Origin: Methanosarcina sp. KYL-1
GTDB lineage: Archaea > Halobacteriota > Methanosarcinia > Methanosarcinales > Methanosarcinaceae
Assembly (NCBI RefSeq): GCF_024372725.1
Contig: NZ_VOUA01000019.1
Coordinates: 1 to 64,000, forward strand
Length of the DNA stretch: 64,000 nt
Direction: 5' to 3'
The notes below the pieces were generated by a model that was not told the origin of the DNA, did no database searches, and worked only from the letters and a program-made list of their open reading frames with translations. The translations under genes and the position numbers were made by a program. Positions 1 through 64,000 of this stretch are shown piece after piece. Every line of letters starts with the position of its first letter. Position 1 is the first letter of the stretch.

Positions 1-1274
1 CCCTCCACCAGAGGCAAGTTAGTTGCAGAATAAGAATTCTCCTCATCGTTTACTGCCGCAGAGACACCATTAACAATTACTGAAGCAATGCCTGCCCCTT
101 CTTCAACAAAAGTCCCGTTGATCAGGAAGATTGCATTGGCCGGGGAGGGCACGGGATCAAAGGCTATCGCCGGTGCAATTGTGTCCACAAGGAAGTCCTG
201 AGTCGCTTCATTGATATTTCCTTCTGAATCCTTTGCATAAACGGTTACAGTATGAGAGCCGTCAGCAATTTGAGGCAATGTGACATTCAGGTGATCTGTG
301 TTAGTTTGATTGGTCCCGTTATTCCCGTCAATCGCATACCATGCCAGAGAAGCAGTCCGGAAATAAGTTGCATTTAACAATGGAGTACTGTCATTTGTTA
401 CTGCTTGTGGAGAATGTATTATCGCTGGCGGGAACCGGTATCCGTATATCAGGTCTTCATAGTTGTCCAGAACATATATCCTGTTGTTTGTATAACTTAA
501 ACTGAAAGGAGCACTAAAGCTTTCAAATGACGGATGGTCGAGTTCGTGCGTACAATAAAAGCTGCCGTTGATATCATATCTGTAAACATCGTCAGGACTG
601 GAAAGGAAAAATAAATAGGTGCCATCACTTGCTATCTGGCAGTTGTATGGATAGGCGTTTTCTGACGGGTATGCGGGATCCAGGTTAAACGACCTCAATA
701 AAGAACCCGTATTGAAGTCATATTCATAGACCACTCCATTATATACTTCGAATATGTTACCCCCGTTGGCAAAGGCAATTCCACTCTGTTCGTTATGAAA
801 AATGTTTTCATGGACCAGGGTAACACTGCCGTCAAAAGGCAGGTTCAACCTGTATAAGCCGCCGGAGTAACTTCGGATATATATATTTCCATCCTGAGGC
901 CTGTATACAATAGCTCTTCCGTCCAGCGGCACTCTACCTTCTGTTATTACCGTGCCGTCCGATATTTGTTCATAAATATATGAAGTACTATAACCTCCAT
1001 CGATTTGCCAGTAAGTGTCGGTATTCGGGTTATATGCGACGCCCATTACGTAGTAACTGAGCGGTCCCTTAGGCAGTGTATGCTCCAATGTGCTGGTTAG
1101 TGAATAAGTTTCAGTTCCCAGCATATTTGGGGAATAAACACTATATAGAGCTGCGTTTTCATTACTTTTGCATGTTGTGTCGCCATCAAGGCTGTTTGGA
1201 GATGCAAATGCAGCTCCAGATGATACAATAAGAACTATATTCAGTAAAACTACAATCATCCTGAGTAATTTCAT
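1..1274 (-). CDS. Secreted surface protein, propeller-like plus Ig-like repeats (C-terminus outside window)
   Basis: This frame is open from an ATG at 1274 to the window edge, so the protein has at least 424 residues and its end is missing. It starts with a hydrophobic signal peptide (MKLLRMIVVLLNIVLIVSSG) with probable cleavage after AAFA. The next ~270 residues carry repeated short beta motifs rich in Y, D, G and N (DGNIYIRS, DGTYLFF, NNRIYVLDN), typical of a beta-propeller. After residue ~300 comes an Ig-like segment (GSHTVTVYAKDSEGN, then INGTFVEEGAGIASVIVNG) of the kind found in archaeal surface proteins. A short GGTG ribosome site precedes the ATG. The role is probably cell-surface or adhesive; no enzyme motif is seen. 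The secreted repeat-protein call is firm, the function is unknown. Confidence 0.75.
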   Translation of the reverse strand, partial: MKLLRMIVVLLNIVLIVSSGAAFASPNSLDGDTTCKSNENAALYSVYSPNMLGTETYSLTSTLEHTLPKGPLSYYVMGVAYNPNTDTYWQIDGGYSTSYIYEQISDGTVITEGRVPLDGRAIVYRPQDGNIYIRSYSGGLYRLNLPFDGSVTLVHENIFHNEQSGIAFANGGNIFEVYNGVVYEYDFNTGSLLRSFNLDPAYPSENAYPYNCQIASDGTYLFFLSSPDDVYRYDINGSFYCTHELDHPSFESFSAPFSLSYTNNRIYVLDNYEDLIYGYRFPPAIIHSPQAVTNDSTPLLNATYFRTASLAWYAIDGNNGTNQTNTDHLNVTLPQIADGSHTVTVYAKDSEGNINEATQDFLVDTIAPAIAFDPVPSPANAIFLINGTFVEEGAGIASVIVNGVSAAVNDEENSYSATNLPLVE

Positions 1275-1692
1275 GTTATAACACCAATTTTTTCTCTAAA
1301 GAACGGGCTTTTCATTTTTCTTTGATTTTATAAAGAAACAGGAACATTAGGGCGAGTTTCTAATTAACTAACAGATTAAGTTGTGAGAAAAAATTCCACA
1401 CTCTATATATAATAGATAAGTTTTAGTATAAAAATTATCAACTAGACTTTGTAAAATCACTTTGTATATTTCATGGAAATCTAGAAAAAAATAAAAATTA
1501 AGTTTTAATAAATTAAAAAAAAGATATTTTTCACTGGAAAAGCCGCTCGGCTTCGCGAGCGGACAAGAACGACAGAAATTAACTATTACGGTTACCCTTT
1601 TTCCTCTAACAACCCTCTAAACCTCAAACCCTGACTGAAATTAAGGGTCTTTTTAAAACAGGACAGAAGACTAAGAAAGGAACCCGTCTTTC
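1275..1692. other. Gene-free spacer with a copy of a dispersed GC hairpin element
   Basis: AT-rich spacer between the surface protein and the permease. No convincing ORF. At 1543-1566 it holds a GC hairpin (CCGCTCG/CGAGCGG) followed by GGACAAGAACGAC, related to elements near 6100 and 9210. Just left of the permease stop there is no clear U-tract terminator. Confidence 0.6.
1543..1605 (+). repeat. Dispersed GC-hairpin element, copy 1
   Basis: GAAAAGCCGCTCGGCTTCG followed by CGAGCGGACAAGAACGAC and then AACTATTACGGTTAC. The same ordered blocks recur at 6099-6160 and 9208-9275. Here the stem is a perfect 7-bp CCGCTCG/CGAGCGG. Confidence 0.6.
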
Positions 1693-4002
1693 TCACCCCG
1701 CCTGCTTGCCTTTTTCCTTCCCTTTCTCTTTCCCTCCCCCGAACTTCGCATACATTTTCCTGGCATATTTTTTCATCAGGTAATTCAGGCTCTCCTTCGA
1801 AATCGGCTTTGACTTCTTGACTACCATTACCGGCTTTCTGGCATGTATGGCAACTCTCTGGGACAGGGTGCCGAGCAGGGAAACCTTGAACCTCTGGCTG
1901 GAGTCGCCGATGATTGTCAGGTCGCTGTGGTTTGAGGCTTCGAGGATGGCGTCTTCTATAGAGTATCTTTCAAGGAGTTTGAAAGTGACGGGGACCCGGG
2001 GTATGCTTTTGACCAGGTCTTCAAGTTTTTCGGAGACTTCTTTTTTCTCTTCCGGGGTCTCATCCGGGCTTATGATTCTGAGTATTTCTATTGAAGCCCC
2101 GGTGTTTGCGGCCATTTTTTTTGCCAGGTAAAGGGCGTGGTTGGAATTTTCTTTTCCGTTATAGGCTACGAGGATTTTCTCTATTTTTTCCGGGAGGTGT
2201 CCTTTTAATAAGGCGATCTGTTTTTTGGATGTCGAAAGAACCCCGTTTATGACTTCTCCCAGGTAGTACTGGAACCCCTTTGTTTCGTGCCAGCCCAGGA
2301 TAATCATATCTGCTTTTTCGATTTCAGCCTGTTCTATGATGGAATTCGGGATGTTGTGGTCAAAGGCGACGATGTACTCCCTTTTATGCCCGATTCTTGC
2401 AGGGTAGCGGTCAAACTTTTCTTTGAAGCGGATGTCCGGCTCGGTCTCTTTTTCATGGTAGGCTTCCTGGGCTAGCTTCAGGTCTGTCTGGTCCGGGACT
2501 TCAATTACATGGAGGCAGATTATGTCGCTTCCCAGGCAGTCGGCAAGCTTCAAAAGGTCACGTTCATGGGCGGGGTTGGAAATGGGCACCAGGACTTTGG
2601 CCACGGAATCGGGTTTTATGTGTGCTTTTTCTACGGTGTCTTCCAGCAGGTCAAATATGTTATATTCCGGCATGGCTCTGCCCCTTCCGTAGAAGCGGTA
2701 CCAGACGGCTCCGACGGATACCAGCGCCAGGATGAAAAGGAAAGGCAAAAACCCCAGGAGCGGCAGCAATATTATGCTCCCGGCAATCCCGGTGACCTGG
2801 GTGAAAGGGAAGAAAGGGTCCCGGAATGCAGGTTCGTATCCGGGCAAGGTCCGATTTCTGAGGATTATTACTGCCATGTTCAGCAGGATAAATATCAAAA
2901 TGTTAAAAGCGCCGCCAAGCCTTGCCAGTTCCTCTATATCGAAGAGGAAGAGGAGCACGACCATTACGGTTCCCGTGACCAGGATCGCGTTATGGGGAGT
3001 CCCGTATTTTTCATGGACCAGGACAAACCATTCCGGCATCAGGGCGTCCCTGCTCATGGCAAAAGGAAACCTGGAAGACGAGAGTATGGCGCCGTTGGCT
3101 GTGGAAAGCGTTGCAAGCAGGGCACCAAGGGCAATAGCTATTTTCCCGTATTCTCCTGCCATAAGATCTGCCATATCTGCCAGGGGGGTGACTGAAGTTG
3201 CGACCCCTGCTGCTGCTCCCTCTGCCCCCATTGCTGCTCCTCCGGGGCCTGAGAACCCTACGACTGCTGTCATTATGCCGACATAGAATAGGGTAACCAC
3301 GACTGCCGAAGCAATGAACGCCCTCGGAAGGTTCTTTGTCGGGTTTTTAACTTCCTCTGAAACTGCGGCCAGTTCGGCCAGTCCCAGGTAGGATATGAAA
3401 ATAATTCCTGTTGTGGTAATCACCGATACCGCGCCATAGGGTGCTACAGGGGAAAAGTTAGCAGGCTCGATACTGAAAGATACCCCGGCTATGAACAAAA
3501 GCAGTATTGCCATTAAAAGGACCACAATAACGTTCTGCAGCGAACCGCTGCTTTTTGCCCCCCGGTAGTTGATTGCCAGAAGGAGCAATCCCGTGGCAGC
3601 TGCTACGAAATAGAGGGGCAGGGGATAAAAAAGCTGGAAATACTGTGCAAGCCCTATCAGGGCAAACGTGCCCTTGAATATCAGGGCCAGCCAGGAGCCA
3701 AGCCCGATCACCGCGCCGAATGCAGCCCCCATTGTCCTGCTGATGTAGTAATAGCTGCCCCCTGCCAGGGGCATGCCTGTTGCCAGCTCTGCCATGCTGA
3801 TGGCTGTGGCTATTGAAATGAGCCCGCCCAGCAGAAAGGAGATTATCGATGCCGGACCGGCATTTGCCAGGGCTAGCCCCGGAAGGATAAAGATCCCGGC
3901 CCCGATCATCGTCCCGGTCCCTATGGTGAAAGTCGAGAAAAAGCCCAGGCTGCGCCCGAGCCTCTCAGTCGTTTCAACCGTTGCCGTCTCTATTCCCCCC
4001 AC
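1693..4002 (-). CDS. APC-family amino acid permease with two C-terminal universal stress (Usp) domains
   Basis: Residues ~15-440 form a 12-helix APC-superfamily transporter; the first helix has the family signature GTGTMIGAGIFILPG, and transport of amino acids or related cations is the family role. Residues ~465-605 and ~604-740 are two tandem Usp folds, each starting with a KVLVPI or KILVAY beta strand. The second ends in a nucleotide-loop-like stretch (IIGDSSQRFK then LLGTLSQRV). The domains would lie in the cytoplasm and may couple uptake to ATP or stress state; that is inference. The only start that fits the frame is GTG at 4002, without a strong ribosome site. The last residues are a Lys/Gly-rich tail (GGGKEKGKEKGKQAG). 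Confidence 0.88.
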   Translation of the reverse strand: MGGIETATVETTERLGRSLGFFSTFTIGTGTMIGAGIFILPGLALANAGPASIISFLLGGLISIATAISMAELATGMPLAGGSYYYISRTMGAAFGAVIGLGSWLALIFKGTFALIGLAQYFQLFYPLPLYFVAAATGLLLLAINYRGAKSSGSLQNVIVVLLMAILLLFIAGVSFSIEPANFSPVAPYGAVSVITTTGIIFISYLGLAELAAVSEEVKNPTKNLPRAFIASAVVVTLFYVGIMTAVVGFSGPGGAAMGAEGAAAGVATSVTPLADMADLMAGEYGKIAIALGALLATLSTANGAILSSSRFPFAMSRDALMPEWFVLVHEKYGTPHNAILVTGTVMVVLLFLFDIEELARLGGAFNILIFILLNMAVIILRNRTLPGYEPAFRDPFFPFTQVTGIAGSIILLPLLGFLPFLFILALVSVGAVWYRFYGRGRAMPEYNIFDLLEDTVEKAHIKPDSVAKVLVPISNPAHERDLLKLADCLGSDIICLHVIEVPDQTDLKLAQEAYHEKETEPDIRFKEKFDRYPARIGHKREYIVAFDHNIPNSIIEQAEIEKADMIILGWHETKGFQYYLGEVINGVLSTSKKQIALLKGHLPEKIEKILVAYNGKENSNHALYLAKKMAANTGASIEILRIISPDETPEEKKEVSEKLEDLVKSIPRVPVTFKLLERYSIEDAILEASNHSDLTIIGDSSQRFKVSLLGTLSQRVAIHARKPVMVVKKSKPISKESLNYLMKKYARKMYAKFGGGKEKGKEKGKQAG

Positions 4003-4202
4003 TTCAGGACTTTCGGACCGGTAAAACCGGGCCTATAGCCTGTATAAACCTTCACGCTGGTCTTATTCCGGCAACCTTGAGAATATATCCCCCCTCCGGA
4101 CAGCCGGGCAAGCAATAAAAGTTTCAATCCGTACTATTTTATTATGCTTTATTATATAATACCCATTTTAAATTATTGGAGCATTTTATTATATACTTTA
4201 AA

Positions 4203-5477
4203 TTATTTGAATATTTTATTATATATTGTAAAAATAGTGCTTGACAGATGTTCCTGCTTTATGTGTCCGGAACCGTCGGGTTTGCAGGAATTGGCCAGCC
4301 AGTTATAAAAATTCTTTGACAATTTTACGCCCGCCATGTCGATGTACCTATAAAACAGATAACTCAGTGGTATTATTAATAATAACGACGAGAGGCATGA
4401 AATTAAAACAGCCGTTCCATATGGTAATACCGGGTACAGGACGAGGAACAATGCACAGGTGAAACTGCTTATCACCAGGAAATGTATCAGGTACAGAGAG
4501 TATGATATTTTTCCGAGGAACAACGGCACGGGGGAAGAAAAAACTTTTTGCAACAACTGGCTGTTCAATAAGACATACATTATCATGCCGGCGCCTATAA
4601 CATGATAGCTTATCTTTGGTGTATGGAAGAAGCCGTTATTGAGAAACCCGTATAATGAATCGCCTGTCACAGGGCTTGTAGGGTACGACCCGAGAAACAG
4701 CCCCAAAATCAGTATAATAGATAATACGATATTAGATAATGTTATTTTATTACCTGTTTTAGATAATGTTGTTTTATTACCTGTTTCAAATACCGGCTTC
4801 CTGGTGTTGAACGTGTCGGCGAGCACCATTCCTATTACAAAAGCCAGATAGTAAGAGTTGAGGAAAAGCACGGCTGCGGCAAAGTAGAACGTCCAGCGGT
4901 TGCGCAGAGGTCCGAACAGTAGTGCCATTGCGAAAACGAGCATCGACCCGAAAAATTCTATATTCATCGTCCATAAAACCGGGTTGTAAACGGTCTTGCC
5001 CCCTACAAAAAAAGAGCCCCACACCGCCTGTTTAAGCGCGTCGACGATATCCGGCGTAAAGGTCCAGTAGTCGCGGTAATTGCTACCTGCGGAAATCGTC
5101 ATGGTTTCAATATAATACCGGTATAATCCGGCTGATGCCAATAAGTACGACAACATTACTGCTGCGAATACCGGAACAAACAACCTTATATAGCGGCGCA
5201 CTGCGCTGCTTATAATTATGTTTTTGTCCCTCGTTTTAAAATATTTCTGGGTCAATACGTAGCCGCTCAGGACGAAGAAGATACACACTGAAAAGTCCCC
5301 GGCGCCGATTAGTCCCAGGGGTGTGCTCGAAAAAACAAGGTCAAGGTTTCCAAGATGCGATGGCAACTTATCCCCATAGATCACCGCCGGGGCTAATGCG
5401 ACAAAGAAATGCATTATCATAACATTAATCGCAGCTACACCGCGCAGCCCATCAAGATAGGTGATCTTCCCGGTCAT
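4203..5477 (-). CDS. Acyltransferase 3 family membrane O-acyltransferase
   Basis: The N-terminus YLDGLRGVAAINVMIMHFF is the signature of acyltransferase family 3, including the conserved His after the first helix. About ten transmembrane helices follow, which fits the usual 350-420 residues. Relatives add acetyl or other acyl groups to surface sugars. A short internal duplication (two copies of TGNK-TTLS/ITLSN near residues 235-250) lies in a loop and comes from a 24-bp repeat in the DNA (GTTTTATTACCTGTTT twice near 4740-4790). The ATG has no clear ribosome site. The substrate cannot be told. Confidence 0.85.
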   Translation of the reverse strand: MTGKITYLDGLRGVAAINVMIMHFFVALAPAVIYGDKLPSHLGNLDLVFSSTPLGLIGAGDFSVCIFFVLSGYVLTQKYFKTRDKNIIISSAVRRYIRLFVPVFAAVMLSYLLASAGLYRYYIETMTISAGSNYRDYWTFTPDIVDALKQAVWGSFFVGGKTVYNPVLWTMNIEFFGSMLVFAMALLFGPLRNRWTFYFAAAVLFLNSYYLAFVIGMVLADTFNTRKPVFETGNKTTLSKTGNKITLSNIVLSIILILGLFLGSYPTSPVTGDSLYGFLNNGFFHTPKISYHVIGAGMIMYVLLNSQLLQKVFSSPVPLFLGKISYSLYLIHFLVISSFTCALFLVLYPVLPYGTAVLISCLSSLLLIIPLSYLFYRYIDMAGVKLSKNFYNWLANSCKPDGSGHIKQEHLSSTIFTIYNKIFK

Positions 5478-5703
5478 TTTTATCGCTCAAAGAGTGTTTT
5501 ATTCGTTTTTTATTCTTTATTTAAACTGTCCGTCGCCCCGCAATTTTCTGTTTCAATCCCTGTTTGAGTGGATCTTGCTTGCGGGCACCTTTGTATCTTC
5601 TAACTAAACAAAAATCTTGAGCCCTTTTATTTTTTTCTGTTTCTTCTTCGGTTTTGGAAAATATCATGAAATTTTCTCAATTTAATTTTCTTCAAACGTA
5701 CAT

Positions 5704-5718
5704 GCTTATATAATCCCA
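5704..5718 (+). promoter_or_regulatory. TATA promoter of ywbE (leaderless start)
   Basis: GCTTATATAATCC is centred ~24 bases before the ATG at 5735, so transcription should begin at or next to the start codon. No ribosome site is seen, which agrees. Confidence 0.5.
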
Positions 5719-5734
5719 GACTTACCTTCCACCC

Positions 5735-5932
5735 ATGAACGCAGGCACTACCAGATCTAACATCAAACCCGGATTAAAAGTAGGGATTGTTTTAAAGCAG
5801 GACCAGAGGACCGGGAAAATAACCCAGGGTGTTGTAAAGAGAATCCTGACCAATTCTTCAACTCATCCGCACGGGATAAAGGTCCAGTTAGAAGACGGCC
5901 AGGTAGGAAGGGTTAAGGAAATCTATTCCTGA
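5735..5932 (+). CDS. ywbE: YwbE family protein (DUF2196)
   Basis: A 65-residue protein that matches the YwbE/DUF2196 family over its whole length: RSNIKPGLKVGIVLKQDQRT, GKITQGVVKRILTNS, HPHGIKVQLEDGQVGRVKEI. The family is a small beta-barrel-like fold of unknown function. The TATA sequence TTATATAA at 5707-5714 is centred about 24 bases before the ATG, so the mRNA is probably leaderless. Confidence 0.9.
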   Translation: MNAGTTRSNIKPGLKVGIVLKQDQRTGKITQGVVKRILTNSSTHPHGIKVQLEDGQVGRVKEIYS

Positions 5933-6098
5933 GAAGTGAAATCAGCCCCTTTTCAACCCCCCTTTTAACCTCTCTTTCAACCTTCATATTCCATTTTCCG
6001 GACTCTTTCCTGCAGCCAGCTTGCTTTATCATCATTTTTCAATACCCTGCGGTTTTTTGTTCTTTTTTCTTCTTCTTTAGCTTCTTCTTTTTAAACAG

Positions 6099-6172
6099 GA
6101 AAAGCCGCTTCGCTTCGCGAGCGGGACAAGAACGACCGGGATGAAACTATTCAAGTAACTCTGGCTTTCATG
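6099..6172 (+). repeat. Dispersed GC-hairpin element, copy 2
   Basis: GGAAAAGCCGCTTCGCTTCG, CGAGCGGGACAAGAACGACC, then GATGAAACTATTCAAGTAAC. The hairpin is CCGC(T)TCGC/GCGAGCGG. It shares its order of blocks with copies near 1543 and 9205. Confidence 0.65.
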
Positions 6173-6187
6173 CCAAAAAAGAAGTTA

Positions 6188-6210
6188 AGGGGCTTTCAGC
6201 CCCGTTTTTC
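6188..6210. terminator. Terminator hairpin between convergent genes
   Basis: GGGGCT-TTC-AGCCCC followed by GTTTTT on the plus strand. It lies between convergent genes and could stop transcription of ywbE. Confidence 0.5.
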
Positions 6211-6245
6211 AATCTTCTGTTAATTCACATACTGGCAGAATCAAT

Positions 6246-7694
6246 TCATTTCTTCCGCACCGGCCGCGGCATATTATACGACCCGTCAACCAGGGGCATC
6301 TTCGGCCCGTAGAACCTTGCCGTGAAGCGGAAACCCCTTTCTGGTGCCGGAAGCCAGTTCTGAAGTTGGGCAGGTTCCGTGGGTTTTTCGTGCTGGACGT
6401 AGATGGTGAGCTTTCCGTCTTCGACGTGGAGGTCTCCCCGGTCCACCATGAAACTGCTGATTGTGTAGCGGTTGAGTTCATTGGCAACAAAGTAGCCGCT
6501 GGCATCGTAGATAGGGACGGACCAGAACTCGGTCACAGGGGGGAGGTCGTCCATGTCGAAGGTGAGGGTATACCTGTATTTCCCTTCCAGGGCATTGCCG
6601 TCGGAATCTAAGAACAGGAACGCTCCGACGTGCGAAACGTTGGAATCGGGGCCTCCCCATCCCGCATCGGCCATAACCGCCCGCATAAGGTACTCGGTGC
6701 CAAAGCCTCCCTCGGCATTAAGAACCATCCAGCCGTTCATGGGGATAAGGCTTTCCTGTGTCGCTTTCTTTAACCTTTTGTAGCCGCTTATGAAACCCTC
6801 GGTCAATCCATCCCGAATATCCCTGTCCAGTTTGGACCACTGGAAGTTCTTGCCGGGCCCTATTCCGACCTTTGCCAGGCGGCAGAGCATGTCGGATTCT
6901 TTTTCGGAGTCCTTCATTAACGGCATGCTGGGGTCGTTGAGCACCAGGTTCAGGAAGGTAAAAAAGTCCTCTGCAGTCTGCCGGTCAACCTGCCTGGTAG
7001 TAAGTTCGGCCATGCGGGGGAAGGTCCTGTACTTGCCGGGTACGAGCTCCTGGTCCTTCAGGAGAACTCCTCTGTGCCCGTTTTCAACCCATTTGCTAAG
7101 AGGCGTGATGGTGCACTGGTCCTGCAAGTTATTGATATGGTGCACTTCCTCTTCGCTTCCCTCCATCAGCGCAATCCGGATGTTGGCAAAAGCCATCCTG
7201 CTGGGTGCATGAATCACTTCCGTCGTGGTAAAATCAGCCGGGATTTTCCCGCCCCATAACTCCGGTACGATGAGATAAGTCCTTGCCCGGGTGCCGTTGA
7301 ACTGGTTGCCTGCGTACAGGAAGTAAATTCCGTACTGGTCCATGAGCTGCAGGCTGAAATAGCGGTCCGTAATTCCGGGCACTTCCATGACCAAAGGCTC
7401 CTCCTGCAGGTCGAGGAAGGCCGTAGCGTAGAGTGTTGTGGCATTCGGCGTTACGACAGCCTTGAAATCGGGTGTAATCGGCTTTCCCTCGTTGACTAAA
7501 TAGTAGCGGTTAACCCCCACATGGACGTTGCTATCCTCTGCCTGGGTGTAGTTATAGCGCGTCTCATAGAAAATTACCTGCTGCAGGCCGTAAAGATAAG
7601 CCTCTTCAGCGATTTCCGCAGCTCCCGTTGTGCTGCTTGCTTCGGGCGCACTGCCCGATACTTCTCTGAACTTCTGTGCAATCATACTTCCCAA
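6246..7694 (-). CDS. DUF1254/DUF1214 domain protein
   Basis: The N-terminal half has the DUF1254 pattern (AYLYGLQQVIFYETRYNY, VTPNATTLYATAFLDL, YFSLQLMDQYGIYF). The C-terminal half has the DUF1214 pattern (WSVPIYDASGYFVANELNRY, GRRG-like region, WLPAPERGFRFTARFYGPK). These two-domain proteins are widespread; their biochemical role is not established. The longest frame begins at ATG 7709, but the strong ribosome site GGGAGGT lies inside that reading frame. It sits 6 bases before a TTG at 7694, which I take as the start (the next ATG, 7685, is 15 bases away). No signal peptide is evident. Monocistronic by context. Confidence 0.85.
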   Translation of the reverse strand: MGSMIAQKFREVSGSAPEASSTTGAAEIAEEAYLYGLQQVIFYETRYNYTQAEDSNVHVGVNRYYLVNEGKPITPDFKAVVTPNATTLYATAFLDLQEEPLVMEVPGITDRYFSLQLMDQYGIYFLYAGNQFNGTRARTYLIVPELWGGKIPADFTTTEVIHAPSRMAFANIRIALMEGSEEEVHHINNLQDQCTITPLSKWVENGHRGVLLKDQELVPGKYRTFPRMAELTTRQVDRQTAEDFFTFLNLVLNDPSMPLMKDSEKESDMLCRLAKVGIGPGKNFQWSKLDRDIRDGLTEGFISGYKRLKKATQESLIPMNGWMVLNAEGGFGTEYLMRAVMADAGWGGPDSNVSHVGAFLFLDSDGNALEGKYRYTLTFDMDDLPPVTEFWSVPIYDASGYFVANELNRYTISSFMVDRGDLHVEDGKLTIYVQHEKPTEPAQLQNWLPAPERGFRFTARFYGPKMPLVDGSYNMPRPVRKK

Positions 7695-8607
7695 AAAAAT
7701 ACCTCCCATTTATTAGCGATCTGAACCCCATATTCAGATCGTGTTACTTAATAATACTATATTCCCATTTTTATAAATCACTATTCTGAAGTAGATTCCG
7801 TTTAGTGTCGAGAGGATCTTCTTTTCTCCATCCCCGGAAAAGCTGCTTCGCTCTGTTAGCAGGAAAAAGGAGAGGAGAAAAAGTGGGAAAAAAGGAGAGG
7901 GAAAAAGAAAGGGAAAAAGAAAGGTTAAACTTAAACTATTATCCGTTCTTCCGGGTACTTTGTTTCTTCTGGGTACTCCAGCTACTCTGTTTTTCCCGGT
8001 TCCTGATATCTGCTGCTCAAATCACCGCTGGCCGCGCTGCAAGTCATTGATTGTCCTCATTGTGTGCTGTCTGCCTTTCAGGTCTTTAGGGCCTTTTATG
8101 GCAGGAGTTGCGCAGCCGCAGTACTGTGTTTTTTTGTCAGGTGGCTCTTTTTCGTTTTATCTGCCGCTATAAACCATCCTCCATCCCGTAAGGCGTCCCG
8201 GATGGGCAGATTTGGGAATGAAAAATAAAGAAATTTGCTCCTGTTAAGCTCTAAAGGTTTTTAGAGCCTTTAATGGGCACAGTTCCGGATAATTTCTTTG
8301 AAAATCTCCTGATTTCCGTATTCAGATCAGGATAAAAAAATAAATGCGATTTCAGGCCTGAATACCTTTAAAAAATTGATATATTCATTTTTCACACATT
8401 ATTTTTTTATTAAAACATCTTTTAATTCCCAAACAGGAATTGAAGGGTTCAATAACGCTTTATGGAATTTTAACACTTTCATTTATTTTTATATATCTGC
8501 GTATATTTATATTCCAATGCATTCAAATGAGGTTGAGGTATGGAATTTACTCCGTGCCTTACGGTAAGAAAAAAACGGGATAAAACAGGAAAAAACAGGA
8601 GGAAAAA
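7695..8607. other. Gene-free spacer, about 0.9 kb
   Basis: No supported gene. 7862-7925 is purine-rich (GAGAGGGAAAAAGAAAGGG type). A perfect hairpin GCTCTAAA/TTTAGAGC lies at 8248-8267. The right end is the AT-rich promoter region of the secreted-protein gene at 8608. A partial relative of the GC-hairpin element (GGAAAAGCTGCTTCGCTC) is at 7839-7857. Confidence 0.5.
8501..8513 (+). promoter_or_regulatory. TATA box of the first small secreted protein gene
   Basis: GTATATTTATATT lies ~95 bases before the ATG at 8608. The same 13 bases stand before the paralogous gene at 10312-10324, which supports shared control. Confidence 0.5.
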
Positions 8608-8922
8608 ATGATTCTAAATGGAAGGTCACTCGCAAAGCTTGTGGCATCAATTTCTGTTGTTTTGATGCTGTTTGCCCTGCTCCCTTCGGGGGCTCTTGCA
8701 GGACCCGGGCCAAACGGACCCGGTGACGGAAAAGGCCTGGAGGACCAGGACAGGGACCGTCTCAAAGACGGAAGCTGCACTCTCACCGAAACTGCAGATC
8801 CCGTAATCCTTCAAAGCGGCATTTACCAGCAGGATAAGGATCAGGACAGGACCCATGACCAGACCCCCGATGACTGCGATGGGACACCGGACCGTATCAG
8901 GGAACACAAAGGGATTGAGTAA
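8608..8922 (+). CDS. Small secreted protein, Asp/Arg/Gln-rich (paralogue of 10447-10887)
   Basis: 104 residues with a clear signal peptide: MILNGRSLAKLVASISVVLM, then a core ending LLPSGALA. The mature part is hydrophilic and rich in D, R, Q and G (GLEDQDRDRLKDG, DQDRTHDQTPDDCDGTPDR) with two cysteines. The signal peptide matches that of the gene at 10447 at most positions, and both mature proteins contain DRT-DQT and DCDG motifs, so the two are paralogues. A strong ribosome site AGGAGG sits 6 bases before the ATG. No known domain recognised. The acidic repeats might bind calcium or other cations; this is a guess. Confidence 0.75.
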   Translation: MILNGRSLAKLVASISVVLMLFALLPSGALAGPGPNGPGDGKGLEDQDRDRLKDGSCTLTETADPVILQSGIYQQDKDQDRTHDQTPDDCDGTPDRIREHKGIE

Positions 8923-9394
8923 ATCAGGAGTTAACTGAAACACTATCTCCCCGGGATATCAAAAGGATTCAGCTTCCGGTGTTTTGCTGCAGAGCCTCAG
9001 AATTTCAGGTTCAGGGAAGGTCTTTCCTTTAAGCCCCTGGAATGCACCAAATCTGCCGGCTGATTGAACCCCTTATTTTTTATTTATTCTTCCTTTTTCC
9101 CCAACCCTTTTTCCTCGAAAAAGCTTCTTTACCGAAAGATTATCGGTCTCGAATGTCGGGACTGCACCGGGTAAGAATTGCCGGAAAATAAATTCCTTCA
9201 TAACACGGGAAAAGCCGCTTCGCTTTGCGAGCGGGAAAAAAGAACGGTCGGGAAGAAACTATTCCGGTTACACTGGTTTTTCCAATTAACTCCTCTTCAT
9301 CGAACCTTTCTCATCGATCCTTTCTCATCGAACCTTTCTCATCGAACCTTTATCATCGAAAACGTTATTTATTTCCGGAAGTTTTATCGTCTTG
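8923..9394. other. Gene-free spacer with dispersed element copy 3 and a short tandem repeat
   Basis: Holds the third GC-hairpin element (9205-9275) and, at 9293-9360, five tandem copies of a ~15-base unit of the form TCATCGAACCTTTC. The TATA-like sequence at 9363-9373 lies in the same spacer. Confidence 0.6.
9205..9275 (+). repeat. Dispersed GC-hairpin element, copy 3
   Basis: GGAAAAGCCGCTTCGCTTTG, CGAGCGGGAAAAAAGAACGG, then GAAGAAACTATTCCGGTTAC. It is closest to copy 2 at 6099. Confidence 0.65.
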
Positions 9395-10066
9395 ATGTCT
9401 GAGTCTGCCTGGAAAGAAATTGCCGGGAAAAATATCCCCTCCAGTCTTGAACTATACCCGATACTCTACGATTACCTTGAAAGCGGCTGCCGAGTCCTGG
9501 ACATCGGCTGCGGTTTTGGGAAAATCAGTTTCCAGCTTGCTTCCCGGGGTTATGCCGTTACAGGAGTCGACCTGAACGAGGAAGGCATTGAAATCGCTGA
9601 GGATGCTGCAAAAAGCCTGAATCCGGCTGGGAGACCGGGGTTCAGGGTAGGGGATGCATCCGAACTGCCGTTTCCGGAAGGGGAGTTTGACGCAGCGATC
9701 ATGCAGGCGTTTTTGACCACTATTGTGGGAAATGAAAAGAGACGCCGTGTCATGCGGGAAGCCTGCCGCATCTTAAAGCCCGGAGGATGGCTTTATCTTG
9801 CGGAATTCGGGCAGAACTGGCACATCGAACTTTACAGGGAACGCTACCTGAAGGACTTTCCAGTCACGAAAGAAGAGGGCTCTTTCCTTGCCAGGAACCC
9901 GGATACAGGGGAAGTCGAGTTCACTGCACACCATTTTTCTGAAAAGGAACTTGTGTTTCTTTTAGTTGAAAACGGGTTTGAACTCGACTACTTTAAGGTT
10001 GAGGAGTTCAGCACCCGGACGGGGAACAGGGTGAACGGGTTTGTAATTCTTGCTAAAAAAGTTTGA
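9395..10066 (+). CDS. Class I SAM-dependent methyltransferase
   Basis: A compact Rossmann-type methyltransferase of the Methyltransf_11/25 group. Motif I is VLDIGCGFGKISFQLA (residues ~35-50), motif II the acidic VTGVDLNEEGIEIAE, followed by VGDASELPFPEGEFDAAIM and the post-motif ILKPGGWLYLAEFGQ. The substrate cannot be told from sequence. TTG-ATG codons are adjacent at 9392-9397 and I take the ATG. No ribosome site is visible and a TATA-like GTTATTTATTT at 9363-9373 stands ~27 bases before it, so the mRNA is probably leaderless. It sits between the two paralogous secreted-protein genes but has its own promoter. Confidence 0.85.
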   Translation: MSESAWKEIAGKNIPSSLELYPILYDYLESGCRVLDIGCGFGKISFQLASRGYAVTGVDLNEEGIEIAEDAAKSLNPAGRPGFRVGDASELPFPEGEFDAAIMQAFLTTIVGNEKRRRVMREACRILKPGGWLYLAEFGQNWHIELYRERYLKDFPVTKEEGSFLARNPDTGEVEFTAHHFSEKELVFLLVENGFELDYFKVEEFSTRTGNRVNGFVILAKKV

Positions 10067-10446
10067 TCAACCTTCCCTCAGTGCAGCGTCCTGTTTACGG
10101 CTTTTTTCTTATCCTTGTAATAATGTATCTTTATCATAAATTAAAATATATATGCAGTATTCGTGCCTGATTATCGCATATTATACGTCCTAAACAGCTA
10201 ATGCCTACTAATTTTTAATTTAAAGTTTTCTTAATCTTTTATCACGAAATATGAAGTATTACAAAGTTTTAAAATCATTTTTCATATTTTTGTCCAGCAC
10301 GGTTTAAAAAAGTATATTTATATTTTCTCTTTTCCTAGGGGGTTTTGATCACGGCTTACTGCCCTGCTCATATGTAATTGATAAAAAATGGAAATTAAAA
10401 AATGGAACTGAAAACGGAAATTAAAAAAGGAAAAAAGGTGGAAAAA
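10067..10446. other. AT-rich promoter spacer
   Basis: No gene seen. Contains the TATA sequence GTATATTTATATT at 10312-10324, identical over 13 bases to that at 8501-8513. Confidence 0.5.
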
Positions 10447-10887
10447 ATGAACCTGAATGGGAAATCAATAGTAAAGGTTGTGGCATCGGTTTCTGCTGTC
10501 CTTATGTTGTTTACGTTGCTTCCTTTTGGAGCCTCTGCTGTAGCAGAGATGAATGAATCCCGCTCTGGAGAATGTTGTGGTGAATGTAATACTATCTGTG
10601 TCAGGAACTGCACCGAAGACAGCAATATGTTTTCTGGCTCTAACGGTGTTGGCGACTGCTTGCAGGTAAGGACCCGCACATGTGACTGTGACCCGGAAGA
10701 CTCTGAAGTAAGCCTTGCTGCAGACCAGATGCAGGATCGTACCGGAGAATGCGACTGCGACTGTGGCTGCGACTGCGAAGGAGACCGGACGCAAGACCAG
10801 ACTCAGGGCAAAGACCAGACCCTGGATCAAAAACCTACACAGATCCGTACCAGAGACTGTGACGGAGATTGTGCCAATCAGGTTTAA
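10447..10887 (+). CDS. Small secreted Cys-rich protein (paralogue of 8608-8922)
   Basis: 146 residues. The signal peptide MNLNGKSIVKVVASVSAVLM, then LFTLLPFGASA, is closely related to that of the gene at 8608. The mature part has 15 cysteines in clusters: ECCGECNTICVRNC, RTCDCDPED, ECDCDCGCDCEGD and a final DCDGDC, with Q/T/D repeats (DRTQDQTQGKDQT) between. Alternating Cys-Asp runs suggest metal binding or a heavily disulphide-bonded exported protein; that is inference. A longer frame begins at 10402, but AAGGTGG just before 10447 and the alignment of signal peptides fix this start. No known domain recognised. Confidence 0.75.
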   Translation: MNLNGKSIVKVVASVSAVLMLFTLLPFGASAVAEMNESRSGECCGECNTICVRNCTEDSNMFSGSNGVGDCLQVRTRTCDCDPEDSEVSLAADQMQDRTGECDCDCGCDCEGDRTQDQTQGKDQTLDQKPTQIRTRDCDGDCANQV

Positions 10888-11105
10888 TTACAAAAGTAAT
10901 GACGTAAATTTTGCCTGGAAATAGATGGAAGGCTGGTCGTGAGGGCAGCTCCTGAATATAATAAGCTAGTCCTGTTTGCCAAATGTGCAAGACTGGAAGA
11001 ACAGGCTTTTTACAAGATCAATCAGTTGCCTGTCCTCATCATTAGCTTTTTACTGTCTGTTTTTACTGTTCTTGAGTTTTTGATAGACCCGGTTTTCACT
11101 CTTTC

Positions 11106-11669
11106 TCATCCTTTCTTTATCCTGGACATTACGTTCTGGGTTACCAGTTTTTCGTACTTTTTCCAGCTGTTATCATCAATTTCGGGCATGGAGAGTTCCG
11201 GGGTTTCACCTCTTTCATTCCCGCTGCAGGAATCTATCGCTTTCTGGATTGTACCCGGGTCTGTGGTTCCCACAAGATCGATGACCTTGATTTCCCGAAG
11301 GAAACGGGAGATTGCAGTCGACGGGATTTCGTTCAGGTAAGGGATTACAGCTTCTGATCCGACAATCTTTCTTGACCCGCCAAACGTCGAAACTCCATTT
11401 TCTGCAAGTGCCAGCAGCGACTGTCCGGCAAAATGCTCGCTCTCTCTCCCGCAGACGATCAGAAAACTGATCTTCGGGTTCGAAAGCACATTTACTATTA
11501 CTTTTTCAATCCCGAAATTTTCCGTAAAACAGGTCCCACATATAGCATAGTTTTTGAGGTCCCAGGCCCTGTAGTCAGACGTGAGGGTCACAACAGCTAC
11601 AGGAGAACTCGGGTCTCCTATCATATAATCACCGGAAGTTACAGGCCATTCCATTGTCTCACTCTGCAT
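11106..11669 (-). CDS. Stand-alone soluble MtrA-like corrinoid protein
   Basis: Homologue of subunit A of tetrahydromethanopterin:coenzyme M methyltransferase, the corrinoid carrier of the sodium-pumping Mtr complex. Family motifs are in order: EWPVTSGDYMIGDPSSPVAV (residues ~6-25), CFTENFGIEKVIVNVLSNP (~47-65), FLIVCGRESEHFAGQSL (~69-85). His79 in ESEHFAGQ aligns with the axial cobalt-ligand His of MtrA. The C-terminus is hydrophilic and lacks the membrane helix of true MtrA, and no other mtr gene is nearby. It is therefore probably a soluble methyl/corrinoid carrier used elsewhere. The reverse complement of CTTTATATCTCAC (11686-11698) gives a TATA box ~25 bases upstream, so the start at 11669 may be leaderless. 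Confidence 0.82.
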   Translation of the reverse strand: MQSETMEWPVTSGDYMIGDPSSPVAVVTLTSDYRAWDLKNYAICGTCFTENFGIEKVIVNVLSNPKISFLIVCGRESEHFAGQSLLALAENGVSTFGGSRKIVGSEAVIPYLNEIPSTAISRFLREIKVIDLVGTTDPGTIQKAIDSCSGNERGETPELSMPEIDDNSWKKYEKLVTQNVMSRIKKG

Positions 11670-11715
11670 CTCTCTTCTTTTCTTCCTTTATATCTCACTT
11701 CATGCTTTTCTTCTT

Positions 11716-11812
11716 ATTTTTTTCTTATTTTCCTTCTTATTTTCCCTCTTATTTTCCTTCTTATTTTCCTTCTTATTTTCCTTCTTATTTTCCTTCTTAT
11801 TTTTCTTCATGT
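11716..11812 (+). repeat. 12-bp pyrimidine tandem repeat (CTTATTTTCCTT)
   Basis: About eight copies of a 12-base unit of the type TTATTTTCCTTC with few substitutions. It lies just before the first zinc-protein transcription unit; three other units in this array have similar pyrimidine repeats nearby. Confidence 0.75.
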
Positions 11813-11973
11813 ATCACTTTATACCCGGCAGAAGGTTTTCGGATTTTTTATTAATTTTTGATGAAAAAGCTTTTTTTCTCTTTTTCATATTTAAAGCTCT
11901 ATTAGTAGCTTATTCGTATTTTTAAGGGATAATCGGGGTTTATGCTGTATTTTTGGACATTTTGGATTAGTTT

Positions 11974-12121
11974 CATATATATTGACCGTAGTATTATGAA
12001 AGAGTAAAAATAATGTGACGTATAATCAGTTATTAAAAACTCCATTTTTGTTTTTAAATAACGAATTATATCCGAGCTTATTTTTATGGTATCCGTATCC
12101 GCAGAGCGGAGGTGAACAGAA
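11974..12121 (+). promoter_or_regulatory. Promoter and conserved structured 5' leader, zinc-protein copy 1
   Basis: TATA box CATATATATT at 11974-11983, expected start near 12005, leader ~117 nt. Hairpin 1: TTAAAAAC (12033-12040) pairs with GTTTTTAA (12050-12057). Hairpin 2: CCGC (12099-12102) pairs with GCGG (12106-12109) around an AGA loop. The perfect ribosome site GGAGGTGA at 12108-12115 starts inside that stem. The same layout precedes the three paralogues. Confidence 0.7.
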
Positions 12122-12334
12122 ATGGGTTTTAATGACAGAGGAAACAACTTCCGGGGAAACAATAACAATAACAACAACCGTAGGAATTTCCGGGGCAATG
12201 ATAACAGAGGACCGAGGGAAATGCACAACGTCATCTGTTCTGACTGCGGAGTGGAGACTCAGGTCCCCTTCAAGCCAACCGAAGGTCGTCCGGTGTACTG
12301 CAGGGACTGCCTGCCCAGCCACAGGAAATTCTAA
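12122..12334 (+). CDS. CxxC-x17-CxxC zinc protein, copy 1
   Basis: 70 residues. The C-terminal half is CSDCGVETQVPFKPTEGRP followed by VYCRDCLPSHRKF: two CxxC pairs exactly 17 residues apart, a treble-clef-like zinc site known from Methanosarcina proteins (the CxxC-x17-CxxC family). The N-terminal half is flexible and rich in Asn, Arg and Gly with RG repeats, as in RNA-binding proteins. The polyasparagine run (seven N in RGNNNNNNNRR) is unique to this copy. The function is unknown; RNA or ribosome binding is a guess supported by composition and by the aIF1A neighbour 0.3 kb downstream. Confidence 0.85.
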   Translation: MGFNDRGNNFRGNNNNNNNRRNFRGNDNRGPREMHNVICSDCGVETQVPFKPTEGRPVYCRDCLPSHRKF

Positions 12335-12648
12335 GGCTTCTCAATTTTAAGTGTTTTTACTGGAAACCTTCGGAAAAAGGTTTTCCACTTACACTTATTT
12401 ATTTTCCTTCTTAATTCTTTGTCTGGTTTTCATTTCCTTTTTCTGTGAACTCTTTTGTTTTATACAATGTCTAAAAATAGAATAAAACTATAAATTATTG
12501 TAACCTTATTTATTATATTGAATTTTGCATCATTCAAAACGTGGAACTGGTTTTAAAGTGGGGAACAGGTTCCAAAAAATAAAATTGATTTTTGACATTA
12601 GACTGCCTGATAAATATATATTAATTGAACCGTAACCGAGGTATTAAC
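12335..12648. other. Spacer between zinc-protein copy 1 and aIF1A copy 1
   Basis: AT-rich, no gene. A TATA-like AAATATATATTA at 12612-12623 lies just before aIF1A copy 1. Confidence 0.5.
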
Positions 12649-12999
12649 CTGGCTAATTACAGAAGCAATCTGAGAAAGAAAAGAGCAGGATCAACCAAAT
12701 CAGCAAACTCAGCGGAAATCCCCGAAGCGACAAGGGTCCGAACCCCCCGCAGGGAAAGAAATGAGGTCCTTGCAACGGTATCGAGCTTACTCGGGTCAAA
12801 AAGGGTCACGCTGCAATGCATGGACGGGATTGTCCGAATGGGCCGAATTCCCGGTTCAAACAACAAGAAGATGTGGATCCGTGAAGGCGACATCGTAATC
12901 GCCACTCCCTGGGAAATCCAGGACACCAAAGCCGACGTAATCTGGAAATACACAAGGCCCCAGATCGAATGGCTCGAAAGAAAAGGCTACCTTAAGTAA
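12649..12999 (+). CDS. eif1A: Translation initiation factor aIF1A, copy 1
   Basis: Archaeal IF1A: an OB fold that binds the A site of the small subunit during initiation. Motifs: basic N-terminus [86 protein letters not shown]. The 116-residue length is normal. Start choice: the longer frame opens with TTG at 12625, but GAGGT at 12638-12642 stands 6 bases before CTG at 12649, giving (M)ANYRSNL. The second copy has the same GAGGA-ATTAAC-CTG arrangement, so a CTG start is likely. The two copies are nearly identical after residue ~35, suggesting recent duplication or gene conversion. Confidence 0.92.
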
Positions 13000-13447
13000 T
13001 TAATAAGGCCTTCAAAAGGGCCTCCAGTGGCTTTCAGTGGCCTTCAATAAGCCTTCAGTGGGCCTGCAAAAAGGTCTGTAAAGCAATAATATTGAGGCTT
13101 TCCACTTCTTTTACCCTTTTATGGTACATATCGTTGAATCTCATTATTTGCAAATTTCAATAGATTCTTTGTATCCCGACAGTTCCGGATCAATACAAAG
13201 CCGATTATACTGGAAATTGTCCTTAAAATGACTAAAAATTTTTATGAATATTCGGGTGAAGATTTTTCGTGAAGCCTGTCCTTTAAGTTGTCCTGTAAGG
13301 TTCCATGTTCCGATTCATTAAGTGGTCGGGCCGTTATTTTTTGCCAATTTCTTTCCATGTACACAGAGCCTCCTGACTGTGAATACTTCATATTTTTCCC
13401 CGTCTTCATGGATAATGTTTAAATAGTTTTAAGGGGATTTATCGGTA
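13000..13447. other. Gene-free spacer with short direct repeats
   Basis: 13003-13075 carries degenerate copies of GGCCTTCAGTGG. The rest is AT-rich promoter sequence for zinc-protein copy 2. No gene seen. Confidence 0.5.
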
Positions 13448-13568
13448 GCAAAAATAATGAGATATATAATCTGTTATTAAAAACTACATTTTTGTTTTTA
13501 AATAATAAATTATATAGAATCTTATTTTTAGGCAAATGATTATCCGCTGAAGCGGAGGTGAAATGAAA
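13418..13568 (+). promoter_or_regulatory. Promoter and conserved structured 5' leader, zinc-protein copy 2
   Basis: TATA-like TTTAAATA at 13418-13425, expected start near 13449, leader ~120 nt. Hairpin 1: TTAAAAAC (13477-13484)/GTTTTTAA (13494-13501). Hairpin 2: CCGC (13544-13547)/GCGG (13552-13555) with a TGAA loop, overlapping GGAGGTGA at 13554-13561. Confidence 0.72.
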
Positions 13569-13781
13569 ATGGGTTTTTATGACAGAGGAAATTCTTATCA
13601 GGGGAATAACAACCGCAGGTCTTTTGGAGGAAACGACAGAGCCCCAAGAGAAATGCACAAAGCTACTTGTTCTGACTGTGGGGTTGAGACTGAAGTGCCT
13701 TTCAAGCCGGACCCGGACAGACCTGTCTACTGCAGGGACTGCCTTCCAAACCACAGGAAGCCCAGGGATAACCGCTATTAA
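13569..13781 (+). CDS. CxxC-x17-CxxC zinc protein, copy 2
   Basis: 70 residues: an N-terminal DRGNSYQGNNNRRSFGGN tail, then CSDCGVETEVPFKPDPDRP and VYCRDCLPNHRKPRDNRY. An in-frame ATG also occurs two codons earlier at 13563, but alignment of the four leaders puts the start at 13569. The zinc half is nearly identical to copy 4 (KPDPDRP and a C-terminal RKPR-NRY), whereas copies 1 and 3 share KPTEGRP and end in HRKF. The four thus fall into two pairs. It forms a unit with aIF1A copy 2, which begins 190 bases downstream. Confidence 0.85.
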   Translation: MGFYDRGNSYQGNNNRRSFGGNDRAPREMHKATCSDCGVETEVPFKPDPDRPVYCRDCLPNHRKPRDNRY

Positions 13782-13972
13782 GTGTTAAATTGTAATTGAG
13801 TTTACATCAACACTTAATTAATTTTTTCCATTTGATTTTTTTTTGCTTGTTTTTCGGGTCGAGGTTCGCTGAACTCCGGACAGCAAAAAAAAATTTATCT
13901 CTTTCTTTGTATATCGAATCAAGCATTATACACAATAATCGGACGAAAAGAACCAATCAACGAGGAATTAAC

Positions 13973-14323
13973 CTGGCTAATTACAGAAGCAATTTGAGAA
14001 AGAAGAGAGCAGGATCAACCAGTTCATCAAATGCACCGGATAATCCGGAAGTAACAAGGGTGCGCACTCCCCGCAGAGACAGAAACGAAGTCCTGGCAAC
14101 GGTATCGAGTTTACTTGGGTCAAAAAGGGTCACACTTCAGTGCATGGACGGGATTGTCCGCATGGGCCGCATACCAGGCTCCAAAAATAAGAAGATGTGG
14201 ATCCGCGAAGGTGACATCGTCATCGCTACCCCCTGGGAAATTCAGGACTCCAAAGCCGACGTAATCTGGAAATACACAAGGCCCCAGATCGAATGGCTTG
14301 AAAGAAAAGGTTATCTGAAATAA
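13973..14323 (+). CDS. eif1A: Translation initiation factor aIF1A, copy 2
   Basis: 116 residues, the second aIF1A, with the same motifs as copy 1 ([56 protein letters not shown]). Differences cluster in the flexible N-terminal tail ([20 protein letters not shown] against [19 protein letters not shown]). The frame extends back to 13796, but those 59 codons look like intergenic sequence. GAGGA at 13962-13966 stands 6 bases before CTG 13973, as in copy 1, so I start it there. A TATA-like AAATTTATCT at 13888-13897 gives this gene its own promoter. Confidence 0.92.
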
Positions 14324-14680
14324 TAATTGCAGGGTTCAGATAAAAATATGGTTTTAACCCTTAATTCGGTTATAACCTTCATCCCCTTTTAGCTTCATAA
14401 CCGCAAAATCCATCTAATTGAGCAAACTGAAGGCCTTTTTAAGCACGATCATAATAAGTGGAAAAACGCTTCATATTTCCAGTTTCTCCATTCTTCAGTT
14501 TCTCCATTCTTCAGTTTCTCCATTCTTCAGTTTCTCCATTCTTCAGTTTCTCCATTCTTCAGTTTCTCCATTCTTCAGTTTCTCCATTCTTCAGTTTCTC
14601 CATTCTTCAGTTTCTCCCCTATTTCATTTTCCCTGTGCTTCCCCTCTACTTCTCTTCGTTTTCATTTTTTGTGGGATACC
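14324..14680. other. Gene-free spacer with a 16-bp tandem repeat
   Basis: Apart from the tandem repeat at 14484-14615 no feature is seen. Frames through it translate the repeat only. Confidence 0.6.
14484..14618 (+). repeat. 16-bp tandem repeat (CTCCATTCTTCAGTTT)
   Basis: Eight near-perfect copies spaced exactly 16 bases apart. The period is not a multiple of three, which argues against coding. Confidence 0.9.
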
Positions 14681-14830
14681 TTTATATTGTATTAGCGTCT
14701 GGTATCAGCATTAAAAATAATGAGACATATAATCTGTTATTAAAAACTCATTTTTGTTTTTAATATATAAATTATATAATATCTTATTTTTAAGCTATTG
14801 ACTATCCGCTGAAGCGGAGGTGAAACGAAA
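14681..14830 (+). promoter_or_regulatory. Promoter and conserved structured 5' leader, zinc-protein copy 3
   Basis: TATA TTTATATT at 14681-14688, expected start near 14710, leader ~120 nt. Hairpin 1: TTAAAAAC (14740-14747)/GTTTTTAA (14756-14763). Hairpin 2: CCGC (14806-14809)/GCGG (14814-14817) with a TGAA loop, overlapping GGAGGTGA at 14816-14823. Confidence 0.72.
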
Positions 14831-15043
14831 ATGGCTTTTAATGACAGAAGAGGTAACAGTAACAACTTCAGAGGCAACAACTCCCGCGGAGGAAGCGGAG
14901 GTTTCCGTGGCAACACCGGACCAAGGGAAATGACCAAAGTGACCTGTTCGGACTGCGGTGTTGAAACCGAGGTACCGTTCAAGCCAACCGAAGGACGCCC
15001 GGTATACTGCAGGGATTGCCTTCCTAACCACAGGAAATTCTAA
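14831..15043 (+). CDS. CxxC-x17-CxxC zinc protein, copy 3
   Basis: 70 residues. The N-terminus is an RGG-like tail (SNNFRGNNSRGGSGGFRGN). The C-terminus is CSDCGVETEVPFKPTEGRP and VYCRDCLPNHRKF, closest to copy 1. No aIF1A follows this copy; the next gene is zinc-protein copy 4. The ribosome site GGAGGTGA is 7 bases before the ATG. Confidence 0.85.
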   Translation: MAFNDRRGNSNNFRGNNSRGGSGGFRGNTGPREMTKVTCSDCGVETEVPFKPTEGRPVYCRDCLPNHRKF

Positions 15044-15411
15044 AGATAATCGGTATTAAGTGTTACATGTAATTGAGTTTACATTAACGCTTAATTCACC
15101 TTTCTCTTTTTCTTTTGTTCTCTCTGTTTGTTCTCTCTGTTTGTTCTCTCTGTTTGTTCTCTCTGTTTGTTCTCTCTGTTTGTTCTCTCTGTTTGTTCCT
15201 TGCGTTTTTTGATGGTCCAATCTTCCCGGGCTCTGGGAGTGAACCTGCGGCATGATGCGGGCCTGGTATTGCCGATGGTGAAAGGACGGGGGTACATATT
15301 GATGAGGGCAGGGCATATTTTCATCAATGCGGGGGTTTGAGGGCAGCATTTGCATGCTGGAGATTTCAAAAAAGTATGTTTTTGTCCGGTTTTCGGGAAT
15401 TTTATGGGATA
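15044..15411. other. Gene-free spacer with a 13-bp tandem repeat
   Basis: Holds the 13-bp repeat at 15117-15196; the rest shows no supported gene. Frames on both strands here are short and low in complexity. Confidence 0.55.
15117..15196 (+). repeat. 13-bp tandem repeat (TTCTCTCTGTTTG)
   Basis: Six contiguous copies of a 13-base pyrimidine-rich unit. Neither the sequence nor the period matches the neighbouring arrays at 11716 and 14484, so each arose separately. Confidence 0.9.
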
Positions 15412-15563
15412 TATTTATATAATTTGGTTGTGTACTACGCATACTAAAAATAAAGAGACGTATGGTCTGTTATTAAAAACTAATTTCTGTTTTTAATCAA
15501 AGGCTTCTATACAATCTTATTTTTAAGCTAATGACTATCCGCTTAAGCGGAGGTGAAAAGAAA
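15412..15563 (+). promoter_or_regulatory. Promoter and conserved structured 5' leader, zinc-protein copy 4
   Basis: TATA TATTTATATAAT at 15412-15423, expected start near 15442, leader ~120 nt. Hairpin 1: TTAAAAAC (15473-15480)/GTTTTTAA (15489-15496). Hairpin 2: CCGC (15539-15542)/GCGG (15547-15550) with a TTAA loop, overlapping GGAGGTGA at 15549-15556. The loops differ between copies while the stems are invariant. Confidence 0.72.
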
Positions 15564-15761
15564 ATGGCCTTTAACGACAGAAACAACTTCAGAGGAAACA
15601 GTCCCAGAGGAGGTTTCGGAGGTCCTAAGGAAATGCACAAAGCAACCTGTTCAGACTGCGGTGCAGAAACCGAAGTGCCTTTCAAGCCGGATCCGGACAG
15701 ACCTGTTTACTGCAGAGACTGCCTCCCGAACCACAGGAAACCCAGAGAAAACCGCTACTAA
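15564..15761 (+). CDS. CxxC-x17-CxxC zinc protein, copy 4
   Basis: 65 residues, the shortest copy: NNFRGNSPRGGFGGPKEM, then CSDCGAETEVPFKPDPDRP and VYCRDCLPNHRKPRENRY. It is closest to copy 2. The ATG at 15564 follows GGAGGTGA by 7 bases; a longer frame from 15531 runs through the leader hairpin and is not real. Confidence 0.85.
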   Translation: MAFNDRNNFRGNSPRGGFGGPKEMHKATCSDCGAETEVPFKPDPDRPVYCRDCLPNHRKPRENRY

Positions 15762-16431
15762 TTCCTGATTGAGCCAGCAGAGTTGCTAATTGTAACAGTA
15801 CGCTGTCCTTTTCACTCGTTGCGCTCGCTCAAGCGGACTTCTAATTTTCCATTTTCCCAATTTTTCCCTTTATTTATTTTTTTTGTTTGTTTCTTTGTTT
15901 GTTTCTTTGTTTTTCGTCTGTTTCTACGTTTACTTATTTCTGCGTGATTTCATGTTACTCTGTGTGTTATATCGGGGAGTATCTATGATGGTAATTTGAG
16001 GATTCGAGTCAATATTTCCTTGAGTTCGGTGTCCTGTCTTTTCTATCTTCCTTATTTTTTGCCTTCCTGCACAGTTACATTCTTTTTTATTCGGAGTTAT
16101 AACTTTTTATTTTTTCACTTTAATATCTTTTGGCAAGATTTATTTATCATTTAGTAATGTATTCGATCAATTGAAATGTATAAATATGATCATCACTTAT
16201 TATTATTCTGTTTCCGGTTAATCTGAATTTATCAGAATATGATGGGGGTTGTAGATGTGCTGTTGAAGTATGTGTTGTTGAAGCATGTGCGGTTAGAATG
16301 GAGGCAGTGAACATTCTTTGGCCTGATTTTATTTTTACAGTATCGGCTAATTTACTATAATCTTTCATCGGGGTTAATCAAATCTTTACAGGGGAAACAA
16401 TGTTATTTTTCTAATACAGGGGTGATTTCTT
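15762..16431. other. Gene-free spacer, about 0.67 kb
   Basis: At 15813-15841 there is an inverted copy of a GAGCG-type element also seen near 42660 and 43093. 15871-15910 is a TTTGTTTC-type 8-base repeat. The rest is AT-rich. A 73-codon minus-strand frame (16147-16368) has no ribosome site and is not supported. Confidence 0.5.
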
Positions 16432-16872
16432 ATGGGAAGTTTGGGTAAAACACTTGTTGGTGTAGGTATTTTCTCTTTTGTTCTGCCACTTTTCGGATTC
16501 CAGTTCGTTATCGTTGATATCTTTGGTGAGGCATGGCCGCTTGCTTCGGTTGGATTCATTCTTCTTGGCGGGTTCATGATGTTTCAAAGTTCAGCCCGGG
16601 AAAAGGAGGCAATTAATAATCTGGTTGCCCTGACGCCAAAGGACTATGCAGGCTGGTGCGACAAAGGGGATTTACTTTTCCAGATCGGAAAAAAAGAAGA
16701 GGCAATAAAGGCTTATGACCAGGCTATAAGATTAAAGCCTGACTTTGCCGAAGCCTGGTATAACAAAAGTGCTGCACTTGCTTCCGTCGGGAAGGTCGAT
16801 GATGCTGTTGAAGCCCGGAACAGGGCCCTGAAGTTAAAACCGGAGCTGAACCGGAATGACGTCTCGCAGTGA
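16432..16872 (+). CDS. Membrane-anchored TPR protein
   Basis: 146 residues. Two hydrophobic helices (~5-28 and ~35-53) anchor the protein. Two tetratricopeptide repeats follow: DYAGWCDKGDLLFQIGKKEE with AIKAYDQAIRLKP (~68-100), and DFAEAWYNKSAALASVGKVD with DAVEARNRALKLKP (~101-135). TPRs bind other proteins; the partner is unknown. A ribosome site GGGGTGA lies 6 bases before the ATG. A hairpin at 16897-16921 ends the unit. Confidence 0.82.
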   Translation: MGSLGKTLVGVGIFSFVLPLFGFQFVIVDIFGEAWPLASVGFILLGGFMMFQSSAREKEAINNLVALTPKDYAGWCDKGDLLFQIGKKEEAIKAYDQAIRLKPDFAEAWYNKSAALASVGKVDDAVEARNRALKLKPELNRNDVSQ

Positions 16873-16896
16873 ACTTTTCTCGCAATGAACTTTTTT

Positions 16897-16925
16897 GCTG
16901 AACCTCTTTAGTTCAGCAAGTTCTT
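16897..16925 (+). terminator. Terminator hairpin after the TPR gene
   Basis: TTGCTGAAC-CTCTTTA-GTTCAGCAA is a perfect 9-bp stem, followed by GTTCTTTTTAA. Confidence 0.6.
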
Positions 16926-16946
16926 TTTAAATCCTGCACATCTTTT

Positions 16947-17090
16947 GAGGTTTGGCTGTCCGGGCTGCCGCAGGGCTGTAGGCAAACGAAAATTCATGCT
17001 TCCGTCAGGTGAATACGGAATGCTGCTGCCAGCCTGCGGGGCCGCCGGCGGGACTGACAACAGGACAGCCTGCACCAAACTTAATTTTTT
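16947..17090 (+). ncRNA. Candidate structured non-coding RNA
   Basis: A ~140-base GC-rich island in an AT-rich spacer that folds back on itself. Closing stem: AGGTTTGG (16948-16955) with CCAAACTT (17075-17082, one G-U pair), continued by CTGTCC (16956-16961) with GGACAG (17063-17068). Inner stem: CCGCAGG (16968-16974, then a bulged G and CTG) with CCTGCGG (17033-17039). Apical hairpin: TTCCGT (17000-17005) with ACGGAA (17015-17020). A T-run (TTAATTTTTT) follows the closing stem like a terminator. No long ORF runs through it in a credible context. It does not match RNase P or SRP RNA motifs I know. Confidence 0.45.
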
Positions 17091-17149
17091 CATTTTCTTG
17101 CTCCTAAACCGGCAGCCTGCTTCCGGAACCTGGCCGCTAGTCTACCAAA

Positions 17150-17304
17150 AACATTTTATCCACAGATGCATATTATTTACAGGATACACCCTCGGGACTC
17201 TCTTTAGGGAGAAAGCAGCACCCTGCTTTAGAGGTCGTATCCAGGCAAACACATCCGGTGGTTAAAACCAGATGGCCTTCATGTATCTGGAGGTAGTAAT
17301 CCGA
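17150..17304 (+). promoter_or_regulatory. Candidate riboswitch-like 5' leader of the four-Cys protein
   Basis: TATA-like ACATTTTATCC near 17150-17160 would start RNA at ~17182, exactly at a three-way-junction-like fold. Stem GGATAC (17182-17187)/GTATCC (17237-17242), continued by CCTC (17190-17193)/GAGG (17231-17234), encloses hairpins CTCTC-TTTA-GGGAG and AAAGCAG-CACC-CTGCTTT. Next, TGGT/ACCA (17259-17270) competes with CCAGAT (17268-17273)/ATCTGG (17285-17290). The latter pairs into the ribosome site GGAGGT at 17289-17294. Two exclusive pairings controlling a ribosome site are typical of a riboswitch or attenuator; no ligand class is recognised. Confidence 0.45.
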
Positions 17305-17481
17305 ATGCCTACATGCCAAGATTGCAGATTTTATACGCCTGTAGACGAGCTTAAAGGCGAATGTTTCAGCCTCGGCTTTGAAGTACGTGGTAAGACCGAT
17401 TCCAAGAAGTGCCCGGAAAGGGCCTTCAGGCCAAATAAACCCCGACCGAAAAAAGGTGGAAGTAAAGGAAACGGTATTTAA
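17305..17481 (+). CDS. Small four-cysteine protein, putative metal or Fe-S binding
   Basis: 58 residues, MPTCQDCRFYTPVDELKGEC and so on, with cysteines at 4, 7, 20 and 36 and a Lys/Pro/Gly-rich basic tail (RPNKPRPKKGGSKGNG). The CxxC...C...CP spacing resembles the small high-potential iron-sulphur subunits seen with some glycyl-radical enzymes, but no such enzyme is nearby; it could equally be a zinc knuckle. The frame extends to ATG 17272, but GGAGGT at 17289-17294 lies 10 bases before ATG 17305, which I take as the start. The structured leader upstream suggests post-transcriptional control. Confidence 0.6.
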   Translation: MPTCQDCRFYTPVDELKGECFSLGFEVRGKTDSKKCPERAFRPNKPRPKKGGSKGNGI

Positions 17482-17754
17482 AGAAACGTGTCAGGAATGA
17501 AATTTGAGAAAAGCTAGGTTAAATGAGGTTGAAAAGATAAATATGTGTTAATGCGAAACCTCCAGTTCTGATTACACTCCGGGAAGTTCGAAACTGTTTC
17601 TTTCTTTTTTGCTTGCCGGAAAAAAATTATGTTTAAGCTGACTCCCTTTCTTTTTTTATATTTCTGGCTGCTCTTCCGGTGGTATAAGGAAACAGCAAAC
17701 CAGGAAAAAGTAAAATCTGGAAAAATAGTAGGTTGCTAGCGAATAGTAGTTGCT

Positions 17755-18003
17755 TTAGCGGGCTTCTGCGGCGGCCTCGGAGACTTCCTGGGCAATCTGG
17801 ATGAGCCTGAACCAGGTGTTCAGGGCCGAACGCATGGAGACCACGTCTTCAGCTTTTACCGTCAGTACAAGGCTGCTGGCGTCCTCAAGGGACAGCCCGA
17901 TTACGGACCTTTCGGAGAATGCCTCGTCCAGTTCGGGCAGGACAGCCTGGTAAATTATGCCTGCATTTTGGGCCTCAAAGACAAATTCTGCGGAAAGTTT
18001 CAA
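17755..18003 (-). CDS. pcc1: KEOPS complex subunit Pcc1
   Basis: 82 residues matching archaeal Pcc1, the small dimerising subunit of KEOPS, which makes the t6A modification of ANN-decoding tRNAs. Family pattern: AGIIYQAVLPELDEAF, LSLEDASSLVLTVKAEDVVS, MRSALNTWFRLIQIAQEV. It starts with TTG at 18003, 4 bases after a strong AGGAGGAG. It is the last gene of the superoperon running leftward from ~27 kb, 70 bases after the Brix gene. Confidence 0.9.
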   Translation of the reverse strand: MKLSAEFVFEAQNAGIIYQAVLPELDEAFSERSVIGLSLEDASSLVLTVKAEDVVSMRSALNTWFRLIQIAQEVSEAAAEAR

Positions 18004-18073
18004 GGAACTCCTCCTGGTAAAAAGCGGTCCTGGAAATTGGTTCTCAGAAGCTTAAAAGGTCAGGAAACCGATT

Positions 18074-18553
18074 TTACTGGTCGTACCTTTTGAAGCCTTT
18101 GAGGTTAAACCTTAAGAGGGGCTTTCCTTCGGCTACAAAGTCTATAGCCTGGTCTCCCACAACCATCATGGTTGAACCCGGAGGGCATTCCTCTACTTTA
18201 TCGTAGGCAACTCTTGTAAAGGGGAAGAAATCCGCAAGAGCATTTGCAATCTCTCCCCTGCCGGCAAGCAGAGGTTCCGTTTCAGGGAACCAGTAGGAAT
18301 CAATCTCCTGGGAGGCTGATTCCGTAAACCTGAGGGAAAAAAGAAGCTGCCCGGCTTTTCCGTAAAAACCGAGTTCTCCGGGGTTTCCGTGGTACTCTCC
18401 CACGGCTATGAAAGCTTCTCCCTCTGCGAGGCCCAGAAGCTCCTGCATGCCCATCTTGCCGCGGTTCACATACCTGCTGGCCGTAAACCGGGAAAGCCGC
18501 TTGCAGAGCGTCCGGGTCTTTGCAGAAGGTTTGCGAGAAGAAGTAATGAACAT
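18074..18553 (-). CDS. Brix domain ribosome-biogenesis protein
   Basis: Archaeal Brix/Imp4-like rRNA-binding protein, which helps 60S/50S or 18S-type rRNA processing. The N-terminal motif [20 protein letters not shown] with [18 protein letters not shown] is characteristic. The frame could extend upstream to 18706, but those codons are the rpoP gene in another frame, so the start is ATG 18553. The 159-residue length fits archaeal members. It begins 5 bases after the rpoP stop. Confidence 0.88.
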
Positions 18554-18558
18554 ACTTC

Positions 18559-18696
18559 TTACTCGGCCTTGATGCGTTTGATGGTTGTCGGACGCTCTTT
18601 TACCAGGATTCTGTGTCCGCAGTACGGGCACCGTATGCCTGTGTACTCGTAGTCGATTTCTACTTTCTGTTTGCATCGAGTGCACTTGTAACCCAT
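18559..18696 (-). CDS. rpoP: DNA-directed RNA polymerase subunit P (Rpb12-like)
   Basis: 45 residues: [36 protein letters not shown] and TTIKRIKAE. Two CxxC knuckles bind one zinc, as in archaeal RpoP/eukaryotic Rpb12, which contacts the polymerase assembly platform. It is too short for usual ORF lists. It lies between L37Ae and Brix, the conserved archaeal order, with the downstream ATG 5 bases after its stop. Confidence 0.93.
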
Positions 18697-18727
18697 ACGA
18701 CCTCACACAACCGTAATAGCTGTCCGT

Positions 18728-19027
<300 letters not shown>

Positions 19028-19185
19028 CTATAAACCTTTAAACTGAAGTGATTCCCCAGAACCGGCCAGCCTTGAGGCAAAGCCCCAGAAGCCTGTCTTA
19101 CTCCGGTTCCTTTCATCACCTGATTACATGCGCTTAGACCGTAATACAGGCATTTAATATTTATATTTAATTAATCCTGCCCGGA

Positions 19186-19977
19186 TTATTCCTTTTTTGC
19201 CAGGGCTGCCAGGAAGTTCTCCCGGATTTCAGCTGCCTTCTCAAAGGCCATAGCGATTGCTCCAAGGACTTCTTCCTCAGTGAAAGGAGCAGGGCCCATT
19301 TTCTGCATGCCGTTAACCGAGCCGTCCGAACTGGACACCACTGTCAGCTTTGATTCGCAAACAGCTTCCTCGTCCAGGGATGGGTCAACCATCAGTTTTC
19401 CACCTATCTTGGCCAGGGTCACACCCACAGGCATTTCCTTCATTGCAAGGGGCACGTCCTCTCCGAGTCCATGCTGCTTGTTCGGGACCATGGTGGTCAT
19501 GAGGGCTGCAATTGCAGCGAGGCAGGATGCATCAATGATATTTCCTTCATCGTTGAGGACATGGACGTCTATGAAGACGATCCAGACGGATTCCCCTTCC
19601 GTTATGCAAAGCTTCTTTATATCAATTGCGCCTGATTCCCGGATTCCCCTGTCAACGACCCGGGCCATTTCGATCCCCTCTTCTCTCGGGGGCCCCGGCT
19701 CGAAGCTCGGAGAAGCAATCGGGTTCAGTTCCAGATTTGTAATGATCACGCCTTCGTCCCTGGAATCGGGGAAAGGAGTGCCTGTCTGGAGCTTTATGCC
19801 CACAAGGACCTGGGTCTTTCCAAGGGTAACCCTGGCAGAACCTTCGGCCTTGGCAATAACATTTGTCTCGAGCTTTATGTCCCTGAAATCTTCAAACCCG
19901 CGCCCATCCAGGCGCTTCCCTTTGATCATGAGGTTGTAAATGTAATCTTTCTTAAGGGTGGGGATAACGTCACTCAT
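19186..19977 (-). CDS. rrp42: Exosome subunit Rrp42
   Basis: RNase PH-fold subunit that alternates with Rrp41 in the archaeal exosome ring; Rrp42 lacks its own active site but shapes it. Motifs: KRLDGRGFEDFRDIKLE, VTLGKTQVLVGIKLQTGTPF, PGPPREEGIEMARVVDRGIR, ASCLAAIAALMTT. The frame opens with GTG at 19986, but that overlaps the ribosome site GAGGTGA. The ATG at 19977, 5 bases further, gives MSDVIPTLKKDYIYNLM and is taken as start. It overlaps the end of Rrp41 by 8 bases (ATGAGTGA), so the two subunits are probably translated in coupled fashion. Confidence 0.95.
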   Translation of the reverse strand: MSDVIPTLKKDYIYNLMIKGKRLDGRGFEDFRDIKLETNVIAKAEGSARVTLGKTQVLVGIKLQTGTPFPDSRDEGVIITNLELNPIASPSFEPGPPREEGIEMARVVDRGIRESGAIDIKKLCITEGESVWIVFIDVHVLNDEGNIIDASCLAAIAALMTTMVPNKQHGLGEDVPLAMKEMPVGVTLAKIGGKLMVDPSLDEEAVCESKLTVVSSSDGSVNGMQKMGPAPFTEEEVLGAIAMAFEKAAEIRENFLAALAKKE

Positions 19978-21463
19978 TGTTTTCACCTCTGGACTCTACA
20001 TTGGACGGGTCTTTTACTACCTTCCAGGGGCCTTCGGGCTCTTCCTCTGCTTCGGTTTCTTCTTCCTCTGCTTTGGGCTCTTCCTCTGCTTCGGTTTCTT
20101 CTTCGAATTCTTCTTCTTCCTCTGCTTCGGTTTCTTCGAATTCTTCTTCTTCCTCTGCTTCGGTTTCTTCGAATTCTTCTTCTTCCTCTGCTTCGGTTTC
20201 TTCTTCGAATTCTTCTTCTTCCTCTGCTTCGGTTTCTTCGAATTCTTCTTCTTCCTCTGCTTCGGCTTCTTCTTCGAATTCTTCTTCTTCCTCTGCTTCG
20301 GCTTCTTCTTCGAATTCTTCTTCTTCCTCTGCTTCGGTTTCTTCTTCGAATTCTTCTTCTTCTTCCTCTGCTTCGGTTTCTTCTTCGAATTCTTCTTCTT
20401 CCTCAGCTTCGGCTTCTTCATCGAATTCTTCTTCTTCCTCAGCTTCGGTTTCTTCATCGAATTCTTCTTCTTCCTCTGCTTCGGTTTCTTCTTCGAATTC
20501 TTCTTCCTCAGCTTCGGTTTCTTCTTCGAATTCTTCTTCCTCAGCTTCGGCTTCTTCTTCAGCTTCCGGAATTACTTCAGTACCCTGGAATTCAGCGAAA
20601 GCTTCTTCGGAGTCTTCTTCCTCCTCGACAACTTCTTCAATGGATTTCTCAAGAATTGCTGCCTCAAGGGCGTATTCAGGAGCTGCTTCAGCTTCTGCTT
20701 CCTTTGCTTTCTCTTCAGCTCCGGCCTCTCCTGCAGGTTCTTCTTCTGCCGGGGCCGTGAACTTCGTCCTGAGGGCTGCCTGCTGGATTTCAAGGATCTG
20801 CTTGCATCCCATCTTTACGAGTTCCATGCCTCTCTTGATTTCTTCCTGGGTGAGGTGCCCGTCCATCTGGAGGAGGGTAATTTCCCCGTCCTGGGTCATG
20901 GCTACCGGGAAGTCTGCTTCGCCGTAGTTGTCCTCGTCCTTATTGAGGTCAAGCACTACCTGCCCGTCCACTTTTCCGAAAGCACAGGAGGTGATAAGGC
21001 CCTTCATGGGTATTCCAGCATCTGCCAGGGCTATGCTCGAAGCATTAATTGCCGCAGTCCTTGTCCCTGCATCAGCCTGGAGTACTTCCACAAAGATGTC
21101 AATAGCGGCTTTAGGGAAAAGCTCGGCCATAATCACGGGTTCGAAAGCTTCCCTTGAGACCTTCGAGATTTCGATGCTCCGCCTGCTTGGGCCGGGGCGG
21201 GCGCGGTCTTCTACGGAGAAAGATGCCATATTGTATCTATAACGGATAACTGCGGAATCTGAGCGCTGGGTGCGGCGGGGGTGTGCTTCTCTGGGGCCGT
21301 ATACGCCCACAAGGATCTTGTTCTTGCCCCATTCAAGATAACAGGAACCATTGGCTCTAGAGAGTACGCCGATTTCTATTTTCATGGGCCTGATTTCATC
21401 CACACGCCTCCCATCAAGACGCAGCCCATCCTCAGTAATTAATTTTTCAGGTTTATCGCTCAT
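19970..21463 (-). CDS. rrp41: Exosome subunit Rrp41 with long acidic repeat tail
   Basis: Residues 1-~240 are a normal catalytic exosome RNase PH subunit: GLRLDGRRVDEIRPMKIEIG, the RNA/phosphate-binding RRTQRSD (63-69), and acidic active-site residues D178 and D184 in DEDNYGEADFP. It degrades RNA 3' to 5' phosphorolytically. Residues ~240-497 double the usual length: first an Ala/Glu linker, then ~13 tandem repeats of about 11-12 residues (EFEEETEAEEEE) and a conserved-looking end, GPWKVVKDPSNVESRGENNE. The DNA repeats are 33-36-base units, always in frame. The tail is strongly negative and probably disordered; it may bind basic ribosomal or RNA-binding partners or limit RNA access. Confidence 0.95.
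   Translation of the reverse strand: MSDKPEKLITEDGLRLDGRRVDEIRPMKIEIGVLSRANGSCYLEWGKNKILVGVYGPREAHPRRTQRSDSAVIRYRYNMASFSVEDRARPGPSRRSIEISKVSREAFEPVIMAELFPKAAIDIFVEVLQADAGTRTAAINASSIALADAGIPMKGLITSCAFGKVDGQVVLDLNKDEDNYGEADFPVAMTQDGEITLLQMDGHLTQEEIKRGMELVKMGCKQILEIQQAALRTKFTAPAEEEPAGEAGAEEKAKEAEAEAAPEYALEAAILEKSIEEVVEEEEDSEEAFAEFQGTEVIPEAEEEAEAEEEEFEEETEAEEEEFEEETEAEEEEEFDEETEAEEEEEFDEEAEAEEEEEFEEETEAEEEEEEFEEETEAEEEEEFEEEAEAEEEEEFEEEAEAEEEEEFEETEAEEEEEFEEETEAEEEEEFEETEAEEEEEFEETEAEEEEEFEEETEAEEEPKAEEEETEAEEEPEGPWKVVKDPSNVESRGENNE
20020..20575 (-). repeat. In-frame 33-36-bp repeats encoding the acidic tail of Rrp41
   Basis: About 13 units containing GAATTC and TCTGCTTCGG on the plus strand. 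Unit length varies only by multiples of three, so selection keeps the frame. Long apparent ORFs on the other strand are by-products of the repeat. Confidence 0.9.
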
Positions 21464-21550
21464 ACTTTAATCTCCAAACAACTTCCTACAACAAAGTTCT
21501 CATAACAGAGGGTTTTCCTACAAATCCCTTTCAGTCCTGCAAACCGGACA

Positions 21551-22330
21551 TTACTTCGGGTCTAACAGTGCATCGATTTTCCTATAGGTCTCTTCGGCAT
21601 GGACTTCTTTTGTTTCGGCCACGTCTTTCTTCTCATTTTTAAAAAATGTACTGGCTTTAGGCTCTTTCTGCCTAATCCGTTCATTTTGCAAAAAATTATA
21701 GACCCAATCTGTCAATCCGGAACGCTGGGCTTCGGATTCAATTGCCTGCAGTCCTTTTCTCAAAAGCTCCATATCTTCATCTTTTCCATCGATCCATATC
21801 CTGCCGTTCTGGCCAACAAAAATGCTGCAGTTAGTTTCTTTCTTCAGCATCGAGATCATGGAACCGCCGTGTCCTATCACACGGGGGACTTTTACGGGCG
21901 CAACTTCAACAATCTGTCCCGTCCTGAGCTTTTGAAGGTTTGACTCTTTCAGGGCAAGTTCGACTTTCATGGAACTGTCCACATCTTTTACCCTGATAAT
22001 TACTGCGTCGCCTACATCAAGGATTCCAGACATCTCTCGTGATTCGACTCTTCTGGGATATTCGGATACATGGAACAGGCCATCATAAGGAGAAGCAATG
22101 TCCATTATCCAGTTGGATGGGGTGACCACAATAACGATCCCTATCACAACGTCATTCGGGGAAGGTATATAGGTCCCGGCAAGAGGGATCACTCCAACCC
22201 TCTCCTCTTTGATGTTTTCAATACCGCACAACGAAGAATAGACTTTATCGTTCTTGACATATGTCCCGTATCCGGCTTTTTTCACATTTCCGGACAACAG
22301 GTCACCAGGGATCACTATTTTTTTATCCAT
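21551..22330 (-). CDS. rrp4: Exosome RNA-binding cap subunit Rrp4
   Basis: 259 residues in three parts: N-terminal domain (VIPGDLLSGNVKKAGYGTYV), an S1 domain (~60-140, including DVGDAVIIRVKDVDSSMKVE) and a KH domain (~145-215, VPRVIGHGGSMISMLKKETN) with the GxxG-type loop GHGG. It forms the RNA-recruiting cap on the Rrp41/Rrp42 ring. A charged C-terminal tail follows. The ribosome site GAGGATG precedes the ATG; SBDS ends 12 bases upstream. Confidence 0.95.
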   Translation of the reverse strand: MDKKIVIPGDLLSGNVKKAGYGTYVKNDKVYSSLCGIENIKEERVGVIPLAGTYIPSPNDVVIGIVIVVTPSNWIMDIASPYDGLFHVSEYPRRVESREMSGILDVGDAVIIRVKDVDSSMKVELALKESNLQKLRTGQIVEVAPVKVPRVIGHGGSMISMLKKETNCSIFVGQNGRIWIDGKDEDMELLRKGLQAIESEAQRSGLTDWVYNFLQNERIRQKEPKASTFFKNEKKDVAETKEVHAEETYRKIDALLDPK

Positions 22331-22341
22331 CCAACATCCTC

Positions 22342-23034
22342 TTATAAAAGTTTAGTTTGAGCTTCTCCCTTTGTGAGATGATTTAAAAGAGCGTAAAAAT
22401 CAGTCTGGACTCCTGCCGGAATCCTGACCACTGCAACCCAGGAACCATCTTTCTGCCATTCCTCTTTCGTAATTGTCCCGGCCCTGGAAATGTCCCCATA
22501 TGCCTTTGGGGCATATTCGGGAGGGATTTTCACAGCAACATCGATTTCTTCAAAGCGTATGGGGATAAGCGGCCTGATGGCTTTCATTGTGATGCTTACC
22601 AGCTGATCCACGCTTTTCAAAGGGTCTATATGCACCTTTGCCTCCTCCATCGCCTTTTCTATACGGGCCGGAGGATGCGGGGCCCTTGTCTGGGGGTTTA
22701 TTGCATTCCTGGAAATGGTATATATAACTTTTCTCTTTTTTTCTTCAAGTATGCGTTTTCTCTGCTCAGCGGTTAATTGGAGCTCTCCGCTTTTCAGGAT
22801 CACGGCGGCAATCTCATAGGGATCGGTTGTTTCAAAAGCATTAAGAATATCTGATTCTGCTGCCCGGTCCCCTCGGCCTGCATCTTCGAATATGGTCTCG
22901 ACTGCGAGGATGTCTTCTAAGTTTACTTCCTCTCCTCGCTTGTAAGCCAGAGCTCCTTCAGGCTCGACCAGAACTTCGAAATGTTTGCTGCCTCTTTTGA
23001 GCCGTGCACTCACTGCCTCATCCAGGGACACCAT
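22342..23034 (-). CDS. Ribosome maturation protein SBDS/Sdo1
   Basis: 230 residues, the Shwachman-Bodian-Diamond family. Domain I: RLKRGSKHFEVLVEPEGALA and GEEVNLEDILAVETIFEDA. Domain II: AEQRKRILEEKKRKVIYTIS. Domain III: IDVAVKIPPEYAPKAYGDI. In archaea and eukaryotes it helps release anti-association factor IF6 from the large subunit. AGGAAGG precedes the ATG. It is a standard member of the archaeal exosome superoperon. Confidence 0.96.
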   Translation of the reverse strand: MVSLDEAVSARLKRGSKHFEVLVEPEGALAYKRGEEVNLEDILAVETIFEDAGRGDRAAESDILNAFETTDPYEIAAVILKSGELQLTAEQRKRILEEKKRKVIYTISRNAINPQTRAPHPPARIEKAMEEAKVHIDPLKSVDQLVSITMKAIRPLIPIRFEEIDVAVKIPPEYAPKAYGDISRAGTITKEEWQKDGSWVAVVRIPAGVQTDFYALLNHLTKGEAQTKLL

Positions 23035-23130
23035 TTTCGAATACCTTCCTAAAATTTAAGTTTGAGTATCAGAATATTTTCTGATCCCAGAATATTTTCT
23101 GAGTACTCATTCCTGAATGCTATATAGGTT

Positions 23131-23880
23131 TTATTCTTTGTCCTCTGCACCCTTGTGTTTCTCAAGGATCTGCTGGACATAACTCTCGACTTCTTCGGGC
23201 ACGAGTTTTCTAAACTGCTTGTCTTCCAGGGACACAACACCCACTTCAAGGGTACCGGCATCGAACTTGCCTTCGGCAGCTTTGTACAGCGCCTCCATTC
23301 CGAGAAGGATTGCTGCATCGATGTCCATGTCTTCCTTGTAATTTGCCTCAAAGACTTCCACTACCGCATTCCTGCCGGCTCCGATGGCTGTTGCCTTGTA
23401 TTCCAGCAGGGCGCCGCTCGGGTCGGTCTCAAAGAGCCTGGGCTTGTGGTCGTCAACACCTGCAATCAGGAGGGCAGTCCCATAGGGGCGCACCCCTCCG
23501 TACTGGGTATAGGTCTGTTTGTGGTCGCAGATCTTCTTTGAGATTACCTCTACACCTATGGGTTCGTCATAGGAGACCCGGTTTACCTGTGCTTCTACCC
23601 GGGCCCTGTCAACAAGAGAGCGGGCGTCAGCCACCAGGCCCGACGTTGCAGCTCCTATGTGGTCGTCAATCTGGAAAATTTTTTCAATTGACTCGGCTTC
23701 CACGAGCCTGCTTGTTATACGCTTGTCGACCAGCAGCACTACCCCATTGGCTGCCTTGATTCCCACGGCTGTTGTTCCCCTTTTGACCGCCTCGCGGGCA
23801 TATTCTACCTGGAAAAGTCTTCCGTCAGGGCTGAATACCGTAATTGCCCTGTCATAACCCATCTGTGGTGCCATCTGCAT
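23131..23880 (-). CDS. psmA: 20S proteasome alpha subunit
   Basis: 249 residues. The N-terminal gate and signature are [20 protein letters not shown] then [16 protein letters not shown], which identifies alpha rather than beta subunits. Seven alpha subunits form each outer ring and control access to the beta catalytic chamber. The C-terminus is charged ([10 protein letters not shown]). GGAG stands ~9 bases before the ATG. It is the first gene after a 1.15-kb gap in the superoperon, so a promoter probably lies in that gap. Confidence 0.97.
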
Positions 23881-25029
23881 ATTCCGTATCTCCTTGGATT
23901 AATTTCTATAAACGTATACTGCTTCAAGCCTTGCCGGCCCGGAGCCGGACCTGTTTTTCTCTTCAAGGTACTTCAGGTCCGCAGATTCGCCAGGTAACCA
24001 CTGCCTGCCCAAAAAAGGCTTCGGTCGGTGGTCGTAAAGCCCGTGCGGACATCCCGAAATTTCAGGCCCTTAAAGTCTTTGAAACCCTCATTCTTAGAAG
24101 AAAACCGGTTCTGGATTTCTTATAGAGCATTTATTCCTTATTAGAGTTTTTCAAGCCTTAACTTCAGGACTTTCTGCCTTTATCGGCTTTCCGGACGAAA
24201 CCAGCGGAAAATACCCCCACTACAGGGAATTAGAAGGCACTTCTACCCTGCAAGGTCTTTTTTCCAAGCGAAATCTGGATTCGCGCACTTGAATGACCGT
24301 TCAGCATTGCTTGAAGGTCCATTCCAACGTTAACAAAGTCCGTTAATAAAGTGTATTTACTCAGTTATAATGCTTGTGAAAGCACTGAACTTTTCCTGCC
24401 CTTAAAGCCAGATTTGCGCCTTTAAGGGAGTTTTGCCTCTTGCAGTTCCCCGCGTTTCGGGGCGAAGGCCGGCCTTAATAATCTCCTTTCTCCGGGTTCC
24501 CGCACTTCCAGGGCCGGATATCCCGGAAGAGCTTTATTTTTGTCATCTCCCGGCAAATCTCCCGGCAAATCTCCCCGCAATCAGCTTTATGCAAGCTAAA
24601 CTTCTGCGACCGGCTTTTTGTCGTCTGGCCTTCTTAATCAGCCTTCTGCAATCAATAATATAATTCCTGTTACTTAATAACCATTCACTATATTATACAT
24701 TAGACAGCTATCAGTTAAGCAGCTCTGACCATATCTATGATCTGACTATATCTATCATATATATCATATTTAGACAACTAACTCAGTTTGCTTTCAGTCA
24801 GGCAGCTCTAACTTATCTCTAACTTGTAAGTATCAGACAGCTAGTTCAGGCTGCTTTCAATCAGGCTGCTAACTTCGGCTACTTTCAATTTAATAGCTTT
24901 GCCTTATAACTTCAGGCATCTCTAATGCTTATCCTGCATATACAGTTACCGGCTCATACAGGCATCGGCATATGCGGACATACGGATTTGTCCGTATGCA
25001 ACCCTGTTCCGGTTTTACCCTTTACGTTC
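23881..25029. other. 1.15-kb gene-free gap inside the superoperon
   Basis: No supported ORF on either strand. It contains a perfect 9-bp hairpin CCCTTAAAG/CTTTAAGGG at 24399-24429, a CCCCG/CGGGG hairpin at 24449-24462, and three degenerate ~65-base tandem units each starting AGACAGCT or AGACAACT (24704, 24772, 24835). AT-rich sequence near 24690 could be the psmA promoter on the minus strand, giving a leader of several hundred bases. I searched for RNase P RNA core motifs here because protein subunits Pop5 and Rpp30 are next door, and did not find them. Confidence 0.5.
24704..24900. repeat. Degenerate ~65-bp tandem repeat
   Basis: Three diverged units start at 24704, 24772 and 24835. Shared words are AGACAGCTA, CAGTTTGCTTTCA/CAGGCTGCTTTCA and TCAGGCAGCT/TCAGGCTGCT. 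Confidence 0.55.
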
Positions 25030-25401
25030 TTATTCTTGAACGTTTTCCGCTTTGGGCTCAAAGGGCTCGTAATTTGCAAGGAATTTTTCCGTGGCCCTTT
25101 TAACCGTGCCTGATGACCCAAGCACATGAAGGGTTGCACGTTTCCCGTTTATCCGGGTGAGGGCGGCCATGGCAGCTCTTGTTTCCTTCACTTTTATGTG
25201 GGAACAGTGGATGATGCCCTTTCCTTCTTCGAACCCGAGCACTTTTATGTCGCATTCGCTGGCTGTAACATCCCCTAGCAGGGAAGCAGCAGATGCCATA
25301 ATTTCCCTTACCAGGTCGCTCCGGCTTGCAGGTTCTTCGGAGATAAGCTCAAAGGGCAGGTAGCGCTTTTTTGCGCGGAGCGAAGGCATAAGACGTTTCA
25401 A
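25030..25401 (-). CDS. rnp2: RNase P protein component 2 (Pop5)
   Basis: 123 residues of the Pop5/Rnp2 family, which pairs with Rpp30 to activate the catalytic domain of RNase P RNA in tRNA 5' maturation. Motifs: PSLRAKKRYLPFELIS, GDVTASECDIKVLGFEEGKG and HIKVKETRAAMAALTRINGK. It starts with TTG at 25401, about 7 bases after GAGGAGG; the next ATG is 19 bases away. The start overlaps the rnp3 stop by 4 bases (TTGA). Confidence 0.94.
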   Translation of the reverse strand: MKRLMPSLRAKKRYLPFELISEEPASRSDLVREIMASAASLLGDVTASECDIKVLGFEEGKGIIHCSHIKVKETRAAMAALTRINGKRATLHVLGSSGTVKRATEKFLANYEPFEPKAENVQE

Positions 25402-26117
25402 AAGAAGTCCTCCTCTTCAAGCACTTCCACACCTTCCCGGATAATTCCGGGACCGGGGCGGTTCTTTGCCAGGATCCTTTCCGGAACAGTGCTCAGGGCC
25501 TCAAGGGCTTCGCTTTCCTCAAGCCCGCAGACTTCGGCCAGGGCAAGCATCTCCCTTGGGGCGCGGAGGTCAAAACAGGACATCGCATCGCTTGTCAGGG
25601 CCAGGGATACATCGTATTTCCTGGCGAGGTCCAGGTTTGCCCCCAGGTCCGAAAGCAGGCGGATGCGCCTGGAACCTCTGGAATGGAGCAGGGGCCTCAG
25701 GTTCAGCCCTATAGCCACACCGTTTTCTGCTGCAGCTTTTGCCAGCACCTGGTTTAACCCGCTGCTCCTGTCAAAGGACGGGTGGTTCAGGATGTCAACC
25801 CGCGGATTTTCAACCGCAGCCCTGTTGACCGCTTCGGAGCCGCCGTGCACTATCAGGACGTCCACATTACTCCGGAATTTCCCTATCATCCCGTGGAGTT
25901 TTGAGGGGTTTTCTTCGACCAGCTCGATTCCCCTGAAAACTTCAAAACCATCTGCCTCAGGCAGTAAGGGCCGGGTTTTTGGGAGTTTGTCCGAATGGTT
26001 GGTCAGTGCAAAACCGCTGTACCCGAAATGGCGGGCCAGGGAAGCCATCTCCCCTACAGTATTTTCGCCATCAGGAGCTGCATGCACGCAAAAGTCATAA
26101 AACTTCGGTTTACCCAA
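25398..26117 (-). CDS. rnp3: RNase P protein component 3 (Rpp30)
   Basis: TIM-barrel Rpp30/Rnp3 family: FYDFCVHAAPDGENTVGEMA, GYSGFALTNHSDKLP, VDILNHPSFDRSSGLNQVLA, VSLALTSDAMSCFDLRAPRE. It is the partner of Pop5 in RNase P. The longest frame starts at ATG 26138, but GGAGG inside it lies 6 bases before TTG 26117, which gives (M)[10 protein letters not shown] and is the likelier start. It overlaps the end of the upstream COG1325 gene by 8 bases. Confidence 0.94.
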   Translation of the reverse strand: MGKPKFYDFCVHAAPDGENTVGEMASLARHFGYSGFALTNHSDKLPKTRPLLPEADGFEVFRGIELVEENPSKLHGMIGKFRSNVDVLIVHGGSEAVNRAAVENPRVDILNHPSFDRSSGLNQVLAKAAAENGVAIGLNLRPLLHSRGSRRIRLLSDLGANLDLARKYDVSLALTSDAMSCFDLRAPREMLALAEVCGLEESEALEALSTVPERILAKNRPGPGIIREGVEVLEEEDFF

Positions 26118-26553
26118 ACAATTCCTCCACAATTGCACCGGCTTTCTCCCGGCTCTTCGGATAGGTCTCTATCTTGACCTTTGCGGTGATAGCATCCGAG
26201 GAATCGGTCAGTTTCACCTGCTGCAGGTACGCAGCCTGTTTGTCAAAGCGGAGATGGAACAACTGGGCTTCGTCCAGCCTCTCGGGCATTTCTCCCCTGA
26301 GCAGTTCCAGGTCTTCGTCCGAAAAGTTTTCCCGGACAAAGCGGGCAAAGCCCAGGCACTCAGCCTTTCTTTTAAGCTGCACGCTCAGGATGGTAATGGG
26401 ATTTCCGTGGTGCCCTTCAGCCGAAAGCTCTTCTATTCGCTCACGCCCGTCCCGGACCCCGGCACCTAATAAAAAAAAGTCCAGAGCCTCGCGGACTCTG
26501 GATGTGTCTTCGGTTGCGTGTGCAATCACACGCAGCATTATGTGGTGAATCAC
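26110..26553 (-). CDS. Predicted exosome-associated RNA-binding protein (COG1325)
   Basis: 147 residues. Conserved archaeal family encoded in the exosome superoperon, long predicted to bind [63 protein letters not shown]. The fold is L5-like. It starts with GTG at 26553, 4 bases after GAGG, overlapping the L15e stop (GTGA). Its precise biochemical role is not established. Confidence 0.88.
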
Positions 26554-27140
26554 TTGCCTCGACTCTTGTGTACGCGGATGCTCGGCCTGGTCTTTTCAGT
26601 ACCCTTGCCGCGTGTTGACAGACCTCTACCCTTCCTGCCGGCACTGGTCTTGCCTCTGGAGGCCCTTCCCCTGACGGACGGGTCACAGACCCAGTTCAGG
26701 TTCTTGTCGCTCTTGATTACAGGGTGGTGCGGGTCCACAAGGATTACTTCATACCACTTGTGTTTTCCGTCTTCGCCTACCCAGTAGGAGTTCAGGACTT
26801 CAAGGTTGGGGTACTTGCGGTCTGCACGGGACTCGGCGATCCTCTGGATGCTCATGCCTCCGGTGATCTTGTTCTTGCCCATCTTCTGGGTCCTTCTCCC
26901 GCGTATGTACCTGGACTTCCTGAGCCCTCCGCGGCGCACCCTTACCCTGGCGACTACAATGCCCTGCTTGGCCTTGTATCCGAGTGTGCGTGCCCTGTCA
27001 ATTCTGGTAGGCCTTTCGATCCTGGTAACAGATCCCTGTTTTCTCCAGACCTGGAGGCGCTCCCAGCGGAGCTCGTTCACATAAGTCTCATCAGGGTTTT
27101 TCCATGCGTCACGTACGTATCCGTAAAAAGATTTTGACAA
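26550..27140 (-). CDS. rpl15e: Large-subunit ribosomal protein L15e
   Basis: 196 residues, full-length L15e: [80 protein letters not shown], and a basic C-terminus ending RVHKSRGK. It is the first gene of the leftward superoperon; a TATA box (reverse complement of CTATTTATATAATTT, 27339-27353) lies ~200 bases upstream. Confidence 0.97.
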
Positions 27141-27473
27141 TTTTTACACCTGGTTTCACTTCTTGTTTCACGGTTCAGCCCTGGCTACAGGACTACATTC
27201 CAACGGGACCCTATCCCGAAAATGAAACAATGCGATAGAACTGAATCATCTGATTTAAAGCTTTGCCCCGCCGAAAATAAATGACCAGAAAACCCTGAGA
27301 TGAACCATAAAGCCCTGAGATGAACCGTTATTGTAAATCTATTTATATAATTTAGTAATTTAAATCAAACTGTTATATATCAATATATTGCAGCAAATTA
27401 CATCTCGTTAACAATTGGCACTGTTATTGAATTAATATTTATGCAGGTAATTTTGGTTTCAGCGAGGGTGTGT
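27141..27473. other. Divergent promoter region
   Basis: Spacer between the leftward superoperon and the rightward secreted protein. Minus-strand TATA at 27339-27353 and plus-strand AT-rich boxes near 27370-27390 and 27430-27442. The short direct repeat CCCTGAGATGAACC occurs at 27293 and 27313. No gene. Confidence 0.55.
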
Positions 27474-28001
27474 ATGAATAAAAGAATTTTGCTTATGGGA
27501 GTAATACTTGTCTTAATAGCAGCCGTCTCAACGGTGCAACCCGTGCTGGCTGAAGAGAGCTCGGGAGATGGAACCGAAGGAGACCTATCCGTATCCGACA
27601 TGCCGGAACCAATCGTAGATAGTGTAAACTCCCTTTCAGAAATGATAAACTCGGTTCTCGGCCCCATGAAAGACTTTTTGCAGGCAGCAACCGAAATACT
27701 GGATTATATAAGTTCCATGCTGGAGTCTTTAGAAAAGGGTCTCGTGTATGTTGATTCGAACACGGGGTTGGTAAACGCAAGTGGGGACCTGGACTTTGCC
27801 TTCCAATCAATAAATCAGAGTAAGGAAGCCCTGAACATGAGCAGGGAAATGATAAACCTGGAGATTGAGATTGCAAACTCTACTCTTGAGGATATCAATT
27901 CAGATCAGGAATCAATGGGTTTGGACTTTGATAACCTTCAGAACTCTCTGGAAGAAATGAATTCTACCTATGAAAAAATGGAGTCTTTTTTCGACCCGTG
28001 A
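27474..28001 (+). CDS. Secreted helical/coiled-coil protein of unknown function
   Basis: 175 residues. Signal peptide MNKRILLMGVILVLIAAVST with probable cleavage near VLA-EE. The rest is acidic and helical with heptad-like spacing (EMINSVLGPMKDFLQAATEI, then SREMINLEIEIANSTLEDIN) and several N-x-S/T sites (NQS, NMS, NST) suited to archaeal N-glycosylation. The frame extends to 27441, but GAGGGTG lies 3-9 bases before ATG 27474 and the signal peptide begins there. No family recognised. Confidence 0.7.
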   Translation: MNKRILLMGVILVLIAAVSTVQPVLAEESSGDGTEGDLSVSDMPEPIVDSVNSLSEMINSVLGPMKDFLQAATEILDYISSMLESLEKGLVYVDSNTGLVNASGDLDFAFQSINQSKEALNMSREMINLEIEIANSTLEDINSDQESMGLDFDNLQNSLEEMNSTYEKMESFFDP

Positions 28002-28165
28002 TCTTTCAGTCTATCCCGTCCCGTGCCGCTCCCCACTTGAGCCGTTTCGCTTCTTTCAAATTAGGCGCAATCTTCATCCATACCGGAAAAATAAAGTATC
28101 AAAAATAACTCCCGAGTAGTGGTCGACCGGAGCATAAGGTATGGATAAAAAAATGGAGCCGAAAA

Positions 28166-30913
28166 ATGAATATCTCCCGCCTGCTTAATGAAATAAAAGC
28201 TTCTCCCAGGTATGAAAACCAGGTAGTGCATATCGAAGAGACCCCTGAAAGGGAAGCTTCCTATTCACCTCTGGAACTGAAACCGGAGGTTAACGCTGCC
28301 CTTTTTGGGATGGGGATCGAAAAGCTCTATACCCACCAGGCGGAAGCTATCGAAAAGGTTCGGGAGGGAAAGGACATTGTGCTCTGCACGACCACGGCAA
28401 GCGGAAAGTCCCTTACGTACCTGATCCCGATTTTTGAAGCGGTCTTAAAAGACCCTGAAGCTACGGCTCTTTACATCTCTCCGCTCAACGCCCTGGTAAA
28501 CGACCAGCTCAAGACCTTCCTGGAATTTGAGGAAGGGCTTAAGTCAGGGGCAGGCATCGCCCGCTACACCGGAGCCCTTTCCGATGCCCAGAAGAGGAAA
28601 ATCCGGGATGGACAGACAAACGTGGTCTTCACGAACCCCGAGATGATCCACATGAGCTTCCTGGCCTGGCACCACCTCTGGAAGCGCTTTTTTTCAAACC
28701 TGAAATTCATTGTCGTGGACGAGAGCCACTACTACAGGGGCGTTATCGGGAGCAATATGGCAAACCTCCTGCGCAGGCTTTTGCGGGTTGCGGAGTACTA
28801 TGGGGCTTCTCCGCAGTTTATCTGCTGTTCGGCAACCATCGGGAACCCTAAAGAGCATACGGAAGCCCTGATTGGGAGGGAAGCTGCGGTGATAGACAGG
28901 AACGGCTCGGCCCACGGGCCCCAGCAGTTCGTTTTCTGGAACCCGCCCCTGTACCTTAACAAAAGGGGGACAACCCTGAGAAGGAGCAGCTTTTACGAGG
29001 CTTCCACCCTCTTTTCAAATTTTGTGCAGGCAGGGCTGCAGACCCTTGCCTTTACGAGAGCGAGGCAGGGAGTGGAGCGGATGTACAAAAGCTGCAGGGA
29101 ACTTTTGAGGGAAAAGGGGCTTTCCTCTGCCATCTGTTCCTACAGGAGCGGCTACTTCGACCGGGAAAGGGAGGAGATCGAAAAGAAAATGGCTTCCGGA
29201 GAATTAAAGGGCGTGATTTCCACAAATGCCCTTGAACTGGGGATTGACATCGGAAGCCTTGACGCCTGCATCCTTGACGGGTACCCGGGCACGGTCATGA
29301 GTGCAAGGCAGCAGGCCGGAAGGGCAGGCAGGAGCGGGAACGAAAGCGTGGTGGTCCTGGTCGCAGGCACAAACGCCCTTGACCAGTATTATATGAGGAA
29401 CCCTGCCGACTTTTTTGAAAGGGGCAGTGAAAACGCTGTGCTAAACCCCAAAAACCCCTACATCCTGGCAGGACACCTGCTCTGTGCGGCAAAAGAAATC
29501 CCCCTGCGGGCCCGGGATGAGAAGTACTTCGGAAAAGGTTTTTCCAGGGTTGTGGAACTCCTGGAGGCAGAGGGGCTGCTTGCAGGGGACGACCCGAAGT
29601 TTTCCACGGACCCCTTCCCGTACAAACAGGTCTCCCTCAGGGGAATCGACAGCAACACGTATTCCCTCCTGGCTTTTGAAGGGGAAAAAAGCTTTCCGAT
29701 CGAAAAGGACATCGAAGAGACCCTGGCTTTTCGGGAATGCCACCCCGGGGCCGTTTATATGCACAGGGGCGAGCCCTACTATATAAACAGGATCGACCAC
29801 GAGAAAAAAGAGATCCATGCAGTAAAGACCCATGACAGTTACCACACAAAGCCCATGATTGACTCTTCCGTGGCCCTGCAGGAGTCCTACGCTGCAAAGG
29901 CCCTCATGCACGCCCCGGACGTGGAGGTGGGGCTCGGGGAAGTCGAGGTCACGGACCGGGTGGTCGGGTACAGGAAGGTCCAGACCTACAGCAATGAGAC
30001 CATGAGCGCCCACGAGCTCGAGATGCCGCCAATCGCCCTTCAGACCGTGGCCCTCTGGTTAAAACTCCCGGCCCGGCTGCAGGAGAGGGTAGAAGAGCAT
30101 AAGCTTGACTTTGCGGGCGGGATCCATGCCGTGGAACATGCCATGATTTCCATGTACCCCCTCCACCTCCTTGTGGACCGGAGCGACGTGGGCGGCCTTT
30201 CTACCCCCTCCCATCCCGACCTGGGTGGAAAAAGCGGGATTTTCGTTTATGATGGGCACAGGGGAGGCGTCGGGTACGCCGAAAAAGGCTACGACCTGAT
30301 TGAACAGGTCCTGGACGGCACCCTGAAAGCCATCGAGACCTGTCCCTGCGAAAGCGGCTGTCCGAGCTGCATCCAGTCCCCCAAGTGCGGGAACAATAAT
30401 GAGCCCCTGGACAAGCAGGCTGCAATAATGCTCCTGCATGAGCTCCTGGGAAAAGCCCCTTACGTCCCCCCTCAGAAAAAAGAAAAGCACCTCTCCGAAA
30501 TTGCCGCCTCCGGACAATCCGTGGCAGTCCGGGACTCAGGCGCTGCCCTTGACAGGGTAAGAAGGCAGCTCAGGCGGGAAGCCGTAAAGCAGGAGCCTGC
30601 CAGCGTAAAGGAGCCCAGGGAAAAGACCTTTGTTGCAACCGATGAAAACGGGGCCATGCTCGGAGTAATCTCCGCCCAGGTACCTGAAAAAGCCGCAGCA
30701 AAAGCTTTTTACCAGAAGTTCATCGGGAGGATAGAGGCAACACGGGAAAAGCCCGTTGAAATCCGTATCAGGGACCTCGGGGCGGCAAGCGATTCCCACT
30801 TCAAGGTCTGGACTGAAGCGGCAGAAAACGGGGCAGCTGAAGAAAGCGGGAACTGCGAGGACGGCAGCGGGAAAAAAGCTGTAAAGAAACTAGTTGTTAA
30901 AAGAATACGGTGA
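28166..30913 (+). CDS. MrfA/Hrq1-type DEAD/H helicase with C-terminal MC1-like DNA-binding domain
   Basis: Residues ~40-450 are a superfamily 2 helicase: THQAEAIEKV, Walker A CTTTASGKS (~74-82), VVDESHYYRG (~185-194), and the domain-2 motifs STNALELGIDIGSLD and QQAGRAGRSG. The C-terminal zinc-binding (MZB/DUF1998) motif CPCESGCPSCIQSPKCG is at ~724-740, as in yeast Hrq1 and Bacillus MrfA, 3'-5' helicases acting in interstrand crosslink repair. Unusually, residues ~819-880 (KTFVATDENGAMLGVISAQV ... HFKVWTEAAEN) follow the pattern of Methanosarcina chromosomal protein MC1, a DNA-bending protein. The usual family ends after the MZB domain. Ribosome site GGAG; monocistronic. Confidence 0.9.
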   Translation: MNISRLLNEIKASPRYENQVVHIEETPEREASYSPLELKPEVNAALFGMGIEKLYTHQAEAIEKVREGKDIVLCTTTASGKSLTYLIPIFEAVLKDPEATALYISPLNALVNDQLKTFLEFEEGLKSGAGIARYTGALSDAQKRKIRDGQTNVVFTNPEMIHMSFLAWHHLWKRFFSNLKFIVVDESHYYRGVIGSNMANLLRRLLRVAEYYGASPQFICCSATIGNPKEHTEALIGREAAVIDRNGSAHGPQQFVFWNPPLYLNKRGTTLRRSSFYEASTLFSNFVQAGLQTLAFTRARQGVERMYKSCRELLREKGLSSAICSYRSGYFDREREEIEKKMASGELKGVISTNALELGIDIGSLDACILDGYPGTVMSARQQAGRAGRSGNESVVVLVAGTNALDQYYMRNPADFFERGSENAVLNPKNPYILAGHLLCAAKEIPLRARDEKYFGKGFSRVVELLEAEGLLAGDDPKFSTDPFPYKQVSLRGIDSNTYSLLAFEGEKSFPIEKDIEETLAFRECHPGAVYMHRGEPYYINRIDHEKKEIHAVKTHDSYHTKPMIDSSVALQESYAAKALMHAPDVEVGLGEVEVTDRVVGYRKVQTYSNETMSAHELEMPPIALQTVALWLKLPARLQERVEEHKLDFAGGIHAVEHAMISMYPLHLLVDRSDVGGLSTPSHPDLGGKSGIFVYDGHRGGVGYAEKGYDLIEQVLDGTLKAIETCPCESGCPSCIQSPKCGNNNEPLDKQAAIMLLHELLGKAPYVPPQKKEKHLSEIAASGQSVAVRDSGAALDRVRRQLRREAVKQEPASVKEPREKTFVATDENGAMLGVISAQVPEKAAAKAFYQKFIGRIEATREKPVEIRIRDLGAASDSHFKVWTEAAENGAAEESGNCEDGSGKKAVKKLVVKRIR

Positions 30914-31363
30914 GAAACTTCTCAGATGAAACTTCTCAGATTATTGACTGACAATGTACTGACAATGTACTTACAATGCTTTTATCTGTCTACAATGCTT
31001 TTATCTGTCTACAATGCTTTTATCTGTCATTCTTTTGTGGTGCGGAACACTTAAACATTTTTTTAATTAAGTAAGTGGGATATGAAGATACGGATGGTGG
31101 ATATTTAGGGGCATATGCACATGGAATTGGCTGGCTGTGGAATAAAAAATAGTCTTATTATATATAGAAAGTCTAAATATAGCGATGGATAGTCGAACTC
31201 TGCATATGTTGTCCTAACTTCTCTTTTATACACTCTACTCGCTCACAATATTGAGTAAGTTCTCCTATAAACTTCCTAAATTATGGAAAAAAAGTGAAAG
31301 GTTCTTATAGTATACGGTAGTATATAGTTGATGTAGTGTTACATTAATCGAATAACCGTAGTT
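30914..31363. other. AT-rich spacer with 19-bp tandem repeats
   Basis: 30980-31030 has three copies of ACAATGCTTTTATCTGTCT. The rest is AT-rich without ORFs. Confidence 0.5.
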
Positions 31364-31660
31364 AATTGAGTACTGGATTGATTGTGTGGTTGCGTTCAAT
31401 CCGGTTCACTCAATTCCCAAGTTGAGTAACTGAATTGGTCTTTTGGTTGGGGTCAATTCAGTTCCCTTAATTCCCAGGTTGAGTAACTGAATTGGTCTTT
31501 TGGTTGGGGTCAATTCAGTTCCCTTAATTCCCAGGTTGAGTAACTGAATTGGACTTTTTGTTGGGGTCAATTCAGTTCCCTCAATTCCCGATTAATTGAG
31601 TAGCTGAATTGGTCTCGTGGTTGCGTTCAATTCAGTTCCCTCAATTCCCGGTTCATTCGG
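31364..31660. repeat. Array of five ~57-bp palindromic repeats with compensatory changes
   Basis: Units begin (TTGAG) at 31366, 31422, 31479, 31536 and 31596. Each holds a long inverted repeat: TTGAG-T-AACTGAATTG, a ~17-base loop, then CAATTCAGTT-CC-CTCAA or CTTAA. In unit 1 the arm changes to GGATTG on one side and CAATCC on the other, so pairing is kept. A degraded partial sixth unit follows at ~31650. Units adjoin directly, with no unique spacers, so this is not a CRISPR. No ORF crosses it convincingly. Confidence 0.85.
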
Positions 31661-31707
31661 TTGGTTGTGTGGTTTACTATTGATAAAGTAACTGTGGGGT
31701 TAGTCAT

Positions 31708-31794
31708 ATGAACAGGTTATTTCCGTTTATGATGTTTGTAATGTTGTTTATGGCTTTCATGTTTATGTTTTCCTTCAGGGCCATAAGCCTGTAA
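31708..31794 (+). CDS. Possible 28-residue membrane microprotein
   Basis: MNRLFPFMMFVMLFMAFMFM followed by FSFRAISL: a single Met/Phe-rich hydrophobic helix between an Arg at residue 3 and an Arg at residue 24. GTGGGG lies ~10 bases before the ATG as a weak ribosome site. The ORF sits between the palindromic array and a terminator-like structure (31801-31905), so it could be its own transcription unit. The short length means chance cannot be excluded. Confidence 0.35.
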   Translation: MNRLFPFMMFVMLFMAFMFMFSFRAISL

Positions 31795-31800
31795 CTATAA

Positions 31801-31906
31801 ACCTGCAAATCTTCCCGGATGTTTGCCTATTCCGGGTTTTGCCTGTGATAACTGCGTCCTGAATCTCGGGAGCGTGGTTGCATCCGGGCAAACAGGTACG
31901 TTTTTT
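31801..31906 (+). promoter_or_regulatory. Candidate attenuator or terminator structure with alternative stems
   Basis: CCCGGATG (31814-31821) can pair with CATCCGGG (31881-31888), or GTTTGCC (31821-31827) with GGCAAAC (31887-31893) plus ACCTG/CAGGT. The two share bases, so they exclude each other. A run of six T follows at 31901-31906. It may end the microprotein transcript or act on the oxidoreductase gene downstream. Confidence 0.35.
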
Positions 31907-32103
31907 ATGTCCAGGGGACCTTTTATACTCAGGGGATGAAAGGAGGGTATAAAAGTAAGTACAGCGTTCTTTATAATGTCTGATATCTTTATATCTGATA
32001 TTTTTGTAAAGTCTGATGTGCTGAGTTTTCTAAAATTTCTACAAATAATCTGATTAATCTGATTAATCTGAGTTTTCTTACGAATTCTTACGGGGATACA
32101 GCC

Positions 32104-33534
32104 ATGGATACGGAAAAGCAGGTTCCAGGGAAGGGGGGAGCCAGGCCCGGATATGACGTTTTGATAATCGGGGCAGGGCCAGCCGGGATGTTTGCGGCAT
32201 ACGAGCTTGCAAAGCAGCCGCTTAATATCCTGATCGTTGATATGGGAAAGGACATCGAGAAACGCCAGTGCCCCATGAAAACCCTGGGATACTGCATACA
32301 CTGCACCCCCTGCGATATCATGTGCGGGGTCGGGGGCTGCGGGACGTTTTCCGACGGGACCCTGAACCTGCGCCCGGACATCGGCGGAGACCTGGCAGCC
32401 CTTACCGGGGACCAGGACAAGGCCTGGGAACTCGTAAACCGGGTGGATAAGGTCTTTTTGAAGTTCGGGGCACCCGAAGGGTCCCTGCTCACCGAAGGCC
32501 CGGAAATCGACGAACTGAAACGCAGGGCGGCTTCGGTCGGGGCCCGCTTTATCGAGATCAAGCAGCGGCATATAGGCTCGGACAACGCCCCTGACGTGAT
32601 CGGGAGATTCAAGAAGGACCTTGTCAAGAAAGGTGTGGACTTTTTGCTGGAAAGCGAGGTCGAAGACCTTATCGTGGAAGAGGGGACCTGCCGGGGCGTT
32701 GTGCTTGCCGGCGGGGAGACTCTCCGGGCCTATTACGTGCTCCTGGCACCCGGCAGGAGGGGCTGCGACTGGGTCTCTGAAATTATTGAAAAGCACGGAA
32801 TCGAGGCCAGTTACGGGGGAATCGATATCGGGGTCAGGGTAGAAGTCCCGGCAATCATCATGGACCCCGTGACCCGGATCAACCGCGACCCCAAGTTCCA
32901 CATCCAGACCCGGCGCTACGACGACTTTGTCCGGACCTTCTGCACCAACATGCGGGGTTTTGTGGTAAAGGAAGAGTATGAGGGCTTTGTCGCAACAAAC
33001 GGCCACTCCATGTCCGGAACCTTCTCCGAAAACACCAACTTTGCCTTCATGGTCCGAATCGAACTTACCAAGCCCATGGAAAACACCACAAAATACGCCC
33101 GCTCAATCGCCAAACTGGCAACCACGATCGGCGGGGGAAAACCTGTCCTCCAGCGCATGGGCGACCTCAGGCGCGGCCGCCGCTCAACAGAAGAGCGCCT
33201 CGCAAGAAACCTCGTGGCCAATACCTTAAAAGACGTTACCCCCGGAGACATCTCCATGGCCCTTCCCCACAGGATAGTCATGGACATCATCGAAGGCCTG
33301 GAGATCTTAAACGAGATCATCCCGGGGGTTGCCTCGGACTCGACCCTCCTCTACGCTCCCGAAGTCAAGTTCTACGCCATGCACCTCAAAGTCGGCAGGA
33401 ACATGGAAACCGGAATCAAGAACCTCTTTGCAGCCGGGGACGGGGCAGGGCTTTCAAGAGACATCGTAAATGCGGCTGCAACCGGCATCATGGCTGCGGA
33501 AGGGATAGTGGAGAAGGTTAAAGGGAAAGGGTGA
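32104..33534 (+). CDS. FAD-dependent oxidoreductase (COG2509 family)
   Basis: 476 residues. The dinucleotide-binding motif is DVLIIGAGPAGMFAAYEL (~18-35). A second FAD contact near the end is NLFAAGDGAGLSRDIVNAAA (~440-460). A Cys-rich stretch CPMKTLGYCIHCTPCDIMCG then VGGCGTFSDG (~56-90) is notable and could bind a metal or Fe-S centre. The family is annotated as uncharacterised FAD-dependent dehydrogenases; the substrate is unknown. The start ATG 32104 has no strong ribosome site. The gene converges on and overlaps the ATPase gene by 17 bases. Confidence 0.85.
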   Translation: MDTEKQVPGKGGARPGYDVLIIGAGPAGMFAAYELAKQPLNILIVDMGKDIEKRQCPMKTLGYCIHCTPCDIMCGVGGCGTFSDGTLNLRPDIGGDLAALTGDQDKAWELVNRVDKVFLKFGAPEGSLLTEGPEIDELKRRAASVGARFIEIKQRHIGSDNAPDVIGRFKKDLVKKGVDFLLESEVEDLIVEEGTCRGVVLAGGETLRAYYVLLAPGRRGCDWVSEIIEKHGIEASYGGIDIGVRVEVPAIIMDPVTRINRDPKFHIQTRRYDDFVRTFCTNMRGFVVKEEYEGFVATNGHSMSGTFSENTNFAFMVRIELTKPMENTTKYARSIAKLATTIGGGKPVLQRMGDLRRGRRSTEERLARNLVANTLKDVTPGDISMALPHRIVMDIIEGLEILNEIIPGVASDSTLLYAPEVKFYAMHLKVGRNMETGIKNLFAAGDGAGLSRDIVNAAATGIMAAEGIVEKVKGKG

Positions 33535-35086
33535 AATCCCTAAGTTCCCACGTACGGAAGCCTTCGTCTTCAAGCTTTTTCCTGCCCCCTATTTTTCTTG
33601 CTGCAATCCCCACTTCGATCTGCATGTCCCGGCACCCCGGGATGTATTTTGCTTTTTCGAGTGTGGAGCTGAGAACTTTTCTTGCATCTTTTTCCGAGAG
33701 CTCCCTGTCCTTGATTTCCACGAGCAGGACTTTTCCGGTTTCAGGGCCGGGGTAGAGGCCAGTGTTAGAGCCATTTCCTTTTCCCTTCCCTGTTCCGGGG
33801 CTGAGCCCCACAAGGTCAATCTCGTTCCCCCGCCTGTCCCACCAGGGGCCTATTTCCGGATATTCGCCTGCAAGTTCGGCGGTGATCAAATCTCTCATCA
33901 GGGCTTCGAAAAGGAGACCTGTGTAGCTGCTCCATTCCTGCCGGACTTTATCGAGGAGAAGTCCGTAGTTCCCTGCCATGTACTGGCTGAGCCGGGGATA
34001 GATGAAGTACCCGTAAAACCTGAAAAAATTGTCCTTCAGGAAATACCTCCCCTTCTTGCTCCTGCCCGGCTTTTCAGGCACCGGGATCCGGTATTCCAGG
34101 ACGCCCAGCAGGTCTATCAGGTCGTAAAAATAATTTCCCAGGGAATTTGGCGAGACGTGGGTCAGGTCGGAAATTTCACTCTGGGAAGCCTTCCCCCTGG
34201 CAACGGCTGAGATGATCTCATAGTAGGTGGCATGTTCCTTTCCGAACTCCTCGATAAGGACATCCCGGACTTCATCCCTTAGCGGCGCAAAGTCGCTGAA
34301 GATGAGCTTTTCAAGGGCATCCTCAAAACTCCTGCACCCGTATTTTTCAAAGAGCCTGTAGTAGTAAACCGTGCCCCCGAACAGGAAGTAGAGCTTGAGC
34401 TTTTCCTCACTGTCCCTGACCCCCAGGTCTTCGAGCATTGCAAAGACCTCACGGACCCCGAAAGGCTTCAGGGTCAGGATATTGTCCGCCCGTTTGAAAA
34501 GCGGGGCTTTGTCCTCGATGAAGATCTTTTTTATCATGCCCACGGAGGAGCCCGAAACAACAAGGAAGAGCCGGGACTTTTCCGGCTTCAGGTCCCAGTA
34601 CCTCTGGAGCTGTGAAATAAAAGAAGGATAGATTTTCTGAAACCGCTGGAACTCGTCAATGGCAACTACCAGGTCCCCTTCGTAAGAGGTCAGGAATTCC
34701 AGAAAAGCCTCAGGTTCATCCACCTTAATATAGTCGGGGAGGCCAAGCCCGGACTTCAGGACCTGCCCGAACTCTTCCATCAAAAGCCCTATGCTCTTGT
34801 TGCTGTCCACGAAAAAGTAGAGGGCATTTCCTTCCTTTCCGGCTTTTTCGTTCTTTTCGTCCTTTTCGTCCTTTTCGTTCTTGCCGGCTTTTCCTTCATT
34901 TTCTGCCTGTCTGCCTTTTCCTTCCTTGCCGCCCTTTCCTGCCTGCTCCGTGAACTGTTTCATGAACTGGCGGATAAGTTCGGTTTTTCCGACCCTGCGT
35001 TTGCCGGTTATGACCAGGAAAGAGGGGCGGGACCCGTAGAGGAGGTCCATTAGTTCGAGTTCTTTTTCCCGGGAGTAGAAATTCAT
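33518..35086 (-). CDS. Archaeal AAA ATPase with DUF234 nuclease-like C-terminus
   Basis: 522 residues. Walker A GKRRVGKT is at ~28-35 and Walker B LVVAIDEFQRF at ~165, the archaeal ATPase_2 family. A winged-helix segment follows (SQSEISDLTHVSPNSLGNYF). The C-terminal DUF234 domain has the PD-(D/E)XK-like residues GNEIDLVGL ... VLLVEIKDRE. Between residues ~48 and ~88 sits a low-complexity insertion of G, K, E, N and D repeats (NEKDEKDEKNEKAGKEG) absent from typical members. The role of the family is unclear; many members are linked with mobile DNA. A TATA box (reverse complement of ATTATAAATATAAGTA) lies ~27 bases upstream, so the mRNA is probably leaderless. Confidence 0.85.
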   Translation of the reverse strand: MNFYSREKELELMDLLYGSRPSFLVITGKRRVGKTELIRQFMKQFTEQAGKGGKEGKGRQAENEGKAGKNEKDEKDEKNEKAGKEGNALYFFVDSNKSIGLLMEEFGQVLKSGLGLPDYIKVDEPEAFLEFLTSYEGDLVVAIDEFQRFQKIYPSFISQLQRYWDLKPEKSRLFLVVSGSSVGMIKKIFIEDKAPLFKRADNILTLKPFGVREVFAMLEDLGVRDSEEKLKLYFLFGGTVYYYRLFEKYGCRSFEDALEKLIFSDFAPLRDEVRDVLIEEFGKEHATYYEIISAVARGKASQSEISDLTHVSPNSLGNYFYDLIDLLGVLEYRIPVPEKPGRSKKGRYFLKDNFFRFYGYFIYPRLSQYMAGNYGLLLDKVRQEWSSYTGLLFEALMRDLITAELAGEYPEIGPWWDRRGNEIDLVGLSPGTGKGKGNGSNTGLYPGPETGKVLLVEIKDRELSEKDARKVLSSTLEKAKYIPGCRDMQIEVGIAARKIGGRKKLEDEGFRTWELRDFTLSL

Positions 35087-35263
35087 AATACTTATGAATA
35101 TAATGATTATAAATATAAGTATTTTTGCGGGCGGACATATTGGAATTTTTATTTATACAGGAATATTTCGTAAAAATTTTAAGGAATAATGGGTTACAAT
35201 GTAAAGATATATTGACAGCATTGCCGGGTTTTTTGCAATCTGGAAAAAAGAGGACGGTAGAAA

Positions 35264-36136
35264 ATGAAAAAGTTCATTGTGATGATTTTATTTCTCGTCA
35301 TTTTAACGGCGGGTTGTACAGAACAGGATAATGCCCCGGAGGAGGACGCCGTCAGCGCCCCGGAAATTTCTGAAACAAAAGATTCTGCAGAAAACGCCTC
35401 TGCAGCTAACGGGGAGCAAATTGAAATTAATCCGGCGTTAGGTGCTCCAGGTGCTGAGGCGGATTTCACGGAAGCTGAAGTTTTAAAATCAGAAGATGAG
35501 GGAGTTGAGAACTCTGACGCTGAGATTTCTGGCACCGAGGGCCTGGAAGCCTTCTCAACAAAAACCACTGTAAAATTAAACGGGGATATCGGGCAAAAAA
35601 TAGGCAGTTCGTACCTGGGCATTAATGAAGGGCAAGTCTACCACTTCTTCCCTGAACAAATACTGGGAGACCCCAGATACACAACAATTAAAGTTGAAGA
35701 CGGGCTCCATGTCCTGCACCCGGATGGGTTGTTTTTCCTGGAAAATGATACTGCCACCATTTATTCAAATACTATAGTAGAAGAGGCCGCGTTTCCCTGC
35801 GAGTGGAATCCGCCGATACAAAAACCGAATCCAACCGGAGGTCTGTATAATTTTTATTTCCCGTATATGACGGCGAATTTTACAGAGTCGGAGTACTGGA
35901 TTGAAGATAATAGAATCTATGCCCCGAAAAAAGGCCACATCTTCCTCTACAGGAACGGTGAAACGGTCTATATAAAAAACGGGACTGGACTAGAAGATAA
36001 TGGATGCTACTTCACTTTAGCAACAGAAAATGTGATCTCTGACCAGGTAGTGTTTGACAGATATGTTATTTTGAAAAATGTCAGCCTCGTAAGGCATGAA
36101 GGCAAAACAAATTTGCCTGCACTGTTTGAGAACTGA
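35264..36136 (+). CDS. Secreted lipoprotein of unknown function
   Basis: 290 residues. Signal peptide MKKFIVMILFLVILTAGC has a lipobox LTAGC with Cys18, so the mature protein is probably lipid-anchored outside the membrane. An acidic flexible linker rich in A, E and S (to residue ~95) precedes a beta-rich globular part with N-glycosylation sites (NDT, NFT, NGT, NVS). No domain recognised. GAGGACGG is a possible ribosome site. It precedes the restriction operon, without evidence of a link. Confidence 0.7.
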   Translation: MKKFIVMILFLVILTAGCTEQDNAPEEDAVSAPEISETKDSAENASAANGEQIEINPALGAPGAEADFTEAEVLKSEDEGVENSDAEISGTEGLEAFSTKTTVKLNGDIGQKIGSSYLGINEGQVYHFFPEQILGDPRYTTIKVEDGLHVLHPDGLFFLENDTATIYSNTIVEEAAFPCEWNPPIQKPNPTGGLYNFYFPYMTANFTESEYWIEDNRIYAPKKGHIFLYRNGETVYIKNGTGLEDNGCYFTLATENVISDQVVFDRYVILKNVSLVRHEGKTNLPALFEN

Positions 36137-36313
36137 TTTCTTTTGAAAAACGGCATTATTATTTTTTAATTCTCGTTTGAAATTTTTTTCTGGATGGGTC
36201 TGGTTGGATTTTAACTCCTGAAAGGGCAAAATCAGTAAAGATTTTAAGGTTTAAACGGGTTTACAATATGAATATATATTGTCTGATATGATGAAAAACC
36301 GGAAGACTGCCAA

Positions 36314-38602
36314 ATGGAAGATGTCGATAAAAAAGAACTGAGTGAAAGGGATATCTGTACGAAGTTCATCACACCCGCGATCAAGCAGGCCAGATGGGAT
36401 GAGCGCCAGATAAGGGAAGAAGTGAATCTCACCAATGGCAGGATCATTGTCAAAGGCTCGACCGCAAGCAGGGGGAAGCCTAAGAGGGCAGACTATATCC
36501 TGTACCACAAACCCAATATCCCCCTGGCAGTGGTGGAAGCAAAGAGAAACATATACACGGTGGGGGACGGCATGCAGCAGGCCCTTATGTATGCTGAGAT
36601 GCTGGACATCCCGTTTGCTTTCAGTTCCAACGGGGACGGCTTCCTTGTGCATGACCGGACCGGCACTCTCGGGAATGTGGAAGAGGAAATCCCCCTGGAC
36701 CGGTTCCCGGAGCCCGAATTTCTCTGGCAGAAATATTGTGAATGGAAAGGGCTTGATGAAGGCAAGCAGAAAATCGTAACCCAGGACTATTTTATTGATT
36801 TCAGGAAGCCTCTGCGCTATTACCAGCGGATAGCCATTAACCGGACTGTGGAGGCAATTGCGAAAGGGCAGGACAGAATCCTGCTCGTTATGGCAACAGG
36901 CACGGGAAAGACCCTTACGGCTTTTCAGATAATCTGGCGACTCTGGAAGGCAGGGGTAAAGAAAAGAATCCTCTTCCTGGCAGACAGGAACATCCTTGTC
37001 GACCAGACAAAGATCAATGATTTCAAGCATTTCGGAAAGGCGATGACAAAGATCAAAAACCGGGAAGCTGAGAAGTCATATGAGATTTACCTGTCCCTCT
37101 ACCAGGCAGTTTCGGGGACGGAAGAGGAGAAAAACATATACAGGCAGTTTTCACATGACTTTTTTGACCTGGTAATCGTGGACGAGTGCCACAGGGGAAG
37201 TGCAGCCGAGGACTCGGCCTGGAGGGAAATCCTCGAATATTTCTCCTCGGCAACTCAGATCGGGCTGACTGCGACTCCGAAGGAGACAAAGGAAATCTCG
37301 AACATCCACTATTTCGGGGAGCCTATCTACACTTATTCCCTGAGACAGGGGATTGAAGACGGGTTCCTGGCCCCCTACAGGGTGATACGCATAGACCTTG
37401 ACAAAGACCTTGCAGGCTGGAGGCCGGAAAAGGGCAAGGTGGACAAGTACGGCAGGCCAATTGAAGACAGGATCTACAACCAGAAAGACTTTGACAGGGA
37501 CCTTGTGCTTGAAAAGAGGACCGAGCTGGTCTCAAAGAAGATTACCGAATTTTTGAAGGCAAACAACCGCTTTGACAAGACCATCGTTTTCTGCGAGAAC
37601 ATAGACCACGCAGAGCGGATGAGGGGAGCCCTTGTTAATGAAAACCCGGACCTTGCAGGGGAAAACCGGAAGTATGTGATGCGGATAACCGGGGACAACC
37701 CGGAAGGAAAAGCCGAACTTGACAGCTTTATAAACCCTGAGAGCCGCTACCCTGTGATTGCGACCACCTCCAAACTCATGAGCACCGGCGTGGACGCCCA
37801 GACCTGCAAACTGATAGTGCTTGACAAGCGCATCCAGTCCATGACCGAATTCAAGCAGATCATAGGCAGGGGGACCCGTGTCCGGGAAGATTTCGGGAAG
37901 TATTATTTCACGATCATGGACTTCAGGAAGGCAACGGAACTCTTTGCCGACCCGGACTTTGACGGCGACCCGGTGGAGATCTACGGGCCTGACGGAAAAG
38001 TCATCCGCCCGAGGGGGCCGGGAGAGGAAACGGACCGGGAGAAGTATGTTGTTGATGACGTGGAAGTGGGCGTTGTTACCGAACGCACGCAGTACTACGG
38101 GCCGGATGGGAAACTGATTACCGAATCCTTAAAAGACTACACCAGAAAGACCTTGCTCAAGGACTTTGAGTCTCTGAACTCTTTTTTGAAACACTGGAAC
38201 GAAGCCGAAAAAAAGCAGGTTATCCTTGCCGAACTTGAAGAACAGGGAGTTTTGCTGGACGCCCTTGCCGAGGAAGTCGGAAAGGACTTTGATCCCTTTG
38301 ACCTGATCTGCCATGTTGCCTTCGACCGCCCGCCCCTGAGCCGAAAAGAGCGGGCTGAAAAGGTGAAAAAGAGCGACTATTTCAGCAAATACGGGGAACA
38401 GGCACAGGAAGTCCTTGACACCCTGCTTGACAAGTATGCGGATGACGGAATCGAGAACCTTGAGAACATGAGCGTCCTCAAAGTCCAGCCCTTTGACAGG
38501 ATAGGGACCCCGATGGAGATTGTGAAACTGTTCGGGGGCAAGAGCAGCTACCTTGAAGCAGTCCGGGGGCTCGAGTCACAGCTCTATACTCTGGAAGCCT
38601 GA
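36314..38602 (+). CDS. hsdR: Type I restriction enzyme R subunit
   Basis: 762 residues, EcoEI-like size. N-terminal nuclease domain with the PD-(D/E)XK-type residues [21 protein letters not shown] (~56-76). Translocase motor: Walker [15 protein letters not shown] (~194-207), [11 protein letters not shown] (~285-295), [17 protein letters not shown] and [12 protein letters not shown]. The C-terminal EcoEI_R-type domain is from ~590. With HsdM and HsdS it cuts unmethylated DNA after ATP-driven translocation. A TATA-like GAATATATATTG at 36268-36279 lies ~35 bases upstream. Confidence 0.95.
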
Positions 38603-38745
38603 TTCAAAAACCGGAGAAACTGCCATAAACCTGACAGGAAAACTTCCATAGGCTTGAAACCTGATTCGAAGGGCTTATGTGGGATTACAAAATAGTGTCC
38701 CCAGTATTTTTTTTATAACGGTTCAAATTGCAGGAAAGGAAAAAC

Positions 38746-40191
38746 ATGTCACTGGACACAACAATCAAGGGCATTCAGGACATCATGCGAAAAGACGCAG
38801 GTGTGGATGGAGACGCCCAGCGCATAAGCCAGCTCGGCTGGATGCTGTTCCTGAAAATATTCGATGCGAGGGAAGAAGAGTACGAACTGGAAGATGACGA
38901 ATACGTCTCTCCGATCCCGGAAAAGCTACGCTGGAAGAGCTGGGCAGCCGATCCCGAGGGAATTACCGGTGACTCCCTGCTGGACTTTATCAACGATAAA
39001 CTCTTCAGGACCCTCAAGAACCTCTCCTTTGATGAAAACTCCGATCCCCGTGGTTTTGTGGTCAGGGACGTCTTTGAGGACTCCTACAACTACATGAAAA
39101 ACGGGACCCTGATCCGCCAGGTCATTAACAGGATCAACGAGATCGACTTTACCAGCTCAAAAGACCTGCACACCTTCGGCTCAATCTATGAAAAAATCTT
39201 AAAAGACCTCCAGAGCGCTGGCAACGCAGGCGAGTTCTACACCCCCCGCGCAGTCACCCAGTTCATGGTAGACATGGTTGACCCCAAACTCGGCGAAAAA
39301 GTCCTGGACCCTGCCTGCGGGACAGGCGGTTTCCTGACCAGCACAATCGAACACATCCGCGAAAAATACGTGAATTCCGTAGAAGACCACCGCATTTTGC
39401 AGGAATCCATCTCCGGCGTCGAGAAAAAACAGCTCCCCCACCTCCTCTGCGTAACCAACGTCCTCCTCCACGGCATAGAAGTCCCATCCCGCATCCGCCA
39501 CGACAACACCCTCGCCCGCCCCCTCCGCGACTACACCCAAAAAGACCGCGTGGATGTAATAGTGACAAATCCCCCCTTCGGCGGCATGGAAGAAGACGGC
39601 ATAGAAACAAGCTTCCCGGCAAACTTCCAGACCCGTGAGACCGCTGACCTTTTCCTTGTCCTCATCATGCACCTCCTAAAAGACGGAGGCAGATGCGGAA
39701 TAGTCCTCCCTGATGGAACCCTTTTCGGGGAAGGCGTAAAGACCCGCATCAAAGAAAAACTCCTTCAGGAATGCAACCTGCACACAATCGTCCGCCTCCC
39801 TAACGGCGTCTTCAGCCCCTACACAGGCATAAAGACCAACCTCCTCTTCTTCACCAAAGGCGAACCCACAAAAGAAATCTGGTACTACGAACACCCCTAC
39901 CCCGCCGGCTACAGGTCCTACTCCAAAACCAAACCCATGCGCATAGAAGAGTTCGCCCCCGAAAAAGCCTGGTGGGACAACAGGACGGAAAGCGAATTCG
40001 CCTGGAAAGTCAAAGTAGAAGACGTAATCGCCAGCAACTACAACCTCGACATCAAAAACCCCAACACCGTTGAAAACGACCACGGAGACCCTGAAGAACT
40101 GCTGGAAAAGTACAAATCTCTGCTTAACGAAATCTCCAAAGTCCGGCAGGAGCTAAAAGAAGAACTTATAAACTCCTTAAATCATAATTGA
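38746..40191 (+). CDS. hsdM: Type I DNA methyltransferase M subunit
   Basis: 481 residues. N-terminal helical HsdM domain (TTIKGIQDIMRKDAGVDGDA), then an N6-adenine methyltransferase: AGEFYTPRAVTQFMVDMV, SAM motif VLDPACGTGGFLTS, catalytic motif IV VIVTNPPFGGMEED. It methylates adenine within the HsdS-specified site. The frame opens upstream at 38728, but GGAAAGG followed by ATG 38746 (MSLDTTIKG) is the likely start. The 143-base gap after hsdR could hold a separate promoter (TTTTTTATAACGG at 38709-38721). Confidence 0.95.
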   Translation: MSLDTTIKGIQDIMRKDAGVDGDAQRISQLGWMLFLKIFDAREEEYELEDDEYVSPIPEKLRWKSWAADPEGITGDSLLDFINDKLFRTLKNLSFDENSDPRGFVVRDVFEDSYNYMKNGTLIRQVINRINEIDFTSSKDLHTFGSIYEKILKDLQSAGNAGEFYTPRAVTQFMVDMVDPKLGEKVLDPACGTGGFLTSTIEHIREKYVNSVEDHRILQESISGVEKKQLPHLLCVTNVLLHGIEVPSRIRHDNTLARPLRDYTQKDRVDVIVTNPPFGGMEEDGIETSFPANFQTRETADLFLVLIMHLLKDGGRCGIVLPDGTLFGEGVKTRIKEKLLQECNLHTIVRLPNGVFSPYTGIKTNLLFFTKGEPTKEIWYYEHPYPAGYRSYSKTKPMRIEEFAPEKAWWDNRTESEFAWKVKVEDVIASNYNLDIKNPNTVENDHGDPEELLEKYKSLLNEISKVRQELKEELINSLNHN

Positions 40192-40218
40192 ATTTTATAA
40201 AATAGTTGAGGTTTCAAA

Positions 40219-40887
40219 ATGGGATACTTTTGTTCAGTTTGCAAATCAGACATCAAGGAAGCGGAATTCAAATACTCGATGGAAAAATACGGCCAGGCCC
40301 TGTGCAGGGAACACCAGAACAACTCCGGCTCCAAATATGATAATAGTAACTCCAACAACATTCCCAAATCCCAGGACTCCGATAAATTATCTAATTTCTC
40401 CAAAAGGGACGGAAACTTTGTCGAAAGCATGATCAAAGGCAGGATCGCAGAAACCCTTGTCGAAGAATTATTCCTCCACCTGGACTATTCCGTATACCGT
40501 TTTGGCATGGAAAACACCATCCCCGGTATCATGGAGCAGCTTAGAGGCGTAAAAAACGACGTAACCTACACGATCAGAAAGATGCCGGACTTCGTTGTCC
40601 AGAACAAAAAAACCGGCGAAGTATTCTTCATCGAAGTAAAATTCAGGAAAAACGAAACCTTCGAACTCAAAGACGCTGGAGAAGACTATCCCTACGAAAA
40701 CTGCCACTTCGTAGTAGTTTCGAAAAACCACATCAAATGCATCACATACAAAGAACTGAAAGAAGGGAAAGCGGTAACCCCAACTTCCAGAAACTACCTT
40801 GGCTCCCGAAAAGAATTTGAACTTGACAAAGAAGTTATCATCCAGTTCTGTGATTTCGCAGTCAAATTCTTCTCAGTAGTCGAATAA
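40219..40887 (+). CDS. Zinc-knuckle plus PD-(D/E)XK-like protein inside the restriction operon
   Basis: 222 residues, no family recognised with certainty. The N-terminus is a zinc-ribbon-like FCSVCKSDIKEAEFKYSMEK with C5, C8, C29 and H32. After a Ser/Asn-rich linker (~36-60) comes a nuclease-like core: Glu78 in GRIAETLVEELF, Asp124 in KMPDFVVQNKK, and Glu139-x-Lys141 in VFFIEVKFR. This is the spacing of the restriction-endonuclease fold. It lies 27 bases after hsdM and 16 before hsdS with its own GAGG ribosome site, so the three are surely one operon. It may be an accessory nuclease, a Holliday-junction or nicking factor, or a control element of the type I system. Confidence 0.75.
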   Translation: MGYFCSVCKSDIKEAEFKYSMEKYGQALCREHQNNSGSKYDNSNSNNIPKSQDSDKLSNFSKRDGNFVESMIKGRIAETLVEELFLHLDYSVYRFGMENTIPGIMEQLRGVKNDVTYTIRKMPDFVVQNKKTGEVFFIEVKFRKNETFELKDAGEDYPYENCHFVVVSKNHIKCITYKELKEGKAVTPTSRNYLGSRKEFELDKEVIIQFCDFAVKFFSVVE

Positions 40888-40903
40888 GCAAAGAAGATCA
40901 AAA

Positions 40904-42628
40904 ATGGACCCAGAAACATTTTTTACGAATTTTGAGATGCTGGCAGAGGCACCGAATGGTGTGCAGAAGTTAAGGGAGCTTATTTTGCAGCTTGCGGTTA
41001 TGGGAAAACTCGTTCCACAGGACCCAAATGAGGAGCCGGCTTCCGTGTTACTTGAAAAAATGGAAGCTGAAAAAAAGAGGCTAACAAAAGAAAGCAAAAC
41101 TAAAGGGTCAAAATCAATAAGTGCCATAGGTTCTGATCAGGCTCCCTATGAAATTCCATCAAGCTGGGAATGGACTGCTCTTTCAGAATGCGGATTGATA
41201 AATCCACGCAATGATATTCCCGACAAAAAAGAAGTCTCATTTGTTCCTATGACTTATATTTCTGAAAAATACGGACAAGCTGTTGAGACAGAAACTCGAA
41301 GATGGGAAGAAATAAAAAAAGGTTTCACACATTTTGCTGAAAACGATGTGGTTCTTGCAAAAATAACTCCCTGTTTTCAAAATGGAAAATCTGCCGTTAT
41401 GAAAGGGCTGAAAAACGGATTCGGAGCCGGCACAACAGAGTTACATGTTTTCAGACCATTCACAGAATTGATGAGTCCTGAGTATGCTCAGATTTACTTA
41501 AAGTCTCCAGATTTTATTTATGGTGGGATTCCAAAAATGACAGGGTCTGCAGGACAAAAAAGAGTTCCTAAAGACTATTTTTCCGAAAATCCTTTTCCTC
41601 TCCCACCCCTCGCCGAACAAAAACGCATAGTCTCTAAAGTCGACGAACTGATGGCACTCTGCGACAAACTCGAAGCCCGCCGCCAGAAAAAACAGGAGCT
41701 TCAGAGCAAACTCAACAGCGCTGCCCTCGACAGGATGCTCAGCGCCGAAAGCCAGGAGGAATTTGAACAGCACTGGCGGCGCATCTGCGAGAATTTTGAT
41801 CTCCTCTACGATAACCCTGAAAATGTTGAAAAACTAAGGCAGGCGATTCTTCAGCTTGCGGTTCAGGGGAAACTTGTGGAACAGAATCCGGAGGATGAGC
41901 CAGCGAGTGTTTTGATTGAGAAAATTGAGGCTGAAAAAAAGAGGTATGCTAAAGAGTATAATCTTAGAGAAAAAGAACCATTGCCATCTGTAGAAGCTGA
42001 TGAAGAGATCTTTAAATTACCTGCTGGATGGATATGGTCTAGAATTGGAAGTTCATTTTTAACATCAAGTGGGACAACTCCTAAAAGATCAAACCATGAT
42101 TACTTCATTGGTGGAACTGAAAATTGGGTAAAAACAACCGATCTTACCAATGGCATAGTCACTTCTTGTGAGGAGAATATTACTCCCGAAGCGGTAAAAG
42201 ACTGTAACTTAAAGTATTATCCTGTTGGAACTGTATGTGTTGCAATGTATGGAGGAGCGGGGACAATCGGCAAATCTGGTATTTTGGGGATGGTAAGTAC
42301 TATAAATCAATCAGTTTGTGGAATGTATCCAAACAAATACTTTTTACCTGAATTTTTACATTGTTATGTAAAATCAATTAGATCAGAATGGATGAAATTC
42401 GCTGCCGGACTTCGAAAAGATCCCAATATTAATGGAAAAATAATAGATCGAATGGTTGTTCCTATCCCGCCCCTCAATGAACAAAAACGCATCGTTGAAA
42501 AGGTCGAGCAGCTTATGGGTTTGTGCGATGAACTCGAATCTAAATCAAAGAAAGAGAGGGAAGATAGCGAGAAGCTTATGGAGGCGGTTGTCAGGGGTTT
42601 GTTAGAAGGTGCCGCCGCCGAAATATAA
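40904..42628 (+). CDS. hsdS: Type I restriction specificity subunit S
   Basis: 574 residues with two target-recognition domains (~75-235 and ~365-525) separated by conserved helical spacers. The family words PLPPLAEQKRIVSKVDELMA and IPPLNEQKRIVEKVEQLMGL end each half. The two halves also share related N-terminal helices (LRELILQLAVMGKLVPQDPN and LRQAILQLAVQGKLVEQNPE), an internal duplication usual for HsdS. Codon use in the recognition domains is A/T-richer than in the spacers, which suggests exchange of recognition modules. Its last ~23 codons are repeated downstream. Confidence 0.95.
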   Translation: MDPETFFTNFEMLAEAPNGVQKLRELILQLAVMGKLVPQDPNEEPASVLLEKMEAEKKRLTKESKTKGSKSISAIGSDQAPYEIPSSWEWTALSECGLINPRNDIPDKKEVSFVPMTYISEKYGQAVETETRRWEEIKKGFTHFAENDVVLAKITPCFQNGKSAVMKGLKNGFGAGTTELHVFRPFTELMSPEYAQIYLKSPDFIYGGIPKMTGSAGQKRVPKDYFSENPFPLPPLAEQKRIVSKVDELMALCDKLEARRQKKQELQSKLNSAALDRMLSAESQEEFEQHWRRICENFDLLYDNPENVEKLRQAILQLAVQGKLVEQNPEDEPASVLIEKIEAEKKRYAKEYNLREKEPLPSVEADEEIFKLPAGWIWSRIGSSFLTSSGTTPKRSNHDYFIGGTENWVKTTDLTNGIVTSCEENITPEAVKDCNLKYYPVGTVCVAMYGGAGTIGKSGILGMVSTINQSVCGMYPNKYFLPEFLHCYVKSIRSEWMKFAAGLRKDPNINGKIIDRMVVPIPPLNEQKRIVEKVEQLMGLCDELESKSKKEREDSEKLMEAVVRGLLEGAAAEI

Positions 42629-42660
42629 TAAAGAAGTTATGAAACCCTGAATAGTCCTCT
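42559..42660 (+). repeat. hsdS tail repeat, intact copy
   Basis: The last codons of hsdS plus ~30 downstream bases (GAAGATAGCGAGAAGCTTAT to CTGAATAGTCCT). Repeated at 42751-42852 and in part at 43781-43850. Confidence 0.85.
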
Positions 42661-43175
42661 TGAGCGCAGCGAAAAGGACACCGTGCTCCCGAGGCGCAAT
42701 TCGGGAGGCGCAATTCGGGAAGGACACCGTGCTCCTGATGCGGAATTAGGGGAAGATAGCGAGAAACTTCTGGAAACGGTTGTTCGGGGTTTGTTAGAAG
42801 GGGCCGCAGATGAAATATAAAAAAGAAGTCATGAAAACCCCTGAATAGTCCTGTTATACGAAAATCAGCAAATTCAAACGCTGTAGGTTTTTAAATTTCC
42901 GCTTTTTCTTTTTCATTTTCCATCAGGGAAAGACCGTTCACTTCGTGAACGGGGGCTGCTGTCAGGCGCCGAGAAGTCTTGAGGGCCGAGGGTTCTGAAA
43001 ATGCTCACAAAAATAAGCAGGAATATTCAGATTGATCTTGTCGAAACCCTGGCGGCCGGAATAGCGTATCTGACCGTTCTGAAATGGTCCTCTTGAGCGA
43101 ACGAAGTGAGCGAAAAGGACGCGCACTGCAGAGCCGCAACTCTGCTGGCGCAACTCTGCTGGCTCAATTAGGGAT
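42629..43175. other. Gene-free spacer with a duplicated hsdS tail and GC hairpins
   Basis: Second hsdS tail at 42751-42852. A perfect GTTCAC-TTC-GTGAAC hairpin at 42937-42951. GAGCG-type elements (CTCTTGAGCG...GAAAAGGAC) at 42657 and 43090, and short duplications of GGCGCAATTCGGGA near 42690-42720. No intact gene. Confidence 0.7.
42751..42852 (+). pseudogene. Remnant of an hsdS 3' end
   Basis: About 100 bases nearly identical to the end of hsdS and the bases after it, offset by 192 bases. It still encodes the SEKLLETVVRGLLEGAADEI-type tail ending at its own TAA, but the rest of the gene is gone. It may be left from recombination between hsdS alleles. Confidence 0.75.
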
Positions 43176-43439
43176 TCAGTGTTTCCTGTAAATTTTGCTT
43201 CTGTGCCCGATTTCGATGACGAAAATAACCAGTTGCTGGTTTTCGATTGTCATGACAACACGGTATTCGCCAACTCTCAGGGAATAAAAAGGAGTGGTGG
43301 GTGAAGCTTTTAATTTTTTTACGTGAGAATAGGGATCTTCTTTTATTTGTTTAATGGCATTGTAAACTCTCTGGGCCGCTTCGTGGGGGAGCTTTTTCAG
43401 ATCTTTGCGGGCTGCCTCGGTATAAATCACAGAGTACAT
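43176..43439 (-). CDS. RelE/ParE-type toxin
   Basis: 87 residues: YTEAARKDLKKLPHEAAQRV, LRVGEYRVVMTIENQQLVIF and EIGHRSKIYRKH, typical of RelE toxins that cleave mRNA at the ribosome. The basic C-terminal RSKIYRKH resembles the catalytic tail. The ATG overlaps the antitoxin stop as TAATG, so translation is coupled. A 15-codon copy of its 3' end survives at 44257-44301. Confidence 0.9.
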   Translation of the reverse strand: MYSVIYTEAARKDLKKLPHEAAQRVYNAIKQIKEDPYSHVKKLKASPTTPFYSLRVGEYRVVMTIENQQLVIFVIEIGHRSKIYRKH

Positions 43440-43675
43440 TACTCAAGCCCCAGTTCCTTTGCGACCTCTTCTTCGGTATAGTACCTTCCTTTTTTGATAT
43501 CCTCAAGCCCCTCTTCAATCCTTTTTATCGTTTCTTCACTCAGGGGTTCGGGGTCGATTGCCATGTTAACAAGCCTCTCAACCACCGAATTGTAGGATTC
43601 CTGGGGATGTGATTTCAGGCTTGCAAGCATCTCTTTAACTTTTGGGTCGAGACAGATTGTTGTCGAAGCTGCCAT
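43439..43675 (-). CDS. Antitoxin of the RelE-type pair, ribbon-helix-helix-like
   Basis: 78 residues beginning MAASTTICLDPKVKEMLASL, a ribbon-helix-helix-type N-terminus, with a toxin-binding acidic C-terminus (EEGLEDIKKGRYYTEEEVAK). The frame runs back to 43756, but the extra codons cross the operator palindrome and are non-coding. The start at ATG 43675 lies 4 bases left of an 8-8-8 inverted repeat that probably binds the antitoxin for autoregulation. Confidence 0.85.
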   Translation of the reverse strand: MAASTTICLDPKVKEMLASLKSHPQESYNSVVERLVNMAIDPEPLSEETIKRIEEGLEDIKKGRYYTEEEVAKELGLE

Positions 43676-43679
43676 ATAG

Positions 43680-43703
43680 TATCCTATAGGAGTCCATAGG
43701 ATA
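43680..43703. promoter_or_regulatory. Operator palindrome of the toxin-antitoxin pair
   Basis: TATCCTAT-AGGAGTCC-ATAGGATA is a perfect 8-bp inverted repeat right before the antitoxin start, where RHH antitoxins usually bind. Confidence 0.7.
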
Positions 43704-43878
43704 TGAATATTAGCACCCGCAGTGAGAGAAACTGTATATGCCGCTCTGCGATACATTGGTGAATACTTAGAAAGGCGTGGGAAGAGGTTGAGAAGCTTAT
43801 GCAGATGGTTGTTCGGAGGTTAAATAGAAGGGGCTGCCGCTTAAATATAAAACTAGAGTTGTATTGCTTTTGAACTAG

Positions 43879-43938
43879 AATCAGCAAATTCAAACGCTGT
43901 AGGTTTTTAAATTTCCGCTTTTTCTTTTTCATTTTTCA
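43879..43938 (+). repeat. 60-bp direct repeat of 42863-42922
   Basis: Both copies read AATCAGCAAATTCAAACGCT followed by GTAGGTTTTTAAATTTCCGC and pyrimidine-rich sequence, offset by 1016 bases. They bracket the toxin-antitoxin pair in direct orientation. Confidence 0.9.
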
Positions 43939-44256
43939 TTTGGACAAGACCGCAAAGCTGCGCTTTGCGTGGGCCGATGTCGGGTTCTGGGAAGTCATGA
44001 GGGCCGCGGATTTTGAACACGAGCGGTAAAAAGTCGTCCCGGTGTTCACAGATGGATATTATCCGAAACCCTTGCGGCCGGAATAACGCCTCAAACCGTT
44101 ATTTTTTCCTCACTCCTTACGGCTATTTCAGAAAGTCTATGAGTAAAAAGAAGGTGAATCTTAGCAGAAAGTGGCAAATCAAGCGGCTAAAGAAGCTTCT
44201 CAGAATCTGAAAAGTTTACTCAAAAAAGGTCAAAGTTTAATCACGCAGCTGACAAC

Positions 44257-44301
44257 TCAGTGTTTCCTGTGAATCTTGCTTCTGTACCCGACTTTGCTGC
44301 C
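44257..44301 (-). pseudogene. RelE toxin remnant (C-terminal end)
   Basis: Translates to GSKVGYRSKIHRKH-stop, matching the EIGHRSKIYRKH end of the intact toxin. Upstream sequence no longer encodes RelE. Its stop is 1080 bases from that of the intact gene. Confidence 0.75.
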
Positions 44302-44864
44302 GAAGCGCAATTAGGGCAGTTCAGCAGAATCTATCAAGGACCTGGTAATATGGAGAGTTGGGCACCCGGGTATTGGAATTGGGTTAAAGGAGGAATTAAA
44401 AGAGATTTCGAATGTGGTCTGTTTGGTCTGTTTGAAAGGTTCCCGTATGCCCATGTATTTAATATTTTTTATGCTATATAATTTTAAATGTGTACTGGCA
44501 TTATTTGCATATTTTGGAAGTACCGTATAATTACCGCAAAGATAGTGGAGAAAAATTACCGGGTGCTTTCAGCTAGAAGTAAGCCGCAGATGCTTAAATA
44601 TAAGCAAAAATGCAACCGGGTTTTTCGTGCAAATCCCTTATGGTCAGGATCAGAGTGGTAACCATGGCATATTTTACTAAAATATACTATTGCATCAAAG
44701 TATATTTTGCTAAAATACAAAAAGAAAATACGCAAAGACGGGGAATAGTGTCTTTTAAATAAAATAATACATGACTTTATTGAACAAAACATACACTCCT
44801 GTTTTAAATCTGAAATACCCCGGGACAGTCGTTCCGTGAGAGGGGCTAAAATGAGGGGACTTAA

Positions 44865-45707
44865 ATGAGAAACGAAATCGATAAAAAAGGCCTTGCATGG
44901 TTCCTGGCACTCGCCTTTATTCCTACCATTGCCGTATCCCTTATCCTCAGAGATGTGGGGACTGACCTTGCCGACAAAACGATGGCATACTATAGCGTTG
45001 CGCTTGCGACAGTTATGTTCTTCCCGGGAATTTCGGCGTTCATTGTAAGGAAATTTATTACAAAAGAGGGTTTTAAGGATGCCGGCTTAAGAATCGGCCC
45101 CAAAAAGCCCTATTTGCAGGTTGCGGTCTTCATCCCCCTGCTCTTCATCGTAATTTACGCAATTACGGGCCTCTTTTATTCCCCGGACTTCACGCTTGAA
45201 ACTTTTATGGCCCAGGCAGGGATCGAAGAAACCCCCATGGAACCCACATTATTCATTGCCGTGCTCTTCTTTTCCACGCTTATAGTCACCCCGCTGATAA
45301 ATTCCATCCCCGCTTTCGGGGAAGAATTCGGCTGGAGGGGGTACCTGCTTCCGAAATTAATGCCCCTGGGAAGAGAAAAGGCCCTGGTTTTCTCGGGAAT
45401 CATCTGGGGGATCTGGCACATGCCCTTTGTCTTCCTCATTGGCTTTGGGGGATATCCCGACAGGCTTGCAGGAGGCCTGGTCTTTGTCGCGGTTATCACC
45501 CTGCTTGGGATCTACATAGGGGCCCTGACCCTGAAAAATGACAGTGTCGTCCTGGCTTCATTCATGCACGGGGTTTTTAATGCCCAGGCTTACGGGATCT
45601 GGACAATCGTTTATCCCGATTACAACCGCCTGATCGGAGGCATCGGCGGCCTGATAGGAATAATCGTTTTGCTCCCGGTTGCAGTCTATTACTTGAGAGA
45701 GAAATGA
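44865..45707 (+). CDS. CPBP-family (CAAX) intramembrane metalloprotease
   Basis: 280 residues with about eight membrane helices. The three CPBP motifs are present: EEFGWRGYLLPKL (motif 1, EExxxR), WGIWHMPFVF (motif 2 with His) and FMHGVFNAQ (motif 3 with His). Family members cleave prenylated or other membrane proteins, and some give bacteriocin self-immunity. GAGGGG lies just before the ATG. No operon partner is evident. Confidence 0.88.
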   Translation: MRNEIDKKGLAWFLALAFIPTIAVSLILRDVGTDLADKTMAYYSVALATVMFFPGISAFIVRKFITKEGFKDAGLRIGPKKPYLQVAVFIPLLFIVIYAITGLFYSPDFTLETFMAQAGIEETPMEPTLFIAVLFFSTLIVTPLINSIPAFGEEFGWRGYLLPKLMPLGREKALVFSGIIWGIWHMPFVFLIGFGGYPDRLAGGLVFVAVITLLGIYIGALTLKNDSVVLASFMHGVFNAQAYGIWTIVYPDYNRLIGGIGGLIGIIVLLPVAVYYLREK

Positions 45708-45766
45708 GCTGAAAGACTTGAGAGAAAAGTAAACCATTTAAGAGAAAGGTGAACTGAAAGTGCCCC

Positions 45767-46270
45767 TCACATTTCCGCAGAACTCAGGGGGCTGTTTTCT
45801 TTTACTTCCACACACTCATGCCCGCAGTACCTGCACCTGTAGTACCTGGTTTCCATTATATTGAAATTCCATCTCACTATATCGGGTTCCTTTGCAGGCA
45901 CATAAGCGAACTCCCTGCCGCATTTCCGGCATTTTCTGGACCGATAGAAATCTTCCAAAGTAAAAAGCGCAGCTGAAATTGCCAGGAGGAGAAATCCCGG
46001 TACTATAATCCAGGTCGATTCTTCCCGAAGAGCCAGTATTACCGCAGCTGCACCTACCAATAAAAAACCTGCAGCAATAGGGACCAGATTCTCTTCCCCC
46101 AGCCTGGATACCAGATACAGGGATACGGTTTTTTCCAGGGACGCCTCTTCATCCCTGTATGCAGCATGCTGGTCCGGACTTCCCATCCCCGGCCTGCGCT
46201 CCCCCGAAGAAACAGGTTCACTTTTGAACAGGATACCCCCTTTTCCAAAAGTTGGGTTGTTAACGCCCAT
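45767..46270 (-). CDS. Two-helix membrane protein with C-terminal zinc ribbon
   Basis: 167 residues. A hydrophilic N-terminus is followed by two membrane helices (PIAAGFLLVGAAAVILAL and WIIVPGFLLLAISAALFTL, ~63-102) and a cytoplasmic zinc ribbon: CRKCGREFAYVP ... YRCRYCGHECVEV, two CxxC pairs. No named family recognised. The ATG at 46270 has no strong ribosome site. It converges on the CPBP gene with a 59-base gap. Confidence 0.65.
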   Translation of the reverse strand: MGVNNPTFGKGGILFKSEPVSSGERRPGMGSPDQHAAYRDEEASLEKTVSLYLVSRLGEENLVPIAAGFLLVGAAAVILALREESTWIIVPGFLLLAISAALFTLEDFYRSRKCRKCGREFAYVPAKEPDIVRWNFNIMETRYYRCRYCGHECVEVKENSPLSSAEM

Positions 46271-46732
46271 TTTAAATATGTGCCTTTAAAGGCATAACTT
46301 TACCTTAAGAAGTTCAGGCACCCTGTTAGAAGTTCAGGCATTTTGTTCTCTCGCTGCGAAGAATCCCGAAAGTACCGCAATCAGAACAATTGGGCTCGAT
46401 CTACAAAAAAAGCATTTTTTTGTGGAGTTGGGCATCTGTTAGGAAAGTGGTGTGATATGTGAGTTGCTAAAAATGGTTCTTATTTTTGCTTTCTGAAGTT
46501 TACCTTTTCAGATGCCCATAATTGAATATTCTTCTCGGTATATAATAGTAAAGGTATCTTGAATGATACCTTCCTATTCTAGCAGTACTGAATAATTGAT
46601 AAATTGTTTACGCGGTTACGTGCGTTTCCTGCTTACGTGTGTTTCCCGGTTATGCGCATCCCCTGGATTTGAAAAACGGGACGATATATTTGAGGAAGAT
46701 TCCGAAGATTTGAAGAAGCTGCCTGCCCGGAA
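46271..46732. other. Gene-free spacer with an operator-like palindrome
   Basis: GGTATATAATAG (46538-46549) is directly followed by AAGGTATC-TTGAAT-GATACCTT (46551-46572), a perfect 8-bp inverted repeat. At 46612-46668 there are three loose repeats of TTACGTGCGTTTCC. No ORF is linked to the TATA sequence on the plus strand. Confidence 0.5.
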
Positions 46733-47494
46733 TTAAAGGACGTATTTCCAGCCTTCTTTTTTTAGCTCTTTCCTGTGCACCTCATAGCCCTGCATGAGTT
46801 CTCCCACCAGTTTCCAGAAGCGTGGAGAATGGTTTTTCTCCTTTATATGGCAGAGTTCGTGCACCACCACGTACTCAAGCTGCCCGGGCGGAGCCATCAT
46901 TAGCTGGAAATTTATCCTGAGAACATTATCTGCAGAGCAACTCCCCCAGCGCCTTTTCTGGTGTTTTACCTTGAAGGCCGGAGGGGTTATCCCGAGCTTT
47001 TCCGAATAGGCTGTAAGGTGCCCTTTGACCTCAAGCTCGGCCTTTTGCCGGTACCACTGCCAGGCCGCTTTCTTTGCAAGGGCGGGCCGGAGTTCCGCAG
47101 GAGAGGTTTTCGGGAGCCTGACTATTAGTTCCGGGCCGCAGATGGCTGCCCCGGGTTTTTCGTTTCCTTCCAGAATTATTTTAAGGGGGTATTCCCTGCC
47201 AAGATAGAGGAAGCTTTCCCCGTCCAGGTACTGTTTTTCCAGGGAAGGGGGACGGTTTGCCGCAAACCATTCCAGTTTTTCCTGCACCCAGTCAGCCTTC
47301 CGGGAGACCATCCCCCTTATGGCTTCCCTGCTCAGGCCCTGAGGGGCTCGAAACTCCACTCTCAGGTCAGGCCTGACAACGATTGCGGCTTTCTTTCGCC
47401 TTTTGCTGTAGACTATTTCGTATGCTATCGTCCGGCTGCCGCTGTTTATACTGTCACTTTTTCTCATAAGGGAAGCCTCTGTTCTTTTATTCAT
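46733..47494 (-). CDS. YgjP/WrpA-type zinc metalloprotease
   Basis: 253 residues, M48-like YgjP family. Active-site motif VVHELCHIKEKNHSPRFWKL (HExxH with a downstream His/Glu). N-terminal family word YSKRRKKAAIVVRPDLRVEF, and KVKHQKRRWGSCSADNVLRI is the conserved RWGSC region. Bacterial members often sit beside type I restriction genes; here the operon is ~4 kb away. The start may be ATG 47494 or the internal ATG 47467, which follows GAGG by 9 bases. Confidence 0.88.
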   Translation of the reverse strand: MNKRTEASLMRKSDSINSGSRTIAYEIVYSKRRKKAAIVVRPDLRVEFRAPQGLSREAIRGMVSRKADWVQEKLEWFAANRPPSLEKQYLDGESFLYLGREYPLKIILEGNEKPGAAICGPELIVRLPKTSPAELRPALAKKAAWQWYRQKAELEVKGHLTAYSEKLGITPPAFKVKHQKRRWGSCSADNVLRINFQLMMAPPGQLEYVVVHELCHIKEKNHSPRFWKLVGELMQGYEVHRKELKKEGWKYVL

Positions 47495-47809
47495 TCCTGT
47501 TCTTCATTCCTGTTTTTCAGTCCGTTCTTCAGTCCTGTTCTTCAGCTGTGCTCTTCAGCTCTGCCTCTGCTCTCCGTACACTAGAGCTTTCTGAAATATT
47601 TAATAAAAAACCTTTTCCCAAATCTCCATATTTGCCTGTGGTGGTGCGAAGGCCTCCGGCTGGAGGGGGCAAGAGTGGTGTTGGGGCTTTTCTAACTTAT
47701 GGCGTCCCCAAAATATTAAAAATTTAAATCAGGTTTCGAGGGTCCGATACAGGATCCTGAGTCCGATACAGGGTCCTGAATGCCAGGAAAGGGCAGAAGT
47801 GGCCGGATT
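47495..47809. other. Gene-free spacer
   Basis: 47497-47565 carries degenerate TCCTGTTCTTCAG repeats. 47645-47670 has short GGCCTCCGGCTGGAGG-type pairing. Direct repeat GTCCGATACAGG at 47740 and 47760. No gene seen. Confidence 0.5.
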
Positions 47810-48091
47810 TCAGGCGTAAGCCCTGTACGTGTCGTATGCCCGGGTGTAATGTTCGAAGGCCAGAATTGTAAGGATATTCCGGGAGGGGTCAAAGGTATAG
47901 ACCAGCACGTAGGGCCCGATGTGAATCCTCCACTTTCCCTGGAACTCGGCCTCAAGGGGCATTCCCATTTCAGGGTTGTAAGCGAGAAGCAGGAGACGTT
48001 TTTTTACGTAATCGTATCCTGGCCCGTCGATCTGATGCAGTTTTTCCAGGTTTTTCCGGACAGAAGGGTGTACGGCTACGCTGTATGTCAT
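47810..48091 (-). CDS. Second RelE/ParE-type toxin
   Basis: 93 residues: YSVAVHPSVRKNLEKLHQID, GKWRIHIGPYVLVYTFDPSR and LAFEHYTRAYDTYR, the RelE/ParE core with a conserved Arg in WRIHIG. It is only distantly related to the toxin at 43176. The ATG overlaps the antitoxin stop as TAATG. Confidence 0.85.
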   Translation of the reverse strand: MTYSVAVHPSVRKNLEKLHQIDGPGYDYVKKRLLLLAYNPEMGMPLEAEFQGKWRIHIGPYVLVYTFDPSRNILTILAFEHYTRAYDTYRAYA

Positions 48092-48288
48092 TATTGTTCT
48101 ACCTTTTTTAGTAAATCTTCAATTTCAAAAGCGGGAAAGTCGTACTTCATACTTTCCTGCTCGGCTTTTAGGATCCTGCGGGAAAAAGAAGGCTGGAAAG
48201 CAGTTTCCGGAGGATACTTTATCTCATTGAGCATCCTTTCAAAAGCTGCAAGTTGTTTGAGTATTTCTGCAAACTTCATGACATTCAC
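48091..48288 (-). CDS. Probable antitoxin, unrecognised family
   Basis: 65 residues, MNVMKFAEILKQLAAFERML ... FPAFEIEDLLKKVEQ. It lacks an obvious DNA-binding fold and differs from the RHH antitoxin at 43439. Its place and the TAATG overlap with the toxin argue for antitoxin function. The start may be the second ATG (48279). Confidence 0.7.
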   Translation of the reverse strand: MNVMKFAEILKQLAAFERMLNEIKYPPETAFQPSFSRRILKAEQESMKYDFPAFEIEDLLKKVEQ

Positions 48289-48689
48289 TTAAAAAACTTC
48301 TATTAAATTTCATATCAGATTACAGGATGAAAGTTGAATTTATAAAACGTTTTATATAAATATTGGGGTCCGAGTTAAAAAATATGAAACTGTAACGGGG
48401 GTCTTTCCGATACACCATGCGGGCAAGGCCGGGTTTCCCCGTAAAACTTACATGGCCTTTCACCATGCCGGATTCCTTCCTGCTTTTCAGAAGTTTTCAG
48501 AAGTTTTCAGAAGCTGCCTTTTTCCTGCCATTCAACCCTGAATTTTCGGAGAACTATTATATATTTTCAACTATAATATACACTTACATAGAGTATATCC
48601 AGGGCTATAATAAATTCCCGGTTATCTAAATTCCCGACTATTTTATCAGGGCCTTAAATTATCCAGAAAGAACTGAGGAGATTTTTTAT
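48289..48689. other. Spacer and promoter region of the first hydantoinase-like gene
   Basis: Triple direct repeat TTTTCAGAAG at 48484-48512, then AT-rich sequence with TATA-like words (TATATATTTTC near 48558, AACTATAATATACAC near 48569). No ORF supported. Confidence 0.5.
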
Positions 48690-50612
48690 ATGCAGTACAG
48701 CATGGGCATTGATGCAGGAGGCACATACACCGATTCGATCATCATCCGGGACTCCGACGGCAGGGTGATGGACTCGAACAAGGCGCTAACCACCTATCCG
48801 GACCTCCTTGCCGGAATCAAGAATTCCATTGACGGGCTGGACGAAACGTATTTAAAAGACGTGAAGATGGTTTCCGTTTCCACGACTCTTGCCACAAACA
48901 CCATCCTTGAAAATAACGGCTATCCTGTAGGGCTGATCCTTGTAGGGGACTATGAAATCCCGGATAAAATGCACGTCGATTACTATACCGTCGTGGCAGG
49001 AGGGCATGACCACCACGGGGCGGAACTGGTCTCCCTGGATATGGAAGCTGTGGAAGCTTTTGTGGGGAATGTCCGGGACAGGGTCTCGGCGTTTGCCATC
49101 TCCTCCTATTTCAGCGTAAGGAACCCTGCCCATGAGCTGGCAATCAAAGCCCGCATCCAGGAACTTACGGGGCTTCCCGTAGTCTGCGGGCACGAGCTCT
49201 CCCTTGACCTCGGGGCTTACGAAAGGGGGGTCACCGCCTACCTCAATGCCCAGCTTATCCCCATTGCAAGCCAGTTCATCCGCTCGATCAAGGACGAAAT
49301 CACCCGGAGGGGGATGAGTGCCCGGCTGCTAATGCTCAAATGCGACGGCTCGGTTGTGGGCATCAACGAAGCCCTGGAAAAGCCCATCGAGTCCATCTTT
49401 TCAGGCCCTGCGGCAAGCCTTGTGGGTGCGTCCCACCTCTCGGGCCTTGATACCTGCGCCGTAATCGACGTGGGCGGGACAAGCACGGACGTCTCCATGC
49501 TGGAAGGCGGGCTTCCCGAACTCTGCGCCGAAGGAGCCGTGGTCGGGGGCTGGCAGACCAAGGTCAAGGCAATCCGGATGGAGACTTCGGCCATGGGGGG
49601 GGACAGTCATGTCTGGGTCCGGAACATGAAAACTTACATAGGCCCGAGAAGGGTTATCCCCCTCTGTGTTGCAGCCGTCAAGTACCCGGGTTTCCTTGAA
49701 AACCTGAAGAAAGGGAGGATCCCGGGAGCCATGCACCTTGAAGAAAACGTCCAGCCGACCAAGTTCTTCATAAGGACCGGAGCCGAAGCCGGGGAACTGG
49801 GGCCGTTTGAGCAGGCGATGTTTGACAGGATAGGGGACACCCCCACTTCCTTAAACGAGATCTTCTGGGAGACCCAGAAAGCTCTTTCCCCGGGACTGCT
49901 CGATTCCCTTATCAGAAAACGCCTGGTCCAGGCAATAGGTTTCACCCCTACCGACGCCCTCCATGTGCTCGGGGAGTACACAGGCTGGGACGCCGAAGCC
50001 TCAAAGGTAGGGGCAAAGCTCCTGGAACGCTACATCCAGGTAGACTACATGGAACTCTGCAGGCGGATTAAGAGGGATGTCGCAAAGAATATGGCTTTAA
50101 ACCTTATGTCCTACATCCTGAAAGACGTCCCTGATCAGGAAATTGAAAAAATCATCCTCTCCGACAGGTTCACCCAGTTCAGGATGAAAATTCCCGTGGT
50201 GCTGATAGGAGGCCCCGTGGTTGCTTACACGGAAGAGCTGAAGCGGATCATGGACGCCGAAATCATTGTCCCGAAATATTCCGAAGTCGGAAATGCCGTG
50301 GGAGCAGTTGTCGGAAAGGGCATAAAAAGGATTGAAATCCTTATCAAGAGCACGTATGCAAAAGACAGGAAGAGGCTTGTCCTGCTCTTTTCCCCCAGGG
50401 GCCGGGAGACCTTCGGGAGTTATCCCGAAGCCCTGGAATATGCCGGTTCCCTTGGAAGGAATCTTGTCATGGAATACATGACCGAAGCCGGTCTTGATAA
50501 GGGCCAGGTGCAGATAGAGGTCAGCAAAAAAGACATTTCCCTGAGCGAAGCAGGGACAATACCCGTGGAGACAAAGCTGGTTTTTGTCGGGATCGGAATG
50601 CCGAAAACCTGA
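48690..50612 (+). CDS. Hydantoinase A/oxoprolinase family protein, copy 1
   Basis: 640 residues. Actin-like ATPase fold: phosphate-1 motif MGIDAGGTYTDSIIIRDSDG; VSVSTTLATNTILENNGYPV; phosphate-2 region AVIDVGGTSTDVSMLEGGLP; METSAMGGDSHVWVRN. It corresponds to the HyuA half of hydantoinase/5-oxoprolinase, which hydrolyses cyclic amides with ATP. The HyuB half and acetone-carboxylase subunits are absent here, so the activity is uncertain. GAGGAG precedes the ATG by ~12 bases. Copy 2 follows in the same direction 417 bases later. Confidence 0.88.
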   Translation: MQYSMGIDAGGTYTDSIIIRDSDGRVMDSNKALTTYPDLLAGIKNSIDGLDETYLKDVKMVSVSTTLATNTILENNGYPVGLILVGDYEIPDKMHVDYYTVVAGGHDHHGAELVSLDMEAVEAFVGNVRDRVSAFAISSYFSVRNPAHELAIKARIQELTGLPVVCGHELSLDLGAYERGVTAYLNAQLIPIASQFIRSIKDEITRRGMSARLLMLKCDGSVVGINEALEKPIESIFSGPAASLVGASHLSGLDTCAVIDVGGTSTDVSMLEGGLPELCAEGAVVGGWQTKVKAIRMETSAMGGDSHVWVRNMKTYIGPRRVIPLCVAAVKYPGFLENLKKGRIPGAMHLEENVQPTKFFIRTGAEAGELGPFEQAMFDRIGDTPTSLNEIFWETQKALSPGLLDSLIRKRLVQAIGFTPTDALHVLGEYTGWDAEASKVGAKLLERYIQVDYMELCRRIKRDVAKNMALNLMSYILKDVPDQEIEKIILSDRFTQFRMKIPVVLIGGPVVAYTEELKRIMDAEIIVPKYSEVGNAVGAVVGKGIKRIEILIKSTYAKDRKRLVLLFSPRGRETFGSYPEALEYAGSLGRNLVMEYMTEAGLDKGQVQIEVSKKDISLSEAGTIPVETKLVFVGIGMPKT

Positions 50613-51029
50613 GTTCCGGGGACAATCCCCGGCTCAACTACCGGAACGTTTATATTTTTCCCTCAATAATGCAGATAATGGACTCAACAATGCAACTAAT
50701 GGCAGATAATGAACTCAACAATGCAACTTAACAGATTATCTGCAACCTGGCAAACCGCAAAGTTACCATAAAGGTGCCCAGGAGCAGCGTACTTTATATT
50801 CAGCGTACTTTTCCGGAACTCAACATTTCTTTTTCTGAGGAAGAGCTATGCGGGAAGGACTGAAGGAAATTCCTGACTCCGGTTCCCCAACCGGGATCTG
50901 AAGTACCTGACAAAAATGGCATACATCGGAGTTCCCGAGTTATGGGTCCTGAACCGGAGTTCCTGAATCAGGAGCTTTTACCTGGAGACTCTGTATTAAA
51001 ATTGTTCAAAAACAGGAGTTGTTTAAAAA
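50613..51029. other. Spacer between the hydantoinase-like paralogues
   Basis: A ~30-base direct repeat (AATGGACTCAACAATGCAAC and ATGAACTCAACAATGCAAC) at 50677-50730, and CAGCGTACTTT twice near 50782 and 50799. No gene. Confidence 0.55.
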
Positions 51030-53009
51030 ATGGCATATAGTCTGGGCATTGATGCCGGCGGGACATATACCGACTCCATCCTTATCCGGAATTCGGACGG
51101 AGCGGTTGTGGGCTCGAATAAGGCACTTACGACCTACCCTGACCTCCTTGAAGGAATTATGAAATCAATTGACGGGCTTGACCCGGAAAAGCTGAAGCTT
51201 GTGAGCCTGGTCTCGGTTTCCACGACCCTTGCTACCAACACGATCCTTGAAAAGACCGGCTACCCTGTGGGACTGGTCCTTGTCGGGGACTATGAAATCC
51301 CTTCGGACTCCGGGATTGAAAACTTCATAATGGTTAAGGGCGGGCACGACAGCCGGGGAGAGGAAATAACAGCTCTTGACCTTCCTGCCGTTGAAAACTT
51401 CGTGCTCAGGCTCAAAGACCGGGTCTCGGCTTTTGCGGTCTCTTCTTATTTCAGCGTCCGGAACCCGGAGCATGAACTGCAGGTAAAAACCCTGATCCGG
51501 GATCTTACAGGGCTTCCCGTGGTCTGCGGGCACGAGCTTGCCCAGTCCCTCGGGGCCTACGAAAGGGGGGTCACTGCCTACCTGAATGCCCAGCTCCTCC
51601 CGATTGCAGAGGGCTTTTTAAAGACCGTTGTAAGTGAAATCGAGAGGAGAGGGCTTGAATCCCGGATTGCCATGCTCCGCTGCGACGGGTCTGTTGTGAG
51701 CATGCAGGAAGCCATGAAAAAACCCATTGAATCTGTCTTTTCCGGGCCTGCGGCAAGCCTGCTCGGGGCCTCCTACCTCTCCGGGCAGGAGACATGTACC
51801 GTAATCGATGTAGGGGGGACGAGTACGGACGTTTCCCTTATTCACAGGGGGCTTCCCTACCTCAGTGAAACAGGAGCTGTTGTAGGCGGCTGGCAGACCA
51901 AGGTCAGGGCTCTCCGGATGGAGACTTCGGCAATGGGAGGGGACAGCCACGTCTGGGTCCGGGGCAGCGATATAAATATCGGGCCCCGAAGGGTGATTCC
52001 CCTCTGCAGGGCAGCAGTGCTCTATCCCACCTTCATGAACACCCTGAAAAAGCGCTGGATTCCTGACAGGCTCAAACTGAACGAGCACATCCAGGCAACC
52101 AAATTCTTTGTCCGGACAAAGCAGAAACCCGCCGATTTGAGCAGGGAAGAAGCAGAACTCCTGGCTCTCATAGGAGACGAGCCACTCTCCCTCAAAGATA
52201 TCTACTGGGACAGGAACGTCCTCCCCGCAAAGAGAGTCATGGATTCCCTGATCCAGAAACGGCTTGTCCAGGCAATTGGCTTTACCCCTACCGACGCCCT
52301 CCACGTACTCGGGGAATATACGGAGTGGGACGCCGAGGCTTCCCTTATCGGGGCGACCATGCTTGCAAATTTCGTGGGGACGGACAAGTACGATTTTTGC
52401 ACGAAAGTGAAGCGGCTCTTTGCCAGGAACATGGCAAAAGACCTTCTAGCCTTCCTGATGGAAGGGGTTGATAGGGGTGAAATCGAAAAAATCCTGCAGG
52501 GCAGCTTTTTCTCCCGCTTCAAGGTTGATGTCCCGGTTGTCCTCCTGGGAGGCCCGGTCAGGGCATATGTGGACGAGTTGAAGGAACTGGTTGATGCCGA
52601 AATCCTGGTCCCGGAGTTTTCGGACGTGGGAAATGCGGTAGGAGCTCTTGTAGGAAAAGGGATCAAACGCATTGAAATTACCGTCCGCACAATTTACAGC
52701 GAGTCCAGGTACGACCTCAGGACAAAGGGCATCTTCGTGTACACCCCTGTCGGGAGGCGGCATTTCCTCATAAGGAGCGAAGCCATGGAATATGCCGAAG
52801 AGTTCGGGAGAAAACTGGTCCTGGACTACATGGCTGAATCAGGACTTTCTCCGGACCAGGTCACCGTCAATGTCGAAAAGAAGGAAATTTTGACCCCGGC
52901 AAGTGAAGTCCCAATCGAGACCAGGTTGATCTTCGAAGGAGTCGCCAGGTCTGACGTGTACGAAAAAGCCGTTGGCAGGAAAATAGGGGCCGGCGAAGAT
53001 TTTGAATAG
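51030..53009 (+). CDS. Hydantoinase A/oxoprolinase family protein, copy 2
   Basis: 659 residues, close paralogue of copy 1 along the whole length: SLGIDAGGTYTDSILIRNSD, VSVSTTLATNTILEKTGYPV, VIDVGGTSTDVSLIHRGLP, METSAMGGDSHVWVRGSD, AIGFTPTDALHVLGEYTEWD. The C-terminus has ~19 extra residues. Conservation of the ATPase motifs in both copies suggests both are active. Again no HyuB partner. The gene follows its own spacer with AT-rich promoter sequence, and pdaD lies downstream. Confidence 0.88.
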   Translation: MAYSLGIDAGGTYTDSILIRNSDGAVVGSNKALTTYPDLLEGIMKSIDGLDPEKLKLVSLVSVSTTLATNTILEKTGYPVGLVLVGDYEIPSDSGIENFIMVKGGHDSRGEEITALDLPAVENFVLRLKDRVSAFAVSSYFSVRNPEHELQVKTLIRDLTGLPVVCGHELAQSLGAYERGVTAYLNAQLLPIAEGFLKTVVSEIERRGLESRIAMLRCDGSVVSMQEAMKKPIESVFSGPAASLLGASYLSGQETCTVIDVGGTSTDVSLIHRGLPYLSETGAVVGGWQTKVRALRMETSAMGGDSHVWVRGSDINIGPRRVIPLCRAAVLYPTFMNTLKKRWIPDRLKLNEHIQATKFFVRTKQKPADLSREEAELLALIGDEPLSLKDIYWDRNVLPAKRVMDSLIQKRLVQAIGFTPTDALHVLGEYTEWDAEASLIGATMLANFVGTDKYDFCTKVKRLFARNMAKDLLAFLMEGVDRGEIEKILQGSFFSRFKVDVPVVLLGGPVRAYVDELKELVDAEILVPEFSDVGNAVGALVGKGIKRIEITVRTIYSESRYDLRTKGIFVYTPVGRRHFLIRSEAMEYAEEFGRKLVLDYMAESGLSPDQVTVNVEKKEILTPASEVPIETRLIFEGVARSDVYEKAVGRKIGAGEDFE

Positions 53010-53253
53010 CTTTCGGAAGAAAGCTCACTTTTGAGATATACAGTTTCAGGGGAGGCCTCTCCATCTGAAAATAAAGACTGAAAAGGGTAAAGTTCATAAC
53101 TTCCCTGTACAATTCAAGCAAAGAATAAAATTTGTTTAAGCCCATAGTTCTCTCTTCAAACTATCAAAGGCTTGAAATTATTTGTGTGTGTATCATTTGT
53201 TCAGACAATGGAAATCGCACATCAAACGCATAAAGACATTTGAAGGTGTTAAC

Positions 53254-53805
53254 ATAATTCCCAGAAAAGCATTTTTAACAAAGGGTACTGGCGTACACAA
53301 GGACCGGTTGGCGTCCTTTGAACTCGCCTTAAGGGAAGCAAGAATAGAGAAGTACAACCTCGTGAGCGTTTCGAGTATTTTGCCCCCTAATTGCAAGCTT
53401 GTGCCCAGAGAAGAAGGCCTGGAAGAATTGAAACCAGGTGCCATTGTCCATTGTGTTCTTGCCAGGAACGATACTAACGAACCCCACCGCTTGCTGGCTT
53501 CGGCTATAGGGACCGCCGTCCCGGTCAATGAAAATACTTACGGTTATATCTCGGAACACCACTCCTTCGGGGAGGAGGAAGTAATCGCCGGCGAATATGC
53601 AGAAGACCTGGCAGCAACCATGCTGGCAACAACCCTCGGAATAGAGTTTGATGCAGAGATGGCCTGGCATGAAAGGGAGCAGGTGTACAAAGCAAGCGGA
53701 CACATTTTCGATACTTTCCACATGTGTCAGACCGCAAAAGGCGACAAAGACGGAAAATGGACCACCGTTGTAGCTGCCATGGTCTTTGTGACATCCCCTA
53801 CTTAA
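53254..53805 (+). CDS. pdaD: Pyruvoyl-dependent arginine decarboxylase
   Basis: Makes agmatine from arginine, the first step of archaeal polyamine synthesis. Self-cleavage site VSVSSILPPNC: cut between the two Ser creates the pyruvoyl group. Further family words: TKGTGVHKDRLASFELAL, YGYISEHHSFGEEEVIAGEY, AEDLAATMLATTLGIEF. Family members start MIPRKAF; here that position is ATA-ATT-CCC (53254), with AAGGTG 5 bases before it. In-frame ATG is absent, and TTG/GTG codons at 53182-53199 would add ~24 unrelated residues without a ribosome site. I therefore place the start at ATA 53254 with caution. It gives 183 residues, a normal length. Confidence 0.88.
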   Translation: MIPRKAFLTKGTGVHKDRLASFELALREARIEKYNLVSVSSILPPNCKLVPREEGLEELKPGAIVHCVLARNDTNEPHRLLASAIGTAVPVNENTYGYISEHHSFGEEEVIAGEYAEDLAATMLATTLGIEFDAEMAWHEREQVYKASGHIFDTFHMCQTAKGDKDGKWTTVVAAMVFVTSPT

Positions 53806-53997
53806 TCCTGAGAACTTAATAATCCTGAGAACTTAATAATCCTGAGAACTTAATAATCCTGAGAACTAATAATCCTGAGAACTGTTTGAAGCAAAAAAGA
53901 AAATTAAAACCGGAAAAATTTAAAATCGGGTAAATTAAAAATCGGAAAAATTAAAAACCGGATAAATTAAAAACCTAAAAAGGGGAAGAGATTAGCT
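53806..53997. repeat. Two adjoining short tandem repeats
   Basis: 53806-53882: five copies of TAATCCTGAGAACTTAA (17 bp, last ones shortened). 53903-53980: five variants of a 16-17-base unit such as AATTAAAAACCGGATA. They lie between convergent genes. Confidence 0.85.
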
Positions 53998-54981
53998 TCA
54001 AAGCTTCCCCGGTCTTGGTGGCATGAAGGGCTGGAATAACCTGGCCTGGATGCCCCTGAAATACTTTCCTGAAATTATTCTCGGCCGCCGTGGGGTGCTG
54101 CGACCGACAAGGAAGGCGCCTGCCAGGATAAAAAGGCAGCCTCCTATTGTGTTTGCCTGAATCGGTTCTCCCAGTACAGTGCAGCCGAAGCAGATACTGC
54201 TTACCGGCTCAAGGAGGGAGAGCACGGCTGCGGTTTGCGCTTTTATGTGGGCCACTCCGCTAAGGTAGAGAAGGGATCCAAAAGCAGTGGCGATAACCCC
54301 GAAAGGTATGAGCATGCCCAGGTTATCAAGCAGCACGGGCCCGGGAACCGAAATTCCGAATGGCAGGAGGAGCACCAGGCTTACTCCCGTTGACCAGAGC
54401 ATCTGCTCGACCGCCGAATAAGTCTCTTTGAGGTAGTTTACGGTCATGATGGAACAGCCGTAGGAAAGCCCCGAGAGCAGCCCGAAAAACATGCCTGCGA
54501 TGTAACTGCCCTGCACTCCTGCACTCCCCGGACTTCCCATGAGCCCTGCAGGGTCGACTGCTAGCACTATCCCTGAGAGGGACAGGGTAAGGGCAAACAT
54601 GCTGCGGAGGGTTACGCGCTCTTTAAGTATGAAGGGGGAAAGCAGGGTAACATAAATCGGGGCTGTGTAGAGGAGGAGAACGGCCACGGGGATGCTGGTG
54701 TGCTTGATTGCCGAAAAGTACGAGAACATTGTCACCGTGTTCAGTACCCCTAACAAAAGTATGTAGTGTTTCTTCTGCTTTAACTGGAGCTTTTCCAGCT
54801 TCCCGGTCACTGCTAAGTACGCTAAGATGGCTGCAAATCCGAAAAAAAGCCTGTAAAAAAGGATAGAACCTACTTCCATATTTTTTATGTCTTTTACGAA
54901 AATCCCTATCATCCCAAAGAGGATGCAGGAAATTATAACGGCTGTAAAGGGTTTATTATTTTCTTTAACTGTCTGGGGCAT
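53998..54981 (-). CDS. EamA-family (DMT) transporter, copy 1
   Basis: Ten-helix drug/metabolite transporter built of two EamA repeats: FTAVIISCILFGMIGIFVKD with RLFFGFAAILAY, ALLLYTAPIYVTLLSPFILK, and in the second half GVIATAFGSLLYLSGVAHIK with SLLEPVSSICFGCTVLGEP. It probably exports or imports small metabolites; substrate unknown. The frame extends to 55062, but the extra 27 codons are Cys/aromatic-rich and non-homologous, so I start at ATG 54981 (MPQTVKENN). Paralogue of the gene at 61576. Confidence 0.87.
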   Translation of the reverse strand: MPQTVKENNKPFTAVIISCILFGMIGIFVKDIKNMEVGSILFYRLFFGFAAILAYLAVTGKLEKLQLKQKKHYILLLGVLNTVTMFSYFSAIKHTSIPVAVLLLYTAPIYVTLLSPFILKERVTLRSMFALTLSLSGIVLAVDPAGLMGSPGSAGVQGSYIAGMFFGLLSGLSYGCSIMTVNYLKETYSAVEQMLWSTGVSLVLLLPFGISVPGPVLLDNLGMLIPFGVIATAFGSLLYLSGVAHIKAQTAAVLSLLEPVSSICFGCTVLGEPIQANTIGGCLFILAGAFLVGRSTPRRPRIISGKYFRGIQARLFQPFMPPRPGKL

Positions 54982-55340
54982 GATGCAGCATGAATAACAG
55001 AACCAGGATATATATTTTTTTGAAAATAATCGATAATGACAGATCTTTTGAGGATAGGGCACTTAAGAATAAGTTATAGGGGGAAAAATGGGATTTAATA
55101 GAGTCTTTTATGGAAAAATAGGGTATTAAGGGATTAAAAATGAAAAAATATGACTAATTAGAGTTTTTAATCAATAGAGGGGATATTATGCGATTAAAAT
55201 CAAAAAAATAAGGTAAAAGAGGGTTTTTGAAGAGTAAGGTGACCGATATCAGTTTAAAAAATAAAAAAATAGACTATGCCCTTTTTTTGCAAAATAGGAG
55301 CTGTAAGAAGTTTTAAAGGAAAAATGGGAATTCTTTTTCT
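54982..55340. other. AT-rich degenerate repeat spacer
   Basis: Loose repeats of GGGATTAAAAATGAAAAAATA. No gene. Confidence 0.5.
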
Positions 55341-58300
55341 TCACTCCGCAAAATAGATCATTTCATTGGGCATCCGGGTCAGCTCGTTGCTCTCTATCCC
55401 TGAAAGGATAAGGGCCTCGATCCTTTCTTTCGTATTCTTGCGAGTTGTCCTGATCCCGAGCACCCGTGAGGCCTGGATCACCAGGTCTTCCAGGGGAGTG
55501 GAATACTGGGAATTGAGCACAAAGCGGACAGCTTCCAGGATTTCCTCGTCGCAGATCCATTCTATCTTTGCTGCTGTGTCTCCCTCCCTCCTCCGGAGGA
55601 GGTCAGAAGGCCCGGAAACAGGCCAGAGGAATTCTCCCTTTATCCGGATTTCTCCCGATTCCCCGGCTGAGGCCACTGAATCGAAAATTCGTGTCTTGAT
55701 TTTACCGGCCATACGCGGGATTTCGCAGTGGAGCTTAATCCTCTGGAGCAGTTCCTCTTCATGCACGGGGCCTTCACATTCTACGATTGTTACTACCGCG
55801 CCTATCAGTTCTTCATCCGGGACTTCGGAAAGGTCTCCTGACTTTGGAAGCCCCGGGGAGAGGCAGACCCTGTAGGGAGGTACAAGAGCTTCGAGGGATT
55901 CTTCTTTTCCTGAAGATGACCCTTCTTTTCCTGAAGGCTTTTCAGGCCCCTCGGGTTCGTCGGTCCCGGCATTTGCAGCATAAAGGGCCTCTGATACCCT
56001 TTTTGTGGGAGCTAAGGTTTCTGGTTTCAGGGTGAAATAATCTGTTTGGGTGAAAGAATCTGTTGAATCGTTTTTCCCTTCCATTTCAGCTTCCTTTTCC
56101 GGCCAGAAAGCCTGCAGAGTCAGAGCTTCGGGGTCAGGGTCAATTTCCTGTTCAGGTTCCTGAAGGGGCTTTGTTTCGGTTTCAAATTCGGTTTCAATTT
56201 CAGCTTTGGTTTCAAATTCAGGCCCCATTTTCGTTCCAGGCTTAACTTCCGGTCCGCTTATGGAGTTGTCCTCTTCTTCTCCTTCTTCTTCGGAATCGGA
56301 CTCAGGCTCAAAAAATCCCCCTGACCCGTAAATGTAAGCAAACTCATTGATCCTTTTGCCCTTTCTTTTCTTTACGGGGCTTGCCATGAAATCGACATCC
56401 GGGTAAGCCTGATAGAAGTTGAGCCTTTCAGGCTCTGGCTCAGGGATGGGCTCAAACTCACCTTCGGTGTCCTCTCCCGTAATAGTGCGGGGTTCTACAT
56501 TGAACTTAAGGAGTTTTGACTTCCCTGACCTTCTTACAGGCCTCTTTCGGGAGTTTTCATCAGCCAGCGAAGCCATAGCTGCTGCTTTTGAGGTCATTTC
56601 GGGGAGGAAGTCCGTTCCTGCGGGCCCTGAGAGGTTTAGCTCAAGTTCGGAAAACGGGCTTGAGTAATCTTCTTCCCCTCCTCCCGCTTCCAGTTCTTCT
56701 TCTTCTACTTCCAGTCCATCTCCTGCTTGCAGCGCTTCTATTTCTAATCCTTCTCCTGCTTCCAGTCCTTCTACTTTCAGTCCTTCTTCCGGTCCGACAC
56801 CGTATTCTGTCATGGAAGAAGTTTCAGGTCCCTTTAATTTTTCAACTTTTTCGCTTCTGCCGGATGTGAGGAAAGCGGCATCCGGATGAACTTTTTTTCC
56901 GGAACTTTCTTTTGAGGTATCGTTCCAGGAAAATGGCTGGTATACTTCCTCAGCCCCGGTCTCGGGTTGAGTTTCAGGTTGAGTTTCAGGTTCCGGAGCT
57001 TCCAGCCGGGCCTGCTCGACAGCTGCCTTCACGGCTTCCAGGAGTTTTTCCCGGCTCTCTTTCGGGTGCAGGTACCAGTCCGTGGACCAGACCCTGTAGA
57101 GTTTCCAGCCCAGCCCTTCCAGTACCTGCTGGCGCAGGCGGTCCCGGTCCCTGGCAACGGGAGAGGAATGGTAACCTGCCCCATCGCATTCGATCCCGAG
57201 AATGTAGCGGCCCGGGTGCCGGGGGTCAGGGACTGCAAGGTCGAGCCGGTACCCGGCGCAGCCTATCTGCCTGTGGACTTCACACCCGTTTTCCGTAAGG
57301 AAATCGGAGACTGCTTCTTCAAAGGGGGATTCGGCATCCTCCCTCCCACAGGCCGGGGAGAGGAGCCTCCCGCTTTCCGCAAACTCAAGGAAGACTTTGA
57401 GGGCCCGGAGCCCGAAGGAGGAGTTTTCGTCCAGGTGCAGGTCCCTTGAGGTGAAGTTTGCAAAGACCACACACTTTTCCCTGGCACGGGTGATCAGGAC
57501 ATTTAAGCGGCGCTCTCCGCCTTCCCGGTTCAGGGGCCCGAAGTTCAGGGAAAGCTTCCTGTTGTTGTCAAAGCCGAAGCCCACGCTCAGCAGGATGACG
57601 TCCCTTTCGTCCCCCTGGATGGTTTCGAGGTTCTTTACAAAGAAGTGCTCGCCCCTCTCATTCCCGGAGTTCAGGTCCACTCCGGGGCTGGCTTTTATGA
57701 GGGCTTCGATTTCTTCCTGGACGGCTTCCTGCTGTTTTACATTGAAGGTCCCGACCCCCAGGCTTTTGTCCGGGTACCTGCGGAAGTGTTCGAACACCGC
57801 CCTGGCAACGGCCCTTGCTTCTTCCCTGTTGGCCCCGCTTTTGCCCCTGTCGTAGACGGCATCGGGCAGGTGCACGAATTTCAGGCCCAGGCGCTCGTCT
57901 TTCTGCATGGGGGAGGGGTAGACGTAGAGCCGGTTGTCGTAAAACTCCTGGTTTGAGACCGCAATCAGGGACTCGTGCCTGCTCCTGTAGTGCCAGCGCA
58001 GGGTCTTGATCGGGAAACTGCGCTTGCAGACGTTTAAGATGCTTTCCATGTCCCCTGCGGCTGCGTAGTCGTCGGGTTCGCTTTCCGGGGCGTCGATGAC
58101 CGTATCGAAGAAAGTGGTTGGGGGAAGCTGCTTTGAATCGCCCATGACAACCACCTGTTTTCCGCGCAGGAGGGCGCCTACTGCGTCTTCGGGCCTGACC
58201 TGGCTGGCCTCGTCAAAGATGATCACGTCAAAGCGGGTGCTCCGCGGGTCCAGGTACTGGGCGATGGAAAGGGGGCTCATCATGAAACAGGGCTTGATCT

Positions 58301-61118
58301 TCTGGACCAGGCCCCCGGATTTTTTCATGAGGGTGCGGATGGGCATATGTCCCCGTTTCCGGTTGAATTCGTTAAGGAGGATCCCGGCTTCCGAAGCCCG
58401 TGAGGCTCCCGAGGTGAGTTTCGGGGTTTCCTCGTATGCGGAGTGGATGATCCTCTTCCGGTTTTCCAAAAGGACCTTCCGGTCAAGTTCGGTGAACTTA
58501 TTGATCTTGCCCTCATGGAGTTCCCGGATAAAAGTCGAAAGTGCAGGCCTTTCCTTAAAAGCCCGGTGCAGGAGGGTTTCGGCGTAGTTCCCTTCAAAAG
58601 CAGGGATCATGTCCTCGGGCTCGATTTTTCCGGCCTCGATTTCCTCCATCATCGGGGCTGCAAGCGTGTCCAGGCAGGCCTGCCTGTACCCCAGGAACTG
58701 GCTCCAGAACACAAGCGACGGGGTTTCGGCTTTCCACCGGGTTACGCGGGACTTCAGCTGGCTTATTTTCACGTTTTCAAGTCCGGTCCCGAACATTTTT
58801 GTGAAATCTGCCCCTACCCGGGCCCCGAAATTCTCAAGGGAATCCAGGAAAGCCTTTTTCGCTTCGAGGACCTCGTTTATTGCGGGTTCGAATTTCCCTT
58901 CTTCTACCCCGCCGGTGACAAGCTTGAAGACCCGGTCAGTGAATACTCCTTCCTTTACGTATTTCCTGAAGGGGATTATCCACCTGCCGTACTCTTCCAG
59001 GAAAACAGGATCGCTTTCAAAGCCCTTCCAGTACTCCCCGAAATACTTCTTGCCTTTGCTTTGCGCACCCTCAAGTTCGAACCTGCGGGTCTCGCATTCT
59101 GAGAGGCAGGCAAGGTCCAGGAGGATCTGGCTGTCTTTCGGGGCCCCGAAGGCATAGCAGGCCGTAATGTCCTTTTTCAGCTTGCGGTACTTCGGGTTCA
59201 GCTGCTTCAGCAGTTTATGGGACAATTTCTCGAATTCCGAGGTGTCCAGGTCAAGAATAGCAGGATAAAATGTCTTGTCCACAAAGGCTTTCAGTTCCAG
59301 GTACTGCCTGAGTTTCGAGACGAGGGCCGCGGCTTCGGCCTTTGAGGCTTCGGATTCCCATTCGGCGTTCTGGAGCATTGCCTCGGGCAGGGGTTTTGAG
59401 CCGGCTGCAAGTTTTGCGGCCCCTATCACGGCCCTGACCCCTTCAAGGGACTGGGGCTTTGAGCTTGCCGAGAGTTCATTCAGGGTTTTTATGGTTTTTT
59501 CCAGGGCTTCGAATGCCGCGGCACAGTCTTCGGCAAGGGGTTCGAGTTCTCCCAGGTCCGAAGGGAGCACAAGCCCGGGTTCACACCCGTACCAGGGGTT
59601 TTTCCTGACAGGGCCGAGGGCCGGGAGTACCCGCCCCAGTTTTTCCAGGACGGACTCGGCTTCGGTCCAGGCTTCAAGCTCCCAGGTCTCAGGCTCCTTG
59701 AGATCGAAGCGGGGCATTTTCAAGCCCCTTGCCTCAAAATAAGCCCTGTTCTTTTCCCTGACACCGTAGAGGGTATAGAGGCTGGAATAAAGCTTGCCTG
59801 CCGGTTCTCCCAGGGTAAGGGCATACTCGTTGAGTTCACGTTTCAGCTTTTCCAGTTCATTGATGTCCCGGTCCGGGCTGATTGCCTGGGGAGCCGGGCG
59901 GTTCAGGGCCTTTTCCAGGGCTTCGAGCACGGCCTTTTTCCGGGTCTGGTGGCTGTGAATTTCCAGGCAGAGTTCGCCCAGGCCAGCAGCGTCCAGCCTG
60001 CTTTTTACTACCTGGAGGGCTGCCATCTTCTCACTTACAAAGAGGACGCTCCTCCCCTGGGCCAGCAGTTCGCCAATGGTGTTTGCAATGGTCTGGGACT
60101 TGCCCGTACCGGGGGGGCCCTCGACCACCAGGTCCTTTCCGGCTTTTGCGTCCTCCATAACCGCAATCTGGGAGGAGTCGGCGTCCAGGATGTGGTAGGT
60201 GTCTTTTACTGAAAGTTTCAGGTCAACTTCTTCTTCCAGGAAGCCAGGGACATTGCATTCGGGTTCCGTGGGGTTGAATATCTTCTGGACCAGGGGGTGC
60301 TCCGCAGGGGACATGTCCTCGGGCCAGGTGGAAGGGTCCAGGTCTTTGTACATGACAAATTTCCTGAAGTTAAATAGGTCAAGGCAGATCTCCGAAAGGA
60401 GCTTCCAGTCCGGCTTTTCGCGGATTGCCCCCTGCACGGCTTTGAAGTATTCCTCAATTCCGGAAGCCTCCTCGGGCATTTCAAACTCGGGGACTTCTAT
60501 TCCCATTTCCTTCATCTTTGCCTGCAGGGTGATGGAGGTGAAAATTTCGTCTCCGGTCCACTGGAGGTTGAAATTGCGCCCTTTGCCTATCCGCTTGAGT
60601 TCCACGGGGATCAGGACAAGGGGAGCTCTCGGGTTTTTAACGGATGACCTGGTGTCGTTCCACTGCAGGAAACCAAGAGCAAGGTAGAGCACAGGGTACC
60701 CCTGTTCTTCAAAAATGGAGTTTGCCTGGTTGTGGACGTAAAAAAGTTTCCTCTCAAGGGTTTCGCTGTCGTCCGGAGTGTCCAGGAAGGGCTCGAAACG
60801 GGAAGGAGTGGTCTTGCTTTTCTCCTCCGAGGTCAGGATCCTGCCTATTGCTTTGAGGAGCTTGCTCTCGTTTTCGGCAGTATCATCTTCTCCAACCTCC
60901 CCATTCCCGGCTTTTTTGCTTTTTTTCGACCGGGCTTTTGCCCTGAACTTCATTGATTTTTCCTGGAGAACAAAGAGCTCGTAGACCTCAGCCGGGGTCC
61001 TGCCTGCAATTGAGAGGGTACGTCTCTGGGAAGGGCGGTAATTGAGAAGGTTGTTTCGAAGAGACAGGTCAAGCAAATTTTGCCTTAATGCTTCCAATTC
61101 CTGAACTACATCTACCAT
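55341..61118 (-). CDS. Giant DUF4011 helicase-nuclease protein
   Basis: 1925 residues. DUF4011 at the N-terminus (RQNLLDLSLRNNLLNYRPSQ). SF1 helicase: Walker A VVEGPPGTGKSQTIANTIGE (~328-347), VIIFDEASQVRPEDAVGALL, LRWHYRSRHESLIAVSNQEF, LETIQGDERDVILLSVGFG, LNVLITRAREKCVVF. A Vsr/DUF559-like nuclease at ~1255-1365 (FEEAVSDFLTENGCEVHRQI; YILGIECDGAGYHSSPVARD; LEGLGWKLYRVWSTDWY). Then ~400 residues of acidic low complexity (E/P/G), and a C-terminal DUF3320-like segment from ~1850. The DUF4011-helicase-Vsr architecture has been linked, as I recall, with anti-phage defence in bacteria; inference here. Single gene between two EamA transporters. Confidence 0.9.
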   Translation of the reverse strand: MVDVVQELEALRQNLLDLSLRNNLLNYRPSQRRTLSIAGRTPAEVYELFVLQEKSMKFRAKARSKKSKKAGNGEVGEDDTAENESKLLKAIGRILTSEEKSKTTPSRFEPFLDTPDDSETLERKLFYVHNQANSIFEEQGYPVLYLALGFLQWNDTRSSVKNPRAPLVLIPVELKRIGKGRNFNLQWTGDEIFTSITLQAKMKEMGIEVPEFEMPEEASGIEEYFKAVQGAIREKPDWKLLSEICLDLFNFRKFVMYKDLDPSTWPEDMSPAEHPLVQKIFNPTEPECNVPGFLEEEVDLKLSVKDTYHILDADSSQIAVMEDAKAGKDLVVEGPPGTGKSQTIANTIGELLAQGRSVLFVSEKMAALQVVKSRLDAAGLGELCLEIHSHQTRKKAVLEALEKALNRPAPQAISPDRDINELEKLKRELNEYALTLGEPAGKLYSSLYTLYGVREKNRAYFEARGLKMPRFDLKEPETWELEAWTEAESVLEKLGRVLPALGPVRKNPWYGCEPGLVLPSDLGELEPLAEDCAAAFEALEKTIKTLNELSASSKPQSLEGVRAVIGAAKLAAGSKPLPEAMLQNAEWESEASKAEAAALVSKLRQYLELKAFVDKTFYPAILDLDTSEFEKLSHKLLKQLNPKYRKLKKDITACYAFGAPKDSQILLDLACLSECETRRFELEGAQSKGKKYFGEYWKGFESDPVFLEEYGRWIIPFRKYVKEGVFTDRVFKLVTGGVEEGKFEPAINEVLEAKKAFLDSLENFGARVGADFTKMFGTGLENVKISQLKSRVTRWKAETPSLVFWSQFLGYRQACLDTLAAPMMEEIEAGKIEPEDMIPAFEGNYAETLLHRAFKERPALSTFIRELHEGKINKFTELDRKVLLENRKRIIHSAYEETPKLTSGASRASEAGILLNEFNRKRGHMPIRTLMKKSGGLVQKIKPCFMMSPLSIAQYLDPRSTRFDVIIFDEASQVRPEDAVGALLRGKQVVVMGDSKQLPPTTFFDTVIDAPESEPDDYAAAGDMESILNVCKRSFPIKTLRWHYRSRHESLIAVSNQEFYDNRLYVYPSPMQKDERLGLKFVHLPDAVYDRGKSGANREEARAVARAVFEHFRRYPDKSLGVGTFNVKQQEAVQEEIEALIKASPGVDLNSGNERGEHFFVKNLETIQGDERDVILLSVGFGFDNNRKLSLNFGPLNREGGERRLNVLITRAREKCVVFANFTSRDLHLDENSSFGLRALKVFLEFAESGRLLSPACGREDAESPFEEAVSDFLTENGCEVHRQIGCAGYRLDLAVPDPRHPGRYILGIECDGAGYHSSPVARDRDRLRQQVLEGLGWKLYRVWSTDWYLHPKESREKLLEAVKAAVEQARLEAPEPETQPETQPETGAEEVYQPFSWNDTSKESSGKKVHPDAAFLTSGRSEKVEKLKGPETSSMTEYGVGPEEGLKVEGLEAGEGLEIEALQAGDGLEVEEEELEAGGGEEDYSSPFSELELNLSGPAGTDFLPEMTSKAAAMASLADENSRKRPVRRSGKSKLLKFNVEPRTITGEDTEGEFEPIPEPEPERLNFYQAYPDVDFMASPVKKRKGKRINEFAYIYGSGGFFEPESDSEEEGEEEDNSISGPEVKPGTKMGPEFETKAEIETEFETETKPLQEPEQEIDPDPEALTLQAFWPEKEAEMEGKNDSTDSFTQTDYFTLKPETLAPTKRVSEALYAANAGTDEPEGPEKPSGKEGSSSGKEESLEALVPPYRVCLSPGLPKSGDLSEVPDEELIGAVVTIVECEGPVHEEELLQRIKLHCEIPRMAGKIKTRIFDSVASAGESGEIRIKGEFLWPVSGPSDLLRRREGDTAAKIEWICDEEILEAVRFVLNSQYSTPLEDLVIQASRVLGIRTTRKNTKERIEALILSGIESNELTRMPNEMIYFAE

Positions 61119-61575
61119 AAAAATACCAGGCCCTGTTTACATAATTTGTGAATTATATTTAGAATACAGAATAAGAATACAGGATGATTACTAATAAATT
61201 TTGTTGATGTTACGTAGGGGGTAAGGAACTTTCGTTTTAAAGGATGAAATATATTTCGAAAAGAAATACATTTTACGAAGAAATATTTTACATTATATGA
61301 AGAAATATTTTCCTGGAGAGTTTTCTGAATCTTATCTTTTAAATTATTTTTATCATCAAACATTCTATTAATAGTTATCATTATACCAATAGTTTTCAGT
61401 ATAGCGATAGTTATCAGTATAGCGATAGCTATCAGTATAGCGATAGTTATCAGTATAGCGATAGTTATCAGTATACCAATAGTTATCAGCAATTATATTG
61501 TAAAAATTAAAATTCAGTGTTATCTTCATCCGATCTCATTTCACGTTGTTTTCCTGCCCCATTTACCATTCACTG
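61119..61575. other. Spacer with an 18-bp tandem repeat
   Basis: Promoter side of the giant helicase gene plus the repeat array at 61376-61490. No gene supported. Confidence 0.55.
61376..61490. repeat. 18-bp tandem repeat (AGTATAGCGATAGTTATC)
   Basis: Six copies, the outer two with ACCA in place of GCGA. One unit contains the palindrome GATAGCTATC. An apparent ORF through it translates to monotonous ILITIA repeats and is not considered real. Confidence 0.9.
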
Positions 61576-62628
61576 TTATCTCTCAACAACCTTTTCAGCC
61601 GCCATTCGCAGGCTTTTTCCGCAGGTTTCTTCCGGAGGAATTATTTCCTCTGGCGGAATTCTTTCATCTCCGGGGGGCAGCTCCCCCTGAGGATGCTTCA
61701 GTCCTCTCTCATTTTCTCTTTCTCCGGGCATAACTTCGCTTCCGGCCTTATCTTCCTCATCCAGGCTTACAAGGAAGGAACTTGCAAGGATAAGGGTGCA
61801 GCCTAACAGGGTGCCCCCCGAGATAGGGTCATTTAAGAGAATGTAGGCAAAAAAAATCGCACTTACAGGTTCAAGCAGGGAGATGATGCTCGCGTTCTGG
61901 GCTTTTACATGCATGAGCCCTGTGAAGTAGAGGATGGAACCCAGGGAGGTGATCATCACTCCGAGGAAGAGGAGGACGGGCAGGTTTTCGAGAAGGGCTG
62001 CTGCAGAGGCCTGCCCTGTATAGGGGAGCAGGAGCACAAGGGTAACCCCTGTTGAGAAGAAGAGCTGTTCCAGGCCCGAATATTCGTCCCTGAGGTAGCG
62101 GGAAGTCAGGATGATGCAGGCATAAAGTAAGCCCGCAAAAAGCCCCATCAGCACTCCGAGGAGATAGCTCCCGTTTCCTGTGCCCGGGCCGAAGGCAAGT
62201 TTTTCCGGCCCTACCACGACTGCCACGCCGGCCAGGGAAAACACGAGGGCTGCAAGGCTGCGCCTGTTAAGTTTTTCCTTAAGGATAAGGGGAGCAAGAA
62301 GCACCACGTAAAGAGGGGCAGTGTACAGGAGCAGCACGGAAACCGAGACATTTGTGAGGCTTACGGCCGTATAGTAAGAAACCATCACCCCTGCCTGCCA
62401 GGCCCCAAAGAGGAAGAGGGCTTTTCTCTTTCCCCGAAGCCGCATTCCGGAAAATTTTCCGGAAGCCGCCATGTAAGCTATAAGCGCCAGGAAGCCGAAA
62501 AGGAGCTGGTAAAACACCACCGGGCCTGCAGCCATGCTTTTTATGTAGACGAAAAAGATGCCTGCAAACCCGTAGATAACGGATGCGGCAACTACCTGGA
62601 TACTGGCTTTCAGGTGATGGGGCTCCAT
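61576..62628 (-). CDS. EamA-family (DMT) transporter, copy 2
   Basis: 350 residues, same two-repeat ten-helix plan as the copy at 53998: VAASVIYGFAGIFFVYIKSM, LLLYTAPLYVVLLAPLILKE, GVMITSLGSILYFTGLMHVK, SLLEPVSAIFFAYILLNDPI. The C-terminus has ~50 extra charged, proline-rich residues (PGERENERGLKHPQGELPPG) not found in copy 1. Substrate unknown. Confidence 0.87.
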   Translation of the reverse strand: MEPHHLKASIQVVAASVIYGFAGIFFVYIKSMAAGPVVFYQLLFGFLALIAYMAASGKFSGMRLRGKRKALFLFGAWQAGVMVSYYTAVSLTNVSVSVLLLYTAPLYVVLLAPLILKEKLNRRSLAALVFSLAGVAVVVGPEKLAFGPGTGNGSYLLGVLMGLFAGLLYACIILTSRYLRDEYSGLEQLFFSTGVTLVLLLPYTGQASAAALLENLPVLLFLGVMITSLGSILYFTGLMHVKAQNASIISLLEPVSAIFFAYILLNDPISGGTLLGCTLILASSFLVSLDEEDKAGSEVMPGERENERGLKHPQGELPPGDERIPPEEIIPPEETCGKSLRMAAEKVVER

Positions 62629-63150
62629 GACCCTTCCAAATACGGGACTCGATTTAATAATACTTTCCAGAGCAGGGTGAAAGTGTTAACCGGCAAACCG
62701 GGCTTTCTAATTATGTATAATTTCATTTGTAGAAAGGTATTTTCCGAACATATTATGGCTTTGCAATTTCAATTACTAAGAAGGCCATATTTTCCAGCTT
62801 GTATACCAGCTTGAATTATACTAATGACTGTATACTTCACACGATTCGTAGTATTATTTAATTTTTATAAAATTGTTTCGATAACATTAAATACTGTCAA
62901 AACAAAAATACGTATGGATAGGTGAGTGTAGAAACGGAGAACTCCGGGCGTGTCCGGGTTCCTTTCTCAACTATCATCACATCACCCCCGGACACGCCCT
63001 TGCCCTTCAATCTGCACACTTCACCCTGAAATCCCTTTTCTCAATTTCCTTCTTTCAGGTCGTTTTTTTCTTGTCATTCTTTTCTGGTCGTTTTTCTTTT
63101 CTTGCAAGCATTTTCCTTGTGATCGTTTTTCTTCCGTAGAGTTTCCTAAG
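62629..63150. other. Gene-free spacer with a long inverted repeat
   Basis: AT-rich left part, then the 13-bp inverted repeat at 62946-62999 and pyrimidine-rich sequence with TTTTCTGGTCGTTTTTCTTT repeats at 63060-63135. No supported gene. Confidence 0.55.
62946..62999. repeat. 13-bp perfect inverted repeat
   Basis: GGGCGTGTCCGGG (62946-62958) and CCCGGACACGCCC (62987-62999) with a 28-base pyrimidine-rich loop. GC-rich within an AT-rich spacer. It could be a stem of a small RNA, a terminator for the EamA region, or a protein site. Confidence 0.75.
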
Positions 63151-63894
63151 TCAGGCTGCAGGGTTTCGTTTCTTCACCCCAAGCATCCTTACGACCACCA
63201 TGCTGATCTCAAAGAAGATTGTCATGGGGACGGCAACCATTACCTGGCTGAGGACGTCCGGGGGGGTGATTACGGCTCCTGCAACCAGGAAGAGGATGTA
63301 GATGTGCTTTCTGTAGGTCACGAGGGTCTCGTACTTTACAAAGCCGTTTCTTGTGAGGAAGGTGAGCACGATAGGGAGTTCGAAGATCAACCCGAAGAGG
63401 GCTGTGGCTGCGGCTGCAAAGGAGATGAACTTGAAGACCGAATAGGTCGCAGTCACTCCGGAACCGGCTGCATTTAAGTAGAGATATTCCAGGAAGAGGG
63501 GCAGCATTATGAAGTAAGCGTAGGAAGCCCCAAGGGCAAACATGACAAGGGCAGCCGTGCAGAGAAAAACAAACTGGCTGCGCCTGACAACTATCGGGTT
63601 CCGGAGCGAAAAGCGGCGTGAAATTGCCCTGTAGATGTAAAACGTTATAAGGGGCAGGGCCACAAGCAGCCCTATTATGAAGGAGAGCTTGAGCTTTAGC
63701 ATCATTACTTCCAGAGGGGTCACGTACACCAGCTTTGCTCCCTCGGGAAGCAGGTCCTCTTTCATCCTTTCTATCAGGGGACCCGTTAACTGGAAAGAAA
63801 GGGCAATGCCCAGGAAAAGGACCCCTGCAATCAGCGCCAGTTTTTTCCGCAGGGTCAACAGGATTACACTTAAATTCTCAATAGCTTCAGACAT
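63151..63894 (-). CDS. tatC: Sec-independent (Tat) translocase subunit TatC
   Basis: 247 residues with six membrane helices. TatC features: N-terminal LLTLRKKLALIAGVLFLGIA (amphipathic start plus helix 1), VTPLEVMMLKLKLSFIIGLL (the P-loop region before helix 2), LFGLIFELPIVLTFLTRNGF (the conserved F-E-LP motif) and ITPPDVLSQVMVAVPM (the TPPD motif before helix 5). It recognises twin-arginine signal peptides of folded exported proteins. No tatA is inside the window; it may lie beyond the right edge. Confidence 0.93.
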   Translation of the reverse strand: MSEAIENLSVILLTLRKKLALIAGVLFLGIALSFQLTGPLIERMKEDLLPEGAKLVYVTPLEVMMLKLKLSFIIGLLVALPLITFYIYRAISRRFSLRNPIVVRRSQFVFLCTAALVMFALGASYAYFIMLPLFLEYLYLNAAGSGVTATYSVFKFISFAAAATALFGLIFELPIVLTFLTRNGFVKYETLVTYRKHIYILFLVAGAVITPPDVLSQVMVAVPMTIFFEISMVVVRMLGVKKRNPAA

Positions 63895-64000
63895 ATGAAG
63901 TACCTTTCCGGCAGCGTTAACGCAAATTTTTTATCGGATTCGGGCTTTTTCCGGGAACAGCACGGAGCTTTCCGAAAACATCCGGAGGCTTTCCTATGAC
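63895..64000. other. Upstream region of tatC at the window edge
   Basis: 106 bases without a complete feature. Confidence 0.4.

Follow-up and report, generated by a model that had tools for sequence, protein, structure and literature searches.

A row of palindromic repeats in the probable mRNA leader of a small membrane-peptide gene of Methanosarcina sp. KYL-1

Why should five nearly identical palindromes stand head to tail between two protein-coding genes of a methanogen, and are they used as DNA, as RNA or not at all? The question is raised by one locus of Methanosarcina sp. KYL-1 (G000 in the comparisons below), in a stretch of 64,000 nucleotides of contig NZ_VOUA01000019.1 that we call the window. 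The initial annotation of this DNA had proposed a multi-site protein target, a tandem small-RNA array or a replication or partition site. The locus also offers one place at which a functional RNA role of prokaryotic satellites can be tested.

Architecture of the array and pairing within it

Five imperfect palindromic units of 57-60 bp lie head to tail on the plus strand at 31364-31652, with a decayed edge copy beside them. TRF detected the array at 31366-31649, with a period of 57, 4.9 copies, 87% matches and a score of 380, confirming the five palindromic repeats annotated at 31364-31660. The annotated unit length of 57 bp fits all start-to-start spacings except the last (57, 57, 57 and 60), and the end of the array is nearer 31652 than 31660, as a decayed partial copy follows directly at 31653-31675. 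Head-to-tail copies with a roughly constant period fit a prokaryotic satellite or minisatellite.

With flanking pairs included (alignment A2), each unit fits a single structure. A lower stem of 7 bp is followed by a 1x2 internal loop, which has U in the 5' arm and CC or CA in the 3' arm; above this come an upper stem of 10 bp and a small hairpin at the apex, in which UGGUUG is near-constant. The hairpins occupy 31364-31418 (unit 1), 31420-31475 (unit 2), 31477-31532 (unit 3), 31534-31589 (unit 4) and 31594-31649 (unit 5), all on the plus strand. Units 2 and 3 have identical repeat units, and the edge copies are diverged; unit 1 carries an A-U to G-C double change and has lost one A, and unit 5 shares its apical GUGGUUGC with unit 1 and with the single unit of the related genome G037. 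The units had been described as abutting without spacers, which is true of the DNA repeat, since the linkers belong to it; as hairpins, neighbours are separated by about 4-8 unpaired nucleotides (..UUCCC..).

Every one of the five units retains the 20 pairs of the named structure (99/99 cells, all standard pairs), and the compensatory-change reading of the initial annotation is upheld. Its example from unit 1, GGATTG with CAATCC, is correct and corresponds to column pair 14/39. The remaining differences had been assigned to loops; 8 of the 14 apex columns do vary, but so do 8 of the 36 stem columns, although every stem change still pairs on the plus strand. All six other stem changes, in 18 stem pairs, are G-U variants of Watson-Crick pairs on that strand and none is A-C, the result expected of the same kind of change if the minus strand were the folded one. 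Six G-U in a row would have a probability of 0.001-0.02 without a pairing constraint, depending on transition bias. Against dinucleotide shuffles the fold of the array had z scores of -7.6 (plus strand) and -5.5 (minus strand), whereas a stricter control made of a tiled shuffled unit, in which tandem repetition is kept, reduced the value to only -2.1.

A promoter, a probable leader and a small open reading frame

The locus is bordered upstream by the gene of an Hrq1-like helicase (28166-30913) and downstream by that of an FAD-dependent dehydrogenase (32104-33534). An archaeal BRE/TATA-like promoter, GAAAGG TTCTTATA, is present at 31296-31309 on the plus strand and aligns with TGAAAGTTTTTTATACTGA in about 15 congener loci and with TGAAAGATTCATATAGTA in the sister genus; the usual TATA spacing predicts a transcription start at about 31331. 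At 31708-31794, on the same strand, we found an unannotated ORF for a hydrophobic peptide of 28 aa, MNRLFPFMMFVMLFMAFMFMFSFRAISL, with a weak Shine-Dalgarno sequence (GGGGU) 8 nt upstream and homologues at the locus in other genomes. The array sits between promoter and ORF, both of them conserved, and is flanked by leader segments that align with the short leader of the congeners. This position makes it most likely that the array is transcribed as the 5' leader of the ORF, of about 377 nt. A T6 run at 31901-31906 (plus strand) probably ends the small-ORF transcript, a ACGTTTTTTATG-type run being kept in the sister-genus loci L111 and L112, and a second TATA box lies at 31948. Together these two elements suggest separate transcription of the small gene and of the FAD gene.

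The MFE structure of the G000 leader pairs 31343-31358 with 31649-31665 in an outer stem that encloses the array. Its 5' arm is AUUAAUCGAA-U-AACCG (31343-31358, plus strand), and its 3' arm (CGGUU-CA-UUCGGUUGGU) lies at 31649-31675 (plus strand) with a decayed sixth half-unit. Accessibility of the ribosome site is predicted to be unchanged when the array is left out, which makes simple, direct masking of that site by the array unlikely.

In congeners, a small unannotated gene between the helicase and FAD genes has a TATA promoter about 80 nt upstream of a hydrophobic ORF of 25-28 aa with a Shine-Dalgarno sequence. A profile of the ORF matched 10 of the 31 Methanosarcina genomes, G000 included and each at this locus, giving nine congeners with a homologue, among which the match of G001 is weak (E 7e-4). 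Homologues are found at the same locus in four sister-genus genomes as well. The family reads (M/L)QKLFF..FTCLFMGFMLAISFIQ in congeners and MNRLFPFMMFVMVFMAFMFVFTITM in the sister genus, and the small ORF matches no Pfam family. Synonymous and non-synonymous changes in it are too few in number to be used. The peptide gene is single copy, and in several congeners the ORF is decayed and the promoter persists. The locus points to an unannotated, conserved membrane peptide of 25-28 aa in Methanosarcinaceae and to a leader structure absent from Rfam.

Other parts of the window have features of their own. The exosome subunit Rrp41-like protein encoded at 19970-21463 (RNase PH domains) ends in a Glu-rich C-terminal tail of more than 200 residues, made of repeats that are encoded by about 15 copies of a 36-bp unit. 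Type I restriction-modification genes of the HsdR, HsdM and HsdS types occupy 36314-42628; the protein encoded between HsdM and HsdS has 222 aa and belongs to no Pfam family. At 55341-61118 lies the gene of a 1925-aa DUF4011 / AAA helicase / MTES_1575 nuclease-type protein, which resembles defence proteins.

Copy number and stem conservation in related genomes

BLAST searches of the array against its own genome and 30 congeners returned no match beyond itself, and the covariance model R1 found, across the genus, this array alone plus one weak match. Both methods indicate a single locus in this genome, and a mobile element or MITE, for which dispersed copies were sought, is not supported. Exact degenerate unit patterns gave no hit in the genome and viral contigs. 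Phage or plasmid origin is likewise not supported, as phage and plasmid DNA contained no match to the array, and neither is a known RNA family, with no Rfam match at the gathering score and the best matches far below threshold. The R1 matches at L053 and L109 were attributed to chance, their context being different and tandem unit copies absent, and the match of L131 to the leader query was also set aside as chance.

Searched against the family, R1 matched G037 (E 5e-4), at the orthologous locus, which holds a single unit. The leader query found all four genomes of G037's genus, the sister genus; three of them are public Euryarchaeota or Methanosarcinaceae MAG records. From promoter to start codon the leader measures 186-218 nt in the sister-genus MAGs versus 414 nt in G000. 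There are five units in G000, one in G037 and none clear in G036, G038 and G039, such that copy number varies between related genomes, as it does in satellites. The order of promoter, leader, small ORF and FAD-protein gene is common to G000 and the four MAGs, and the FAD-protein tree makes G000 sister to them (support 0.999). Shared order and tree together indicate that the structured leader is common to the clade and the five-fold array peculiar to the G000 species. The best reading is that the hairpin was amplified from one to five in this species, within a fast-evolving structured leader. The growth of a satellite could then be traced back to one ancestral hairpin, with base pairing kept, in what is probably an mRNA leader.

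Taxonomy places G000 in the genus of the 30 congeners, whereas the FAD-protein tree makes it the sister of genus g5 (0.999). In the leaders of L112 and L113 we observed two to three tandem half-elements, with CAATCRAATAA.. on one side and GTTCCTTYRATT.. on the other. The sister-genus leader appears to gain and lose repeats too.

The stems were also compared across species. The outer stem occurs in 5/5 species as AAUCGAA-U-AACUG facing CAGUU-C[CA]-UUCGAUU, with two pairs changed on both sides, and it is homologous to the unit stems, which share its 1x2 internal loop. Alignment A6 combines 11 stems (five outer stems, the five units and the G037 unit); 98.3% of its cells pair, and changes on both sides, found at four pairs and in 12 cells, support the helix. 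For pairing, for cells changed and for the covariation score, no shuffle out of 500 attained the observed value; for pairs changed on both sides, 32 of the 500 did. These counts overstate significance, since the elements are few and related to each other. Non-Watson-Crick variants in A6 number seven G-U versus one A-C, an excess that favours a folded plus-strand RNA. Unguided RNAalifold on the five leaders, compared with column shuffles, gave z scores of -0.18 for the plus strand and -3.8 for the minus strand; the plus-strand result is no better than shuffles partly because direct repeats misalign.

Homologous arrays with unmatched arms had been named as the finding that would speak against compensatory change. 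The sister genus has no homologous array; in its one homologous unit, that of G037, the lower stem pairs at 10 of 11 A6 positions, but the upper five base pairs are broken. Alone, this unit folds no better than shuffles. The upper stem is thus particular to the G000 species, and what is shared is the lower stem with the internal loop.

Competing explanations and known systems

Taken as a whole, the evidence tips slightly towards a structured mRNA leader, and we hold its proposed effect on stability or docking with less confidence. The sequences themselves show the order of promoter, leader and ORF, its conservation in the sister genus, an increase from at most one unit to five and changes that preserve pairing on the plus strand; transcription of the leader and its folding in the cell are inferred from these. 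The mRNA of a tiny membrane peptide would begin with a leader of about 377 nt in which the outer stem encloses a row of hairpins, each predicted to carry the internal loop of U opposite C[C/A]. The folded row would most likely act in cis on its own mRNA; it may protect the 5' end from decay, let an RNA-binding protein that tunes peptide expression dock at several places, or both. Methanosarcina mazei commonly has long 5' UTRs (PMC5378194), and those of mtaA and mtaC add to low-temperature transcript stability in a cold-adaptive methanogen, as PMC5378194 cites from Cao 2014. This link between 5' UTRs and stability in methanogens, combined with an array that has no predicted effect on the ribosome site, favours cis stability or multi-site docking. 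A more specific version, in which a specific RNA-binding protein reads the near-invariant U / C[C/A] loop of a multivalent hairpin leader and copy number sets the strength of control, seems to us rather unlikely. If true, it would be a new archaeal RNA element that controls a conserved tiny membrane peptide.

The chief alternative is neutral growth: slippage or unequal exchange would have duplicated a weak hairpin of a tolerant leader, leaving an array without function beyond that of the ancestral leader; this is possible, if doubtful. The repeats would be palindromic because the founder was, and the pairing changes would come from template switching, which can also produce compensatory A-U to G-C changes in DNA palindromes, or from strand-biased mutation. 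Among archaeal groups, Methanosarcina has the most satellites (PMC6749651), and TRF listed 369 rows in the 464 kb of the genome that were sampled (400 kb plus the window); in several of them the units, of 41-47 bp, form hairpins. As satellites are readily made in the genus, copy number alone needs no function. Absence of the array from all sister species, edge copies diverged as in ordinary satellites and the modest z score against the tiled-unit control fit neutral growth as well. However, template switching would yield perfect palindromes, not G-U pairs, all six single stem changes retain plus-strand pairing (P 0.001-0.02), and in species with no array the outer stem co-varies. Neutral growth is a poor explanation of the one-sided G-U record and of this co-variation.

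Among the other arrays sampled, those at L067 (4741-4913), L068 (494-610 and 6722-6867) and L075 (14364-14460) are non-coding, with hairpin-forming units of 42-44 bp; they share GTCATYCTG/GATGACT motifs in the same genome and are possibly one dispersed family. At L074 (1729-1828), 2.4 copies of a 41-bp repeat adjoin a 243-aa open frame and fold very strongly on the minus strand (-0.48 kcal/mol per base).

A stand-alone array, cut into separate trans-acting small RNAs, would also suit strong hairpins that recur with UUCCC linkers and an almost unchanging UGGUUG at the apex. This came nearest of the three roles first proposed, but synteny places the hairpins in the 5' leader of the small ORF and not in a stand-alone gene, promoter and ORF are conserved without the units, and there is no Rfam match, and we consider it very unlikely. 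Recognition at the DNA level, by a protein with many sites or for replication or partition, is slightly more improbable still. Such sites typically consist of tandem inverted repeats, and the minus strand folds as well, yet the sites are not kept in congeners, and the arms co-vary with no fixed consensus and with more G-U than A-C variants. The multi-site proposal is weakened by the one-strand G-U changes that keep pairing and by co-variation of the stems across species; the replication or partition site finds no support, since the window proteins scanned include no Orc1/Cdc6, Par, Cas, integrase or transposase family, nor any other replication family. Least credible of all is a module resembling type I toxins, in which the structured leader would restrain translation of a toxic membrane peptide together with an antisense RNA. 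A hydrophobic peptide of 25-28 aa does stand behind a structured leader, and a TATAAAAGG motif is present on the minus strand just downstream, near 31920; against this, the gene of the peptide occurs only once and has decayed in several congeners, and its start site is predicted to be no more hidden with the array than without.

CRISPR repeats are likewise tandem and palindromic and occur in archaea. The initial annotation rightly set the array apart from them: the units abut, with linkers that are part of the repeat and no unique spacers, and no cas genes were found among the window proteins scanned. CsrB and RsmZ are stand-alone bacterial RNAs that bind CsrA through GGA loops. As in RNAs of that type, several near-identical hairpins would offer many identical binding sites, whereas the present hairpins would lie in an archaeal mRNA leader. 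Related methanogens provide long folded leaders upstream of ORFs, in mtaA and mtaC and in the Methanolobus TSS map (PMC5378194). The probable leader described here differs from those of mtaA and mtaC in its repeated homologous hairpins before a 28-aa ORF. With the satellites of Methanosarcina (PMC6749651) the array shares a head-to-tail, non-coding, intergenic arrangement and a sequence unique to its locus; most of those have units below 30 nt or code for protein repeats, whereas the unit here is a long palindrome, and changes in its arms preserve pairing.
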